From assembly GCF_000003815.2 (NCBI RefSeq), contig NC_049983.1, positions 16,130,403 through 16,194,402 on the forward strand: DNA of 64,000 bases, read 5' to 3'. A program made the position numbers and the translations under genes. Shown here in pieces: positions 1 to 64,000 of this stretch (positions are counted from its first letter, which is position 1; the number at the start of each line of letters is the position of its first letter). The notes beneath the pieces are model-generated. The model was not told the origin of the DNA, did not search any database, and was given only the letters and a program-made list of their open reading frames with translations. This DNA is from Branchiostoma floridae (Eukaryota > Chordata > Leptocardii > Amphioxiformes > Branchiostomatidae).

Positions 1-16
1 CAGCAGTACTCTGGAT

Positions 17-605
17 ACGTACTGGCCCCAGTACACACCGCCTGAAACACTGCAGAAAGGAAGAACAGCATCAGTACTGGCCCCAGTACACACCTCCTGA
101 AACACTGCAGAAAGGAAGAACAGCATCAGTACTGGCCCCAGTACACACCACCTGAAACACTGCAGAAAGGAAGAACACATCAGTACTGGCCCCAGTACAC
201 ACCGCCTGAAACACTGCAGAAAGGAAGAACACATCAGTACTGGCCCCAGTACACACCGCCTGAAACACTGCAGAAAGGAAGAACAGCATCAGTACTGGCC
301 CCAGTACACACCACCTGAAACACTGCAGAAAGGAAGAACACATCAGTACTGGCCCCAGTACACACCGCCTGAAACACTGCAGAAAGGAAGAACACATCAG
401 TACTGGCCCCAGTACACACCGCCTGAAACACTGCAGAAAGGAAGAACAGCATCAGTACTGGCCCCAGTACACACCGCCTGAAACACTGCAGAAAGGAAGA
501 ACAGCATCAGTACTGGCCCCAGTACACACTGCCTGAAACACTGCAAAAAGGAAGAACACATCAGTACTGGCCCCAGTACACACCACCTGAAACACTGCAG
601 AAAGG
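17..605. repeat. Minisatellite, 54/55-bp unit, about 10.8 copies
   Basis: Copies of one unit begin at 17, 72, 127, 181, 235, 290, 344, 398, 453, 508 and 562. Each opens with CAGTACTGGCCCCAGTAC and ends near GAAAGGAAGAAC. Units are 55 bp when the joint is AGCAT and 54 bp when it is ACAT, and both lengths alternate along the array. Copies differ otherwise only at a few positions (ACCGCC, ACCACC, ACCTCC, ACTGCC), so the array looks young. Long open frames here are repeat read-through, not genes. Confidence 0.97.
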
Positions 606-784
606 GTTTGGTTTACAAAAAAAGTCATGAGATCATGTTCAAATTCAAAATATGCACCAGGCAAACATAATGATACAAATTTCCAAACATTTGATGAAAC
701 ACATACATTATTTGTGCTATCCATAACCTGGGAGTTAATATCCCCAGAACTGATTGAACACATTGTCAGCACACATGCCCTTAC

Positions 785-2060
785 CTGTACAGTCCTGTGA
801 CACATGTCAGCACAAATACCCACACCTGCACACCTGTACAGTCCTGTGACACATGTCGGCACACATACCCACACCTGTACAGTGCTGTCACACATGTCAG
901 CGCACACACCCACACCTGCATACCTGCACAGTGCTGTGGTACATGTCACCACACATGTCCACGCCTGTATAATACTGTCCCACATGTACATGCTACATCT
1001 GTAGTGCTGTCACACATGTCAGCTAGTGCTGTCACACATGTCAGCACACATACCCACACCTGTACAGTCCTGTGACACGTCAGCACAAATGCCCACACCT
1101 GCACACATGTACAGTGCTGTGACACATGTCACCACACATACCCACACCTGCACACCTGTATAGTGCTGTCACAAATGTCAACACACACACACACACCTGG
1201 CACACATGTATAGTGCCGTGACACATGTCTGCACAAATGCCAGCACCTGTATAATACTGTCCCACATGTACATGCTACATCTGTAATGCTGTCACACATG
1301 TCAGCACACATACCCACACCTGCACACCTGTACAGTGCTGTCACACATGTCAGCACACACACACACACACACACACCTGCACAGTGCTGTCACACATGTC
1401 AGCACACACACACACACACACACACACCTGCACAGTGCTGTCACACATGGTAGCACACATACACACACCTGCACAGTGCTGTCACACATGTTAGCACACA
1501 CACACACACCTGCACAGTGCTGTCTCACACATGTCAGCACACATACCCACACCTGCACACATGTACAGTGCTGTCACACATGTCAGCACACATACCCACA
1601 CCTGCACACATGTACAGTCCTGTGACAAATGCCCACACCTGTATAATACTGTCCCACCTGTACATGCTACACCTGTACAGTGCTGTCACACATGTCAGCA
1701 CACACACACACACCTGCACACATGTACAGTCCTGTGACACATGTCAGCACACCCACACCTGCATACCTGTACAGTGCTGTGACACATGTCAGCACACCCA
1801 CCCACACCTGCACAGTGCTGTCACACATGTCAGCACACACACACACCTGCACAGTGCTGTCACACATGTCGGCACACATACCCACACCTACACACCTTTA
1901 GTCCTGTGACACATGTCAGCACAAATGCCCACACCTGCACACATGTACAATGCTGTGACACATGTCAGCACAAATGCCCACACCTGTATAATACTGTCCC
2001 ACCTGTTCCTGCCACACCTGTACAGTGCTGTCACACATTGACAGCACACGTGCCCTTACC
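785..2060. repeat. CA-rich minisatellite with higher-order organisation
   Basis: The basic unit of roughly 45-50 bp is built from CTGTCACACATGTCAGCACA followed by CACACCTGCACA or CCTGTACAGTG blocks. A distinct marker block beginning CCTGTATAATACTGTCCCAC recurs at 964, 1246, 1638 and 1983, so several basic units are grouped into larger blocks of about 280-390 bp. Runs of pure (CA)n occur at about 1180-1200 and 1355-1430. Open frames on both strands are Thr/His/Cys/Val-rich repeat translations and were not called as genes. Confidence 0.95.
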
Positions 2061-2584
2061 TGCACCCTTCTGGACCAACTTGACCTATATTTATACCTCA
2101 GACTTGTCTATGTTGACATAGCAGGAGACTTAGTCAAAACAACAGCTTAAATTAACCTAGCAGCTGATGCAAGCTGCAGCCAGTCTAGAGTTACTTACTG
2201 GCTACATCAATCCAATTCCCTGTTTGTCGGATATAGAGGTATATAAACGTTAAGTTGTTAACATTCAGAAAATCCTTCATTATGATAGGAGCTATAGTTA
2301 ATCATTAATGTTCTGTGCCTGTCATTAACATATGATAAGTACATGTCGACAAACCAGGGTGGTACGTGTAAAAAATGTACACTATATAATTATAAACTCT
2401 AACTTTTTCTTGTAATTGAATGGCCTCTTGAAAGTGTTTCTATACAAAACACTGGAAAGCCTGTCAAACAACCAACATTTAAACATTGCTCAAACATTGT
2501 CATGTTCAACGCTGTGTCAACGGATGGGTAACATCACAGTTTCTGCCCCAAACATCTGCTTGAACATTAGAATATTACACATGT

Positions 2585-2957
2585 CAGGGCTCGAAATACT
2601 GGGGTTTTGTGCACCCAGGTGCACCCAAAATTGGAGCTGTGCACCCAATTTTTTTCTGTGGGTGCACAGGGTGCACCCAAATATTTTGATAGGCTTATGT
2701 ATGTTAAGATGTCAGTATACTAAGTAAACACCCGATTCTTGACATCTGTGAGCTAGAAAGATAATAAAATGACTGTCATAGTACTTCCGATTTCTGAAGA
2801 TACTATAATAACTAATCATAATGAGTAGGTTTGCAATTATGTTATTCTGATATTCTACTTTATTTTATGTGGTGCACCCAAAAATATTTTGGTGCACCCA
2901 ATTTTCTACTTTGGGTGCACCAGTGCACCTATTCCCAAAAATGAATTTCGAGCCCTG
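2585..2957. mobile_element. MITE with CAGGGCTCGAAAT terminal inverted repeats
   Basis: The left end CAGGGCTCGAAAT (2585-2597) is matched in inverted orientation by ATTTCGAGCCCTG (2945-2957). Both ends are flanked by CATGT (2580-2584 and 2958-2962), a possible 5-bp target duplication. The interior carries about seven GTGCACCCA or TGGGTGCAC words in both orientations, so the element can fold back on itself. No transposase frame is present, so it would be non-autonomous. The CAGGG terminus would fit hAT-like elements, but these usually make 8-bp duplications, so the superfamily is left open. Confidence 0.8.
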
Positions 2958-3484
2958 CATGTAAGACCTACATGTACTAGTCAGTAACAGAAAACCTGTG
3001 GAAACCTTGTACATGTGTAATCAGTGACAAATTTCAGATATATGTACAGTAAATTCAGTTACTTTTGCACTTTTTCTGCAGGGTTTTTATTTTGCAATTT
3101 AGAGTGGGAAAGAGTTTTTTTTGCTATTCTTAATTTTTGGTTGAAACAATCCTGTACTACAGTATTCATATACACAAGCGAGACAAATTCATGCCATCAT
3201 TTTAGTAACACTAACAGTGGGGATGTCACCTTGCAAGCGAAAACTGCACAACAAACCACAGCGAAAGTTTCAAGAGTTTCAGTAAACCTCGATCTTCTTC
3301 CGCACATCTGCTTGAACATTAGACCATGTATGACCCAGTTGAGTGTGTCCCAGATAGCAGCGCTGACTTTAGGACCTCTACAGTATTTTGGGCTGTCTGT
3401 GAATAAGTTCAGCTGTTCTGGAGTCCCACATTCAGACCAAGTTTTCAACCTTGTAGAAAGAAGGGTCACTGCTTGTCTCATCTC

Positions 3485-3720
3485 CAAGCAGATTCGGGGA
3501 GGGAAAATCGGACCATTTTTTGCCAGAAAAATTGTAATATTTCCTGGGAGGGAAACTTGTTGTGTTTTCTGGGGGAGAAAATCTTTTCAAAGATAATAAT
3601 TTTGAGGGGGGATTCATCATTGTAATAATCTGGGAGGGAAAATTGGGACATTTCCTGAGAAGGAAAATTTTTTCAGGGAGGGAAAACTAACAATTTCTGG
3701 CCCAGAGAGAGGAAAATTGC
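3485..3720. repeat. Degenerate GGGAGGGAAA-type repeat patch
   Basis: GGGAGGGAAA-like words recur at irregular spacing (for example near 3500, 3549, 3630, 3680). Between them lie A/T-rich stretches of similar wording ending in ATTG or TTTC. This looks like a decayed short tandem or dispersed repeat and carries no conserved protein signal. Confidence 0.5.
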
Positions 3721-5521
3721 AATGCTTTATACTATTATAGGAAGGAAACTTGTGACGTTGTCTCGCTAGACATCGTTAACTTGATAACGACCTCTTATAA
3801 TGGGAAAATCATTAGGCTTAGATTTTGGCAGTCTGTTATAAAAACTACAAAACTTCTGTAATTGAAAACATCTCTAACACTTCACTACTTTCACCCTGAA
3901 GTATGTTATGATTTTCTTTAATAAAACTGCACTCCAGAAGATTTGCTTTCTATTTTCATTTATTTATTCATCTAAATAAACAAATAAATGAATAAATAGA
4001 TAAGACTTGATTTTTCGAACATCTGCTTGGAGATGATTGCTTGTCCACCTCCAGACCAGACAGGCAAATATGCCAGGTGTTGATTCTAAGGTACATTGTC
4101 AATAAACACAGCGATAACAATCTGGGGACAAACATCTCATAACACTCTGCTCAGGGATAGCTGTTGCTGGGTTTAGCTCAAACTTGCAGGCTCAAAGTCA
4201 AAATACCACCTGCATAGACTGACTGCACAGGTCTCAAAATACAGCGTGCATATGTACTTTAGACTTTGATAAGTGCATTCAAAATTTGGACCTGTGCAAA
4301 TATATATGACTCTCGTGCACTGAGGCATCATATAGTGTTAGATTACATTGTGTTGGACTGTGCAGGTAGTATTGTACACAAATGCATGTAGCATGTTTAG
4401 AGAGAAAAATAACATTGTATTACTTGTTAAAAATTTTAAAGTTAGCTACAGAATTTCGAATTCAAGTTCTGAGCAGAGGGAGCATGGTTTATATGATACC
4501 TTGTGCAACTTGGGCTAGAACTGTACTAAGATAATACAATACTACTGGACGTGCATCAAGCAGGATCTAGACAGACTGTTTACAAGTTAGGGGCCTTCAC
4601 TTTTGACATGCTACAGTACTACCCATATTTATGATAATTCAGTGTGATATACATGTGCAGATTGATCTTGGATCCAGCTTATTAATATTATAATTGAACA
4701 TGGTCCTTCTTTGTTTGTATTCTTGTTTTGTGTGTGTTTGCTGTATTGTCGATTGAAATTAATCTTTTTTAATCCAAATATCTATTTTCTGCAATATTTC
4801 AGCTAGCTCAATGACGTCTAGAATTTATTTCAATAATTTTTTTAGGTATAGCCAAAAAAAAAATAAAACCAAGGTAATTACATTATAAAACACTGCACTT
4901 AATAACTTAGTAGTAGTATTTAGTACCCTACAGTCCCTTCTCTGAATAATGTGGCAACTACTTGATATGACTAATAATACTGTAAGTCTTGAAATAGTCG
5001 CTGTGGTTTTATTTTCGTGGTTATCGCTGTGTCTTTCTACCGTGTGCTTTTGTGCTACTGTATTGTTTGGACCGCAAACTTTAATCACTGCTTAGACCTC
5101 CTTTCCAGCCCTAGCACAGAATTAAATCCATGCAAAAATGAATGAATTTACGGTACTGGTACTTGTACTTCTAGATTCAACTTCAGGGCCTGTTTGCAAC
5201 ATTTCTTTAATACCAACATCTACCTCAAGAAATATCTGATTGTCAAATGTTTTTGGTGTCTAGAGCTAAATGCTTGTTACTGTCCCAAATAATGGGACAA
5301 CAGCCATCGAAAACAAACTCCTTGGAAGAGGGCCATGAGTTCAATGACCTTTCAAGGTTCCTTTTTGGCTGGGGTTTGATGACGTAAGGGTTGGCACGAA
5401 CCAGTGCAGCTGTCCCAGCCAATAATGCATCCCCTTGTATATTTGTCTCGTAAAAATAAGAAGAAAAAAACAGGCATTGCGTGCGAAACAGCGCAGCTCG
5501 TGTGCGTGGTAAACTTGTTAC
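3721..5521. other. No gene recognised; AT-rich non-coding DNA
   Basis: I see no exon with convincing splice sites or protein similarity. A TTTATTTATTCAT / AAATAAATGAATAAATA near-palindrome lies near 3955-4000. If the LEM-domain gene at 5522-6456 continues leftwards, its next exons are not recognisable in this stretch. Confidence 0.5.
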
Positions 5522-6456
5522 CTGTTAAGGTCCTCTGCTGTCTGGAACTCCTTCTGAAGGATATCCTCCTCGCCGTTGTTGTAGTCCTTTGGGGCTGGCG
5601 TTCCGCCGTTCGGTTGTTGGGGGGTGGTGGAGTTGGGGGGTCTCCGATGGGTGGGGAGAGGGGGTCTGGAAAGGGGAGACGACACCCAAACAGTCATTTT
5701 ACTCTGTTTCCTATTGCTGTGGATGTGGTTTGCATGGTTGGCGATGGGTTTGAGTCTGGAGTTGGTCGCGCCCATGTCGGGTGTGGATGTTTTTTTTGTC
5801 GGTGTGCTTGTTCGCGGAGTGGAGTTTTTGCTGGATCCCCACGTGTTGAGGCTGAAACTCGGCGGCGTCGCGTCGCCCGTCTTGTTGAATGTACGGTTCA
5901 TATCAAAACTGTCCTGTCCGTTGACGCTCCCTTCGCCTCCTGCCGCGGCGTAGCTCGCCAGCCCGTCTGGCAGATCTCCGTCCGTGTCGGAATATTCCTC
6001 GTCGTCTGGCGTGGGTTTGTGATCGTGGACAGGCGGGGTGGCGCCTCGGCGGCGCACTCCAACAACACTCCCCAAAACACCACTTTTCCGGCCGGACCGG
6101 GAGTCGACGCTCACACGAGCCTTCGCGGAAGCTCCTCTAGAGTCTGCCACATTTTCGTACGAATTCTCGGACCTGTTCACGGTCCGGGAGGGTCGAGACT
6201 TTGGTGTCCGTCTGTGTCGGAATTTCTGGCCGTTCCTCTCGGCGGCTTCCCCCTCGCTCTCGTCCGAGCTGAACCCGATGAGTTTCCGCGACGGTTTCAC
6301 GCCGGAGGCCGCTGTGGACGATTTCCTTCGCTGCGACCGAAGCTGTGTGAGCTTTGTTTCGTACAGGCGCCGTGTGGTCGCGGTAACGGGGCCAACATTT
6401 TGGCCTAAAGATTTCAACTCTGCTCGCAGCTCTTCATCCGTTAGCTGCGCCGCCAT
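5522..6456 (-). CDS. LEM-domain protein, first coding exon (partial gene)
   Basis: LEM domains bind BAF (barrier-to-autointegration factor) and tether chromatin to the inner nuclear envelope. The chosen start is the ATG at 6456 in a good context (AAGATGG), because it places a canonical LEM domain at residues 4-43 (LTDEELRAELKSLG, then VGPVTATTRRLYETKL). An in-frame ATG further upstream, at 6510, would add 18 residues. The rest of the exon is Ser/Pro/Thr/Lys-rich and probably disordered, like the linkers of emerin, LAP2 and LEMD2/MAN1 proteins. The open frame ends at a consensus donor (CAG|GTAAC, exon end 5522, phase 2), so this is only the N-terminal 311 codons. No transmembrane helix or MSC domain was found further left, so which LEM family it belongs to is undecided. 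A long frame on the other strand is an antisense shadow. Confidence 0.88.
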
Positions 6457-8218
6457 CTTGAAATTCTCCCGCCAAGTCCCGGATGTAGGAAGTAGGTCAG
6501 CTGAAGTCACGCGAGAATACCCGAGAGTCTGTCTGAGGTTTCGTTCAGATGAGATCAGATGACTTTAGATGACTTTCACTGTTTCGTAGTCTCCGGCGGG
6601 CCCTTTCTAAAATGATAGTAATAATGATCTTTTGAATAGAAAGAATATTTTGGAGATAATTTATGGCAAAATATTCTTTTATTTGGCAAAATGTCTATAC
6701 AAGGACCTTTCTGATGAAAGCTCCTTGGTCTATCGGATCCCTTTAAAATCTAGACTTTAAAACCTGCTATGATTCCAGCAATCGTCTAACTCATGTTTGC
6801 TGTGCAATCACTGTTAAACGTTGTAGAAACAAGGTTCGCCATGCTCGGTCATCCTACTCTTTAGTGGTATGCGTAATATTATCATGGCTTTTCAAAAACC
6901 GAGAAATCACGATTCTTTTATAAGGAACACACCGTACTTTGTGGTAAAGTTTTCTCTATCATCAATATAGATGTTTCTTACTTCCCTAACCACTATAGCC
7001 CGCTATAGACATCCAAGGGACATCCCAAGGTGGGTGATCATAACATCACTTTCCTAGGCCTGCTTTTGCAAATTTCAATATTAGTCGCCAGGCGGCAGAG
7101 TGATCCACAATTGACATGGGCACGAAATCCTAAGTTGAACACATGACATGACATGGGTGCGTAGTTGCGCTGCGCAACGAAATTTTGTTTTGGGCGCAAC
7201 TCAGCCGGTCGCGCAGCCGGTGTGCTTTTTTTTTTTTTTTTCGTTCTAAAACGAGTCAACGTACCAAGGTCTTATATAACGTACTTGAACGTACCAAAGT
7301 TTGCGATTGTGGCTGATTCAAAGTGCGCATATCACATTGGCATTATGTTTCTTCATTTGTATTGATTGATTTATTCTTTGGTAGCATCCCGACAGAGAAC
7401 ACAGTTTATCTGAAAAATCATGTCCACTGCAGGTAGTCTTCCGTGCCATGTAGTTTGAATACTAGTTGCTAGGAGGCACTTCATCATTAGGTTGTTCCTA
7501 CAGATATATGACTTTACAATTATGATAAAGAATCTCAGTGAGACAGAAACTGATGTCCATTACAACAGAAATACAGAAGTACAAATATATTCTAATACAT
7601 TTCATAAATAAATACACCTATAATTATATCTCTTACATCATGATTCCGGTATTTATATACTGTATGTTATATCACATTCGAATTTTTGTAATCCATTTTG
7701 CAAATATCTACGTAACCAGTTGGACTTACTCTAATGAATCATCTATCATGAGGCCATGATAATTCGATAATATGGATGACATCATCTTGTGACTCGAAAA
7801 CTGATGCGAGCGTGCGAACAAAAAGTTTGGGAAAACGAGTCCTTCACCTAATTCACCTGTGTGATGTCTGTAAACAATGCAGACTGTTCTAAACAGCTCT
7901 ATCTATTGTTACTTTCCTGTACACGGTACCTAAACCTCCTTCCAACAATCGTTTTATCTACATCCATTGCTTTTCGTCGTCTTGAAGGTCCATTTTAATC
8001 CCATGACGATCTATTTTTAAATGCAATGGTTCACAAGGCCCTATCTTTGTTGCAGGTTTTTAACACAGACTTCAGATGCATTATACGGAGAACACGTGCT
8101 TTCGTATCAACAGCCATGCAATGTTTTCATCTTTTTCAATTGCTCAATTTTCATCTCGGTGTAGTGGTTCTTTAAGTTTCGACTGTCATGGTTTCATTTT
8201 CTGGGCCTACTGTTACTG
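6457..8218. other. Intergenic stretch between LEM gene and Apollo
   Basis: I see no supported gene. The part just right of 6456 should hold the promoter and 5' UTR of the LEM gene, but no TATA box stands out. A T-run lies at about 7208-7222. Further Apollo exons would have to lie here if that gene continues past its third exon; I could not recognise any. Confidence 0.4.
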
Positions 8219-10697
8219 CTAGGTACACTTACGATTCTCCGATGTACTGTGCTCTGTACTGTCGTCATCTATATAATGTACGCCCAGCTTGGACCTCACT
8301 CTTTTTGGACCATCAAAAATGCTGGTGCCTTTTATTCTTCCTGTGGCGGAATTGGAGCCGTGGTACATAAACTTCTCGACAGATTCAGGAACCTGGAATT
8401 TTCTCTTTGCACTTGAATCGAGGTAGTTGTCGAAGCAGTGCATGTCTGCTCTCCGCTGCAGCGATGCCCCAGACTCACCCTTACCGTTCCCGGCTCTCAC
8501 CACAGGGATGATGGACCTAGGCTTGAGCCTGGACACGAACTCGTGTAACTCTCGGTGCGACGAGTGGTCAGAGTATGGGACGATGTGAACGTTCGGTATC
8601 CCGTCCAACCCAGCATACATGGATGACGCTATGATGGCTATTGTGGGTTTCTCTTTGTTCCACCTGTCAATGTTTTTCCTGGTGATTTGGTACTTTAGAG
8701 CGACCCTAATCCTGCCTGCCTCAGGGTCTGTGGTGAAGACGTTTGGCAGTTCCAACAGCTTCAAGGTTTCCAGCCTCTGTGGTGTCACCACCACCCAGGT
8801 CTGAAATGTCTTGGCCAGTTCCACGAGCATGTCCTCCTTCCCTAAAGCATTACTAGACACGCCCAATACAATGTCGTGCCCTGGGTGACGAGATATGATA
8901 TCCTTTATCATCTGCGTGGCTTGTGTCCTGGATGGAAACTCACACTCCGGGCTGCAGTAGGTGTTGTCCAGGTACAGTACATCTATAGACTGTCTTTTTG
9001 CCAGGACATCGTGCCCAAACATTTCTGAGCTGTATCTGGAGAGGTTGGAGAAAACAAGCAAGAGTTGCTTTTTCCCGGAGGAGTTGAATGCATTAATGCA
9101 ATATGTAAATGTAAGATGCTTGACATGGTCTTCTGGGCTGCTACAGTGGTTCGGGTGGCAGGGTAGGAGCGACACCCGACATAAGTCAAGTCAAATGTAT
9201 CTCCACGTGTTTAAAAAAGAGAGGTCATTACTATATATAGTATATGATGTTTCTTATAGGAATACATAATATTTTAGTCCATTCTCCATCTAGTCTATAG
9301 TTTGAAATTACTATATAGATTGTATTCAATTTGTACACTTTTGTATTGCAGTCTCCTTTGTCGTAGTCTGTATAGACTGACTGACAGAGAGAGAGATTGA
9401 GTTAGACCACATGTGGTCTTTTGTGCCTACGGGTACGAACATGCAATAACTTGACGATTATCAATCAAATACATGTTTTAGGTTTGCGAAACTTAATGTA
9501 TCGAATAAAGTAGTCGACTCGTGCCCAAGGCCGTACCTGAAGTCTCCCGTGTAGAAGATGGATCCAAAGTACCCCTGAAACAGGAACATGACGGCACCCG
9601 GACAGTGGTTAGCATCAAACACTTTCACCGTCATGGTCTCCTGTCTCGTCTCGTCCAGGGGCAGTATGCGGCTCTCCCCCACCGCCAGGGGGCGCACCAG
9701 TTCTGGTGTGATGTCGAACTTCTGTTTCAGCAGCTTGGCTGTAACCTCCGAGCAGTAGATGGGATGTTTCCATGATGGTGATAGTCCTGAGAAGATGGTC
9801 AGCATTGAAATAGTTTTACAAGGAAGATCACATGACTTCTCATCACGATATTTTACAAAGCTCCAAGTGTTCAGAAACGGCAACATTTCCAAACAGAAAT
9901 AATCTTGTTCTCTCTATATATAGCCTGCTACAATAATCAATATCCATTTCCGGACAGAACTACAGATCAAAACCGCCCAACTGTGAATAATATTACATTT
10001 CAAGTTTGTTATTTATATATCCTATCGTCTCTTTTATACTCTATGTAGTAACTTTACACAGCCCGCGTTGTCGACGTAGTCTGTGAAAAGGCTAGCTTCC
10101 AATCTTTGCGAATTGATCCTGCCAAGTTTGCTTTTATTACCTGAAATTAGAAGGTATGATAGCAAACAAAATAGCAAACAAGTCAGTGAACTATCCGACG
10201 CAAAATGATAATATAGACGGTAATATGATGCTCACAGAAGTTGATGCTTTAAACATTATAATAACCGCGAGAAGCTGATATATTTGATCTTGTACATAAA
10301 GGAACAATAACGATGACAACAGAAATCCAACAAGTTCAAATACAACAATATGCATCACAGAAATTCAAATCTAATGCAACAAAAATTCAGGAATTTCACA
10401 TTTGACGACGGGGGGTGTATGTTCCTGTTTTATGTTCAAGGTATTGACCCAGCCCTTATGCATCAAACTGGTTTGATCAGGTGTAGTTACTATGATACAT
10501 CTACGAAAAATTCCAATATACGAAGACTCAATCGTCATAGATAAGCCGGATAACAAAAGCTTAAGAGCTTAACTACCTGACGTATGATCGGCGTGCATGT
10601 GTGTCAGGAAGAAGAGTCTGGTTCCTGTGCGGTCACACTGTCGGGATCTCCAAAAGTCCACAGCGAACGGCGTGTAGGGGATTACATGGCCATTCAT
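8219..10697 (-). CDS. DCLRE1B: SNM1B/Apollo-like 5' exonuclease (metallo-beta-lactamase, beta-CASP)
   Basis: Three exons join in frame: 10697-10577, 9786-9537 and 9035-8219, with consensus borders (CAG|GTAGTT, TTCTCAG|GA, TTCAG|GTACGG, CTCCAG|AT). The ATG at 10697 gives [16 protein letters not shown], close to the Apollo N terminus. Catalytic motifs seen: HMHADH (residues 33-38, HxHxDH metal site), DANHCPG and TGDFR. Further on come [21 protein letters not shown] and the beta-CASP segment VPYSDHSS. Apollo family enzymes trim DNA 5' ends, protect telomeres with TRF2 and act in crosslink repair in the nucleus. The frame stops at 8219-8221 after 395 residues, against about 530 in human. A strong donor (GTAAGT, intron start 8232) lies just before that stop, so a further C-terminal exon is possible. 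The call of Apollo over Artemis or SNM1A rests on the N terminus and the [10 protein letters not shown] region. Confidence 0.93.
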
Positions 10698-10904
10698 CTT
10701 CAACGATTCCAAGTCTGTTGTACCTTAATACAGAAGAGATCTTGTTAAAGTTTACAGACTAAGTCAAATTTGTGCACCAAAACGTCCCACAAACAAGAAG
10801 TATGTGTCTCTGATTTTAACCTGAAAATGCTTCAGGTTATGTCCGTTAAGTCCGTTAAGTGGCGTCACAATCGTTTCTTTAATCAAAGGTTGTCTGACCA
10901 GTGG

Positions 10905-11350
10905 GTTTTTTTCATGAGTCATATGTGTGAGTCACTATTGAACTATGAACTTTCACATCCGGGACAGTGAAAGTGAACTTTCGTTTTCACAGCGATGATC
11001 GGGCATGGGAGAGGCCATATGGATATCGAGCAAGATAAACAAACAACTTGCTTTTTTTTCATGTTTTTTCTACTCTGTTTTTGGAACAAAGTGGATTGAA
11101 ATTACGTTTAGAGTGCCATATGCTGTCAGATACGTTTGTAAAATCAGATAAGCCCGCCGTTTGTTCTCAAAGCATAGGTTTCGGTGGGGAGTAGCTTGTG
11201 GTCTCAATTTTTAATGTCTGTCCTTCTTTTGCTGTCGCTGGTAGCTTTCTCAACGACAGCTTGGTAACCTGCCCTACGTTCTTAATTTTAAAAGACACTG
11301 ATGATCGGGGTGTAGTGCGCACCTAAAGACATACCTTGGAACCAGACTGA
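10905..11350 (+). repeat. Dispersed repeat, copy 1 (partner at 27235-27700)
   Basis: The stretch matches 27235-27700 along its length in the same orientation. Shared words include GGGACAGTGAAAGTGAACTT, AGATAAACAAA, TTTTTAATGTCTG, CTCAACGACA and TGATGATCGGGGTGTAG, with diverged joints between them. A shorter CTCCAAGCA...GGTTGG core also recurs near 13065 and 55531. It probably represents an old transposable element family; no ORF or terminal repeat identifies the class. Confidence 0.7.
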
Positions 11351-11564
11351 TACCTAGGGGCGGCAGGCGGTGTCTTCGGTTCGGCGGCTCAACGCAATCT
11401 GCCCGCCAATCTAACTCAGCGCTCCGGGGAAGTTTAGCCCGAGGGAGTTTAGCCCTACTGGTACTGGTAGCGAAAACCGTTCCTTCGAGCTTAACTCCCC
11501 GAGTGCTAATTTTAGATCGGCGAGCAGACTGCCCTGGGGCGCCAAAGAAACCGTCTGCAGCTGG

Positions 11565-11855
11565 CTACCCGATCGGCCTGGCACCCAGGGTATAAAAGAC
11601 GCTATTTTTCGGTATTATAAATGGACCGTGAGCTTCAATGTTGTGCCTCCGGATCCACAGCGCCACGCGATATTTAGTCATTTCTTCGAATAGACGCAAC
11701 AAAGTCACTTTAAACAGTATGTACCATCTACCCACGTCCTCTACGTAATATGTATTTTTCCAACTCTCACCCAAGTACACTACTTTCTGAACAGAATATG
11801 ACTTGACTCTCGAACGTAAGGCCATATTGTAGTTGAACTGAACCAAACAATGCAT
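11565..11855 (-). CDS. Unrecognised 96-residue open frame
   Basis: The frame begins at an ATG at 11855 and is open to 11565. Its middle is hydrophobic and aromatic (GRWYILFKVTLLRLFEE). I recognise no family. There is no clear splice partner, and the surroundings are repeat-rich, so chance is a serious alternative. It is listed because its composition is more protein-like than the other short frames nearby. Confidence 0.15.
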   Translation of the reverse strand: MHCLVQFNYNMALRSRVKSYSVQKVVYLGESWKNTYYVEDVGRWYILFKVTLLRLFEEMTKYRVALWIRRHNIEAHGPFIIPKNSVFYTLGARPIG

Positions 11856-11959
11856 GAGAGAAAGCCTCTATAATTAAGCACAAAGAACTGTTCTTGGCTT
11901 TTCAATCAGAGCCTAGCAACAATCGCCGCGCACACGACACGCCTAGAATGAACAAAAAA

Positions 11960-12276
11960 CATAAGGTGGGGGCACACCTGCGTATATATTTAAGTCCGTA
12001 TGAGGCGCGCATGGAAATATTTGCCTCCACCAGGCTTCACAGGTCGTTGGAAAAATAGTAGAAATTGGACAAACGTAAACAGTTAACATGTCAGACGAGT
12101 TAGCTGGGTCGCTAACCATACTTCTCAGTCAGCTAACTCATCTGGCATGTTATGTATCTATATTTGTCCACATTGTACTATTTTTCCCGCGACCTGTGGA
12201 GCCTGGTAGAGACTAAGAGCTTCAAACGCACCTCAAACGGACTTGAATATATACGCATGTGTGACCCCACCTTATG
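11960..12276. mobile_element. Fold-back MITE, about 317 bp
   Basis: The two halves are near-complete inverted copies. The left end CATAAGGTGGGGGCACAC is answered by GTGTGACCCCACCTTATG on the right, followed inward by TATATATTTAAGTCCG and CGGACTTGAATATATA. The loop is centred near 12115-12135 with AACATGTCAGACGAGTTAGCT against AGCTAACTCATCTGGCATGTT. No ORF is present. The CACAGGTCG / CGACCTGTGGAGCCTGG module resembles the ends of the short MITE at 21589-21699. Confidence 0.88.
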
Positions 12277-12384
12277 ACTCGTAATAGCTTCCTCAAAAAT
12301 TCAGTGGATACATTCCCACCTGTGAGATGGTGGCGCAAACCCGGTTCGATATTGGCGAGTAGACTGCTTTTTTTTTAAATCAAT

Positions 12385-12640
12385 TTGGATAGCACACGCT
12401 GCAACTAAATCATATCTGAACAATCAGAATACGATAGTGCTTCATTATAAGCCAAATAAAGTTACGCTGTGTACTTTTCAGGCGGAGTGGAGCTTGTAAC
12501 ACGTTTCGTTGAACGTGTCTTGAATGCTTTGAGTTCAACGTGGATTTGTTGTGGAACGAAGGCTCGATATTTGATAGGTTGGGGCGTAGGATAGAGACTC
12601 TGCTCCACTCCAACAAACTCATTTGCACACATAACATCTG
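12385..12640. repeat. Repeat copy a of a duplicated block
   Basis: This block matches 13275-13520 in the same orientation. Shared words include GGATAGCACACG, AATACGATAGTGCTTCATTATA, AAAGTTACGCTGTG, TTGAATGCTTTGAGTTCA and AAGGCTCGATATTTGATAGG. With the inverted pair 12845-12990 / 13540-13680 it shows a complex element broken by the assembly gap. Confidence 0.8.
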
Positions 12641-12844
12641 TAGGAACAACCTATTAATTAAATGTTGAAGTGCCTCCTAGCTAGTCTGTGTAACGCAAAC
12701 TCCACTGTCCAGGGCTGTAATTAGCCCTTCCCCGCCGGCGGATGTTGGGCGGGCTGCTATAAGTATCCAAACTACATGGCACAGAAGACTACACGAATCT
12801 GCAGTGCAAATGATTCTACAGACAAAGAGGCTGGTTTAGACACG

Positions 12845-12990
12845 CGTTTGGGGCCTGCATTGGTGCGTATCTCCTACTCGGTTCCTTTTTGGGCCTCGTT
12901 AATCTTTACATACATAAAAATACTGCAAGGACAATGCTGGGGTGACAGTAAAGAGGGAAGGGCCAAGTCGCTTGTCTGTCAAGTTCATGG
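12845..12990 (+). repeat. Inverted-repeat arm (partner 13540-13680)
   Basis: The stretch from GCATTGGTGCGTATCTCCTA through the GGTGACAGTAAAG and AAGGGCCAAGTCG words to CTTGTCTGTCAAG is present as its reverse complement at 13540-13680. The arms therefore bracket the gap and the direct-repeat copy at 13275-13520. Confidence 0.8.
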
Positions 12991-13160
12991 TGCATGGACG
13001 TGGGATTTACCTACTTCAAAACTTCAAAGTTAGGCGCACCTGGCTCAAACTTGAACAAGCTTTCCTCCAAGCAAAGGTTGGGTCAGGGGATAGTAGTGGT
13101 CTTAAGGGAGCGGTTGGGGTTAAACTCATCTTTTTTCTTCACAAGATGAATATGTATATA

Positions 13161-13260
13161 NNNNNNNNNNNNNNNNNNNNNNNNNNNNNNNNNNNNNNNN
13201 NNNNNNNNNNNNNNNNNNNNNNNNNNNNNNNNNNNNNNNNNNNNNNNNNNNNNNNNNNNN
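13161..13260. other. Assembly gap (100 N)
   Basis: Exactly 100 undetermined bases. The size is probably a placeholder. The gap lies inside the repeat complex of 12385-13680, so the local structure may be misassembled. Confidence 0.99.
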
Positions 13261-13274
13261 CTGCTTCTTGCTTT

Positions 13275-13520
13275 TTTCTATCAACTTGGATAGCACACGG
13301 TTGCAACTAAATCGTACCTGAACAGTTATAATACGATAGTGCTTCATTATAAACCATACAAAGTTACGCTGTGCACGATGAGGCGGAGTAGAGCTTGTAC
13401 ACGTTTCGCTGAACGTGCCTTGAATGCTTTGAGTTCAGGGGGGATTTGTTGTGGAACGAAGGCTCGATATTTGATAGGTTTGGGCGTAGGATAGAGACTC
13501 TGCTCCACTCATTTGCACAC
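13275..13520. repeat. Repeat copy b of the duplicated block
   Basis: This is the second copy of the block at 12385-12640, same orientation, about 88-90 percent alike by eye. It begins directly after the N gap. Confidence 0.8.
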
Positions 13521-14593
13521 ATAATAGGAGGTTCTTGACAGACAAACGACTTGGCCCTTCCCTTCTTGACTGTCACCCCGCCATTGTTCTTGCAGTATTT
13601 ATGTGTGTAAAGATTAACAAGACCCATAAAGGAACCTGAGTAGGAGATACGCACCAATGCCAGGCTCAAGTTGTTGAAAAGTTTGTCCCATGACATTACA
13701 ATATGCTTAAAGCAAGAGTTTATATATCGTTCTACTATACTTACTTATGATGATGATGACTATGCTTACTAGACTACGTGTACTAGTAGAGCGTATTTTT
13801 TGAAAGCCTCGTTAAGCCTAGGTCAGTGACAGCCCGCCGTACTTGCAATTTCGTGCTATCTACGTGCAAAAACGTGGGCAGATTTCGGGATCCCTAAGTG
13901 GCCTAAGTGGTAAGTACCGCCTACGTACGAAATGCCACGGAATCCAACGGATTTGTGAGCTCGCAGACACGCCGTAGCACGTTAAGTGCATGCAGAAATT
14001 CACCAGAACATTCAGAACGTTATCATTTTACATATAGATGATTTCTTTTTCAACGTAGCACGATACTCTGTTTTTCCACATCTATAGGTTTATGAATACA
14101 ACTGTTACTTATTTGATGTATTTTGACTGACTTCCCATTAAACAAGTCAAAAGATATTTCAAATTAGTTAGAATACAAGTACAAGATAAATTAAGTGCAG
14201 TGTTGTCACTGAATAAAAAAAAATGCTGTAAAATGTTTCGAAATTCACTGTTGATACTTGGTGCAAAATAGGCAAAACATAACCTTGATACTGTTGTTGG
14301 CATGGCGGGGGCAAATTGGGGGCACTGTGGGACACTGTGTGGTTATTTTGCCACTAGCATTATAATTTTTTAATTCTCAAAAACGCCAAAAAGATTTTTT
14401 TGCACATAGAAAGCGCACAGTTCCACGTATGGCAGGTTGTGCCCTTAGCTCTAGGAGAATTTCTGACATGGAACTGCACATTTGTTTTGCGCCTTTCTTT
14501 GTTCATTTTCATTCATACGTTTGTTTCGCGCGATCGTCGTTATCATACATTTCTATGACAGTCTTAAATGCCTCCATGCTCCGTTTCCCACTG

Positions 14594-14726
14594 TCAAATT
14601 GCATCTGCATAAAGTTTGGAATATGTCAGTCTGTACTGTACTTTATGAACGTTTTGAAAGACAATGTCTAGATATGCAATAAGCAATATTGGAGAAAGGA
14701 CGCTCCCCTGTGTAACACCACTTTTG
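14594..14726 (-). pseudogene. Reverse-transcriptase relic of a non-LTR retrotransposon
   Basis: One open stretch of the minus strand reads KSGVTQGSVLSPILL and, in the same frame about 30 codons later, LYADAI followed by a TGA (14594-14596). QGSVLSP is the RT block that precedes the catalytic box, and YADA stands where active enzymes have YADD. The fragment is short, the catalytic pair has lost one aspartate, and no other ORF2 part is intact around it. It is a dead LINE fragment of the CR1/Rex/Jockey-like type (class inferred). Confidence 0.75.
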
Positions 14727-15779
14727 ACATTTTAAAGAAAAATTGTTGTGAAGATATCCAGTCATGGCGGGGCAGGTGCCAGGTTCTTACATATGCGCCT
14801 TGGATTGATTCCAACAGTCTTTCTTTGATGTCATAGTTTGTGCTGACTGCTCCGAATGTTCCAGAAGTTTTTGCAGGTGTTTCGCATACCGACTGTACTG
14901 GTTTAAAAAAGCAAGATTAACGGTTATTATGTTCCATTGTTGTTAAGTAGACGGTGAAGTTTAGATAGTGACTGACGTTACGGCTGATAAATTTTTCTAG
15001 AATACGTGTTCGCGCAAGGTACCTTCGGAATGATGTAATCTGTCCGCAGAGCCTCCCCGAAATTATACCCCACGTCGCTTTCGCCACCAATCATAGGAGA
15101 GCGTTGCTTGAATATGCCATACCTACTGCCCTTAAAAGGCATCTAGTAGATGGTGGGCAGGACATTTGCATACGTACTGCTATAAATTTGATAGACTCGC
15201 CTCTGTACACCAGAGCGCGCCGGTCCGGGGAAGAAAGCGACATCCCACACAACCCTTCACCTCGCACAGACAGCAGTAAAACTGTAAGTTCCGTCCATAC
15301 TTCTCTTTTGATTTGTGGTACAGCTGACACAAAGTCTGGAATAATTCTCTACCAAAGGTGAAGAAATCGGCCCTAGCTTATTGACTTCATTCCGTTTCCT
15401 GACAATAACATAGAGGTTATGTACGAGTGTCAGACCATTTTCGGTGAGCTTTTGTCTGTTTAACTTTTGACAAGTAAGTCTCGGGCGCAGTTTTTGTTTC
15501 GTCGGAACTAATCTCAGTCTTTCTTGGTGACATTCTCCCCGTTGTATTGCCCCATACCTAGCGCAAATTTGGTGCCAAATGGCGATCTTTTGCGGGCAAA
15601 CGTCAAAATCGATTCAGAATGTGTGTTTTTTTAAACCTTTCGGCGTAGTAAACTGCCACTGTGGTGACTTCTGTTTTGGAAAAAAAATGACTCCTCTTGG
15701 TGGCAGTTGTGCAGATGTTGGCTTCCATGGCGCATCATATCCGTGTGATTTTTTTGCGCACGTTTGGCGGATTAGCCAA

Positions 15780-15905
15780 AAAGACTCAGTCGGCGTCACT
15801 GTACCGTCCTGGTGGGAATGGTTTCCCAGGGCACAACGTCGGGGCATGGTACGTATCGTACCTGGGACCCATTGGTTCTGAGCCCAACGTTCTACCACTC
15901 TGAAG
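15780..15905 (-). mobile_element. tRNA-derived SINE, head region
   Basis: Read on the minus strand, AGAGTGGTAGAACGTTGGGC looks like an A box and GGGTCCCAGGTACGA a B box, separated as in a tRNA. They are followed by TGTGCCCTGGGAAA. The wording CGGCTCAGAACCAA-TGGTCCC is shared with the SINE at 45863-46060. It is not called a tRNA gene because the acceptor stem does not pair and a SINE body follows. Confidence 0.6.
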
Positions 15906-16951
15906 TTAAACAAAATGATGGCTTATTCAGTCGCTGAAAAACTTAAAGTTGTTCGTATAAGGTTCCGAGTAGACAAACGAGGCTTTTTCAAATACATTGT
16001 ACAAACAAATTCAATGCAGTCTTAATACATCGGTCCTTATCCTTCCAAGCCTAACTCAAAAAAGTTCGGAAACTTCATTTCGTCGCTTCGGTGCTACTTT
16101 CATTAATTGCGCTGACTCAAAAGTAAGGTTCTATCCCCAAATCAATATATATCAAACATACACCAACTCTTTTCAGCCACATTTTTGTACCTAATATCAT
16201 ATCTCAGCGTATCACTAGCGATATGAACTCAAACCTGGACCGCCGAAACCCTTTCGTCACTTTTTTACCGTGCAATTCCAAATGAAAGCTTACTAGTATC
16301 ATGTTGTAATCAGGAGACCCTGCGTCGTGTGATGTTCTTTTTTTGTGTAGTATTTGTGTACTTGTGCATTCACATAGTGATTCGTGAGTTTTTCATGAAG
16401 TTCGTACGAATTTCATAAAACCCATGTAACTGTTTAACACCCCTGGTAAAATCAGCTATCACCGAGCATCTTGCGATGTTCGAAATGTTTCCAATATCGT
16501 GTTATTTACCGTGGCTCTTGTGGATAGTCGCCTAGCCACTTTTGCGCTTCCTTCACCCACTTTGTGCTTCTTTAACTGACCGAATGTGGATTTAAGGCCC
16601 AGTTCATACATAGTTTTACGCGACAGACATCGGGCGAAGTTGTCGGGACAGCGTGGATTGCGTGATATATTTTGATCAACTTTGTTTCTAGGTAAATTCT
16701 AATTCCAAAGATGCAGTCAATTAATTTCGTTGTACTTGTTAAAATCATGAAAAATCTTTGTTAGCCAGATTTCCCCCTTAGCTGGAAATAGGATCCATGC
16801 TATTTCGGGGAAAAATTTCCGATTTCATTGGTTTTCCGCTCCAGCAGCCTGTTGTTCTTCCCTCTGATCCAGTAGTCATCCCTGCTATTCCTGCGCAGCA
16901 CAGCCAGGGCCTGCTCCCATGTGAAAGTTAGGTACAGGTGTACCTAGCTTT

Positions 16952-17049
16952 TAGCCTGGAATCCAGCCTTGTTAGCTTTGTTCCGCAAGTGTTGGCGAGT
17001 AGCGACCTTCGGGAGCGGAACAAAGCTAACAAGGCTGGGCTCCAGGCTA
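16952..17049. mobile_element. 98-bp MITE with 9-bp target duplication
   Basis: The left end TAGCCTGGAATCCAGCCTTG and the inverted right end CAAGGCTGGGCTCCAGGCTA border the element. The arms continue inward as TTAGCTTTGTTCCGC and GCGGAACAAAGCTAA. It is flanked on both sides by CCTAGCTTT (16943-16951 and 17050-17058). A 9-bp duplication with TA..TA ends suggests a Mutator-like origin (inference). Confidence 0.88.
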
Positions 17050-17057
17050 CCTAGCTT

Positions 17058-17507
17058 TCAGCTCCCCGCTGTCAGTTGTCGCCATGTCGCCATGTGTAAC
17101 CCCATTTTCTGGATCCCAGATCCTTCTCCAGCTCCTCGGTGGATCTCTTTTGGCATATTTTCCATGTAAGCCATCAAGAAATTGCGGGCAAATGCAGCCG
17201 GGTAGCCTTTCAGCCTTTCAGTCTGTCTGTCTGTGTGATTAAACAGAATTACGATGTACTGTATCACGGCACAAGAGGCACTTTGACACTTTGTAACATA
17301 ACTTTGTGAACCCCTGACAAGTGCGCTGTTGTTCAAGCCCCGATCCGTGGCAGTTACAGCCGGAGTACTGTGGTCACATTCCTGACACGAACGTTTGTTA
17401 CCATTATCAGCGCAGATCATGATCAGCACAGAGGTAGCATGCACAGGCATATCTGTTGGATCTGGACATTCAAAACAAGGCAAGAAGCCAAGTTCAAGTT
17501 CACGCAT
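17058..17507 (-). CDS. Unrecognised open frame, 149 codons
   Basis: The frame runs from the ATG at 17507. The first third carries several cysteines (FECPDP, CADNGNKRSCQECDH, CQSASCAV), which would fit a small secreted or disulphide-rich domain, but I recognise no family. A possible acceptor (TGTCCAG) lies inside it. The C-terminal third is low in features. No neighbouring exon supports it, so it may be spurious. Confidence 0.2.
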   Translation of the reverse strand: MRELELGFLPCFECPDPTDMPVHATSVLIMICADNGNKRSCQECDHSTPAVTATDRGLNNSALVRGSQSYVTKCQSASCAVIQYIVILFNHTDRQTERLKGYPAAFARNFLMAYMENMPKEIHRGAGEGSGIQKMGLHMATWRQLTAGS

Positions 17508-18756
17508 GGTATCTCATAGCAAATTAAGACGACATTAACCTTTTAAATAGCTGCTAATTCATTATCAATATCATAAATGTAACTAGAAGAATGATGAATA
17601 AACTGTTAGAATTGAATCAGAAGGAGAACTGATGTAAATGTGTTGCTATCGCGAGGTGAAACTCGACACCCCATGGCAGGATAGTGGCCATGCTCCGCCA
17701 TTTGCATATATATTAGGAGAGTCTTCATAAACAAGGTATTTGCCCTTCCCTTACCGTCACCCCAATATGGTCCGTACCCTTCTAATTTATGCAAGCATTG
17801 CTTCTCGGATTTTTTTTTTTCAGAAAAAAATTGGACAGACAGGTCGAAACAAACATAAAGGTATTTTTTCAAAAGATATACGGCTTAAATAACACAGCCT
17901 GAAGGGGTTTAATGGCACGTTTTATACAGCGAACCCTTCCTTTGATTTGTTACTAATAGTCTGAGTAAAAGGCATTGTTTTTAGACTGACATTATGTGTA
18001 TGTGGCTCTGAATGATAATATTTACAGGTTTGTGATAGCAAAACCTGTATTATTTTTGCTCAGGACTTCTTTGAAAATGAAATAAAATGGCCATGCAAAT
18101 CCGAGAGGCAACAAATAAAATTGATCTGGTCTTACAAAACACAAAGGAGACCGAGCGGGAGGTAAACTCCGCGGAATGCAGGTGGCAAGTGTTTACTATT
18201 TTGTCCCATGACATTGCCGTTGCAGTTACAGCCGATGCACAAATAAATATTCATGGCGTGACTGCAGCTGTTTGTTTAACAGAGCATTACCAGTGCGTAA
18301 ATTTTCAATCTTTCAGTCTGTGTATATAAAACATACCTGTTGTCAGTTGTGCCAGTTTAGACCCGCGAACATACATAAATTCTCAGGCGAACAAACATAG
18401 ATTTTCAGTATCTTTGTGTATATAAAACAGACCAGTTGTGTTGTTTCATATTACACAATTTTTGTCGATGTCATGGGACAAGTATTTGACATAATGGGAA
18501 ACACCAACTTGGAAACTATTTATATGCCATGTTGTGAGTCGATCCTCTTCAAGCCGACCACCTGTCCAAAACGGTCCGGTCCCCTTGGTGACCGTCTTGA
18601 GCAGGTTTGACTGTAGTAAATAAAATAAAAGGGTGAACTTGACGGGAAAACGAAGCACAGTACGGGCTTTTCTTTGCCCGTTTTGAGCGAACCACACATA
18701 AAACAACCAATCTCCAATCAGATGTTGGGGCAGGCTAACGGAAGCCGGTATGCCAG

Positions 18757-19135
18757 GGGCGTTGATTTGATTTGATTTATTTATTTCAGCACATATACAA
18801 CAATCAAAAACAAATGATAAAGAATGAAAAGAAAAAAAATGTAGGGGGTGGGTGGTGGACAGAAGCCTGTGCAGCTCAACCTCACAAACTAGGTATTAAT
18901 GAAAAATAATGTACATAATGTAAATAATACTGAAACATAATATAAATAAATCAAAGATGAAATTAATTGAAACTACACCAAGAACACCATAAGGCTGTAA
19001 ATGATCAAAAGTAAACATGATTTACAGATCATAAAGAGATAAGTCGAAATCATAGAATTATCTGTTAGCAAATACCAAAGGAAATACAGAAAATCAAAGC
19101 AAGGGAAACAAGAAAAATTAAGCGTTGTTTAACTC
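18757..19135 (-). mobile_element. LINE 3' end fragment in reverse orientation
   Basis: The left border is TTGATTTGATTTGATTTATT, the reverse of an AAAT-type tail. It is followed by A-rich sequence, a purine-rich GTAGGGGGTGGGTGG patch and no open frame. It separates two blocks that are both conserved upstream of gene B (about 34985-35040 and 35465-35666), so it is an insertion specific to the gene A side. Confidence 0.6.
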
Positions 19136-19346
19136 ATTCCGGGTTTGGCACGAAAGGGTCACGCCGGAGTAGTCCCAGGACGGAACCCTGTGGTACACCT
19201 GCTGCAGACACTTCCATTCTCGTGTTACAATTTTGATGACCATTCACTTATAATCTTCGAAGTGGTAGGTGATCAAAGTTCTAATGTTGGGTTTTCTTCT
19301 CCTAATATAGCAATTTGCAGTTTGTCGTATACGGAACGGACAGAAG
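19136..19346 (+). promoter_or_regulatory. Conserved upstream block of lectin gene A (5' UTR/promoter)
   Basis: This block aligns with 35465-35666 upstream of gene B. Shared words are CCCTGTGGTACACCTGCT, ACTTCCATTCT, TTTTGATGACC, ATATAGCA and ACGGAACGGACAGAAG directly before the ATG. I see no perfect TATA box. Conservation between the two paralogues marks it as the likely core promoter and leader. Confidence 0.5.
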
Positions 19347-22300
19347 ATGACTCCTCACTTTGCGCTTGTCCTGTCTCTGACAATCCTGGCTTGGGGCGTC
19401 CACTCAGGTATGATCCCGTCATACGAGAGAAGCACAACGTTAACTGGAAGTAATAATGACCTTTCATCTTTGCCGTCACGTCAATATTATCACAATGTGC
19501 AAGTGTTGTATCTTACATTGTATCCTACCATGATATGAAGATAATCTCTTGCAGAATGGTATCCAAACTACGATGAAGTTATTAATTTGGGCATATTTCT
19601 CAATTTGTTTCAAAGTCGCATTCCTTTCATGATTTCTTTCAGAATGTAATCATAATGTTGACTAACTTTCTCACAGGTTTGAATGCCAAACTTTAAGCTG
19701 ATGGACATGTTTATAGAAAAAAATAATATTCGCTTCTGCATGATTTACATTTGTCACACATGTGTAAAGCTATTGTTAATCGACTTTCTCCCAGAGCCCA
19801 TGTCTCCAGACGACCAACAGGCCAGCGAACTGCCGGCAGACGAAGATGAGCCATTATCCAACCTTCAGGAAGCGAAGATGCTCTTGAGAGAACTGGAAGG
19901 TACCGATGTTTCCTCTTCCAGTTCCTGTAAGCAGATATGCTACATCTGTAAGAAAGGAGTAGAAGCACACAGAAACAACATCCAAATTGAATATTCGGTC
20001 ATTTTTTTGTGGTCAATCCTACTTTCAATTGATCTACTTTATTGCAGTGTATAATGTGTTCTAGTGAGCTTATGTAGCGGCTTAACTAAAACTTGGGAGA
20101 TATAAATGGATTCAATGGAACATGGGTGACATATGCCGTTTCCGTGTTATGTTTCATTTAATGTCAGAACTTTAACATAACTGAATCCAATAATTTGGAG
20201 GCAATATAGCTTTGGAATTGCGCTGCACTAAAGAACGTCAAAGTGTTCTGTGTTAAGCCGCTTGGTATCATGTATCACAGAATTGGCCGGCGAAGAAAGG
20301 ATGACCGAAAACAACGATGACTTGTCTGTACTTACCGAGAAAAGAACTTATGCTTTGCACGGTGAGTGTTATTAATATCGTTATGACATTGTGCGCAAAA
20401 TTTCCATCCACGACCTCATATACTGTAAATGCATTTAACTTCGCGGTGATTTAATTTAGCGGTAGCGGGAAAAGGACTGTTCGCGGTGGTTTTAGGTTCG
20501 CGGTAGCACCATGCACTGTTACTGCCATGGAAAAATATTCGCGGTGGTTTTAAGTTCGCGAAAACCGCGACCATAGAACCACCGCGAAAATTTCTGCAGT
20601 TACAGCCTTTATTTGCAATTTATTGTTGAGCATCTATTGATGATGGTGTGCGTCTTCAGTCTTGGCAAAATAACTAATTGGCATACATTTGTTTTTTTAT
20701 TCGAACATTTTTACAGACCCAAACGTTGCAGCTGGAAGACCTGCATATCAGTCGAGCACGGGCTATGGAGGTAGCCCAGGCCGCGCTGTAGACGGGGGGA
20801 GGAGCTCTCACTGGGGACACAACTCCTGCACCCACACACACGCCGAAACCAACCCGTGGTGGTACGTTGACTTGGGAAAGGCAGTCACGGTTGACCACGT
20901 GGCTATCGTCAACAGGCAGGACTGCTGCGCCGACAGGATCACCCCGCTTGACGTCCATGTTGGGTACAGCACTGAGGTGGCGAGGAACGCGAGGTGTTTG
21001 TTTGTTTATTTATTTGCACAAAATACATGAAACAATACAGAAAAGAATACATAAAAACGCTACAGGTGCAGGAGGAGGGGAAAACCGTCAACGGCTTATA
21101 CTATGCCCTCATCCTCTACACTAAACAATATATATAATAGTCAATAATTAACAAAAAGTAACACATGGGATATGATAATAATTTAAAAGAATAATCAAAT
21201 AATATTTGAAAAATAATTTGAGATAAGATAATAACTGAGACTACTATGAGGGACTAGGGTGGTTTATGAGATGGGTTTTCAGGGCACTTTTAACCGTAAG
21301 AGAAGAAGAAGTTTTTTGTATATTTTTCTGAGGTGTGGGGATCATCACCAGTTTCCGAACGGGCAGAAAGAGCTGACTGTCGGCTGTGGTGGGAAGCGGG
21401 GCAGGTACGTGGGGATCAGGCTGCCGGGCAACCAGAGAATCCTGACGTTGTGTGAAGTGGAGGTGTATGCAGGTAAGATTCAATTATTCTCTACATAGAG
21501 ATGTGGTAGAATAATCAGGATTCGGACTTATCCTTACGACTTTCATAGATTGCCCAGAGACTGTAACAAGCTACACCTGGGGGTTGCTTAGTCTCTACCA
21601 GACTCCATAGGTCGGCTGTACTTCTCTGGTCGGCTTACTCCTCTATTTGTTCAATTTCTACGTTTTTTTCCAGCGACCTATGGAGTCTGGCAGAGACTAG
21701 GGGTTGCTAGCAAAGAAGCACACAGCACGACTTCCATTTTGTTTCCCCCTCCTCCCCACAGCTACCAGTGACGTCACAGCCCTGTCTGCTTCAGACTTTC
21801 CTCGATACACCTTCCCAACGGTGAACCACAGCGAATCCATTGACAGCAGACCCACTCGATGCCAGTCTGTTGTGTAGAAACTGTCCTATAGCTTGTTTTA
21901 CACGTTATATCGATGATCATCTCCGTCTTCATCAATTTGTTTTGCTTCCTTCCAGCTCCAAACCGAGCCCTGGGACAGCCTGCCGTCCAGTCAAGTGTTG
22001 GATGGAGTGGATTTTCTACCCGAGCGGTGGACGGCTGCCGCGACCCCAACTACGGCCAGCAGTGCTGTACCCACACCCAGGCCCAGACCAATCCCTACTG
22101 GTCCGTGGATCTGGGTTCCCAAAAACGAGTGCAATGGGTGGTCATCACCAACCGCAGGGACTGCTGCCGTGGGCGACTCAACCCCTTCACCATCCACATC
22201 GGGAACTCCGCTAACGTCGCGAGCAACCCACGCTGCGGCGGCCATCACACCATCCCCGCCGGCAAGGACAAGGATGCCATCAACTGTAACGGGATGAGGG

Positions 22301-24150
22301 GACGATATGTGGGGATCCGACTGCCAGGCCACGGCCGTATGCTGACACTGTGCGAGGTCGAAGTCTATGAAGGTATGACGACAAAATCCAAGTTTTGCCT
22401 TTAAGTTAGCTTTTCAGGTATTCGCAACTTTATTTTATTACTACACATCGCAAAGCTGTTCAAGCTAGCGGAAAATTCAAGTTTGCTCATAATGTGCGCG
22501 GACGCGTGTTTTACAAGCAAATGCACGTACTTACACGCTGTGCGTAGTGCCATACAGCAACTCCTAGCTATAGATATGAAGGAAATGCAGGATATTTGAC
22601 AACCAAACAGAATCAGTGAGCCGAGAAGACGATGCTTGTCCTTGCTTTAGGCTACGGCCCCAATTGCACCGGTGTCGGTCACGGGTGTAGCTCTGACCGG
22701 GCTCCGAGGCCACAAATTGTCCCGGTGGCCTGCCGGATACCGGGTGGCACCCCTCGGTGTTACCTACGGATAGGTCCCAGCGTTTATTTGTTTACCGGGT
22801 TACGGGATGATTTTAAGTCCGACTTTAAAATCAGCCCGGGGCCCGGGCGTACTCAAATGTATTCCTGGAGCCACAGGGTATCTATCCCACGGTGCCACGT
22901 AGGGATCTCACCCGAAAGTACAAAAAAGCAGCCCGTGAGCTGCCTGGTAGAGCCCCCTTTTCCAGCTTTTTGTTGTTGTTGCAGGTAGTGGATACAAGAA
23001 GAGGACATCTGACGTACGAGGCATTGAGGGTCAGGGCTGTGGAGAACATGAGGTTAGACTCTTCCCGCCATATTCCTTTGTCAAAAGACGAGATTAGTAC
23101 TGTTTCGATAACATATGATCAATTTCATTGAATGGCATACACTTATACTAGCACCAATACTCAAAACGCAATTACAAGGAATGGCCCTGGATAAGGCTTA
23201 GCTCCCATTTCCGAAACGGCGTCCTGCCGGGATGTTTGCGGAAACGGAAAATAAAAGTGTTTACTAAGGAACATACACAAAGTATGCTCCTGACTATTTT
23301 TTTTACGTTCTGTGTGTTTTGTTATCTTTTTTTTTTCATTTCCAAAAGCTACCCGGCCGGTCCCGTGTTGGGATTTGGGACCTAGGCCTAAGGCAGCTTA
23401 AAGGAATCCTAAACTAAGGCCGGGAGTGTTACTTTCCAATAAATTATACTTCAATGAATACATAAACACTGATATATATAGACTCTTCCCACCATATTCC
23501 TTTGGAACTAAATGTCAAAAGACGAGATTAGCAGTGTTTCGATAACAAATGATCAATTTCTTTTAATGGCATACACTTATACTAAGTACTGACACTCAAA
23601 GCGCAATAAGAAGTGATGACCCTGACTAAGACAGCTTAGTATTGATGTATATATGTCAGGGTAGAGACAGCGATCTAGTAGAATCGGCAGTAAAGATCCC
23701 GATCGGAGTTTTTGCCGACAGAATCGCCGATTCTACCAGATCGCAGTCTCTACCCTGACATATGTCTATAGGAAGGAGACGTCTGGCTATCTGATGAGGA
23801 TAAACACAACTGCATCTGTGACCTGAACGAAGCGGTGTGCACCAAGGTGGACTGTGGGGAGGATGGGGAGGACCAGGAGCCTACCAAGGACGAAGACGGA
23901 ATGTGGTCCTGCCCCGAGATTCCAGATGCCACGAGTGAGGAGGAACTGGGTAATGTGTCACCTCTAAACCTGCCATATATTCCAAACCTGCAAGGTGTCA
24001 CTGCTGCAGTGTCAGTCTATCTATCTATCTGGATATCTATCTCTGCCATAATCTATCTCTATCTATCTATATACCGGCATCTATCTAGTATCTCTCTGCT
24101 TTTATCCCTCTCTGTCTATCTGTCTATCTATCTATCTATCTACCTATCTA

Positions 24151-24181
<31 letters not shown>

Positions 24182-24364
24182 GCGTGCTGTCTACATATGT
24201 TTAGAACAGATAGATAACAGATCGATAACAGTCGTCTACAAGACTTTTCATGTTGCACTTTTTTTTTCTCTCAAGAATGTTGAAAGTAAAAGTTGATCTC
24301 TTTTGCAGAGCCGGGAATACCGGACGAAACTGCCAGGGCCATGGTGGGGGAACTCCAGGCCTAA
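19347..24364 (+). CDS. Lectin gene A: secreted double F-type lectin with VWC-like tail
   Basis: Predicted exons: 19347-19407, 19795-19899, 20281-20361, 20717-20993, 21333-21472, 21956-22372, 22985-23052, 23772-23949, 24309-24364; 1383 nt, 460 residues, in frame throughout with GT/AG borders. Domains: signal peptide 1-20 (ALVLSLTILAWGVHS), acidic linker to about 83, F-type lectin 1 (83-222), F-type lectin 2 (222-361), and a Cys-containing tail ([27 protein letters not shown]) resembling a short VWC domain. Each F-type domain keeps the fucose triad: CTH, then 26 residues to R in NRxDCC, and the second R seven further on. The F-type family binds L-fucose on glycans. Oddity: exon 4 is split by a LINE insert (20998-21329) that must be spliced out; otherwise the gene is broken. 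Compared with gene B it lacks all tectonin exons and one pair of acidic exons. Confidence 0.85.
20423..20605. mobile_element. MITE with TTCGCGGTGG motifs in gene A intron 3
   Basis: The ends CTGTAAATGCATTTAACTTC and TTTCTGCAGTTACAG are imperfect inverted repeats. Inside, TTCGCGGTGGTTTTA and its reverse complement ACCGCGAA recur. The flanks CATATAC / CTTTATTTGC are joined directly in gene B (about 38342-38356), so B shows the empty site. Confidence 0.8.
20994..21332 (+). other. Candidate transposon-derived intron in gene A
   Basis: Splicing from GAG|GTGTTTG (20993/20994) to TATTTTTCTGAG|GTGTGG (21332/21333) removes 339 nt and restores the exon of gene B to the base: 277 + 140 = 417 nt, the same as exon 49682-50098. 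The sites lie in the two copies of the duplicated GAGGTGT. The acceptor is preceded by a pyrimidine-rich GTTTTTTGTATATTTTTCT. Unspliced, the frame runs into a stop soon after the insert begins. No transcript evidence is available. Confidence 0.7.
20998..21329 (-). mobile_element. 5'-truncated LINE 3' fragment inside a lectin exon
   Basis: The insert is flanked by GAGGTGT (20991-20997 and 21330-21336). On the plus strand it opens with TTGTTTGTTTATTTATTTGC, the reverse of a microsatellite-like LINE tail. Reading the minus strand, it begins with the last codons of an ORF2 (VKSALKTHLINHPSPS, stop) followed by a 3' UTR. The same family lies in the plus direction at about 35145-35465 (GTGCCATGAAACACACATC, ACCACCCTAGTCCC and the AAATAAACAAACAAA tail). 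Confidence 0.88.
21589..21699. mobile_element. 111-bp MITE with 9-bp target duplication
   Basis: The ends TAGTCTCTACCAGACTCC and GGAGTCTGGCAGAGACTA are near-perfect inverted repeats that continue as ATAGGTCG and CGACCTAT. It is flanked by GGGGTTGCT at 21580-21588 and 21700-21708. In gene B the matching intron reads CACCTGGGGGTTG then TTAGCAAAGAAGC with no insert. Confidence 0.92.
22640..22900. repeat. GC-rich insertion in gene A intron 5
   Basis: This stretch is rich in CCGG words and includes TTTTAAGTCCGACTTTAAAA, a near-palindrome also present as TTTTAAGTCGGACTTAAAAT in the matching intron of gene B (about 51909). Most of the rest is missing from B. The element class is unknown. Confidence 0.5.
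23056..23640. repeat. Imperfect intronic duplication
   Basis: AGACTCTTCCC-CCATATTCC, AAAAGACGAGATTAG and TGGCATACACTTATACTA occur twice, at about 23056-23205 and 23482-23635. Gene B has a single short version after exon 12. The copy in gene A therefore arose after the gene duplication or was lost in B. Confidence 0.7.
23657..23757. mobile_element. 101-bp hAT-like MITE
   Basis: CAGGGTAGAGACAGCGATCT and AGATCGCAGTCTCTACCCTG are the inverted ends. The flanks are ATATATGT (23649-23656) and ACATATGT (23758-23765), an 8-bp duplication with one mismatch. The element lies directly before the acceptor of gene A exon 7. Gene B lacks it. CAGGG ends with 8-bp duplications are typical of hAT. Confidence 0.85.
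24012..24182. repeat. (CTAT)n and (CT)n microsatellite
   Basis: Runs of CTAT, interrupted, end in a (CT)n block at about 24150-24182. It lies in the last coding intron of gene A. The same intron of gene B keeps a much shorter version at about 52365-52395. Confidence 0.9.
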
Positions 24365-24985
24365 CAGGTAAGCGGGCTATCAAACTTGCTATTAGCCTAC
24401 GGGCATGAACTTGCAAATAAACTTTCTTCTATTAAATAGAGTTAGGGTTGTAGATTTCTTTGTGTGTTCCTTCAACAACATCGCAATCTTGAAATTAAGT
24501 AAACAGTCGTGCGATGATTGCTTCTGTTGCAAAATATTGAAACTTTTATATCTTATAACAAATAATCTAAAGGTTCAAAACTGTGTGTGGGATATGTACC
24601 ATCATCATCATCATCTGCCAAAGATTGATTCCGAATTCATTCTTATCATTCCGTTATACGGTGTCCTGCTTGTTATGTTGTTTCACACTGTGCGCCATGG
24701 GCATAAAATTTGGAGTACTCTCGATCCAGTTAAGCTCATATAGATGTTAATCTTCTACTGGTAGTGTGTTAGTTTTTACTTTGGATATAGTAAATATAAA
24801 CAATGAGCTTATAACAAATCTGCAGCCAAATATTAACTATGATTATAACCATCATACATCGCAAGAGTCCCTGCGGGGAAACTACTTCAACTAAATTTAT
24901 TTTATTATGATATGTGTACGTAAATAACTCAATTGTAACGATGAATACTGCCCTCCATGATCTAATTCGGCATATTGCATTTCAG

Positions 24986-25030
24986 GACAGAGTCGCTGAG
25001 AACTGCTCCCGTCTGCAGCGGCCGCTGTAA
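24986..25030 (+). other. 3' UTR exon of lectin gene A
   Basis: The stop codon at 24362-24364 is followed after CAG by a donor (GTAAGC). An acceptor TTTCAG precedes 24986, and the following GTCTGCAGCGGCCGCTGTAA is almost identical to gene B at 53222. This indicates an untranslated last exon. The right end is not defined. Confidence 0.55.
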
Positions 25031-25825
25031 AATGAGGAGCCCGTCAAACGGACGTCGACTCGGTGTGCCTTGCGTGTGTTTGCATCGCAGATAAAATAGT
25101 CCGAACAAAAAATTGCAGAATCATGCTTCAAAACCTTTTTCAATGCATATGAAATCTGATAGGATGAAACAGCAATGGAGTGTGTGAAGAGAAGTAAACT
25201 TTTAAGGCAAGTGATCAGAAGTTAGCTACAAACTTTAGTCTGCAATGTTTCAAATTAGATATTTCTGTTTGAGAATTCTGTTCTATTAGTCTGGTGGTGA
25301 ACTAATAAGCATTTAGCCCAGGTCCGTATAATATAGCTCCGGAACACCGATCTCTAAACCTACGTTTTCAGTACCTTTCGATCAACTTTCTGTATGCAAA
25401 GGATAGCGTTTTATCCAGTATAGGATTACCAGTTTATTGTCAATTTTTGTTAGTGAAAAGTAAAACAAAGTCAAAAGTTGCATATTTTTTACTAATAGCT
25501 TTAGTTTCATGACATGTACACAGAATCTTCATGTGATTCAAACAACACTGACGGGAAATATCTGTTATTCGCGCTCATTCTATAGTTATGATTTTGATTA
25601 TTTTACATAATCACCCTCTATACCTGCTACATTGTACTTGTATAGTATCCAAGGTATAGTATCCATTCCAGTAATTAATGCATGAGTTGTAATTGACAAG
25701 TGAGAAAACATCATGTGAGGTGTAGAAACCATACAAGGATGTGGAAGGAGGATGTTTAACACCAGGGAGAAAATTGTCGATGTGACTTGCCGTTGGATCA
25801 GAAGTTAATGATCAGTATCATGATT

Positions 25826-26091
25826 CATATAGTAAGGTTCTTTTAGCACAACCAGAAAATAACTTACTTCCGACGTTTCGGTGTCTGTCAGACACCATCA
25901 TCAGGGTGGAATGACGGGAACTACTTCTTGCTGCTACTTATAGCCGATGTAGGTGGCGTTGCAGCAGCAAGAATGCCATCCCAGACGTGGCTCAGCTTGT
26001 ATCCCCCCTCGTCGGAAGTAAGTTATTTTCTGGTTGTGCTAAAAGAACCTTACTATATGAATAATTGCCAACCTGATGAAGTTATTCACGG
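25826..26091. mobile_element. Fold-back retroposon-like insert with 13-bp duplication
   Basis: The insert is bordered by CAGTATCATGATT at 25813-25825 and 26092-26104. It opens with CATATAGTAAGGTTC and an arm of about 50 bp to ACTTCCGACG. The reverse complement of that arm lies at about 26012-26062. A tail AATAATTGCCAACCTGATGA follows. The matching place in gene B (about 54138-54150) is an uninterrupted single copy. The core CCGACGTTTCGGTG also occurs near 36192. Confidence 0.88.
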
Positions 26092-26904
26092 CAGTATCAT
26101 GATTGTGCGTAGCTGATGTTACGTACATGTTGATTTAGGAAGCTGAGAAGGAGAATTTAGAGACAATTGATAAGGAAATTCCAATATCAGAATAAAACTT
26201 TGCTGTATTTCAACATATCAATACATAATCAAGATGGTGGCAATAAATCTGCAATTTAGGGACTGCAAATGATCGTTGTCCGTGTGGTTTGTTGTAAAAT
26301 TATATGATGTTATCTGACGGCATACAGCATAAACTCCTAATTTGGGGTCGATTCGTTATTTCGTATGGTGCCATAAATCAAGTGGACATGTGTATATACC
26401 TGAAACAACAATTTTTTTCGTAAAAAAGACCCAACACACTCATGAAGAACTTGTGAAGGAGTAAGGGTGACCCGGATGTGCTTGGCTGAAACTGTAAACC
26501 GTAGCAAAGTCGACGTCGCATTTCAAATCATTTCACCTCTACTGCGTACTGGTGTGTTAAGGTCGAAGGTTGGTTATACGTACACCAGCTGTACAGACAC
26601 AGATGAAGATACTAGCTAATGAAACGCCTCGTTCTCAGTCTGTGCTCGACTGGAAAGAAGAAGATTGCGAATATTCAAAGGAGTCGTCCTGGTGGGGTAG
26701 ATTTGTTTGGGGTAGAAAAAATCGATCGAAAACGATATCCACCATAAACCGTACCCCACCTCAGCAGTCATAAAGCAGTATATGGTGTTAGACAGAAAAC
26801 AATGAAATTTTGATGGTCACGTGAATGCAAACACAACATTACACAGCCATGGTTACATTGCCTTTCTGTTCTATATACACTTAGGTAATATGCGAGAAGA
26901 AAGT

Positions 26905-27160
26905 TGTAATACCTCCGTGAAAAATGGAGGTATAGTTTTTGGTGTGTCTGTGTGTGAGTGTGTCTGTGTCTGTGTGTCTGTGTGTCCTAATATTTGTGGT
27001 CAGCATAACTTTAGAACCTCTGGATGGATTGTAATGATATTTAGTATGTGGGTAGGTGTTTGGAAGACAAAGGTCACGGTCGACGTTGGGGCCCCTGGTT
27101 TGTGACCTTGGTACTGCAGCAGAACTTAATTTTTTTGTATATTTTGTATATTTTGTATAA
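26905..27160 (+). repeat. Dispersed repeat with (TGTC/TGTG)n core
   Basis: CCTCCGTGAAAAATGGAGG forms a hairpin, followed by a TGTGTCTGTG run and the block GGATGGATTGTAATGATATT, with GACAAAGGTCA after it. A diverged relative, GGATGGATCTTACTGATATT, with CGAAGGTCA, lies at 37300-37370. I do not know the class. Confidence 0.55.
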
Positions 27161-27234
27161 TCCGCGTTAAATCCAATATGTGGCGTCATACTCTACCATT
27201 GTTTTCCATTAAAAGCTGCCTAACCATTTTTTTT

Positions 27235-27700
27235 CATTCATGGTGAGGCACTATTTTACTATGAACTGACACATCTGGGACAGTGAAAGTGAACTTTCAT
27301 TTTCACTTTCACAGCATCGGACATGGGAGGCCATATCGAGCCAGATAAACAAAACAACTTGCTTATTGAATGTTATCATCAGGATTTTTATACCCTGTAC
27401 TTAGAAAAAATAGATAAAATTACGTTTAGAGTGACCTTTGCTGTCAGATATGTTTGTAAGATCAGATAAGTCCGTCGTTCATTCTCCAAGCAAAGGTTGG
27501 GGGGGGGGGATAATAGTGGGCTCCATTTTTAATGTCTGCACCTTCCCCCCGAGACCACTGCTAGAAATGAAGTACGATCTTACTGTGCTGCTCTCTCAAC
27601 GACAACTTGGTAACTTGACCTACGTGCTTTTGAAAGACATTGATGATCGGGGTGTAGGGCGCACTGAAAGACATACCTCAGCCAGACTGAAATTTGGAAA
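27235..27700 (+). repeat. Dispersed repeat, copy 2 (partner at 10905-11350)
   Basis: See copy 1 for the shared words. This copy has an extra GGGGGGGGG run near 27500. It lies just right of the duplicated lectin block A. Confidence 0.7.
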
Positions 27701-28495
27701 ACATATATTACGTAAAGGACGTGACCAGATTGCCCATACGGTTAAAGGCTAATAATAAAATCCAGAATTCGTACTGGTAGTAGATACATTCCCGGGACAG
27801 AAATGTCAGAGATATTTCAGTGTGCAGATCCGTAGTCACAGAGAATAACATCTATCTGCGACTTTCGCCTGATCAAAAGGTCATGTCCTCTTATCTGCAC
27901 TTCACATTTTATGACGCATGAAGTTTTACAATGTGATAAAAAACTAGAAGGATTTATCGACGAGCTCCCTGTGACAAACAAAAAGGCGGAGTTTATGACG
28001 TCATATATTGGCTTCATCAGCCTGTATGTCATTTTCAGGTTGTTTTCCACCCCTTCAATTTACGTGGTTCATTGGTGTATGTGCAAACACTCCGACCCCT
28101 TGTGTACACTTGGTAGTCACGACGAACCGACCTGTCGACGCCAATATAAGGCCTGGGTAACTTTCACACTACAGACATTTCCAGAGAGGCGACCATCCAA
28201 ACTTCGAAGAGATCCCGCTAGGAAGCGGAGTCCGGGAAGCGAGCCTGACTGTGATCATATCGACTGACGTCGACAAGGGTGAGATCATCCTAGCTTTTTT
28301 CCAGCATATGGAACGGCTATATACATGGCGCGATCGTCGTACGATGGCAATCTGAGGGCATTCTTGATCTTAATCTTGTGATAGTCGTGCTTGTGCCCCG
28401 TTACCATGTTTCTTATACGTCGGCTGCCTAAGATACCTGTCGGCGGTTGGTTCTCACACGAATTCTACGACATCCAAATCGTACGACTACCCACG

Positions 28496-28508
28496 ATGAA
28501 GGTGACGG
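28496..28508. repeat. Target-site duplication of LINE, left copy
   Basis: ATGAAGGTGACGG here is repeated without mismatch at 34041-34053, directly after the poly(A) tail. Confidence 0.95.
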
Positions 28509-28689
28509 AGGATTTTTGCTCGAGCTCCAGATATCTGATATTGTTTGTGGAAATCTGAGCTGTTTGCAAGCTTACGAGGAACAAAATTGTGAGAGTGTAC
28601 ACTGGTGAGTTGCAGAGTCCCTGGAAAACATATGAGAAGCCGGAACTATAGCTTTTTGAAACGGAAATCCGGATCAAAACGCATCCAAC

Positions 28690-29835
28690 ATGGCGGCGCG
28701 GGGGCCCCCCTCCCACCATCACCAGCAAAACCAACCAGAGAGAGTCGAGCCACTGTTTGTGCAGGTTTCCGACGTATACATCGGAGCGGACGCCGAGGCA
28801 CTGTCATGTGTAGAGATCTGTCTTGCGGCTGAGGAGGTTTCAGGACCTGTCACAGTTGTAGGAGCGCAACCTCAGGGCAAGGGCAGGACACACTGGCGTC
28901 TGTACCCACGCACCAACCAAGACCGCCTGAGCTTAATCCAAGCAGGTACTATCACACTCAGGGAACAAGAGGCCTCACTGCTACAGAAGAACCCCTTCGT
29001 CGTGAGGCCAGGGACTGCAACTACCAGAGTGATTGTGAGTAACATACCATTATCGTATGACAACGAAGAAATAGGGAAAACTCTCAGCACAAGAGGCTAC
29101 AAGCTACTGAGCCGTGTCATTGATGAGAGAGCTCGGAATAAGGAGGGTAAGCTAACACGCTTTCTGACGGGCAGAAGATTTGTCTATATCGAGAAGCCTA
29201 GCACACCTCTCCCTCCCAAGATGTCCGTAGGACTTTTTGTGGCTGAGTTCTACCACAGAGAGCAGAAAGAGGCCAATCGTACTAGAGCACAAAAATGCAG
29301 CAACTGCCTACTGGAAGGGCACCACAGAAGCACCTGTGAAAATGAGGTAGTCTGTCTGCAGTGTAGGAAGCCTGGTCACAGGAGAGGTGACCCAAATTGT
29401 GATTTGGATGGAGAAGTCACCGACACTACCAGTCTGCCAGACACACGCACTGACAACACAAGAAAGAACACTGCTGCACCAGGACAGGAACCTGAGCAGG
29501 AGCAAGACAGTGATACAGGAGACGAGACCTCTGACATGGACGAGACAAATGGAGAACTTGTTCCGAACAGTCAGAACAGTCAACCAGGACGAGCAGACAC
29601 CAGGTCGCAGGGAAGAAAGGAGTACCCTACAAGGAGCAGAAGCCACAGCCGTGTCAACAACCGGCAAGTAGAGCAACACACCGAACAGGACAAAGTGGAC
29701 AATAACTCTAGCAACAACTCCCTGGAACGTGACTCAGCACAGCCATCAATCGAGATGTGGCTAAAAGAACAGAGAAAAACTGAAACAAAACAAAGTGCAA
29801 AGAATAAGTCATCAAAGAGGAGAAAAAACACATAA
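28690..29835 (+). CDS. LINE ORF1 protein (nucleic-acid binding, CCHC zinc knuckles)
   Basis: 381 residues. The ATG at 28690 sits in AACATGGCGG, a good context, and is the first ATG of this frame. Residues about 95-180 (RVIVSNIPLSYDNEEIGKTL, then LTGRRFVYIEK) look like an RRM-type fold as in Tx1/L1 ORF1 proteins. Residues from C203 hold two zinc knuckles: CSNCLLEGHHRSTC and CLQCRKPGHRRGDPNC. The C-terminal half is charged, rich in Gln, Ser, Thr and Arg, and probably disordered. Known role of such proteins: coating the element RNA and assisting integration. It is separated from ORF2 by 99 bp, so ORF2 is probably reached by reinitiation. Confidence 0.93.
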   Translation: MAARGPPSHHHQQNQPERVEPLFVQVSDVYIGADAEALSCVEICLAAEEVSGPVTVVGAQPQGKGRTHWRLYPRTNQDRLSLIQAGTITLREQEASLLQKNPFVVRPGTATTRVIVSNIPLSYDNEEIGKTLSTRGYKLLSRVIDERARNKEGKLTRFLTGRRFVYIEKPSTPLPPKMSVGLFVAEFYHREQKEANRTRAQKCSNCLLEGHHRSTCENEVVCLQCRKPGHRRGDPNCDLDGEVTDTTSLPDTRTDNTRKNTAAPGQEPEQEQDSDTGDETSDMDETNGELVPNSQNSQPGRADTRSQGRKEYPTRSRSHSRVNNRQVEQHTEQDKVDNNSSNNSLERDSAQPSIEMWLKEQRKTETKQSAKNKSSKRRKNT

Positions 29836-29934
29836 GTATACTTTATATCTTACACATGTACATGTATCTCATATGAGTATGCTTTATATCTTGTCAGATA
29901 CTTCCCTCTCAAATCCACACAATCCCTCGCTTAG

Positions 29935-32900
29935 ATGATGACACACAGAAACATGAAGCTGATCTCCTTCAATTGTAGAGGAATCAGATCATACAATAAA
30001 AGACTAAAAATTTTAACTTGGTTAAAAAAGAAGAAGACTGACATATGCCTTTTACAGGAAACTTATCTGACAAAGGATATAATACATACTATAGATAAAC
30101 AATGGGGTGGTAAAACCATCCACTCTTTTGGTACAAACCATAGTAGGGGTGTAAGCATTCTATTTGACAGTAAACTGCCTGTAGAAATTCTAGAACAAAA
30201 AATTGACACTGAAGGAAGGAAAATTGTTGTGAATTTCAAATTGTACCAGGAAAAATATACCCTACTATGTTTATATGCACCAAACGATCAAAGACAGAGA
30301 AGAACTTTCTTCTATGACATTCAAGAATGGTTACATGACTGGAATTTATACACAATGTTGGTTGGAGGTGATTTCAACTCCATACTTGACCAAAATATGG
30401 ACCTTCTTGGTGGGTCCCTGGCGACAATTGACAAAAATCAGGCCGTAAGGGACCTTTGTGCCCATTTCAACCTACAAGATATATTTCGGCACATGCATCC
30501 CACACTGAAAAGTTTCACTTGGAGAAGAAAAACAACTGCACGAAGGCTAGATTACTGGTTGGTTGAAAACACCTTGACTGATGTTATGGAAGCTGGCCAT
30601 TATGCCAGTATTTGCAGTGATCACAATGCTGTGTTTATAGATATGCATGTTAAGGAAACACCAAGAGGAAATGGATTCTGGAAACTAAATGTTAATCTTT
30701 TAAACGATCCAAACTATAAACACGAAATAGAAAGGCTTATAGAAGATACCAAAATAGAATTCAAACAGTGTAAACCAGAACTTATATGGGAAATATGCAA
30801 AATGAAGATCAAAGAGCTGTCTATAGCATGGTCAAAGTTTAAAACTAAAGAGAGAAACACCTTAGAAAAAGAAACAACAAATAAATTGGAAACTCTACAA
30901 GAGAAAATAGATAAGGATTTAAATCCTCAAACTCTTGCTGAATATGAATGTGTTAAGACGCAGCTGGAGAGTATTCTCCTAGAAAAGGCCAAAGGTCAAC
31001 AAATCAGAGCAAAAGCAAGATATATTGCAGAAAGTGAAAGACCATCCAAGTACTTTTTGAGCTTAGAAAACAAGAAGCAAAGTCAAAATTGTATAACCTC
31101 GCTAGTGAGAGACAATGAAAAAATACATGACCAAGCAGAGATATTAAAAGAGTGTAGAAGCTTTTATCAAACTCTATACTCCTCTAAAAAGGTACCCGAA
31201 GACAAAATTGAAGACTTCCTGGGATCTATGAATATTCCAAACATACTATCTGAACAAGAAAAGCAGGAGTGTGACAAACCAATCACATTACAAGAATGTG
31301 AAGAAGCTGTAACAAGCATGAAACAAGGTAAAACACCTGGCCCTGATGGGCTTCCACCTGAATTTTACAAACTGTTCTGGCCTTCAATTGGAGTTTTAGT
31401 GCACTCTGTTATTTGCAATGCACTCAGTGAAGGAAAACTACCACCCTCCTTCAGAAAGGCCCTACTAAGATTGATACACAAAAATGGAGACATGGAATCA
31501 CTTAGCAATTGGAGACCTATAAGCCTCTTAAATACCGATTATAAGATACTTGCTTTTGTCATGGCAAATAGAATTAAACCTCTCCTGAAAGATCTAATAA
31601 ATAAGGACCAGTGTGCTTACATAAAAGGACGTTTCATAGGACAAAATGTTAGATTAATTCAAGATATAATTGACTTCTGTGACTCCAAAGATAAGACAGG
31701 TATTGTACTATTCATAGATTTTGAGAAAGCATTTGATTGTGTGGAGCACAATTTTATGTTTAAGGTATTAGAGAAATTTAACTTTGGCCCAAATTTTGTA
31801 AACTGGGTAAAGATCATGTATTCTGACTGTCTGGCCTCAGTCATCAACAATGGCTGGAAAGCCGCTAGTATACAACTGCAGCGGGGTATAAGACAAGGAT
31901 GCCCATTAAGTGCGCTACTGTTTCTTCTTGTAGCAGAGATCCTATTTTATAGCATACAAAATAACCAAAATATCAAAGGTGTCACAGTAGACGAAGCAGA
32001 AATTAAGATGTGCCAGGTGGCAGATGATACCACTGTTTTCTTGTCCACTGAAGACTCACTGTATGAAACACTTGAGTGCCTTAGCTCATTCTCTAATGTG
32101 GCTGGACCCAACTTAAACAAAGCTAAAACAAAAGGACTGTGGCTAGGTATATGGAAACACAGAAAAGATGAAATAGCAGGTATCCAATGGCCTTCTGTAA
32201 TTAAGTCACTTGGTGTAAATTTTGGTCATAGCAAGGAACAACTAATGAAATTAAACTGGGATGACAAGGTAAAACAAGTTAAAACAGTTCTCAATACATG
32301 GTGCCAAAGGAATCTTACTTTATTTGGGAAAATAACCATTGTAAAGGCATTGGCAGCTGCAAAGGTAACATATGTAATGAACATTCTTCCAACACCAACA
32401 ATAGTGTTAAAGGAGCTAAATACTGCCTTTTTTAACTTTGTGTGGAGTGGAAAAAAGGACAAAATTAAACGGAAAACTCTCATTGGCAACTATGAACAGG
32501 GAGGTTTAAAAATGCTAGACATACATAGTGTGAAAGATGCTCTCTTGGCGTCTTGGGTTAAACGTTTACTTAATGGTAAGGGTTCTTGGAGATATATCCC
32601 TTTACACTACTTATCTTCCTTAGATATAGACTTGAATTTTGTGTTTCAAATGAGTTGCATTGAAGACAAATACCTGTGTAATGTACCCCTCTTTTATAAG
32701 CAAGTTATCTATGCATGGTACAAAGCTAAAAGCAATTGTGACACAAACCAGATTATCTGGGGAAACAAGCATATTGTATCAGGGGGGAAAACACTCTTGT
32801 ACCCACATTGGATTAACTCTGGTTTTGTTTATATACAGGATATTTTACAAAATGGTACTTTTATAAGTGACAGAGAGGTATTCCGAAAACTTACCAAGAA

Positions 32901-33585
32901 ACATAACTGGATGTGTGAATTGCTCATTGTAAAAAGAGCCATACGTAAAAATTGTTGTATCGAAAGAGAAACGTTAGAAACACCAGCCTTAGATTTTCCA
33001 AAAACTTCTGTGATATACCAAAACCTTATGTTACAAATATTTATAGTTCCAAACTGCCAACAGAAATGGCAGACACATTTTGATATATACTCACTTAATT
33101 GGAAGAAGATTTGGAAAATGCTAGGCACAACTTCATGTAAAGAAACACAAATAGCAGAGCTTAATTACAAACTACTTCATCAAATTTTACCATGTGGTGA
33201 GAAATTAAGCAAATGGAGAATACAAGATGAAGATGGTCAAGTAATTGATCCTGTATGTAAATTATGTGACAGTGGTCATGTTGACAACTATAAACATATG
33301 TTCCTGGAATGTAAAAGGCTAACTAACCTGTGGAATTTAGTACATACTTCTGTACCATTTAGCCCCAGTAACCCTTATATTGATTTTGAAGAGATTATAC
33401 TGGGAAAGGTAAACCAGCCAATAAACGAAAATATCCTGAAGAAAAGAATACGAATAATATCTATAGCAAAGTGGGTTATCTTTAAAACATGGATTTTTTC
33501 TAGAAAGTGCCCACGGCCAATTTCAGGCCATAACTTATCTAACATCTTCAATTGTGAACTCAAAAACAGACTTCATGTTCTGTAA
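29935..33585 (+). CDS. LINE ORF2 protein (endonuclease + reverse transcriptase)
   Basis: 1216 residues, uninterrupted. The start ATG follows directly another ATG (29935 and 29938 region: MMTHRNMKL). The N-terminal APE-type endonuclease shows SFNCRGIRS, LLQETYL, GGDFNS (D146, N148) and SDHN (D229, H230). The RT domain has KTPGPDGLPPEFYK, NWRPISLLN, IDFEKAFD (D595), GIRQGCPLSALLF and the catalytic VADD (D697, D698). The C terminus has CKLCDSGH...HMFLECKRLTNLW, the zinc-ribbon type segment common in L1/Tx1 and plant LINE ORF2. All catalytic residues are present, so activity is plausible. Confidence 0.97.
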   Translation: MMTHRNMKLISFNCRGIRSYNKRLKILTWLKKKKTDICLLQETYLTKDIIHTIDKQWGGKTIHSFGTNHSRGVSILFDSKLPVEILEQKIDTEGRKIVVNFKLYQEKYTLLCLYAPNDQRQRRTFFYDIQEWLHDWNLYTMLVGGDFNSILDQNMDLLGGSLATIDKNQAVRDLCAHFNLQDIFRHMHPTLKSFTWRRKTTARRLDYWLVENTLTDVMEAGHYASICSDHNAVFIDMHVKETPRGNGFWKLNVNLLNDPNYKHEIERLIEDTKIEFKQCKPELIWEICKMKIKELSIAWSKFKTKERNTLEKETTNKLETLQEKIDKDLNPQTLAEYECVKTQLESILLEKAKGQQIRAKARYIAESERPSKYFLSLENKKQSQNCITSLVRDNEKIHDQAEILKECRSFYQTLYSSKKVPEDKIEDFLGSMNIPNILSEQEKQECDKPITLQECEEAVTSMKQGKTPGPDGLPPEFYKLFWPSIGVLVHSVICNALSEGKLPPSFRKALLRLIHKNGDMESLSNWRPISLLNTDYKILAFVMANRIKPLLKDLINKDQCAYIKGRFIGQNVRLIQDIIDFCDSKDKTGIVLFIDFEKAFDCVEHNFMFKVLEKFNFGPNFVNWVKIMYSDCLASVINNGWKAASIQLQRGIRQGCPLSALLFLLVAEILFYSIQNNQNIKGVTVDEAEIKMCQVADDTTVFLSTEDSLYETLECLSSFSNVAGPNLNKAKTKGLWLGIWKHRKDEIAGIQWPSVIKSLGVNFGHSKEQLMKLNWDDKVKQVKTVLNTWCQRNLTLFGKITIVKALAAAKVTYVMNILPTPTIVLKELNTAFFNFVWSGKKDKIKRKTLIGNYEQGGLKMLDIHSVKDALLASWVKRLLNGKGSWRYIPLHYLSSLDIDLNFVFQMSCIEDKYLCNVPLFYKQVIYAWYKAKSNCDTNQIIWGNKHIVSGGKTLLYPHWINSGFVYIQDILQNGTFISDREVFRKLTKKHNWMCELLIVKRAIRKNCCIERETLETPALDFPKTSVIYQNLMLQIFIVPNCQQKWQTHFDIYSLNWKKIWKMLGTTSCKETQIAELNYKLLHQILPCGEKLSKWRIQDEDGQVIDPVCKLCDSGHVDNYKHMFLECKRLTNLWNLVHTSVPFSPSNPYIDFEEIILGKVNQPINENILKKRIRIISIAKWVIFKTWIFSRKCPRPISGHNLSNIFNCELKNRLHVL

Positions 33586-34012
33586 TGTTTACTTCTATGT
33601 ACTTAAATAATAATTTTTAAGCTCATAAAAAGCAACAACAACTGTTAAACCCATAGTATGTAAACTATAGTTCTAGTCCAGTCTAGATCTACTGTGTTAT
33701 AACATACTGTAAACTATACATTGTTATGAAAGAAAAAGTCCCGAATGTTAAAAGTTACTTGTTGTTTTTGATAACCATCTACATGTATCATAATTATTCC
33801 ATGACAATTGTGGCAACCATGTGGTGTATATTGGTTATACATAATAGCCTGTATAAGTACATGAGAGAAATTCTTATATAGACAATGATACTTCTTCCAT
33901 GCGCATTACCTATTGTGTATTTCACTAGTACTTCAAATTACTCCATGTACAATAGTAGCTTAGATACTCTGTTGTTGACAAATGTATTATTTGTTTTACT
34001 AATAAAGCCTTG

Positions 34013-34040
<28 letters not shown>

Positions 34041-34043
<3 letters not shown>

Positions 34044-34053
34044 AAGGTGACGG
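34041..34053. repeat. Target-site duplication of LINE, right copy
   Basis: This is an exact repeat of 28496-28508, joined to the end of the poly(A) run. Confidence 0.95.
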
Positions 34054-35110
34054 CGCCGTTTGCAGAACCCGTTGCGGGGATTACTATTACCCCTGTTACT
34101 GCGCGAAAATCGATGTCGGATGACGAGTCTGCAAGCTTTAAATGACATTTTCGGCAGTAATACGTCCGGAGTTTTCTCGATCAGCGCGCGATTTTTAGTG
34201 ATCTTCGGCGAGTAACCGGTCCTCGCTGTGCACCGAAACTTGTTCTTAACATCATCAGCGACTAGTCGCAGAGCTTTGAGGTGTTGGGCGAGTTGAGAAT
34301 GACTTATTGATCGTCGGTCGAACTCCCGCAGGTTGGACGAGTTTTGCCCGAGTCCCGTTTGCAAATTCAGACTTTCTTTATTCTAGCGAGTAATTCTGTC
34401 ACTGTGGCTCCTGTGTGTTAGTATGTGGCCTAGATTTATCACACAATTCCTTTCCTGTAATCATTTCTATTCTACCCGTGTCGCCCATTAAATGGTTAAA
34501 AAGATTCACACAACTAAGACATCATATTGATTGAACTGTTCCTTTTTACCTCGTCCGCGTGCGTATTTTGCTTCAAAGTTTTCCACCCCACCTGCCTCTA
34601 TATTGTCTGTTCGGTCTCTCTTTCTGTATGCCATATGTTTTGACAGATCCGTTCAGAACTCGCCGCTAAACTTACTACAGCTACTAATCCCGGCAAAGTA
34701 GAAACCGCCATTTTGTACCGGAAAAAAAGATACGAGAGTCGATACTTTGGGCAGCGACTAAAAGGTTAATAAAATGTTAGCACATAATCTATGACGTTCA
34801 AATCAACCAATCTACTCCCAGCTATGACTTTCTCTTTAAACTTTTGCGACTAATTTATGACGTCCACTTCAATTTAAACTATGCACAAGGCTTTTTTTAT
34901 AGATTAATGGTATTCAATTGAACCGATCTTGAGCCTTTTATGAGCCTGAAAGTGACTGAGGTTGCGAACGAACCACTCCAAGGCTAAGCATAAAACAACT
35001 CATCTCTAAGTAGATGTTGGGACAGGCTAACGCAGGCAATAACAGGCAAAGAAATCAGGTACATATTCATCTCCTCCGAACATTATTAGCCCAGTCCTCC
35101 CTAAAATACA
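34054..35110. other. Intergenic, no supported gene
   Basis: A minus-strand frame of about 110 codons (34364 down) shows no known domain. It is open across the LINE joint only for a few codons once the insertion is ignored. The stretch 34985-35040 (CTAAGTAGATGTTGGGACAGG, CTAACGCAGG) matches 18705-18755 left of gene A and marks the left edge of duplicated block B. Confidence 0.5.
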
Positions 35111-35144
35111 GATGAGTCACAATATGGAACAGCCTTTCCTTCCT

Positions 35145-35465
35145 TATATTCAAAAGTGCCATGAAACACACATCTCATAAACCACCCTAGTCCCTTGTAG
35201 TAGTATTATTTATCTTTATCTATATTACTGTTATTATTTGATTATCTTTTTTGTATTATCATAACATATGTGCTAGTTACTCTTCTTTGTTATTCATAAT
35301 CTCATTGATCATACAATTTTGGTTGTATAGAGGAGGAGGGCAAAGCACACACTGTAAAAGGTTTCCCTCTCCTCCTGCACCTGTTTTTATACATTATTTT
35401 CTTTATTTCTTATGTATTTTGTTATGTGCAAATAAATAAACAAACAAATAAATAAACAAACAAAC
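35145..35465 (+). mobile_element. LINE 3' end fragment, same family as the insert in gene A
   Basis: From AAAAGTGCCATGAAACACAC through ACCACCCTAGTCCC, a T-rich 3' UTR, CTCCTCCTGCACCTG and the tail AAATAAATAAACAAACAAA. It is the plus-strand relative of 20998-21329. Confidence 0.8.
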
Positions 35466-35666
35466 AGGCCGCTATGCCAGGTTGGTCTGCCACGAAAGGT
35501 TGGCCCTACGACTAAACCCTGTGGTACACCTGCTACGGTCACTTCCATTCTAGTGTTGCACTTTTGATGACCCTCACAAGTTGTAACTTTCGTACAGGTA
35601 GATTTGTAATTTTGTTTCTTTCCTCTCCTAGATATAGCAGTTTGTAGTAGACGGAACGGACAGAAG
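35465..35666 (+). promoter_or_regulatory. Conserved upstream block of lectin gene B
   Basis: It aligns with 19136-19346 (shared words listed there). The last 16 bases before the ATG, ACGGAACGGACAGAAG, are identical in both genes. Confidence 0.5.
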
Positions 35667-38600
35667 ATGACTCGTCACTTTGCGCTTGTCCTGTCTCTAG
35701 CACTCCTGATTTGGGGCGTCCATTCAGGTATGACCCCCTCCTGTCATACGGGAGAGACACAACGTAAACTGGAAGTCATAATGGCATTTAATCTTTGCCA
35801 TCATGCAAATGACATCATAATGTGCAAATTTTGTTTGTATCTTACGATGTATCTTACGTATGAAGGTGAGAGCTAGGCGAATAGTAGCGTGTGTTAAGCG
35901 GAGATCAATTTATGGTAAATTTCATAATCGCATTCCTTTCATGATTTCCTTGTTTGAGAAGGTACTCACAATGTTTAATGTTGACTGACTTTCATGTAGA
36001 GCCCGTGTCTTACGTAGACCAACAGGGCAAAGGCCTGCCTCTGAAGGGGGCCATGTCCAAACTTCAGGAAAAGGAGCTTCTATTGAAGGAACTTGAAGGT
36101 ACATACTTCATTTAAGTACACAGTGCATCCCCGTACACATCAAAGGGCTATGAATAGGAACATTCTTTGTACACAATCAAGAGTTTTATTCAACCGACGT
36201 TTCGGTGACTGACTGTCACCTTCCTCAGTGCAACTCTGGCATCAGTTTGACTTGGGAGAACATGCCGTGAAATAAAGTTAATGGACTCTTTCTAATGTAT
36301 ATAAAGTAGTCGATTGCTTTTTTCACAGAGTTGGCCAAAGAAGAAGTCATGAACGACGGCAGCGATGGTACCAGCAGCATCGATTACAACATGCCTGAAC
36401 TGACAGAGAAGACGACATTTGTACCGCTCGGTTAGGCCATGTTGATTTGATCACATGGATGGCATCCTCTGGAAACACCAAAACTGATGCGAGCGTGCGA
36501 TTAAAAAAAAACGTTGCCTTCATTATGAAATCTAAGTTGTCAGGAAGGTTTAACAAATGACACAGAGTATGTATATTCCAAACAATAGATCCTTCCCATT
36601 TTGTTCTTTCACATCTTCTTTACTTTTGAATATACTTTGGCATTCTATGACATTAGTATCCGCATACTTTACATATGGCACATATTTGTAAAGCTATTGT
36701 TAATCTTTATTTATTTATTTATTGATCTTATAGGGCCGTCCCTTCAGTCTAGATGACTGATTTCCAAGGGAGCCCTGCGACAATCAACATAAACAATAGT
36801 CATACAACATAAAACGTAAATAATCGAACACAGGAGTAATAAAGTATGTAACTAGCTCAACATAAGTGAAAATTAAAAACTCAAAATCATTCACTACAGA
36901 AACAGATCGCAATAATAATCATATAAACAGATCAGAACAAAACATAAATAAACTTCAAAATCAAGCTCAATTACAAAAAATAAATACTAGGTCATTGCTT
37001 TGGTCAGAGGGGTCAGAGGTCAGATTGTAAGGCTCGTTTGAATGAATTCAGAGTGGTTTGTCCATATTTCTCCCAGAACCCATGTCTCCAGACGACCAAC
37101 AGGCCAACGAACTGCCGGCAGACGAAGATGAGCCATTATCCAACCTTCAGGAAGCGGAGATTCTCTTGAGAGAGCTGGAAGGTATCATTGTTTCCTTTTC
37201 CAATTCCTGTCAGCAAATAGGGTACATTTGTGTGCGTAAATGTGTCAGTGGACAGCATACTGGACCGCCATGTATTCTTCGCAATATCTGCTTGTAACTC
37301 CAGAAGTTGTGGATGGATCTTACTGATATTTGGTATGTGTGCAGGTATGGGGAAAACGAAGGTCAAATTCAATACTGCTCCCCTTGCGGCTTTCTAAGGT
37401 ACTACAGTGGAATTCTGGCTTTTTCTCATGTTGTGGACATTCTGTTGTCATGCGTGGTAGATAGCTCTGTCTTGGAGCAGAGAATACGTTGTGTAGGTTT
37501 GAGCCCCCTAGCAGCTTTTTTGGAACTGCAGCGACCGATTTGCTTTAGGACTTACAGAAGAGGTCGGGGAATCGTCATGACGTTTCGTATATCTTAAGAG
37601 GTGATTTAGATTATGAAATACTGATCTTGCAAATTAGTGTCTACTTTGGATAATCAATGCGGAAAGTTTATAAACCGCTGATAGAACTCTCAAACATAAG
37701 GCATATGTAATTGAGAAAGAGAAGTGTCGATTGAGATAAGTTATGAAAATGAGTACCTCATTTACATAATTAGTGATAAATGATGGGAATTTCATCTAGC
37801 GATGTTTGGAAGGTGAATATCATTAGACAGAAATTATGCTAATCATGATTTAAGATGAAATTCTACATTTACCGTATTTGCTTAGACTTTCATACGTACA
37901 ACAACTTGTTTTATTTGGGTACAGAAGAAGGTCAACTGATATAATTCATGCATATGAGTGCCTTATTTTTGTAATTAATGAGAAACATGTATAATGCTGC
38001 GTTCATAATACGAAAAAGCTAGCATCGTTTGACGATGGTCTGAGGCCGTGGAACAACATGTACATCAAACATCGGAGATATGAAATAGATTCAACTGAGC
38101 ATGTATGACATATAAATTTTCATGTGATATTTTATCTTCATTTAATGTCCTAACATTACTGAATCTATTAATTTAGAAATATATAGCCATGATCGCTTTG
38201 TTTTTAACCGATTAATATGATACTGTCTCACAGAACTAGCCGAGGAAGACAGGATGACCGATGACATGTCGGTACTTCCCGAGAAAAGAACTTCTGCATT
38301 GCTCGGTGAGTGTACCGATATCGCACACAACATTTCAACCGCATATACCTTTATTTGCAAACAATCATTCCTCATTAATTATGCAGGTTATGTGCTTCCG
38401 AAAATGATTTAATCAGGTTGGTATATGATGATAGTTTATTGATTGCAACCAATCGCTTAATTACATATTCAGGAAATTAAAATATACACACACATACATT
38501 AAAACTTAACATAGTAATAAAAAACACAGTAATAAGACTAAGCATTAACACCGTAAGACAATGCAGATGAGCTATTACTGCAGAGTAATAACTAAAATAG

Positions 38601-41600
38601 CTATTACTACAATGGTGATGGAGGATTTCAACTTGTGGTCAACTCAAATGTTTGTTAAGAAGGGCTACAAAATATGGAATTGGGCTCATTTTATAACGAT
38701 TTGTTTTAGCGACAGGGATATCAAGTTGGTTTGCTCCCTTCAGGCTTAGGAAAAAGGGAGTTTTCGCGGTGTTTGATGTTGAAACAGTTCTATAGTACAG
38801 TATGATTACCCAACGCATATCATAGGATATCCGAGCTTTCTTTTGCATAACGAGTAATGGTTATGCGCTTATTTAATTTGCTCCGTTCATATTCGCCTCT
38901 ACGTACCTACATGTAGCTATAAATGTCATTAATACTATCAACTTGTCATTGTCATTGATTATGCAAAAACGTCTTCTTTCGTATAATTTGCATCTTTAGC
39001 CAAATTGCAAATGTCTAAAGTATAAGCCCAACAGCTAATGACGAAAATAGTTTATACGCAAACGTTTTTATTAATCATATTTCAGCCATACCACAGGTAT
39101 GGTGAAATATATTGTTATATTCCAATCCATACTACAGTATGGATTGCAATATATTGTTTTTTGTCGCTTCTCTTTATCTTTTCCTTCTCCTGCCAAATCT
39201 TCAAATGGATTCAACTTTTTCATTTTCGCGCCAAATGAGCTGAAATTTGGCATGAAGGTAGGGATAGCAAATACCCGCAGACGTTTTGTTTTTCACTTTT
39301 TTTGATAGAGGCCTTAAGAATTATCATATTTAGGGTTTTTGGTCACTTTTATTTCGCGGTAGCTGTTTTTATTATGGATGTAATAATTTCAGTTTTCACC
39401 CCTACGCCGTCCGGTATAGTGGTTGAGGTCTTCGTTATGATCGCGCCTTGTGGTATTTGAATATCGTCAAGCAGATGTTGTCCTCGTCGGAATATGCCAT
39501 CTCGTTCCGGCTTTGCGTTTCTAGTATTGAGGTTGGCTTGACATAGCATACTGTTAACATTTTGCGCCGTTGATAGTCATATGCATTTTATGGTTAGAAC
39601 GTGTTTGATACTTGGGATCTTTTTTCGCGGTAGCTATTTTCATTATCGATGTAATAATTCGAGAAATCATCCCTATTTCCCTGGTATTGTGGAACAGCGA
39701 TGGGGTTTGGCAATTACTTATCTCCAAGCAGATATGGGGTTTTGTGCATGTCGTGTTGTCAGCTGTCCACAGCTGTCACTGGCCCACTTTTAAAAATGGT
39801 GTGCGTCTCAGGTATCCATTGTGAAGCTGTGTGGCTGTTTCCATTTGGTGTCGTTCGATTAAGACGCTGATTTTTCTGTTGATGAATACAGGACTGTGTT
39901 TTAAATTTGGAAGTGATAGGTATGTTAGCTTTTAAGTACGTTTTTGGTATAAGTCGATGTGATGTCTTATGTATGCGATATAAACACCGAGTCATACACC
40001 ACAGAAAACATCACAATCAACATAAACCATAATTACTAGTAGGTCACAGAGTATGTTACCTACGGTCACTTGTTGTTATTTGTTGTAACAACTCTACTGT
40101 ACATCTGAGGAATAGGCCGGGATTTGAACACCAAACCATCCAATTCGGGATTGCCAAAAGATTAGACCAATGACGGTTAAATCGTTCCCTCACCTGAGAA
40201 TAAAGTTCACAGGTGTGACTACCTGCCACAGGTAACAGGTTACATGTAAGTGTGGAGTCAGTCTAAACATAATATATAATAAAGGGTTAATGCCCCGCCC
40301 CGAGGTTTATATGGTGAGATAATCCCTGGTCAGGTGCGATAATCACCGAGTAAACCACCGAGTGAGCGTAGCGAACGACGTGGTTTATGAGCTGGTTATC
40401 GCACCTGACCAGGGATTATCTCACCATATACACAGAGGAAAAGGCGGGGCATTAACGTTATTATCATATAGCCTATCCAACTGACACATAGCCTATCCAA
40501 CTGACACAGGCCGTTTTCTGCGTGTTTACTGTAACAACCTGCGGATGACCGCGGGTGACCCCCGATAGAACGCCCGTTCTGTTTGATCACGTCAGATCGA
40601 ACAAGATTCGTGTTCTAATACCCCGACAAGAAGGAAATTTTGGGCCAAATTCGACCATCGGGTTTGTTTAGTGGGGGTGTTGAAAATCATGTTTGATCTT
40701 TTTCTGCTTAAAAATCATTTAAATCTTTTTAATTGTGTTGTATTTTAACATAAATTGTTCGAAATAAAGTCCAATACGCTGTTTAATAGATATAATCGAT
40801 AAATACTTAACACTATTGGTATTATTATTATTAGTATTAGCGTCCTGTCCCCTCTACAATGGTGCGGTCCAAAAAGGCTGCGGTTATTCTAATAACCGCA
40901 CACTTTTCAGGTTACGGCCTGATAACCCATAGGAAATGGGGGCCTCTGATTGGTCAACTCCATCTGGCTATATGATAATGTATGTCAAATTCTAGTTATA
41001 CTCTGTAACATCTCTACAGGACATCAAAATCATCTTTATGATAGATCCTATAGAAAGATAAAAAATGTAATATTCATGGTCCTGTCAACAGTGCCAATTA
41101 TTCCACTGTTGACAGGACGATCCTGTCAACAAAAATTGTCACTGTTGACAGGACGATCCTGTCAACAGTGCAAAGTTTTCTACTGTTGACAGGACGATCC
41201 TGTCAATAGCCACAACCTAAAAAAAAATTAAAAAGGTAACCAATCAATTAGCCTGAATTAATATCCTGAGGAGGATTTGGCAGCCAATCAGCGAGCCTGG
41301 TGATATCTGGAAGAGTCCATTCTTACACGGAGGGGTTCATTTTTTTTAGAATTATCTTTGGACTGGTGTTATGTAAAGTTTTTCAGTGAGTGTATTTTTG
41401 GACTGGGCTATTTTGCAATTTTACATGCGGTGTGCTGGAAGAGTCCATTCTTGCACGGAGGGGGCGTTTTTTTAAAATCCATTTTTGGACTTTGGTGATT
41501 ATGTCAAAGTCCTGTTTTAGCGGATGTATTTCTGGATTTCTCCACTTAGCATATGGGTATCACAGGAGTCCATTCTTGCACACGGAGGGGGATTTTTTCA

Positions 41601-44600
41601 AATTCAGTTTAGGATGGGTGATGATTCAAAATTCCATTTTTACAGGAAGTGTTTTTTAGACTGGTCTATTATACCTTTTCATGCACGGGGGACCTTTTTT
41701 GCTAAATTCAATTTTGGATTCGGTTTCTTATTCAAAAGGCCATGGGAGTATCACTGGTCTATTGTGCAAATTCACATGGGGTTCACTAGAGACCATTCTT
41801 GCACAGGAAAATTTGGTAAGATTCATTTTTGGATTAAACTGTCATTAGTAACAGTGATTTTTCAAATGGGTGATTTTGGAACAGTCTATTGTTGCATGGG
41901 GAGGGAGATGGCTGAAATTTGCTGTATTTGCTCTCAAGCAAATGTCGGCCTTTCTAGTTTTCAATTTGTTTTGCTGTGAATGCTTCTCTCCTCTCAGAAA
42001 CGAGGTGGGAATCCATCGGCGGGCGGCTTAAGTTCGTATCAGTTGGGTCCAACGGCGTCTGGGGAGTGAATAGCAACGATGACATCTATTACCGTACTGA
42101 CACGTTTGAAAATGCAGCGTCTTCGGGCAGCGGTTGGCAACACATCGGGGGCAAACTGAAGCAGATCTCATCAGGACACTCGGTTTGGGGTGTCAATGCC
42201 AACGACGATATCTACATACGACAAGGTCAGTATGCGCTTTCCTGATATTTCGATTGCAACAATCCTCTCAAGCCAGCCCCCAGCGCTTTTATATGTCAAG
42301 CAACTAACTATACCTACCCTCGAGCTCAATCCGTCCGTTTCGCCGCGTTAGCGCTGGCCAGCCGTCAGCCCCCCTGTTGTTGGAGGTAAAGCTACCAGCC
42401 AATCACGTTGCCTCTTGACGGTAGGCAGCGACGTGGTTGGCTGACGAGAAAAAAAGACGCTGGCCTAGAATAAGAGAATAACTTAAGTTTAAGCCAACAA
42501 GTGAAAAACATACTACTTAGCAGCGTTCCCGCCAGGTTTCTGAAAATATGCGTCCAAATATTTTGGAGGGGCGTAACGAGCGCCGGAGGCGCGAGACGAG
42601 CGCCGCAGGCGCTCGCATTCTAGGGGGTTCCGGGGGCATGCTCCCCCGGGAAAATTTGGATTTTCAAACCCTGTAGAACACAATTTCCTGCAATTTGAGT
42701 GGATAATCATGCACTTGGAATTGGATGTCGGTTGCCTCTTTTACTCCCATTTTCAGTTATCGACGACCACCCTCTTCAGTCTTCATCAAAATACATGTAC
42801 GTTATATTAAAAAAGCTATAAGCACAGGGAATCAGCCTTCCGTGACCTGGCCCGAGTTTTATTTGTCCAGACATGTCTATATGAAAATTTTGGATTTTTG
42901 ATGCTTCGAAACAGAGCTCTAGCTAGTTCGTCAGCCCATGGAAAAATTATGCCAATTTTTTTCCGTCATTGAATAAAAAGATGTCTACCTCGTGCGATCG
43001 ATGTTGGGCCCTCCCACATCAAATAGTTTTCCGTGACGATAAAATAACGGCGCTGTGTTTTTTTTCTATTTTGCCCGATGATTTTACTCAAATTTTTCGA
43101 ATCGGTGGGGTTTTACAAGGCCATACCGTCATTTTCCACGAGCGTGCGTTTGTTTCCTGCGACCTCAGGTAACCCCGTTTTCGGCGTGAAATCTTTGGCT
43201 GGATTTCTTTTTAAATAGACCAAGAACGTTATACATTACTCGAAGGAGGACGATCTGTTGCCTCTTTGGCAGTGATCCGTGCCGGTGTAGCCTTGAAGCA
43301 GTAGCCAGAAAGACGTCCCAACGTGCTGGGCGCTGCGATCGACAGTCCGTCTGGGGAGGGGGGCGTGCCGCGCCATGTGCCACGGAGGCCAACGCTAGTG
43401 CACAGCCGACTCGGTCGACGCTTGACAACAATATTGCGGCCCCTTTTCTGCCGCAAATTTTGTCTTTTTGAAACAAAATAAATTTTGTAAATAAGAAATA
43501 AAGTGTATAGTTTTGGATTCTTCACTTATTTACCGCGCACCTTTTTTTTTAACTTGGATAAATGGGGAAACTTTAATAGTAAATTGTTAGCAGCTATATA
43601 TAGGGAAGAAACTCAAGTTGCCAGACGACACGGGTGGCTACCAACGTCACGTGCGCTAATACTCGGTAACTTTTATTTTTTTCCCGGTGACCAATGACAG
43701 AGTGTAACATTACATTTATCAAATGCTGATTGGTTCTTAAAACCCTTGTCCTGCGGGCCCAGTTATATAACCGGATGCACATGCTGTGCCTGTGTGCGGG
43801 TCCGGTTATTTAACCGGTTGGGGGTATTCCCCACAGGAACATTTGTGGCTTCTGTGTGGTAACCAGGAACAGCTGGGAAGAAGATGGGGGCTGCATGAAT
43901 GGGGTCAAGGGTCAATATCCTGGTTGCGCAATCAATCCCAGAGCTCTTTGCAGGCATAAATTATGTTAATGAGCCAAGATGGCCGACTGTCGTCTGCAGA
44001 TATGTTTTTTTCATGTTTTTTTCGTGTTTTGGGGCATAAATGCTTAGTTTAGTCGCTAAAATGTCAAAGTTAACTTGGTAACAAGTGCATAAGGAGCCTT
44101 TCCCCACTGATTCTGAGGCAGAACATCCAATTTTGGGCAAGAATGGTGAAGAAATGCTGCCAAACATGAGAAAAGAAGATATGCACGTGAACTTTACCAT
44201 TTTTATGGAAAATTACCCCCCACGCAACAGGAAACGAATTAGGACAGTCTGTTAAGCTGCAAATTCGACCTTGGTTACTTTTGTGGAGGTCATTGAGTAC
44301 CTTGATGTGGCAAATAATTAGTGACAGATGGAGCTGATCATATGTTACATTATCCTATTGAACAGCCTTTTCAGCACCCAGGACAATACCTAGCCATAAA
44401 CTCACCTGCAGTGATACCTGGGTAATTTTTTTTGCTGCATGTGTGGCTCTGATGTTGTCAGTATGTCATAGGAATGTTGTAGTGTTGATACTAAGATTAT
44501 TTATGAAATTCAGGTATTATTAATACAAAAGTTTATGAAAATAACTTGTTTTATTGATTTATTACCCTTGCATATCATTTTTATGACTCAGGGTCAAACT

Positions 44601-47600
44601 TTGAAGACATTACTTAAAAGTAGAGACTCTCAGCTTTCTATTGATGTATAACATTATAGGGTTACTTAAATGCAAAGTAAGTAAAAAATAGCAAAGTAAA
44701 AGCATTTCCCATACTTTGAAGAGAATCAAAAATGCCCAGCACAGGGAGGGTATATGGGTAAAAAATTGCCAGCAGGACAAGGGTTAAGATGATTGGATTT
44801 GGACCTGGTGGCCAATCTAGACTGCTTGGCGCCGGCGGCCTGTTTTCAAAGATACCGACTGCCAATCAACTGCCCACAGCGTGAGAACTTTTGTTGAGAT
44901 GTGCAGCACTCGAGCAGAACAGTTTGTTTGTTCAATACTAGTATTACCCACAAATCTTTAACAAATACGTGAAACTGAGGACAAGTAAGTATCATGTTAA
45001 TATCAGAATATAAAATCTGTATAAGATTTCTTCGAGTGTTAAAGAAATTTTGCTGACTGTCAGATGTATTTCACGGGCTACAAAAAATTACTTTGCGCAA
45101 CGGACAGCTCAGACTGGCGCGTGGCTGGGTGTGTCGCACATGGGTCCGCTAGTTGTAAAACGTACCCCGCTCCGCCCCATGCCCAGACTACTAGGATGAC
45201 CGGAAAGTGAAGAATTTGAAGTATAAATTGTAAAGGTAGGATTCCTTCTTATAAAGACAGATTTTTGTAAAGATTCCAGATACATTTTGTACACTGGTGG
45301 TACAGGTCAGCCTTTCTTTCAGATTTTTTTATGGACGCATTCAGCCGAGCCGAATGCGTCTTTCCAGAAAAAAATGCGTCCAAAGACGTAAAGACGTATG
45401 CCTGGCGGGAACGCTGCTACTTAGTAAACGTAGTTTTGTCAACAAATGCACATGGTTCTACGGGATGACATAGTAGTATTAAGATTGAGCCAAATTTCAC
45501 ATTGATTGACTTGTCTGTTGTGACGTTTTTTGGAGAAAATGTTTTAGCTTATGCTTCACTTGTGCATAATCTGTTGCGAAGAAATCATCTTACGATTTCG
45601 TTTACTTTTAGGCATAACATCCAGTAACCCTACAGGGACCGGATGGCACAGGATTGAAGGGAAGCTCAAACAACTGGACGTCAGCTCGACCGCAAAGCAG
45701 CTGTGGGGCGTCAACAGTGGAGACAACATCTACCGGCGGACAGGGATCACTACAGCGGAACCAAAAGGTTACCGACTTCATATTCATCTTTCGATTCATA
45801 ACTCTATTCAGACAAGGGGATTCAAGCTATATATATAACCAAAGGCCAGCTGAAACCGTGTGGGGCCTCGTGGCGTAACGGCAGAGTATTCGGCTCAGAA
45901 CCAAGTGGTCCCGGGTCCAGTCCTGTCATGTCACCGACCTTGAGAAAGGCACTTTACACATCTTTCCTCACTTTAGCTCTACTCAGATGAATATGAGTAC
46001 CAAGCTCCACTAGGGCCGTCCCTCGGATAGGACATTAACGTTACATCAGCCCGCCTACCAAAAGTGACCACCAATTCCTAACAGTTGCAAGTGGTGACAA
46101 GTGTGATCGGCAATTCATTGGCAATGTGTATGTCCCACAAGTGATTATTTTCAAGATTCTTTGACACCATTGTGGTGACGTCTACTTATTGCTAATCATT
46201 TTATCATAATGGCTAATGTTCACCGTTCTTGTGGTTGCCATGGTAATGAGTGTATGCACTGTATTCATAAGAGTTCAAGATGGCAGCTACAATGTACACA
46301 TGATGTGGTTTTCTGGCGTTTGGACTCTCCTGGTTGCTGCTAATGGGAATAGAAGTCTTAGTTGACCTTTTTTTACATAAACGACGTATCCAGATTAACA
46401 CCATGATGGCGTTTTTTCCGCCACAGGTGCAGGGTGGCAACACATTTCCGGCGGGCTGAAGTTCGTGTCTGTTGGTCCCGCTGGCGTGTGGGGGGTGAAC
46501 AGAAATGACGACATCTTCTACCGTACGGGAACCTTCGGAAACGAGGCCTCTGCAGGCAGCGGTTGGCATCAAATCGGGGGAAAACTGAAGCAGATCTCGT
46601 CAGGGGACAACATTGTTTGGGGAGTCAACGCCAACGACGATATCTACGTTAGAGAAGGTCAAGATGTGAATCATGAATAACAATGATTTTGCTTAATCTA
46701 AGTGCGAGACAGGTCATCCAAAAGTTGTGAAGACTGGTAACACAAACTGAAAACAGATGTTCTTCTCTATAAGCGGGCATGTGTTTAAGTTTATAATTCC
46801 ATGCACAAATTTGATGTCTATGGCCAATGCCCCGTATTCCACCAATGCACATAATGCAGTACTGTTTTATATCATACGTTATTTGTCCAAAGGTGATTTT
46901 CAGGAACCACGTGGGTCATGTTAATATTTTAGGGGCTTTGACCTCTGGCATTACCCATGAGTCCCTGGAACTGTGAAGAAGCGTTTTATCTTTGGAACTC
47001 AGTTGACTTGTGTGGATTGGCGTTTGAATTATATGAAAAAAACCCAGAAAACTAGTAATGGACTTGCTTTGTTGTAGCGTGACTACACACGTCTTACTTC
47101 TGGTGCATATAGAATACAACACGGGGTATTCCGTACTACCCGAGGTCCCAGCCCGAGCGCGGGTCGGATCGTCCCGAAGGGGAGGGCGATCCGACCCGCG
47201 GGAGGTCTGGGACCGAGGATGATACGGAATACCCCGTGTTGTATTTTATTTATATCATGCCAACCTGAGGAAACTCATGTTTATCGCAAAAAGACGGGTT
47301 TATTTGCACATTGCGACAACAACTTTATTCGTCCATTCGAACAAAAGAACCGGGTAAAGGAACAGGCCAGTTCAATTTGGTTCGAGAAGCCAGTGTTCGA
47401 ATTTTCGACGGCGCCTTCTATTTAATCGATGGAAGCCCGTTTGCTGCAACTTCGAAGCCTGTGTGATACGGTTTTTTTATCACACGGTCCGGAACACCTG
47501 TATCGAACGTTTTCGCGTCACAGGTATGATATAAAATTACCTATATAGAGGGCACGCACCTTTCTCCACTCGAAACAAACGTTCCTGACGACTGCATGCA

Positions 47601-50600
47601 TTGTCCCCTCCCCAGGAATAAGTTCGAGCAACCCTACGGGAACTGGATGGCGTCAGATCCCAGGGAAACTGAAGCAGGTCGAGGCTAATCCAAGCGGCAG
47701 TCAGGCGTGGGGCGTCAACTCAGCAGACGGCATTTACCAACGTGTCGGCACCGTGTCAACTGGGTTACTAGGTCTGTAGACTTATACTGCTGACAACTTT
47801 CTTTATATTCAACCTGTCACAGCCTTCCAATGATTTGAATAAGTGTGCTCGGTAGTACATTATGAAAGCAAATAAGTTTGGCAATGAAAACGCATTGCCT
47901 TGGCGACGGAGTTACGGTTTGTATGTACTGATGCACATATGTCGTTATTGGCGCGTTTGTTTTGCAGCCAACTTGCTAAATTTCACAATTGATTATCCAT
48001 CAACCTAAGATTTGGTTAGTAAGACTTGGTAGCTCCTCTTCCAAGTTGTACAGCTTTGAATGGTTGCGACATTGTAATTCTCCTTTGTGTACTATTTCTT
48101 TTGTGATGTCTAGGTGCTGCACACAATGTAGCATATTTTGCCTAGTCAAATCAAGCAGGTTTAACCTCCTTGGTCAAATATAATGCTCTTACCTGAAAAA
48201 TGAACACATGGAAATATCAGCAAAAAAACGCAGTAATTTTGATATAAAAAAACGCTTGTTTCACACATCGATGTACATTTTTGAAACATTATCAAGGGTG
48301 ACGAACGCCACCAAACTTTTCAAACTGGACACAAAACCACGCACAAAGGTACAAAAGGTAGCGTGTTTTCTTCTTTATCTGATCCCACCGTGCTAACTGC
48401 TTCAAAATTAGGCCCTGAGATACAAGTTAGGCTGACATATGTCATAAAGTCCTTGACCTAAACCTGGAAGTGATTTCCACAACTCGCAGGTAATTTTCCG
48501 AGGGCCATATTTCAACAATCCTTTATCCCCTGTTTGAAATGTTTACATTGTCATGGCCACCATACTACATACTACAACTCTAGTACGTCTGAAGTCCTAG
48601 GCTTTACTCAATTGTGCACGTCAAAAATCGCCTTGCGAGCGTACAGAAAACACTCCTGTGCACACGTATATATCGGTATGTGCCCTGCGACTGCTTACCC
48701 GTGTAGATAATGGTTCAGTCCCGCGTGATGCAACTACGCACGGGGGGAAAAAATTCCAGAAATTCCTGTACAATACTGGGAATGTTTGCCAATCGGACGC
48801 ATAATATACTGTTAGGCTCGCCCATGAGGTGTCGCCAAAAAGAGTTTAAGGGCGGTGTTGTACTAGTGTACATACTCGCGCATATGTATGTATAGAACAA
48901 TATATATGTATACTGCGCTGAAGAAGATGTTATCAAGTTGGTTGACTTTCAGGCATTTAAGCTGTAAGTGACTGGACTGGATAGATACCAATTTGAGACA
49001 TTTGTCAAAGCTAAATACACACAAAAATACAGTATGCATTTACTTCAGCAGTGGTTTAATTTCTCGATACTAATATAGGAAAAAAAAGGAGTTTTCGCGG
49101 TGTTTGATGTTGAAACGGTTCTATAGTACAGTATGATTACCAAACGCATATTCGTGGTGTTAGGACTTCGCGCCAAGAGTTCACTGTGCACAGTCAAAGT
49201 CAAAGTCACATGTGAAAGCCCCGAAATTGGAATCACCACGAGCATGACAAAATTTACAGTATTGTCCCAGTGGCTAAGAAATTAGCTTTAATTGGTTTTG
49301 TGCCCGAGGAAATAGCGAAAACATCTATTTTTGAGCATGATGGTGAACCAGGGTACTAGCCAGTGTCCGTTCTTCCATCCTTTGATTGTATTTTGCTGCT
49401 GGGAATGGACAAAAAATGTACCCATTCCGTCCTCTTTGACAGACAAAAAACTGCATGTAAAGATATTGATTGAACCAAGTTGGGTCTACCAACAAAATTT
49501 GCCCCTCAATATAAAGGAACTAGTGTTTCAGCGGGTCTAGTTATCCCCTGGCGCCCCCCCCCCCCGGACCGTCGCGCCTTCGACAGGATTTCCATTCAAA
49601 ATCCGGGGGACGGAAAAAATTTCAGCCTAGACTTGGGAAGATAACCAATTGACATACTTTTTTTCATTAACGTTATTCCAGACCCAAACGTTGCAGCTGG
49701 AAGACGTGCATATCAGTCAAGTGTGCACGGGGAAGGTATCCCTGGCCGAGCTGTAGACGGGGGGAGAAGCACTAGCTGGGGACACAACTCCTGCACCCAT
49801 ACAGTGACCGAAAACAACCCATGGTGGTACGTCGACTTGGGAAAGACAGTTACGGTCGACCACGTCGCTATCGTCAACAGGCTGGACTGCTGTGCTGAAA
49901 GGATCACCCCGCTTGACATCCATGTTGGGCAAAGCACTGACGTGGCGAGAAACGCGAGGTGTGGGGACCATCACCGCTTCCCGCCCGGACAGAGCGAGCT
50001 GACTGTCGACTGTGACGGGAAGCGGGGCAGGTACGTTGGGATCAGGCTGCCGGGCAACCAGAGAATCCTGACGCTGTGTGAAGTGGAGGTTTATGCAGGT
50101 AAGATTCATTCATTTTCTACATCGAGATGTGGTAGAATAATCAGCATTTGGACTTATCCTTACGACCTTCATAAATTGCCCAGAGACTGCAACAAGGTAC
50201 ACCTGGGGGTTGTTATATTAGCAAAGAAGCACACCGTGAGCATGACTTGCGCGTTGTCTCCCCTCTTCAGTCCCACAGCTATAGCTACTCGACTGTCTGC
50301 TGCAGACTTTCCGCCATACACCTTCCCAACCACAACGAATCCGTTCACAGCAGCCCCACTCGATGTCAGTTGTGTTTTACATGTTATATCGATGATCACC
50401 TCCGTCTTAATCAATTCGTTTTACTTCCCTCCAGCTCCAAACCGAGCTCTGGGACGACCTGCAGTCCAGTCTAGTGTTGGATGGAGTGGCTTTCCTCCCC
50501 GAGCGGTGGACGGGTGCCGCGACCCAAACTACGACCAACAGTGCTGTACCCACACCCAGGCCCAGACGAACCCCTATTGGTACGTGGATCTAGGTTCCCA

Positions 50601-52596
50601 AAGGCGGGTGCAATGGGTGGTCATTACCAATCGTCAGGACTGCTGCCATGAGCGCCTCAGCCCCTTCACCATCCACGTTGGGAACTCTCCTAACGTCGCG
50701 AGTAACCCACGCTGCGGCGGCCACCACACCATCCCCGCCGGCAAGGACAAGGATGCCATCAACTGTAACGGGATGAGGGGACGATATGTGGGGATCCGAC
50801 TGCCAGGCCACGGCCGTATGCTGACACTGTGCGAAGTAGAAGTCTATGAAGGTATGACGATAAACTAAAAGATTTATTTTTTATTTAGATTTCAGGTCTT
50901 CACGACTTTATTCCGGCCGGTTAGGTTAGAAGCTGAATTTTTGGGGTTTACGGAAAAGGCTGGGCTGTCTACCTGGGCTGGCTATCACGTCAGGCTACTT
51001 GGACCTACGAAAGCCCATTGGGACAAAAGCTGTTTTAGCAGTAGGGGCTGTTTGTGCTCAGCGAAGGATCTGTGTGTTATTATGTGAAAGAGCTGTGTGA
51101 AGTGGCAGTGTGTGAAGGAGCTGTTTGAATCAGTTTGGGTTTGAATCAGTTGATATGCCACCAATCTTGTGCACTTGGGAAGGGCTCTTAACACGACTTT
51201 CCTCCCTTCACTAGGGTAGAGAAAAGAGTACCTAGCTTCGGTAAGGGCCCTCCCTTAGACAGGGCAAAGAACCCACCACACTTACGGAAAAGACTAGGGA
51301 TCCTTCCTTCCTAGTGTAAGTGGTTCAAAACCTTAAGTCCTATGGCCGCACCTGGGGTAATTGCTGTCGTATTGAGGTCACCTGAGTTAGCACCAAATGG
51401 CAGCAGTTCCAGACCCTTGCACTTTTAGCAACGCTTATTTTAAGCTCCTCACAATTCAATTGTTGATCCTAATGTATGGCGCAGAAGCCTGGACCCTGAC
51501 AGCCACTAAAGAACGGCTCCTGGCCGCCTTTGACCAACTAGCCACCAGTCTTAAGACTAATCCAATCAGCCCGATAAGTCGTGTTAATAGCCCTTCCCAA
51601 GGGTACAAGATCGGTGGCATATCAACTGATTTGAACCCAGAACCTCTTGGTTATGTAACACACACAATAGCTTCACACATAGCTTCTTCATTGAGCACAA
51701 ACTGCTACCCCTACTGCTAAAACAGCTTTTGTCCCAATGGGCTTTCGTAGATCCAAGTAGCCTGACGTGATAGCCAGCCCAGGTAGACAGCCCAGGTAGA
51801 CAGCCCAGCCTTTTCCGTAAACCCGAATTTTTGCACTTTCGAGCGGAGTCCCGTGAGACCATAGGCGGCTACCGGGCTATTTGGGGGCTTGGGCGGGGCC
51901 CCGGTTAGTTTTAAGTCGGACTTAAAATCAACCAGACAGAGGCCCGGTTTTGTTGTTGTTGCAGGTAGTGGATACAAGAAGAGGACGTCTGATGTACGAG
52001 GCATTGAGGGTCAGGGCTGTGGAGAACATGAGGTTAGACTCTTCCCATCATATTCCTTTGCAACGAAATGTTAAAAGGCGAGATTAATATTGTTTTAAGT
52101 ATTGATGTATATACATACTATAGGAAGGAGACGCCTGGGTGGCTGATGAGGATAAACACAACTGCATCTGTGACCTGAACGAAGCGGTGTGCACCAAGGT
52201 GGACTGTGGGGAGAATGGTGAACAGGATCCCATCAAGGACGAAGATGGAATGTGGTCCTGCCCCGAGATTCCAGATGTCACGAGTGAGGAGGAATTAGGT
52301 AATGTGTCAACTCTAACCTCGCCAAATATTCCAAACCTGCAAGGTGTCACTGTTACAGTGTCAGTATATCTATCTCTGTCCATCAATCTATCTTTATGAA
52401 TCTAATAGATATACTAGTGTCTCTCTATAATCTCTCTTCTTCTATCCCTCTCCATCTCTCAGTCGTCTACAAGACTACTCGTGTTGTACTTTTTTTTCTC
52501 TGTCAAGAGTGTTGAAAGTAAAAGTTGATCTCTTTTGCAGAGCCGGAGATACCGGACGAAACCGGGAGGGCCATGGTGGGCGAACTCCCGGCCTAA
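35667..52596 (+). CDS. Lectin gene B: secreted tectonin-propeller + double F-type lectin chimera
   Basis: Fourteen predicted exons: 35667-35727, 36000-36098, 36329-36430, 37077-37181, 38234-38305, 41998-42225, 45612-45767, 46427-46657, 47616-47771, 49682-50098, 50435-50851, 51965-52032, 52124-52298, 52541-52596; 2343 nt, 780 residues, no stop, all GT/AG. Layout: signal peptide 1-20; two acidic exon pairs (to 146) with helical-looking ends ([15 protein letters not shown]); six tectonin repeats (147-404; motif W.xIxGxLKxVS...VWGVNxNDDIYxRxG); F-type lectin 1 (404-543) and 2 (543-682), both with the H-x26-R-x-D-C-C-x2-R fucose triad; Cys-rich VWC-like tail. Tachylectin-1-type propellers bind bacterial glycans and F-type domains bind fucose, so a secreted defence lectin is inferred. 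I do not recognise a named gene with this architecture. Confidence 0.88.
36705..36995 (-). mobile_element. LINE 3' end fragment, reverse orientation, gene B intron 3
   Basis: The left border CTTTATTTATTTATTTATTG is the reverse of an AAAT tail. It is followed by ATAGGGCCGTCCCTTCAG and an A-rich body (CATAAACAATAG, AACATAAATAAAC). No ORF. Gene A lacks it. Confidence 0.6.
38745..38822 (+). repeat. Dispersed 75-bp repeat, copy 1
   Basis: GTTTTCGCGGTGTTTGATG, TTGAAAC-GTTCTATAGTAC and AGTATGATTACC are nearly identical to 49088-49150. Both copies lie in introns of gene B, before and after the tectonin exons. Confidence 0.8.
40286..40455. mobile_element. 170-bp fold-back MITE
   Basis: The ends GTTAATGCCCCGCC and GGCGGGGCATTAAC, then TATATGGTGAGATAATCCCT and AGGGATTATCTCACCATATA, pair over most of the length. 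Gene B intron 5. No ORF. The target duplication is unclear (TTATTA-type flanks). Confidence 0.88.
41080..41210. repeat. Tandem array of near-palindromes
   Basis: CACTGTTGACAGGACGATCC then TGTCAACA, itself nearly self-complementary, starts at 41104 and 41140. A third copy starts at about 41181, and a half copy TCCTGTCAACAGTG lies at 41080. Unit spacing is about 36-41 bp with short different spacers. It can form three adjacent hairpins or one larger cruciform. Confidence 0.9.
41300..41900 (+). repeat. Degenerate tandem repeat, roughly 120-bp period
   Basis: AGTCCATTCTTGCACGGAGG recurs in variants near 41313, 41433, 41563 and 41790. Each is followed by a T-run and ATTTTTGGACT wording. The array ends about 100 bp before the first tectonin exon of gene B. 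Confidence 0.75.
42521..45416. mobile_element. 2.9-kb non-autonomous hAT-type transposon
   Basis: The ends CAGCGTTCCCGCCAGG (42521-42536) and CCTGGCGGGAACGCTG (45401-45416) are perfect 16-bp inverted repeats. The 8-bp duplication CTACTTAG flanks both sides (42513-42520, 45417-45424). Subterminal GCGTCCAAA words occur near both ends. The interior contains GC-rich palindromic GAGCGCC words and no frame resembling a transposase, so it depends on enzyme made elsewhere. It lies in gene B intron 6, between tectonin exons. Confidence 0.93.
45863..46070 (+). mobile_element. tRNA-derived SINE
   Basis: The head GGCCTCGTGGCGTAACGGCA (A box) and GGTCCCGGGTCCAGTCC (B box) are spaced as in a tRNA. The body CTTGAGAAAGGCACTTTACA, then TTTCCTCACTTTAGCTCTAC, is shared in part with the copies near 56820 and 51160. 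Gene B intron 7. Confidence 0.75.
47112..47248. mobile_element. Fold-back MITE, 137 bp
   Basis: AATACAACACGGGGTATTCC and GGAATACCCCGTGTTGTATT are perfect ends. Inside, GCGGGTCGGATCG pairs with CGATCCGACCCGC. Gene B intron 8. The flanks do not show an obvious duplication, and a wider element up to about 47535 is possible because TATATCATGCC is answered by GGTATGATATA. Confidence 0.85.
49079..49150 (+). repeat. Dispersed 75-bp repeat, copy 2
   Basis: Partner of 38745-38822, same orientation, with a few mismatches. Confidence 0.8.
50943..51823. mobile_element. Large fold-back element containing SINE pieces
   Basis: GGGGTTTACGGAAAAGGCTG at the left is answered by CAGCCTTTTCCGTAAACCC at the right. 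The arms extend about 120-150 bp (ACCTGGGCTGGCTATCACGT, CATTGGGACAAAAGC, TAGCAGTAGGGG) with their complements at about 51690-51823. Between the arms lie SINE body words (TTGGGAAGGGCTCTTAACAC) on the plus strand and a tRNA-like B box (GGTTCTGGGTTCAAATC) on the minus strand near 51640. Gene B intron 11; gene A lacks it. Confidence 0.85.
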
Positions 52597-53205
52597 CAGG
52601 TAGGCATGTCATTAAACTTGCAATCAGCCTACGGGCACGGACTTGCAAATAAACTTTCTTCCATTAAATAGAGTTAAGGTTGTATAGTTATTTGTGTGTT
52701 CCTTCAACATCGCAATCTTGAAATTAAGTAAACAGTCGTGCGATGCAAAACATTGAAACTTTTATCTAATAAGAAATAGTCTAAAGATTCAAAACTGTCT
52801 GTGGGATGCGCACTATAATCGATAATCATCATCATCTGCCGGTGATTGATTCCCAATTCATTTTTATCATTCCGTTATATGGTGATTCCAGAGTCCCGCT
52901 TGTTATGTTGTTTCACGCTGTGCGCTATGGGCATGGCATTAAGAATAAGCCCGATCCAGTTAAGCTCATGTACATGTAGAAGCTAATCTTTCAATCTAGT
53001 AAATATAAATCATGAGCTTATATGACAAACCTGCAGCCAAATATTAACTATGATTATGATATAATCATACAACCCAAGGTTCCGACGGGGAAGCTAGATC
53101 AAGTATTTACTTATGATACTTTGTATGTAAATAACTAAATTGTAATCATGTCAACGTCCATTCATCTAACTCATCTAATTCTGCATGTTGCACTCTGTAT
53201 TTCAG

Positions 53206-53250
53206 GACGGAGTCGCCGAGAACTACTCCCGTCTGCAGCGGCCGCTGTAA
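53206..53250 (+). other. 3' UTR exon of lectin gene B
   Basis: It follows the acceptor TATTTCAG and matches 24986 onwards in gene A. The TAA stop at 52594-52596 precedes a CAG|GTAGGC donor, so the last junction lies only three bases after the stop. The right end is not defined. Confidence 0.55.
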
Positions 53251-54524
53251 GATGAGGACCCGTCAAACGGACGTCGACTAGCTCGGTGTGCCTTGCGTGT
53301 GTTTGCATCGCAGATAAAATAGTCCTAACAAAAAATTGCAGATTCATGCTTCTAAACCTTTTCAATGCATATGAAATCTGATAAAACAGCAATGGAGTGT
53401 GTAATTAGAAGTACAAACTTTTAAGGTAAGTTGGTGGAGAACTAAGAGTTAATTAGCCCAGATCCGCTACAAGTTTTAGTCTACAGTGTTCCTATTTAGA
53501 TATTTTTGTTCAAGACTCTGTCATATTAGTCTGGTCGAGAACTAAGAGTTTAGCCCAGATCAGCTACAAACTTAAGTCAGCAGAGTTTGCATTTAGACAT
53601 TTCTGTTCAAGAATTCTGTTCTATTAGTCTGGTTGAAAACTAAGATTTTAGCCCAGATACGTGTCATATAGCACCGGAACAACCCTTCGATCACTAAACC
53701 AATATTTTACTGCCTATCAATCAAATATTTGTATGCAAAGATGGCGTGTTATCCAATATAGGATTCCAATTTATTGTCAATTTGAGCTAGTGAAAAGTAA
53801 AACAAAGTCAACATGATATGGCGTATTTTTCACTCACAGCTTTAGTTTAATCACAGCATCTTCATGTGATTTGCGATCGGACAACACCAACGGAAAATAT
53901 TTGAGATTCACGCTTATTCTACGGTTGTGATTTTAATGATTTTACATAATCACTCTCTATACCTGCTACATTGTACTTATATAGTATCCATTCCAGAAAT
54001 TAATGCATGAGTTGTAATTGACGAGTGAAAAAACATCATGTGAGGTGTAGAAACCATACAAGGATGTGGAAGGAGGATGTTTAACACCAGGGAGAAAATT
54101 GTCGATGTGACTTGCCGTTAGATAAGAAGTAAATGATCAGTATCATGATTGTGCGTAGCTGATGTTACGTACCTACACGTTGATTTAGGATGATGAGATG
54201 TTACAAGTAAAATTTAGAAACAATTGATAAGGAAATTCCAATATCAGAATGAAACTTTGCTGTATTTCAACATATCAATATATATTCAAGATGGTGGCAA
54301 TAAATCTGCAATTTCAGGACTGCAAATGATCGTTGTCCGTGTGGTTTGTTATGTTAAGTTAATTGATATATGTCATCCATATAATCAAATCAGCATGGCC
54401 TTAGACAGAAAAAAAGACAAATTTTGATGGTCATGTGAATGCAAATACAACACTACACATCCATGGTTACATTGCCTTTCTGTCCTGTTCTATATCTACA
54501 CACAGGCAATATGCGGGAGTAGTT

Positions 54525-54690
54525 GGTTTAAGTCTTGTTTACATGTAAGCTGTGTCGTTGTAATATTTGGTTTGTCCCTTGCAAGCCTCCTCCCTGATGA
54601 CTTCAATGAAAGCTACCCCCAGGCCAGTTTGACTTATCATGAATAAAGGAAGCTTCAAACAAACAAACAAACAAACAAACAAACAGTCTT
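54525..54690 (+). mobile_element. LINE 3' end with (CAAA)n tail
   Basis: TTGCAAGCCTCCTCCCTGAT, ACTTATCATGAATAAAGGAA and a run of AAACAAACAAAC up to about 54686. It lies at the right edge of duplicated block B. Confidence 0.65.
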
Positions 54691-55225
54691 CCAATACATC
54701 TCACCTCTTCTAGAAATATTTTTATACTCCGATCAATAGTGGTACATCGTTACAGTATGAAAATGTAAAACACACACATTCTATTCAATTTAGCACGTAG
54801 GTACATTTTTGTACATTATGATATGCTACATTGCATTACACTACGTCATACTTTAGCTTACCTTTACATTGCATGATATGAAAGTATAAATCAAGCAAAC
54901 TATGAATGTAAAGCTGAGAATTGAAGGATCCATGAAAACTTTCATCATGCAAATCACTACCAAATCTAGCACAGCAGCAGTCATTATCATCTGAATAATT
55001 ATCATCCACAGGTGACAGTTAACCGGAGGTAAATTTCTCCTCGTTGTGTATGAAGAAAAAATCTCTGAATGTCTAAATAACTCTATCAAAGTGTCATTTC
55101 TTGCCCCGCATATGTTCTGGAATATTAGAAGTGATAAAAAAAACTCCAATTGTGTTTTATTACTTAACATTTAATTTGCTAGGCTAAAATCTAGATTTGA
55201 AATCAAATTTAGTTGCTCCCGACGA

Positions 55226-58200
55226 TTATCGTCTGGTGACTTTGGTATTAGCGGTGAGCCTACAGTCATGACCAGCTGACCGGGACACGTCAATCAGGAT
55301 CTCGTCCCCATCCTTTACGTCATACCTGTGGAGACAACAACCAATGGCAGCACGTCAGTCGTGGTCTCGTTCCAATCTTTCAAGTGTTGAAAGGACAGCA
55401 AATATGGCAAGTGGTGTTCTCGTCTCGGAATGACAATGCATTTGTTTGGTTTGTTAGACTTAAATTTGGGAGTAAATGGCTTCGAAGGCCGACTGACTAG
55501 ACAAGCGGACACGATTGATAGGTTATTCTCCAAGCACAGGTTGGGTCGCGGAGATAGCAGTGGTCGGAAATTTTACTGGCTCACTTCTCGTGAGGGAAAA
55601 TATTGAAAGGTCAATGGTTTGATTATTGGCAGACACAGAGGATAACAACCCGCCGCCCCTACCCCATCCTAAATCTAATTACTATTACCATTTAATTCTA
55701 GAGCTGATTATAATGTACGCGTCAAGAGGGAAGCTTCGTTAGATGTCAAAATGTTGGGGCATTACGTGTCTTAAGGGGGAGACCAATAACTGCTCGGAGC
55801 CGAAGGAGTGGGTGATTAGTTGTTGAGACAGAGCACAACTCGATGTGAATGACGGTTGATCGAGGGTATCATTATTGAGAGGAAGGGACCATACAATGTT
55901 GATAGGGACGGACCATTACCTGCTCAGAGGGAGGGAGTCTAGGAAGAGTTCCTGCATCTCAGAGGTGCCGTCCTCCCAGCTGTTCTTGGCGACATGGTAC
56001 AGCCGGACCCAGCTGTGGAGGAGAGGTAAAAAATGTGTTAAACTTTGTGGGTGACCCCCATAGTTTTATGCCAATAGCTATACTACGGGCCCAGCTGTGG
56101 TGAAGAGGTTCATAATGTGTTTGTAAGTGCCGTCCATGGTTTTTAACTCCGATGGTTTTACAACACTATGTATGCACGTGCCCACTGCATGTGTCATAAG
56201 TATGAGTTAAAGATCCTCCCCAAGATGTATATGGTTTCATAACGCCTGGTCCACCACTAGTGTAACGTGAGCGCAAACATTTGAAACACCCCACACGAAG
56301 ACCGTACTCACGGTGGGTACTGCTTGACCAGGCGCGCGCAGTAGTTCTTGAGTTTGCCGATGGTTTCGTTGGTGCGGAGCGTGGCCTCCTCCACAGTCCT
56401 GCCGCCGTACACCAGCCGGACCTCCGCCCAGGCGTGGAAACCCCGCCGGATGTCCACCTGCCTCACCGGACTCAGCTCGCCTGGGAACAGATAGAGGGGG
56501 AGAACTTGACGGTGGCATACGGTAGCATAAGATAGTACCAAAAGCTGCCAGAGGAGTGAACTCGGCCAACGAGTGTGTTTTGCTACCGGCTGATGACTCC
56601 CTTTGGCCAGCTATACTTCTTAGCCAGCTTTAATACTATCTTAATAAGTTATGCCGCTGGTAAATCTGCCTGGAGATTAGGTGAACGTAAGATATGAAAT
56701 GTTTCCTTCTATAAAAAAAGAAAGAAGGTGTCAAGGACCTAGGTGGTCTTGTAGTTAGGGTTATTGACTTAGAATCTTAAGGTCCGGTGTTAGAATCCTC
56801 AGCAGGTCCTTAAATGTTGTGTTCTTGGGAAATGCAAGCACTTAACACAAATTTCCAACGCTCGACGCAGGTGAAAACGAGTATACCTAAGCAATAGCTA
56901 GGGGCATCCTTGGAAAATAAAGCTGGGGGTCCCGTGTTTGAGGAGAGCCACGCCTCGAGCACGATAAAGAACCCAATACGTTTGAAAAGAGAGGGGATCT
57001 ACAAAATATTTCAGCATTGAGAAGATGTAGATTTTGAGGCAACAAACTATTGCCTGGTACCCATTCATTCGTAGCTGAGTCGAGTTTCTTTCATCTTTTT
57101 GCGAAGAGGACGAAAGAGACCAGTTAGCTACGATAGAGAATAATACCAGGCTAACGAACTTGACGTCTTACCATGCTTTTCCTTCAGCAACCGGTAGGTG
57201 GCGGGTTTGTCGTCCTTGTCTGCAAAGTGGCGCAGGAAGAATCGCTCAGCTTTCTCCCGCTCGTTGTCGGCCACGCGACTGCCGTTCAACTTGGTGATGC
57301 TGGGCAGACTGCGGAAACAGTGGGGAGGGTGTGAGGACTGAGGGCTTCTTTCATTTGATAATTCAACAACCGTTGTAGCTAATGTAGGTATACGTCGATA
57401 AAGGTTAGATGATCCAGGTAATAATATACGCCAAAAAGCAGTTACTCAAGCAACTGGATATCGATTTTGGGGAAAAAAAACATTATCCGGTTACCTGATT
57501 TTCCAAAATGATATCCAGTTGCTTGAGTGACTTCTTTTTGGTGTTGTCGTAGGTATAGGTTTTCAGTACACAAAGTAAAACGATACAGATTCATAGGCTC
57601 GTCAATGTTGGTCACCTATCCTTCAAAGAACGACTGTCGAAGGTACAGGTTTTTAATACATGAATCCATATATAAAAAACGACTTTTTGTTGGTTGTGCC
57701 CTTCACACATTGGGCGCCGCCATAGTCAATAAGTCGGCAATCGTAGATCCCACCAGATGACTCAACTCTGACCGTTCCGACAGCTATACGCTGAGAAAAC
57801 TTGACTCTTGCTCATACCTTGCAATGAAAAGTTGTCTCCTGTCCTCTGGGCTGGCGTCGTTAAGCAGTGGAATTCCCTGAGCGGACAAAAAACAATGTAA
57901 GGAACAAATACAACAAGTACAAAACATTAATCATGAAAATGAGGACACACACGCACGCACGTACACACGCATACACACACACAATAACGCACACACACAC
58001 ACACACACACGACAGACATGTACCTCGGAAAAAGAAAGTCACCTGTATTCTGAGTGTGTCCAACTTCGCGAAGTTCCGTAACCCCTCCAGGTCCCTCCAG
58101 CCGCTTACGGACGTGTCACTCACAGACAGGGACTTCAGCTGGGCGAACGGCGTCAGGTGGACGTGGTCGACTGGGCGCGTCTGAGATGACACACCGCCAT

Positions 58201-61120
58201 CTGATTGGCTAGGGGTCTCCTTAATAATACCTGATTGTTCAAAAGATTGTCCGGAATTCTGTGATTGGCCAGAAAGTTCTCTGCTGCCATCTGATTGGTT
58301 CTCTTCCGTTGGTGAGTCTCCAACCGTGCACTTTGATCTGAACTCCTCCAAGACACTTTTCTTGAGGTTTTCGAGACTTGATCTCGTCACCTTTCCCAAG
58401 ACGTCGCGGACTAAGTCCTGGATTTCTGAGTAATTCACGTGGATGTCTGCCGCGTCGTCTTCGGACTGGCTTTCCGCTTCAGAGCTCGGGATGTGATCGG
58501 AGATTTGCCGCGATTGTTCCTGGCCTTCACGTGTTGATGCGGTCTTGGAACACGGGTCGTCTGCCGTGCTGTCAATCACTTCGGGGATGACCAAGTCTTC
58601 CAGAGGGTTTCCCGACAGGACGAGGGATTGAAGGGACGGGAGGAACCTTAGCTTCCAGACTTCCTGCCAACTGTAGATGGAAAATAGCAAATATAGTTTA
58701 TATTGATACATGCACATCAAAATCAAGACATTTGGCATTAAATCAAATCCCTGGGCGCGAAAAGAAAGAAGTTTGCTGGTACGTTACCTTCTGATATGAT
58801 TCTCACTCAGTGTCAGGATTTCCAGCCTCGCCAACGCGGCGGAGTCTACAGCACTGTCGAAATCTATCATCTCGTATCCTGGAAACACAAGTTTTGTCAC
58901 GTTAGGAAAACTTGTAGATTTCAGCTCATGCGTATTAACCTATTTTTCGTTCAAATAAAAAATAAAACATGGAAAAGAACGACTTTTTGACGCTTGCAAA
59001 CGAGCAAAATATGTTCAATGTTTCCGTGAAACATTGAACATATGTCGATATGCCGTGAAACATTGAGGTTCTGCTTTTGGGTGTTACGATAGTAAGGCCT
59101 ATTTCAATAGTTGCATGTTTATAATTTAATCATAACTATTTAGTATACATTTTCTATACAGCAACGTCGATGTATGATCATCCAACAATACTGACGCCAT
59201 AGTCACGTAAGTACAAATATGCACTTTTTGCCTACATCACAAAATTGAACCACATGTGCTACTGACCATTCTTACAGAGGTGCAGTTCCTTCAGCTGCGG
59301 TAGGCGTCGCCCCAGTGCCGTGATGACGTCCCATGCAGCACCGGTACCGTTCAGCATGACGTGCTCCAGGCGCTGTCCAAACGGCTCCGCCCACGTGTCA
59401 ATCAAATTCTAAGAGATGACATAATGAATTCACTGTTAGACAGTTAAAAAAAAAATTTTTTAAATCACTTTTGACTCAAAGCGATTCACTCACTCACTCA
59501 CTCACTCAATTAATAATTCATCTCACTTACTGTCACTCATCCTATCGCCCATTTACTCATTCACTCACGCATTCACCCGCCTATTCATTCATTCACGCAC
59601 TCATTTACTCACTCACTCGCTCAAGCACTCACTTATTCACTCGCTCAGTCACTCACTCACTCACTCAATCACTCATTCACTCAAAGTACACTTACTTATA
59701 AGCACTCACACTCTCAGTCTCTCTCTCTCTCACACACACACATGTACACACACACACACACACACACACACAGTGACACACACACGTAGGGGCACACATG
59801 CACTCACCTTGTCGTTGTGCAGTAAGTTGAAGCTGAAGCTGACGGACTTGACCTTGGGCAGCTCGGATAGCACGGACAGCACCTCCCGCCAGCTGGACAG
59901 GCAGTTGATGGATAGGTCAAGGTCAGTGATGTTAGGACACAAGTTAGTGAGGCCCCCTGGCGGAATCCCGGCGTAAGTGATCCTGCTGTGATCCAGGACC
60001 TGAAGAAGAGAACCGTTTGTTGTAAGATCCACGCGTACACTGAACAGATCTAACGCATCTAACAGATATATTATCGGATCTAAGGCTAGTTCACTTTTAT
60101 CCGCAAGGTACCTGTGTTTTTAAGAGCGGATCCGGAGTATATAGGGATATCAAGTGACAGACGGACTGGATGGTGGTCTCAAAAATATTGCAGTTTGAAA
60201 TCACCGCCCGGCCACTTGATATCCCTGACCATCCCTAAATACACTGTTTTTAAGAGCAAAGAATATAGGCTACCTCGTGGTGAAACGTTAGTTTACCAAC
60301 ATGACGTACGTGAAATTTGAGAGTAGAATGAAGAAGAAATTTGGAGACAGGCCAGCTCAACATTCGCATTATGTACTACTAAGGTCTGAGCAGTTACAGC
60401 TCAGCCTAGGGAACATACTTGGACCCGGGCCTGCGGGAACAAACCTTCACACTGTGCATGTTTGCTTTTGTTTGAAAACAGTAGAGACTTACTGTTTGCG
60501 TCACGCTGGGCGGTTACGTAGCGAAAAGCGATGAAATTTGAGGTCAAAATCTGTTTTTCCCCACTGAACCGCCAGGCGGACAGGTATAGTGTTACTTGTG
60601 GGTTTTTTTCACGCCAGACAGCACGCCGACACAACAGTTGTCTCAACTTACACCAGACTATTGTCCTGTTTTAACGTTCTGCCACCGTTGGGGTTTAAAA
60701 ACAATAGCTAATGCTGCAGTATATGTGCTTTTTCGTATGTGGGGAGGGGGAGCGTTTTTCTACTGAAGATTTTAACTTTTTTAAAGATTAAGCTACACTA
60801 AATAAGACTTGTTCACAATCACATTCAACACTACGTTTCTAACATTGTTGTTCTGTACATAATGTAAACAATAAGCTTCATAATTATAGAATTAAAGGTC
60901 TTTATCATGTGCCACTTACTGCCGTCTTCAGGTGCCCAAGCTCCGCCTTGCCACCTGCCCTGCCCTCCTTGCGAGGTGTCCTTGGTCCCGTCACGAACAT
61001 GATCTTTACGAAGTCCGTACCGCCGTCTCCGAAACCTTCGTCCGGGTCCAGGCAGTACTTGTCGCGCAGAGCTTGCACGAAGGACCGGCCGGTCGGTTTT
61101 CGCTGGTGCTGGCTGCCCAT
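55226..61120 (-). CDS. TBCEL: Tubulin cofactor E-like protein (LRR + ubiquitin-like)
   Basis: Ten exons with GT/AG borders: 61120-60920, 59999-59808, 59408-59267, 58878-58788, 58670-58043, 57876-57818, 57308-57172, 56480-56312, 56012-55920, 55325-55226; 1812 nt, 603 residues, in frame. The ATG at 61120 gives MGSQHQRKPTGRSFVQALRDKY, matching the TBCEL N terminus and lacking the CAP-Gly domain of TBCE. Leucine-rich repeats follow (ITDLDLSINCLSSWREV, LKELHLCKN, LEILTLSENHIR, LQSLVLSGNPLEDL, LKSLSVSDTSVSGWRDL), then the family segment LPSITKLNGSRVADNERE and a C-terminal ubiquitin-like domain (AEVRLVYGGRTVEEATL to YDVKDGDEILIDVS). TBCEL destabilises tubulin in the cytoplasm. Unusual: exon 5 (628 nt) carries an acidic Ser/Gln-rich insert of roughly 140 residues inside the LRR array, explaining the length over human (424). 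Confidence 0.93.
56733..57020 (+). mobile_element. tRNA-derived SINE in TBCEL intron 7
   Basis: The head GGTGGTCTTGTAGTTAGGGT (A box) and GGTCCGGTGTTAGAATCC (B box) precede a body with TTCTTGGGAAATGCAAGCAC and TTAACACAAATTTCC. It continues through GGGTCCCGTGTTTGAGGAG to AAAGAACCCAATACG. The body matches the elements at 45863 and 51160. Confidence 0.75.
57945..58015. repeat. (CA)n/(ACGC)n microsatellite
   Basis: Alternating CACACGCACGCACG and pure CACACA runs just left of TBCEL exon 5. On the minus strand it extends an exon frame into a Val/Cys-rich translation that is not protein. Confidence 0.95.
59480..59775. repeat. (CTCA)n then (CA)n microsatellite
   Basis: Imperfect CTCA/TTCA tetramers cover 59485-59700, followed by CT and CA dinucleotide runs to about 59772. 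They lie in TBCEL intron 2. Confidence 0.95.
60065..60919. other. TBCEL intron 1 with an imperfect fold-back
   Basis: GTTTTTAAGAGC occurs near 60117 and 60246. Between them GGATATCAAGTG pairs with CACTTGATATCC. This is probably an eroded MITE. Nothing coding is seen in the rest of the intron. Confidence 0.45.
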
Positions 61121-64000
61121 ATTGTCTGAGCTAGATGTAATGTATAGCGGGCTTAGCAAAACAGAAGCAAAAAAAGTTCCCAAGATTTAAGAATCTTTAC
61201 AAACGACGCGGTAACAGTCGTCGTAGGTCGTGATAGCTGTTTCAATGTTGAGGACAATTTCCAGGCAATTAGCTCAGACGACAGAACTATAGCTGCAGCC
61301 GCCGACAAGGATCCAAGACAACCTTTTCCGTAACAAAACAGCTTTGGAAGGTCAATTGCACGACTAGTCCAAGTATGCCCTTAGTTTGTGGTCGTATCAC
61401 AATCTCATAGCGTCTGTGATCGGGCCCAAAAGTAGTCCAAGTCGAAAGATACGCACCCGGAACACTTAATTTATCACATTATGGTGTTACGCTACAAAAG
61501 CTCTTCAGCTAAGTATGTACTTCGACTTTCGGCAAAACTTGAACTACGCATATACAAATCAACGACAAAACAGTGAATGAATGATTAAGAAACACATCAT
61601 TTCCATCATTCACCATACTTCGTTTATTTCTTTTATTTAATGCTTTCAAATCTGTAAATCTCTGATCGCACAGACAGACGGAGTCCCAGCCCGAATGCTT
61701 ACGTCACTTAACATGACTCAGCTGCTTATTTTAGAGCAATCACCGGCATACTTTGTGTTGAAACGGTTGTCCTCGTCTAGTATTGTAAACCTTTATAACA
61801 GACAATTGATAAGACAAAATGTCATTTTTCTTAGACAATCACCTAGTTCTAAATCTGAGCACTGCAAACCTTCAACCTTCAGCTTGTAGACACAGTTGGC
61901 TCAAATTTAAACATGTTTTGAAAGTATCATGAGCGAAGTGAGTGTTTGCTTTTAGATAAATCATTTATGCTATGCACACATGCTTGCAAACTCTATACCT
62001 TACAAACTGTTTATTTCGTAATGCAAAATCAGATTTTCAACCACCGCCAGCTGATTTTGTAATTCGCTGTGACTGAAATAAACAACAAAAACTAATTTTT
62101 CAAAGGAGACACCTGTCTCACCTTGATTACGTTACCATTGCATGACGTTCTGTAACGTTACAGTTGACATTTAAGTTAGCCATGTATTGCTTGCTTATGA
62201 CGTCTTTCATTCCTGAATGAGCCAGGTATTTGACTTTTCAAAAAATCATAACAACCAAAACATATAAATAGAATCGAGACATACCTGTTTTATAACTTGC
62301 CAGGCAACGTTAGATTTCCGTGACAAACTTGAAGGGTTGAACGTTTGAAACTGATTTGTGATTTTTTTTCCCAGCAACGGCACAAACTAATGGCCACCCC
62401 CGTCTTTACGTGGGTGAAGAAGTAAGAACCAAAACAAAGTGACGGCCGTCAGTCAAGTCCCAGTTCTGACTCACTCTCCTCCGTTACGTTAGACCAGTAT
62501 GGCGGCCACTGAGCTCATTTCAAAACATAGCACTGGTGACGTCACCAGGTAAACAATCCGGTCAGGTGTTCTTTCATGTGCTGACAGGTGTTCGATCACA
62601 TGACCAAATGGAGCCGTCCAAGTGGCAAGGGGTAACAATGGCATAAAATTCATTGCATTTATTGCCAATGGAAAGAGGAGGCCATTTCTTTAAACAGTAA
62701 ATTTTGGGCTATATGTGTTTTAGAAGCCCTAAATTACACCGAGAATAGCCTTTGGCCTCGGACACTTTTGAAGAGCTTCAGTGGGTTCACCCTCCCTTCT
62801 CTTTAATGGTAACGGCCGAAAAAAAAAACTAGCCGCTCTCGTTCCCAACGACTTACTCACGTTCCCATTTTGTTATAGACTTACACACACACACACACAC
62901 ACATTCACGACGCACGCATATACACACACACACATGGAGGCACATCTCACCTCTCACACCTCACCGGTCCCATAGCCTCACCGGCCGTAGGGGCAGCACA
63001 TCCATCAACATCAGCACATCACTACATATTAAATCGATTTGACCATGGGGAATTTAATACCTGCAATTCAATATTCTTCCTTCAACCATAACGGCACTGA
63101 ACCTTAATCCAACGCAACTTTAATCCAACACTTTTCAGAACCCATCTGTCAGTCAAAAACTAGATCCGGTATGCAAATTCTTTTGAGTGCTTTACAAAAC
63201 CAGTAAGGTATACGACTTAAAACCTTGTAAGTTTGAGCTCACAAAGATCGCACGTTGCAGCGTCAAGTTAATCAATCTTCCGGTATGTTTTCATGCCGTT
63301 AATCAAGCCGTGGGAGGAGGGCAGTGATTGTAATTTCAAGCAATTCTACTTTGTGTCCTCACATTACACAATCATCATCACAGTAAATATGGCAAAAAAT
63401 TAATAAACTGTCCATCCAAGACAACCAACATGCCTCAAAGTGTCCCTCTTTCACGTACAGTGCCAGGCTTTGCTACAATTATTCAGCAGAAATCCGAACA
63501 TGCGCCATTTTGAATCATGCTTTAGCTGCCCCCTTCACCCCTATTCTTGAAAGTGCTCACATCCAAAGGCTAGCAGGACAGATCTCACCGGCGATACCAA
63601 CAGCCCCACATGGGGGACATACTGTAGGGAGTTTGTACAAAATTGTAGAGTGTTTTGCGGGTGTATTTTTGGGGAGCCATTCCCAAAACAACATATTTTA
63701 CCACCATTTGCTTACCAAGGAACGGACGAAAAATTTCAGAGAACGTCATAACTGTGTAGTGGAACAGCATAACGGATTTGCCGCTGGTTGATGCATTTTT
63801 GAGCCGTGTTTTGATCGCGGCTATCAGCAGTTTACCGACATGTCGATTTGCCAATTAAACTTGGAGTAAGTGCCTGCCGATTGATACAAATTTGTTGTTG
63901 TAAATATGAAATCCATAGATAAAAAGCCTTGTTATATTATTGTGTTGGATTAAAGTTCCACTGGGAATAGAATCCCAAGGGACTTGCTATCAGTTACACA
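61121..64000. other. TBCEL upstream region; no gene recognised
   Basis: It contains a (CA)n microsatellite at 62882-62935. The stretch around 62440-62560 (GTATGGCGGCCACTGAGC) is the most GC-rich part and could hold a promoter or leader exon, but this is a guess. The frames at 63510-63854 on both strands show no family I know. Confidence 0.4.

Follow-up and report, generated by a model that had tools for sequence, protein, structure and literature searches.

A LINE fragment bounded by AG/GT-bearing target duplications as a candidate nascent intron in an F-type lectin gene of Branchiostoma floridae

Introns born from transposons are already known, including one derived from a Drosophila retrotransposon; nevertheless, new introns with a readable source are few. 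The Drosophila element in question, Doc, is a Jockey-type LINE. In a further route, the duplication of an AGGT-bearing segment, the intron itself consists of duplicated host sequence. Intron 3 of GM26034 in Drosophila sechellia has been traced to the retrotransposon Doc1053, and in that study one gained intron was assigned unambiguously to a transposon, with 187 unassigned (PMC3296678). Among animals and land plants, Introners are reported from two groups only, both of them animals (PMC9860276). The new introns described in fish serpins are associated with proto-splice sites and are reported to have no similarity to repetitive elements (PMC2746811). A literature search with little coverage of subscription journals found no LINE-born coding intron in a chordate.

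The locus described here lies in a 64,000-nt stretch of the Branchiostoma floridae genome (the window), in a gene designated gene A. Its exon 4 (20717-21472, plus strand, 756 nt), the first of its F-type lectin exons, is interrupted by a 332-bp fragment of a LINE (20998-21329, with the LINE sense on the minus strand), which comprises the last ORF2 codons, the 3'UTR and, at the left end, a TTTG/TTTA-type tail, and is 5'-truncated at 21329. The fragment is flanked by two copies of GAGGTGT (20991-20997 and 21330-21336), and this duplication is exactly 7 bp long, because the bases flanking the two copies differ on either side. Both copies contain AG/GT (the slash marks the splice boundary), the left one providing the GT of a candidate 5' splice site (20994-20995) and the right one the AG of a candidate 3' splice site (21331-21332). 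The candidate intron between them (20994-21332) is 339 nt long, a multiple of three, and its removal would leave 756 - 339 = 417 nt in frame, exactly the length of the uninterrupted exon (49682-50098) of the paralogous gene B. The left part of exon 4 (20717-20993, 277 nt) belongs to the first F-type lectin domain, and the right part (21333-21472, 140 nt) is open in frame. The end of the insert supplies a T-rich pyrimidine tract (21312-21329), and were the insert retained, the frame would stop at TGA 21028-21030, 34 nt after 20993. Each of these elements had been claimed in an earlier note on this DNA, namely the truncated fragment within the exon, the duplication with AG/GT in both copies, the restored 417-nt exon, the pyrimidine tract and the open downstream part; all hold, and a check against the sequence found the coordinates of the interruption correct to the base. 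The exact excisability of the insert from a lectin coding segment makes it look like a very young intron.

Gene A was modelled with gene B as a guide, over a coding span of 19347-24364 on the plus strand (exons 19347-19407, 19795-19899, 20281-20361, exon 4, 21956-22372, 22985-23052, 23772-23949 and 24309-24364). If the insert is spliced, its product has 460 aa, ends at a TAA and contains two F5/8-type-C-like domains (Pfam). Apart from the insert, the modelled gene is free of stops and frameshifts over its 460 codons, its splice dinucleotides are intact and its 7 other introns are GT-AG. Gene B (35667-52298, plus strand) was modelled with seven exons, its last exon being left out. The peptide of its matching exon, compared with solved structures, returned the F-type lectins FBP32 (3cqo, 1.3e-56) and 1k12 (1.2e-21). 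This exon, 29 kb downstream, represents the empty site without the insert; it reads ...ACGCGAGGTGTGGGGA..., without the gain or loss of a single base, and the gene B sequence across the place homologous to the insertion is ...GCGAGGTGTGGGGA....

The two paralogues differ by 0.147 at aligned noncoding sites (2179 sites, with 26 indels to 290 substitutions) and by 0.254 at synonymous sites, and the excess of the latter may stem from gene conversion or from a bias in the alignment. At 41958-46680 there are open frames similar to tectonin repeats, between exon 3 and the first lectin exon of gene B (Pfam Tectonin, 82.7 bits for 46399-46680; the likeness of 41958-42245 was judged by eye), and the corresponding intron in gene A measures just 355 nt. 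The introns on either side of gene A exon 4 contain inverted repeats, perhaps MITEs, at 20423-20605 (33-nt arms, 82 % complementary) and 21589-21699 (26-nt arms, 96 %). At 46-536 of the window, open frames of a repeated short peptide occur on both strands, probably as part of a minisatellite.

The identity of the insert was established by searching its own genome (513.4 Mb in 431 contigs, 19 of them large), which yielded at least 41 matches including the insert itself, the best-scoring other copy at 87 %. This number is a lower bound, because the second, more diverged copy of the family in the window (35152-35447, plus strand, 74 % identical to the insert) is absent from the list. The copies end at a common tail, and several reach further 5' than the insert, into the C-terminus of ORF2; in one of them (L006) the sequence beyond the 5' end of the insert reads WNSIQPNIHKTSSFLMFKSALKSHLI. 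A 39-residue peptide from the ORF2 end matched 66 places in the genome, some of them within open frames that run for hundreds of codons, and the insert itself was matched at 69 % over residues 9-37 (E 7.3e-5). Two fetched relatives, both with DNA similarity to the insert, encode a reverse transcriptase: L065 (RVT_1, 132.7 bits, with no endonuclease match) and L066 (a 971-aa frame with RVT_1 at 121 bits and a weak Exo_endo_phos_2 match of 22.9 bits, below the Pfam cut-off of 27.4). As the copies run into the ORF2 end, the relatives carry reverse transcriptase and DNA similarity is common to them, the insert is, judging from these relatives, a 5'-truncated LINE antisense to gene A; the possibility of a SINE or an unrelated insert was rejected on the same grounds. 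From its ORF2 end we take the element to be CR1/Jockey-like. Among other LINE copies, one (L007, C9:21985677-21986014) has a truncation point that nearly coincides with that of the insert, and two near-identical ones (L015 and L016, C13:21094927 and C13:20832967) lie on opposite strands 0.26 Mb apart, perhaps after a recent segmental duplication. A long LINE between genes A and B (28660-34040), with open frames of 391 and 1216 aa and a poly-A stretch, encodes RVT_1 and an endonuclease in its second frame, and the insert has no match there.

The polarity of the event follows from the lectin exons of the same genome. When the lectin-exon peptide was searched against it, 150 of 481 candidate matches were scored (their ranges being copied by hand from the table), and 144 of the 150 cover residues 82-103 unbroken, 51 spanning the whole exon. 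The six that do not cross the site are the two halves of gene A, three matches ending by residue 80 and one distant copy on C8, whose match stops 8 nt past the homologous position, at a GT. With 144 of 150 matches unbroken at the site, the insertion is derived and, as far as the 150 scored matches indicate, specific to gene A. The opposite scenario, the loss of an old intron from gene B, was rejected given the 144 unbroken matches and an insert bounded by a target duplication. None of the 150 scored matches (of 481 candidates) represents the other haplotype of gene A on an unplaced contig; after genes A and B, the next match is 69 % identical. At the end of a distant lectin exon on the minus strand of C8 (L067, C8:21713200-21715000), 30 nt including GGAG/GTGA are repeated identically 282 nt on, and a duplicated segment of this kind, with its AGGT, could offer a further way for an intron boundary to arise.

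In an alignment of 21 copies (the insert and 20 others, after 8 short or poorly aligned copies out of 29 were left out), the insert's own branch measures 0.044 substitutions per site and the three-point median 0.052, both of which are upper bounds on its age because part of the branch may date from the source element. Dating through the second copy in the window was uninformative at 26 % divergence. Lancelets are reported to carry one SNP per 34 nt (PMC12373286); given that density, an insertion near the upper-bound age would be old enough for fixation, and a younger one need not be fixed.

The splice signals of the candidate intron were scored with a position matrix of base frequencies at splice sites, a check proposed in the earlier note. 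The donor GAG/GTGTTT at 20994 reaches 1.02 bits, the 93rd percentile among the 8146 GTs that the two strands of the window contain, and the acceptor at 21332 reaches 2.43 bits, the 94.9th percentile of 7366 AGs, and is the top-scoring acceptor between 20990 and 21400. The other modelled donors of genes A and B range from 0.15 to 7.22 and the acceptors from -3.03 to 8.96 (the last exon of gene A being unscored), and three of these donors (0.15, 0.24 and 0.79) score below the one at 20994. Lectin exons from 30 fetched loci, 36 of them distinct, were used for comparison. In 27 of these both boundaries were in the expected phase, and the other 9 were set aside; genes A and B account for 3 of the 27. 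At each exon end the highest-scoring nearby site in phase was chosen, so that the set leans to strong sites. The donor at 20994 scores below all 27 (minimum 3.86), none of which has T at +5. The acceptor ends in GAG, with a G at -3 found in 0 of the 27 lectin-exon acceptors, yet 8 of these score lower. The exon offers 837 combinations of donor and acceptor, and the exact one, 20994-21332, ranks 4th. A single YTNAY branch-point match, TTAAC (21290-21294), occurs 18-45 nt upstream of the acceptor, at a distance of 39 nt, followed by the T-rich tract; the AGs at 21302-21311, between this match and the acceptor, count against the candidate intron.

How easily such an arrangement could arise by chance was estimated by simulating the LINE fragment with a 7-bp duplication at 1257 coding positions of gene A (last exon left out). 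Exact GT-AG removal resulted at 68 positions, and at 18 with a donor of at least 1.0 and an acceptor of at least 2.4; the coding sequence of gene A has a 7-mer bearing AGGT at 32 of its 1321 positions. These observations are best explained by a nascent coding intron of LINE origin that is probably at least partly spliced, a reading to which a probability of about 0.58 is given on the sequence evidence. Target-primed reverse transcription would have placed a copy of an endonuclease/reverse-transcriptase LINE in exon 4, antisense and 5'-truncated, at a 7-bp target that by chance read GAGGTGT, whose duplication would have set AG/GT at both ends. The left copy would then serve as the 5' splice site and the right copy provide the AG, with the reversed 5' end of the LINE contributing the branch point and pyrimidine tract. 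Splicing would take out the insert together with one duplication and restore the pre-insertion mRNA, by which gene A would have been kept working. The earlier proposal that the insertion created a new intron thus stands in respect of the insertion, its derived polarity, its exact spliceability and the otherwise intact gene; that the RNA is spliced at 20994-21332, with whatever efficiency the spliceosome uses this pair, is what we infer.

The foremost rival is a pseudogenising insertion, in which the insert is retained, translation ends at the in-frame stop, the loss of gene A, or of this allele, is under way and the AG/GT in the duplication is coincidental. The weak splice sites are consistent with it, as is the reported variation of gene content among lancelet individuals (PMC12373286). 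Against it, had gene A been dead for the upper-bound age of 0.044, about 8.3 lesions would be expected over its 460 codons, compared with none found besides the insert (P(0)=0.0003, assuming that four in five indels are frameshifts); at 0.01, however, the expectation falls to 1.9 and P(0) rises to 0.15. The coincidence itself would have to fall on one of only 68 or 18 of the 1257 simulated positions.

The pairwise dN/dS of genes A and B is 0.27 (bootstrap 0.18-0.39, last exon left out). On the A branch, which also argues against loss, dN/dS over exons 4 and 5 is 0.17, compared with 0.56 on the other branches, and a value of 1 is rejected (2dlnL 21.8). For exon 4 alone it is 0.27, which also fits better than 1 (2dlnL 10.1), for the right part of exon 4 with exon 5 it is 0.10 (2dlnL 17.1) and for the left part of exon 4 it is 0.29 (2dlnL 5.3). 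When the A branch was split into a selected part and a neutral end period of 0.044, with the earlier dN/dS free, the neutral ending fitted about equally well (2dlnL 1.2 for exons 4 and 5, -0.8 for exon 4 and -0.1 for its left part; 5.0 for the right part with exon 5). Exon 4 alone therefore carries no signal against neutrality since the insertion. The earlier dN/dS then becomes approximately 0 for exons 4 and 5 and for the right part with exon 5; exon 4 takes a value of 0.06 and its left part one of 0.08. Under a single dN/dS for all branches the neutral period costs 4.0 lnL units, a constraint that is not justified. The selection test was accordingly rejected as proof of function, since death at the insertion still fits when the earlier dN/dS is free. 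The lectin exons of gene A have been under purifying selection on the A branch as a whole, and death of the exon at the insertion is compatible with the tests. Taken together, loss of the gene is regarded as unlikely, at odds of the order of one in several.

Skipping of the whole exon, with 20361 joined to 21956, would give a protein with one lectin domain and leave the rest of gene A under selection. It would keep the frame, because both boundaries of exon 4 are in phase 1, its 417 nt being a multiple of three, and the higher A-branch dN/dS of exon 4 (0.27) than of its right part with exon 5 (0.10) points the same way. On the other hand, exon 4 is open on both sides of the insert, a weak argument with 2.1 lesions expected at 0.044 (P(0)=0.13), and its outer splice sites are intact, the donor being strong (7.22). 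Furthermore, when changes were assigned to A or B by majority with six paralogues as outgroups, exon 4 of gene B, which lacks the insert, had more nonsynonymous changes (16 N and 4 S) than that of gene A (12 N and 15 S). Exon 5 had 4 N and 6 S on A and 7 N and 12 S on B; the changes that the majority rule gave to neither gene were 5 N and 2 S for exon 4 and, for exon 5, 1 N and 7 S. Skipping is thus considered quite improbable. Slightly less probable still is an inexact intron with an altered in-frame lectin domain, using donor 20994 with another acceptor or acceptor 21332 with the stronger donor 20862 (3.01 bits; 471 nt out, in frame, open and 1st of the 837 pairs), since the identical donor sequence GTG/GTACGT lies inside the open exon of gene B and the 44 residues lost would presumably be costly to the fold. 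The origin and anatomy of the insertion can be regarded as settled and its use as an intron as likely from its sequence, with gene loss, skipping and inexact splicing as the alternatives.

If the insert is indeed a nascent intron, some of its bases may have been tuned. Compared with the other copies it departs from the majority base at 15 positions, of which 12 (shared with 0 to 3 others) were kept and 3 (shared with 6 or 8) were dropped. One change, at 21294, turns TTAAA into TTAAC and creates the sole YTNAY match in the branch-point interval; the C is present in 0 of the 19 other copies with a letter there. Another, T for G at 21326 in the pyrimidine tract, adds 1.5 bits to the acceptor, which would score 0.90 with the G and reaches 2.43 with the T; of the 19 others, 14 have G, 2 have C and 3 have T (L015, L016 and L022, in which the neighbouring bases differ). 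Only 12 of 996 possible single changes could make a branch point or raise the acceptor by as much, and two or more among the 12 would occur with P = 0.009, by criteria set after the changes had been seen. Both may have arisen later or been inherited with the source copy, and in either case they would have improved the branch point and the tract; selection may have acted on them. The full proposition, a LINE-born chordate coding intron made base-exact by its target duplication and tuned after insertion at branch point and pyrimidine tract, is therefore tentative and somewhat less than an even bet. If true, the early steps of intron maturation would be readable in one locus.

Since the donor element, the target duplication, the empty paralogous site and the later changes can all be read here, a model of intron birth from a duplicated AG/GT and a chance pyrimidine tract, followed by tuning, is testable with existing data, which for B. 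floridae include 61 RNA-seq sets, 41 resequenced animals and 98 parent-offspring sets (PMC12373286).

A close parallel is GM26034, in which a retrotransposon inserted into a coding region with target-site duplications likewise became a spliceable intron; there, however, 15 nt separate the intron end from the second duplication downstream, and five amino acids were added (PMC3296678), whereas in gene A the duplication holds both splice sites and would allow exact removal. GM26034 is also an annotated gained intron (PMC3296678), and gene A a candidate known from sequence alone. Introners resemble it in drawing splice sites from the target-site duplication and, in most families, leaving mRNA length unchanged, with one reported case, in Florenciella, of both sites being co-opted from the insertion site; they differ in forming families that make many introns and are mostly DNA-transposon-like, whereas a single LINE copy is involved in gene A (PMC9860276). 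In the SINE-derived intron of rice catalase A and in Alu intronization an exonic retroposon also became a new intron, the rice case in coding sequence, but the four human cases described are in 3'UTRs, in contrast to the chordate coding exon and LINE of gene A (PMC2394776). In intron birth by duplication of an AGGT segment, the duplicated AGGT likewise gives both splice sites (cited in PMC2394776), although in gene A what lies between the two copies of the duplication is a transposon. The gene A locus would add to these systems one chordate case with unusually complete evidence of origin.
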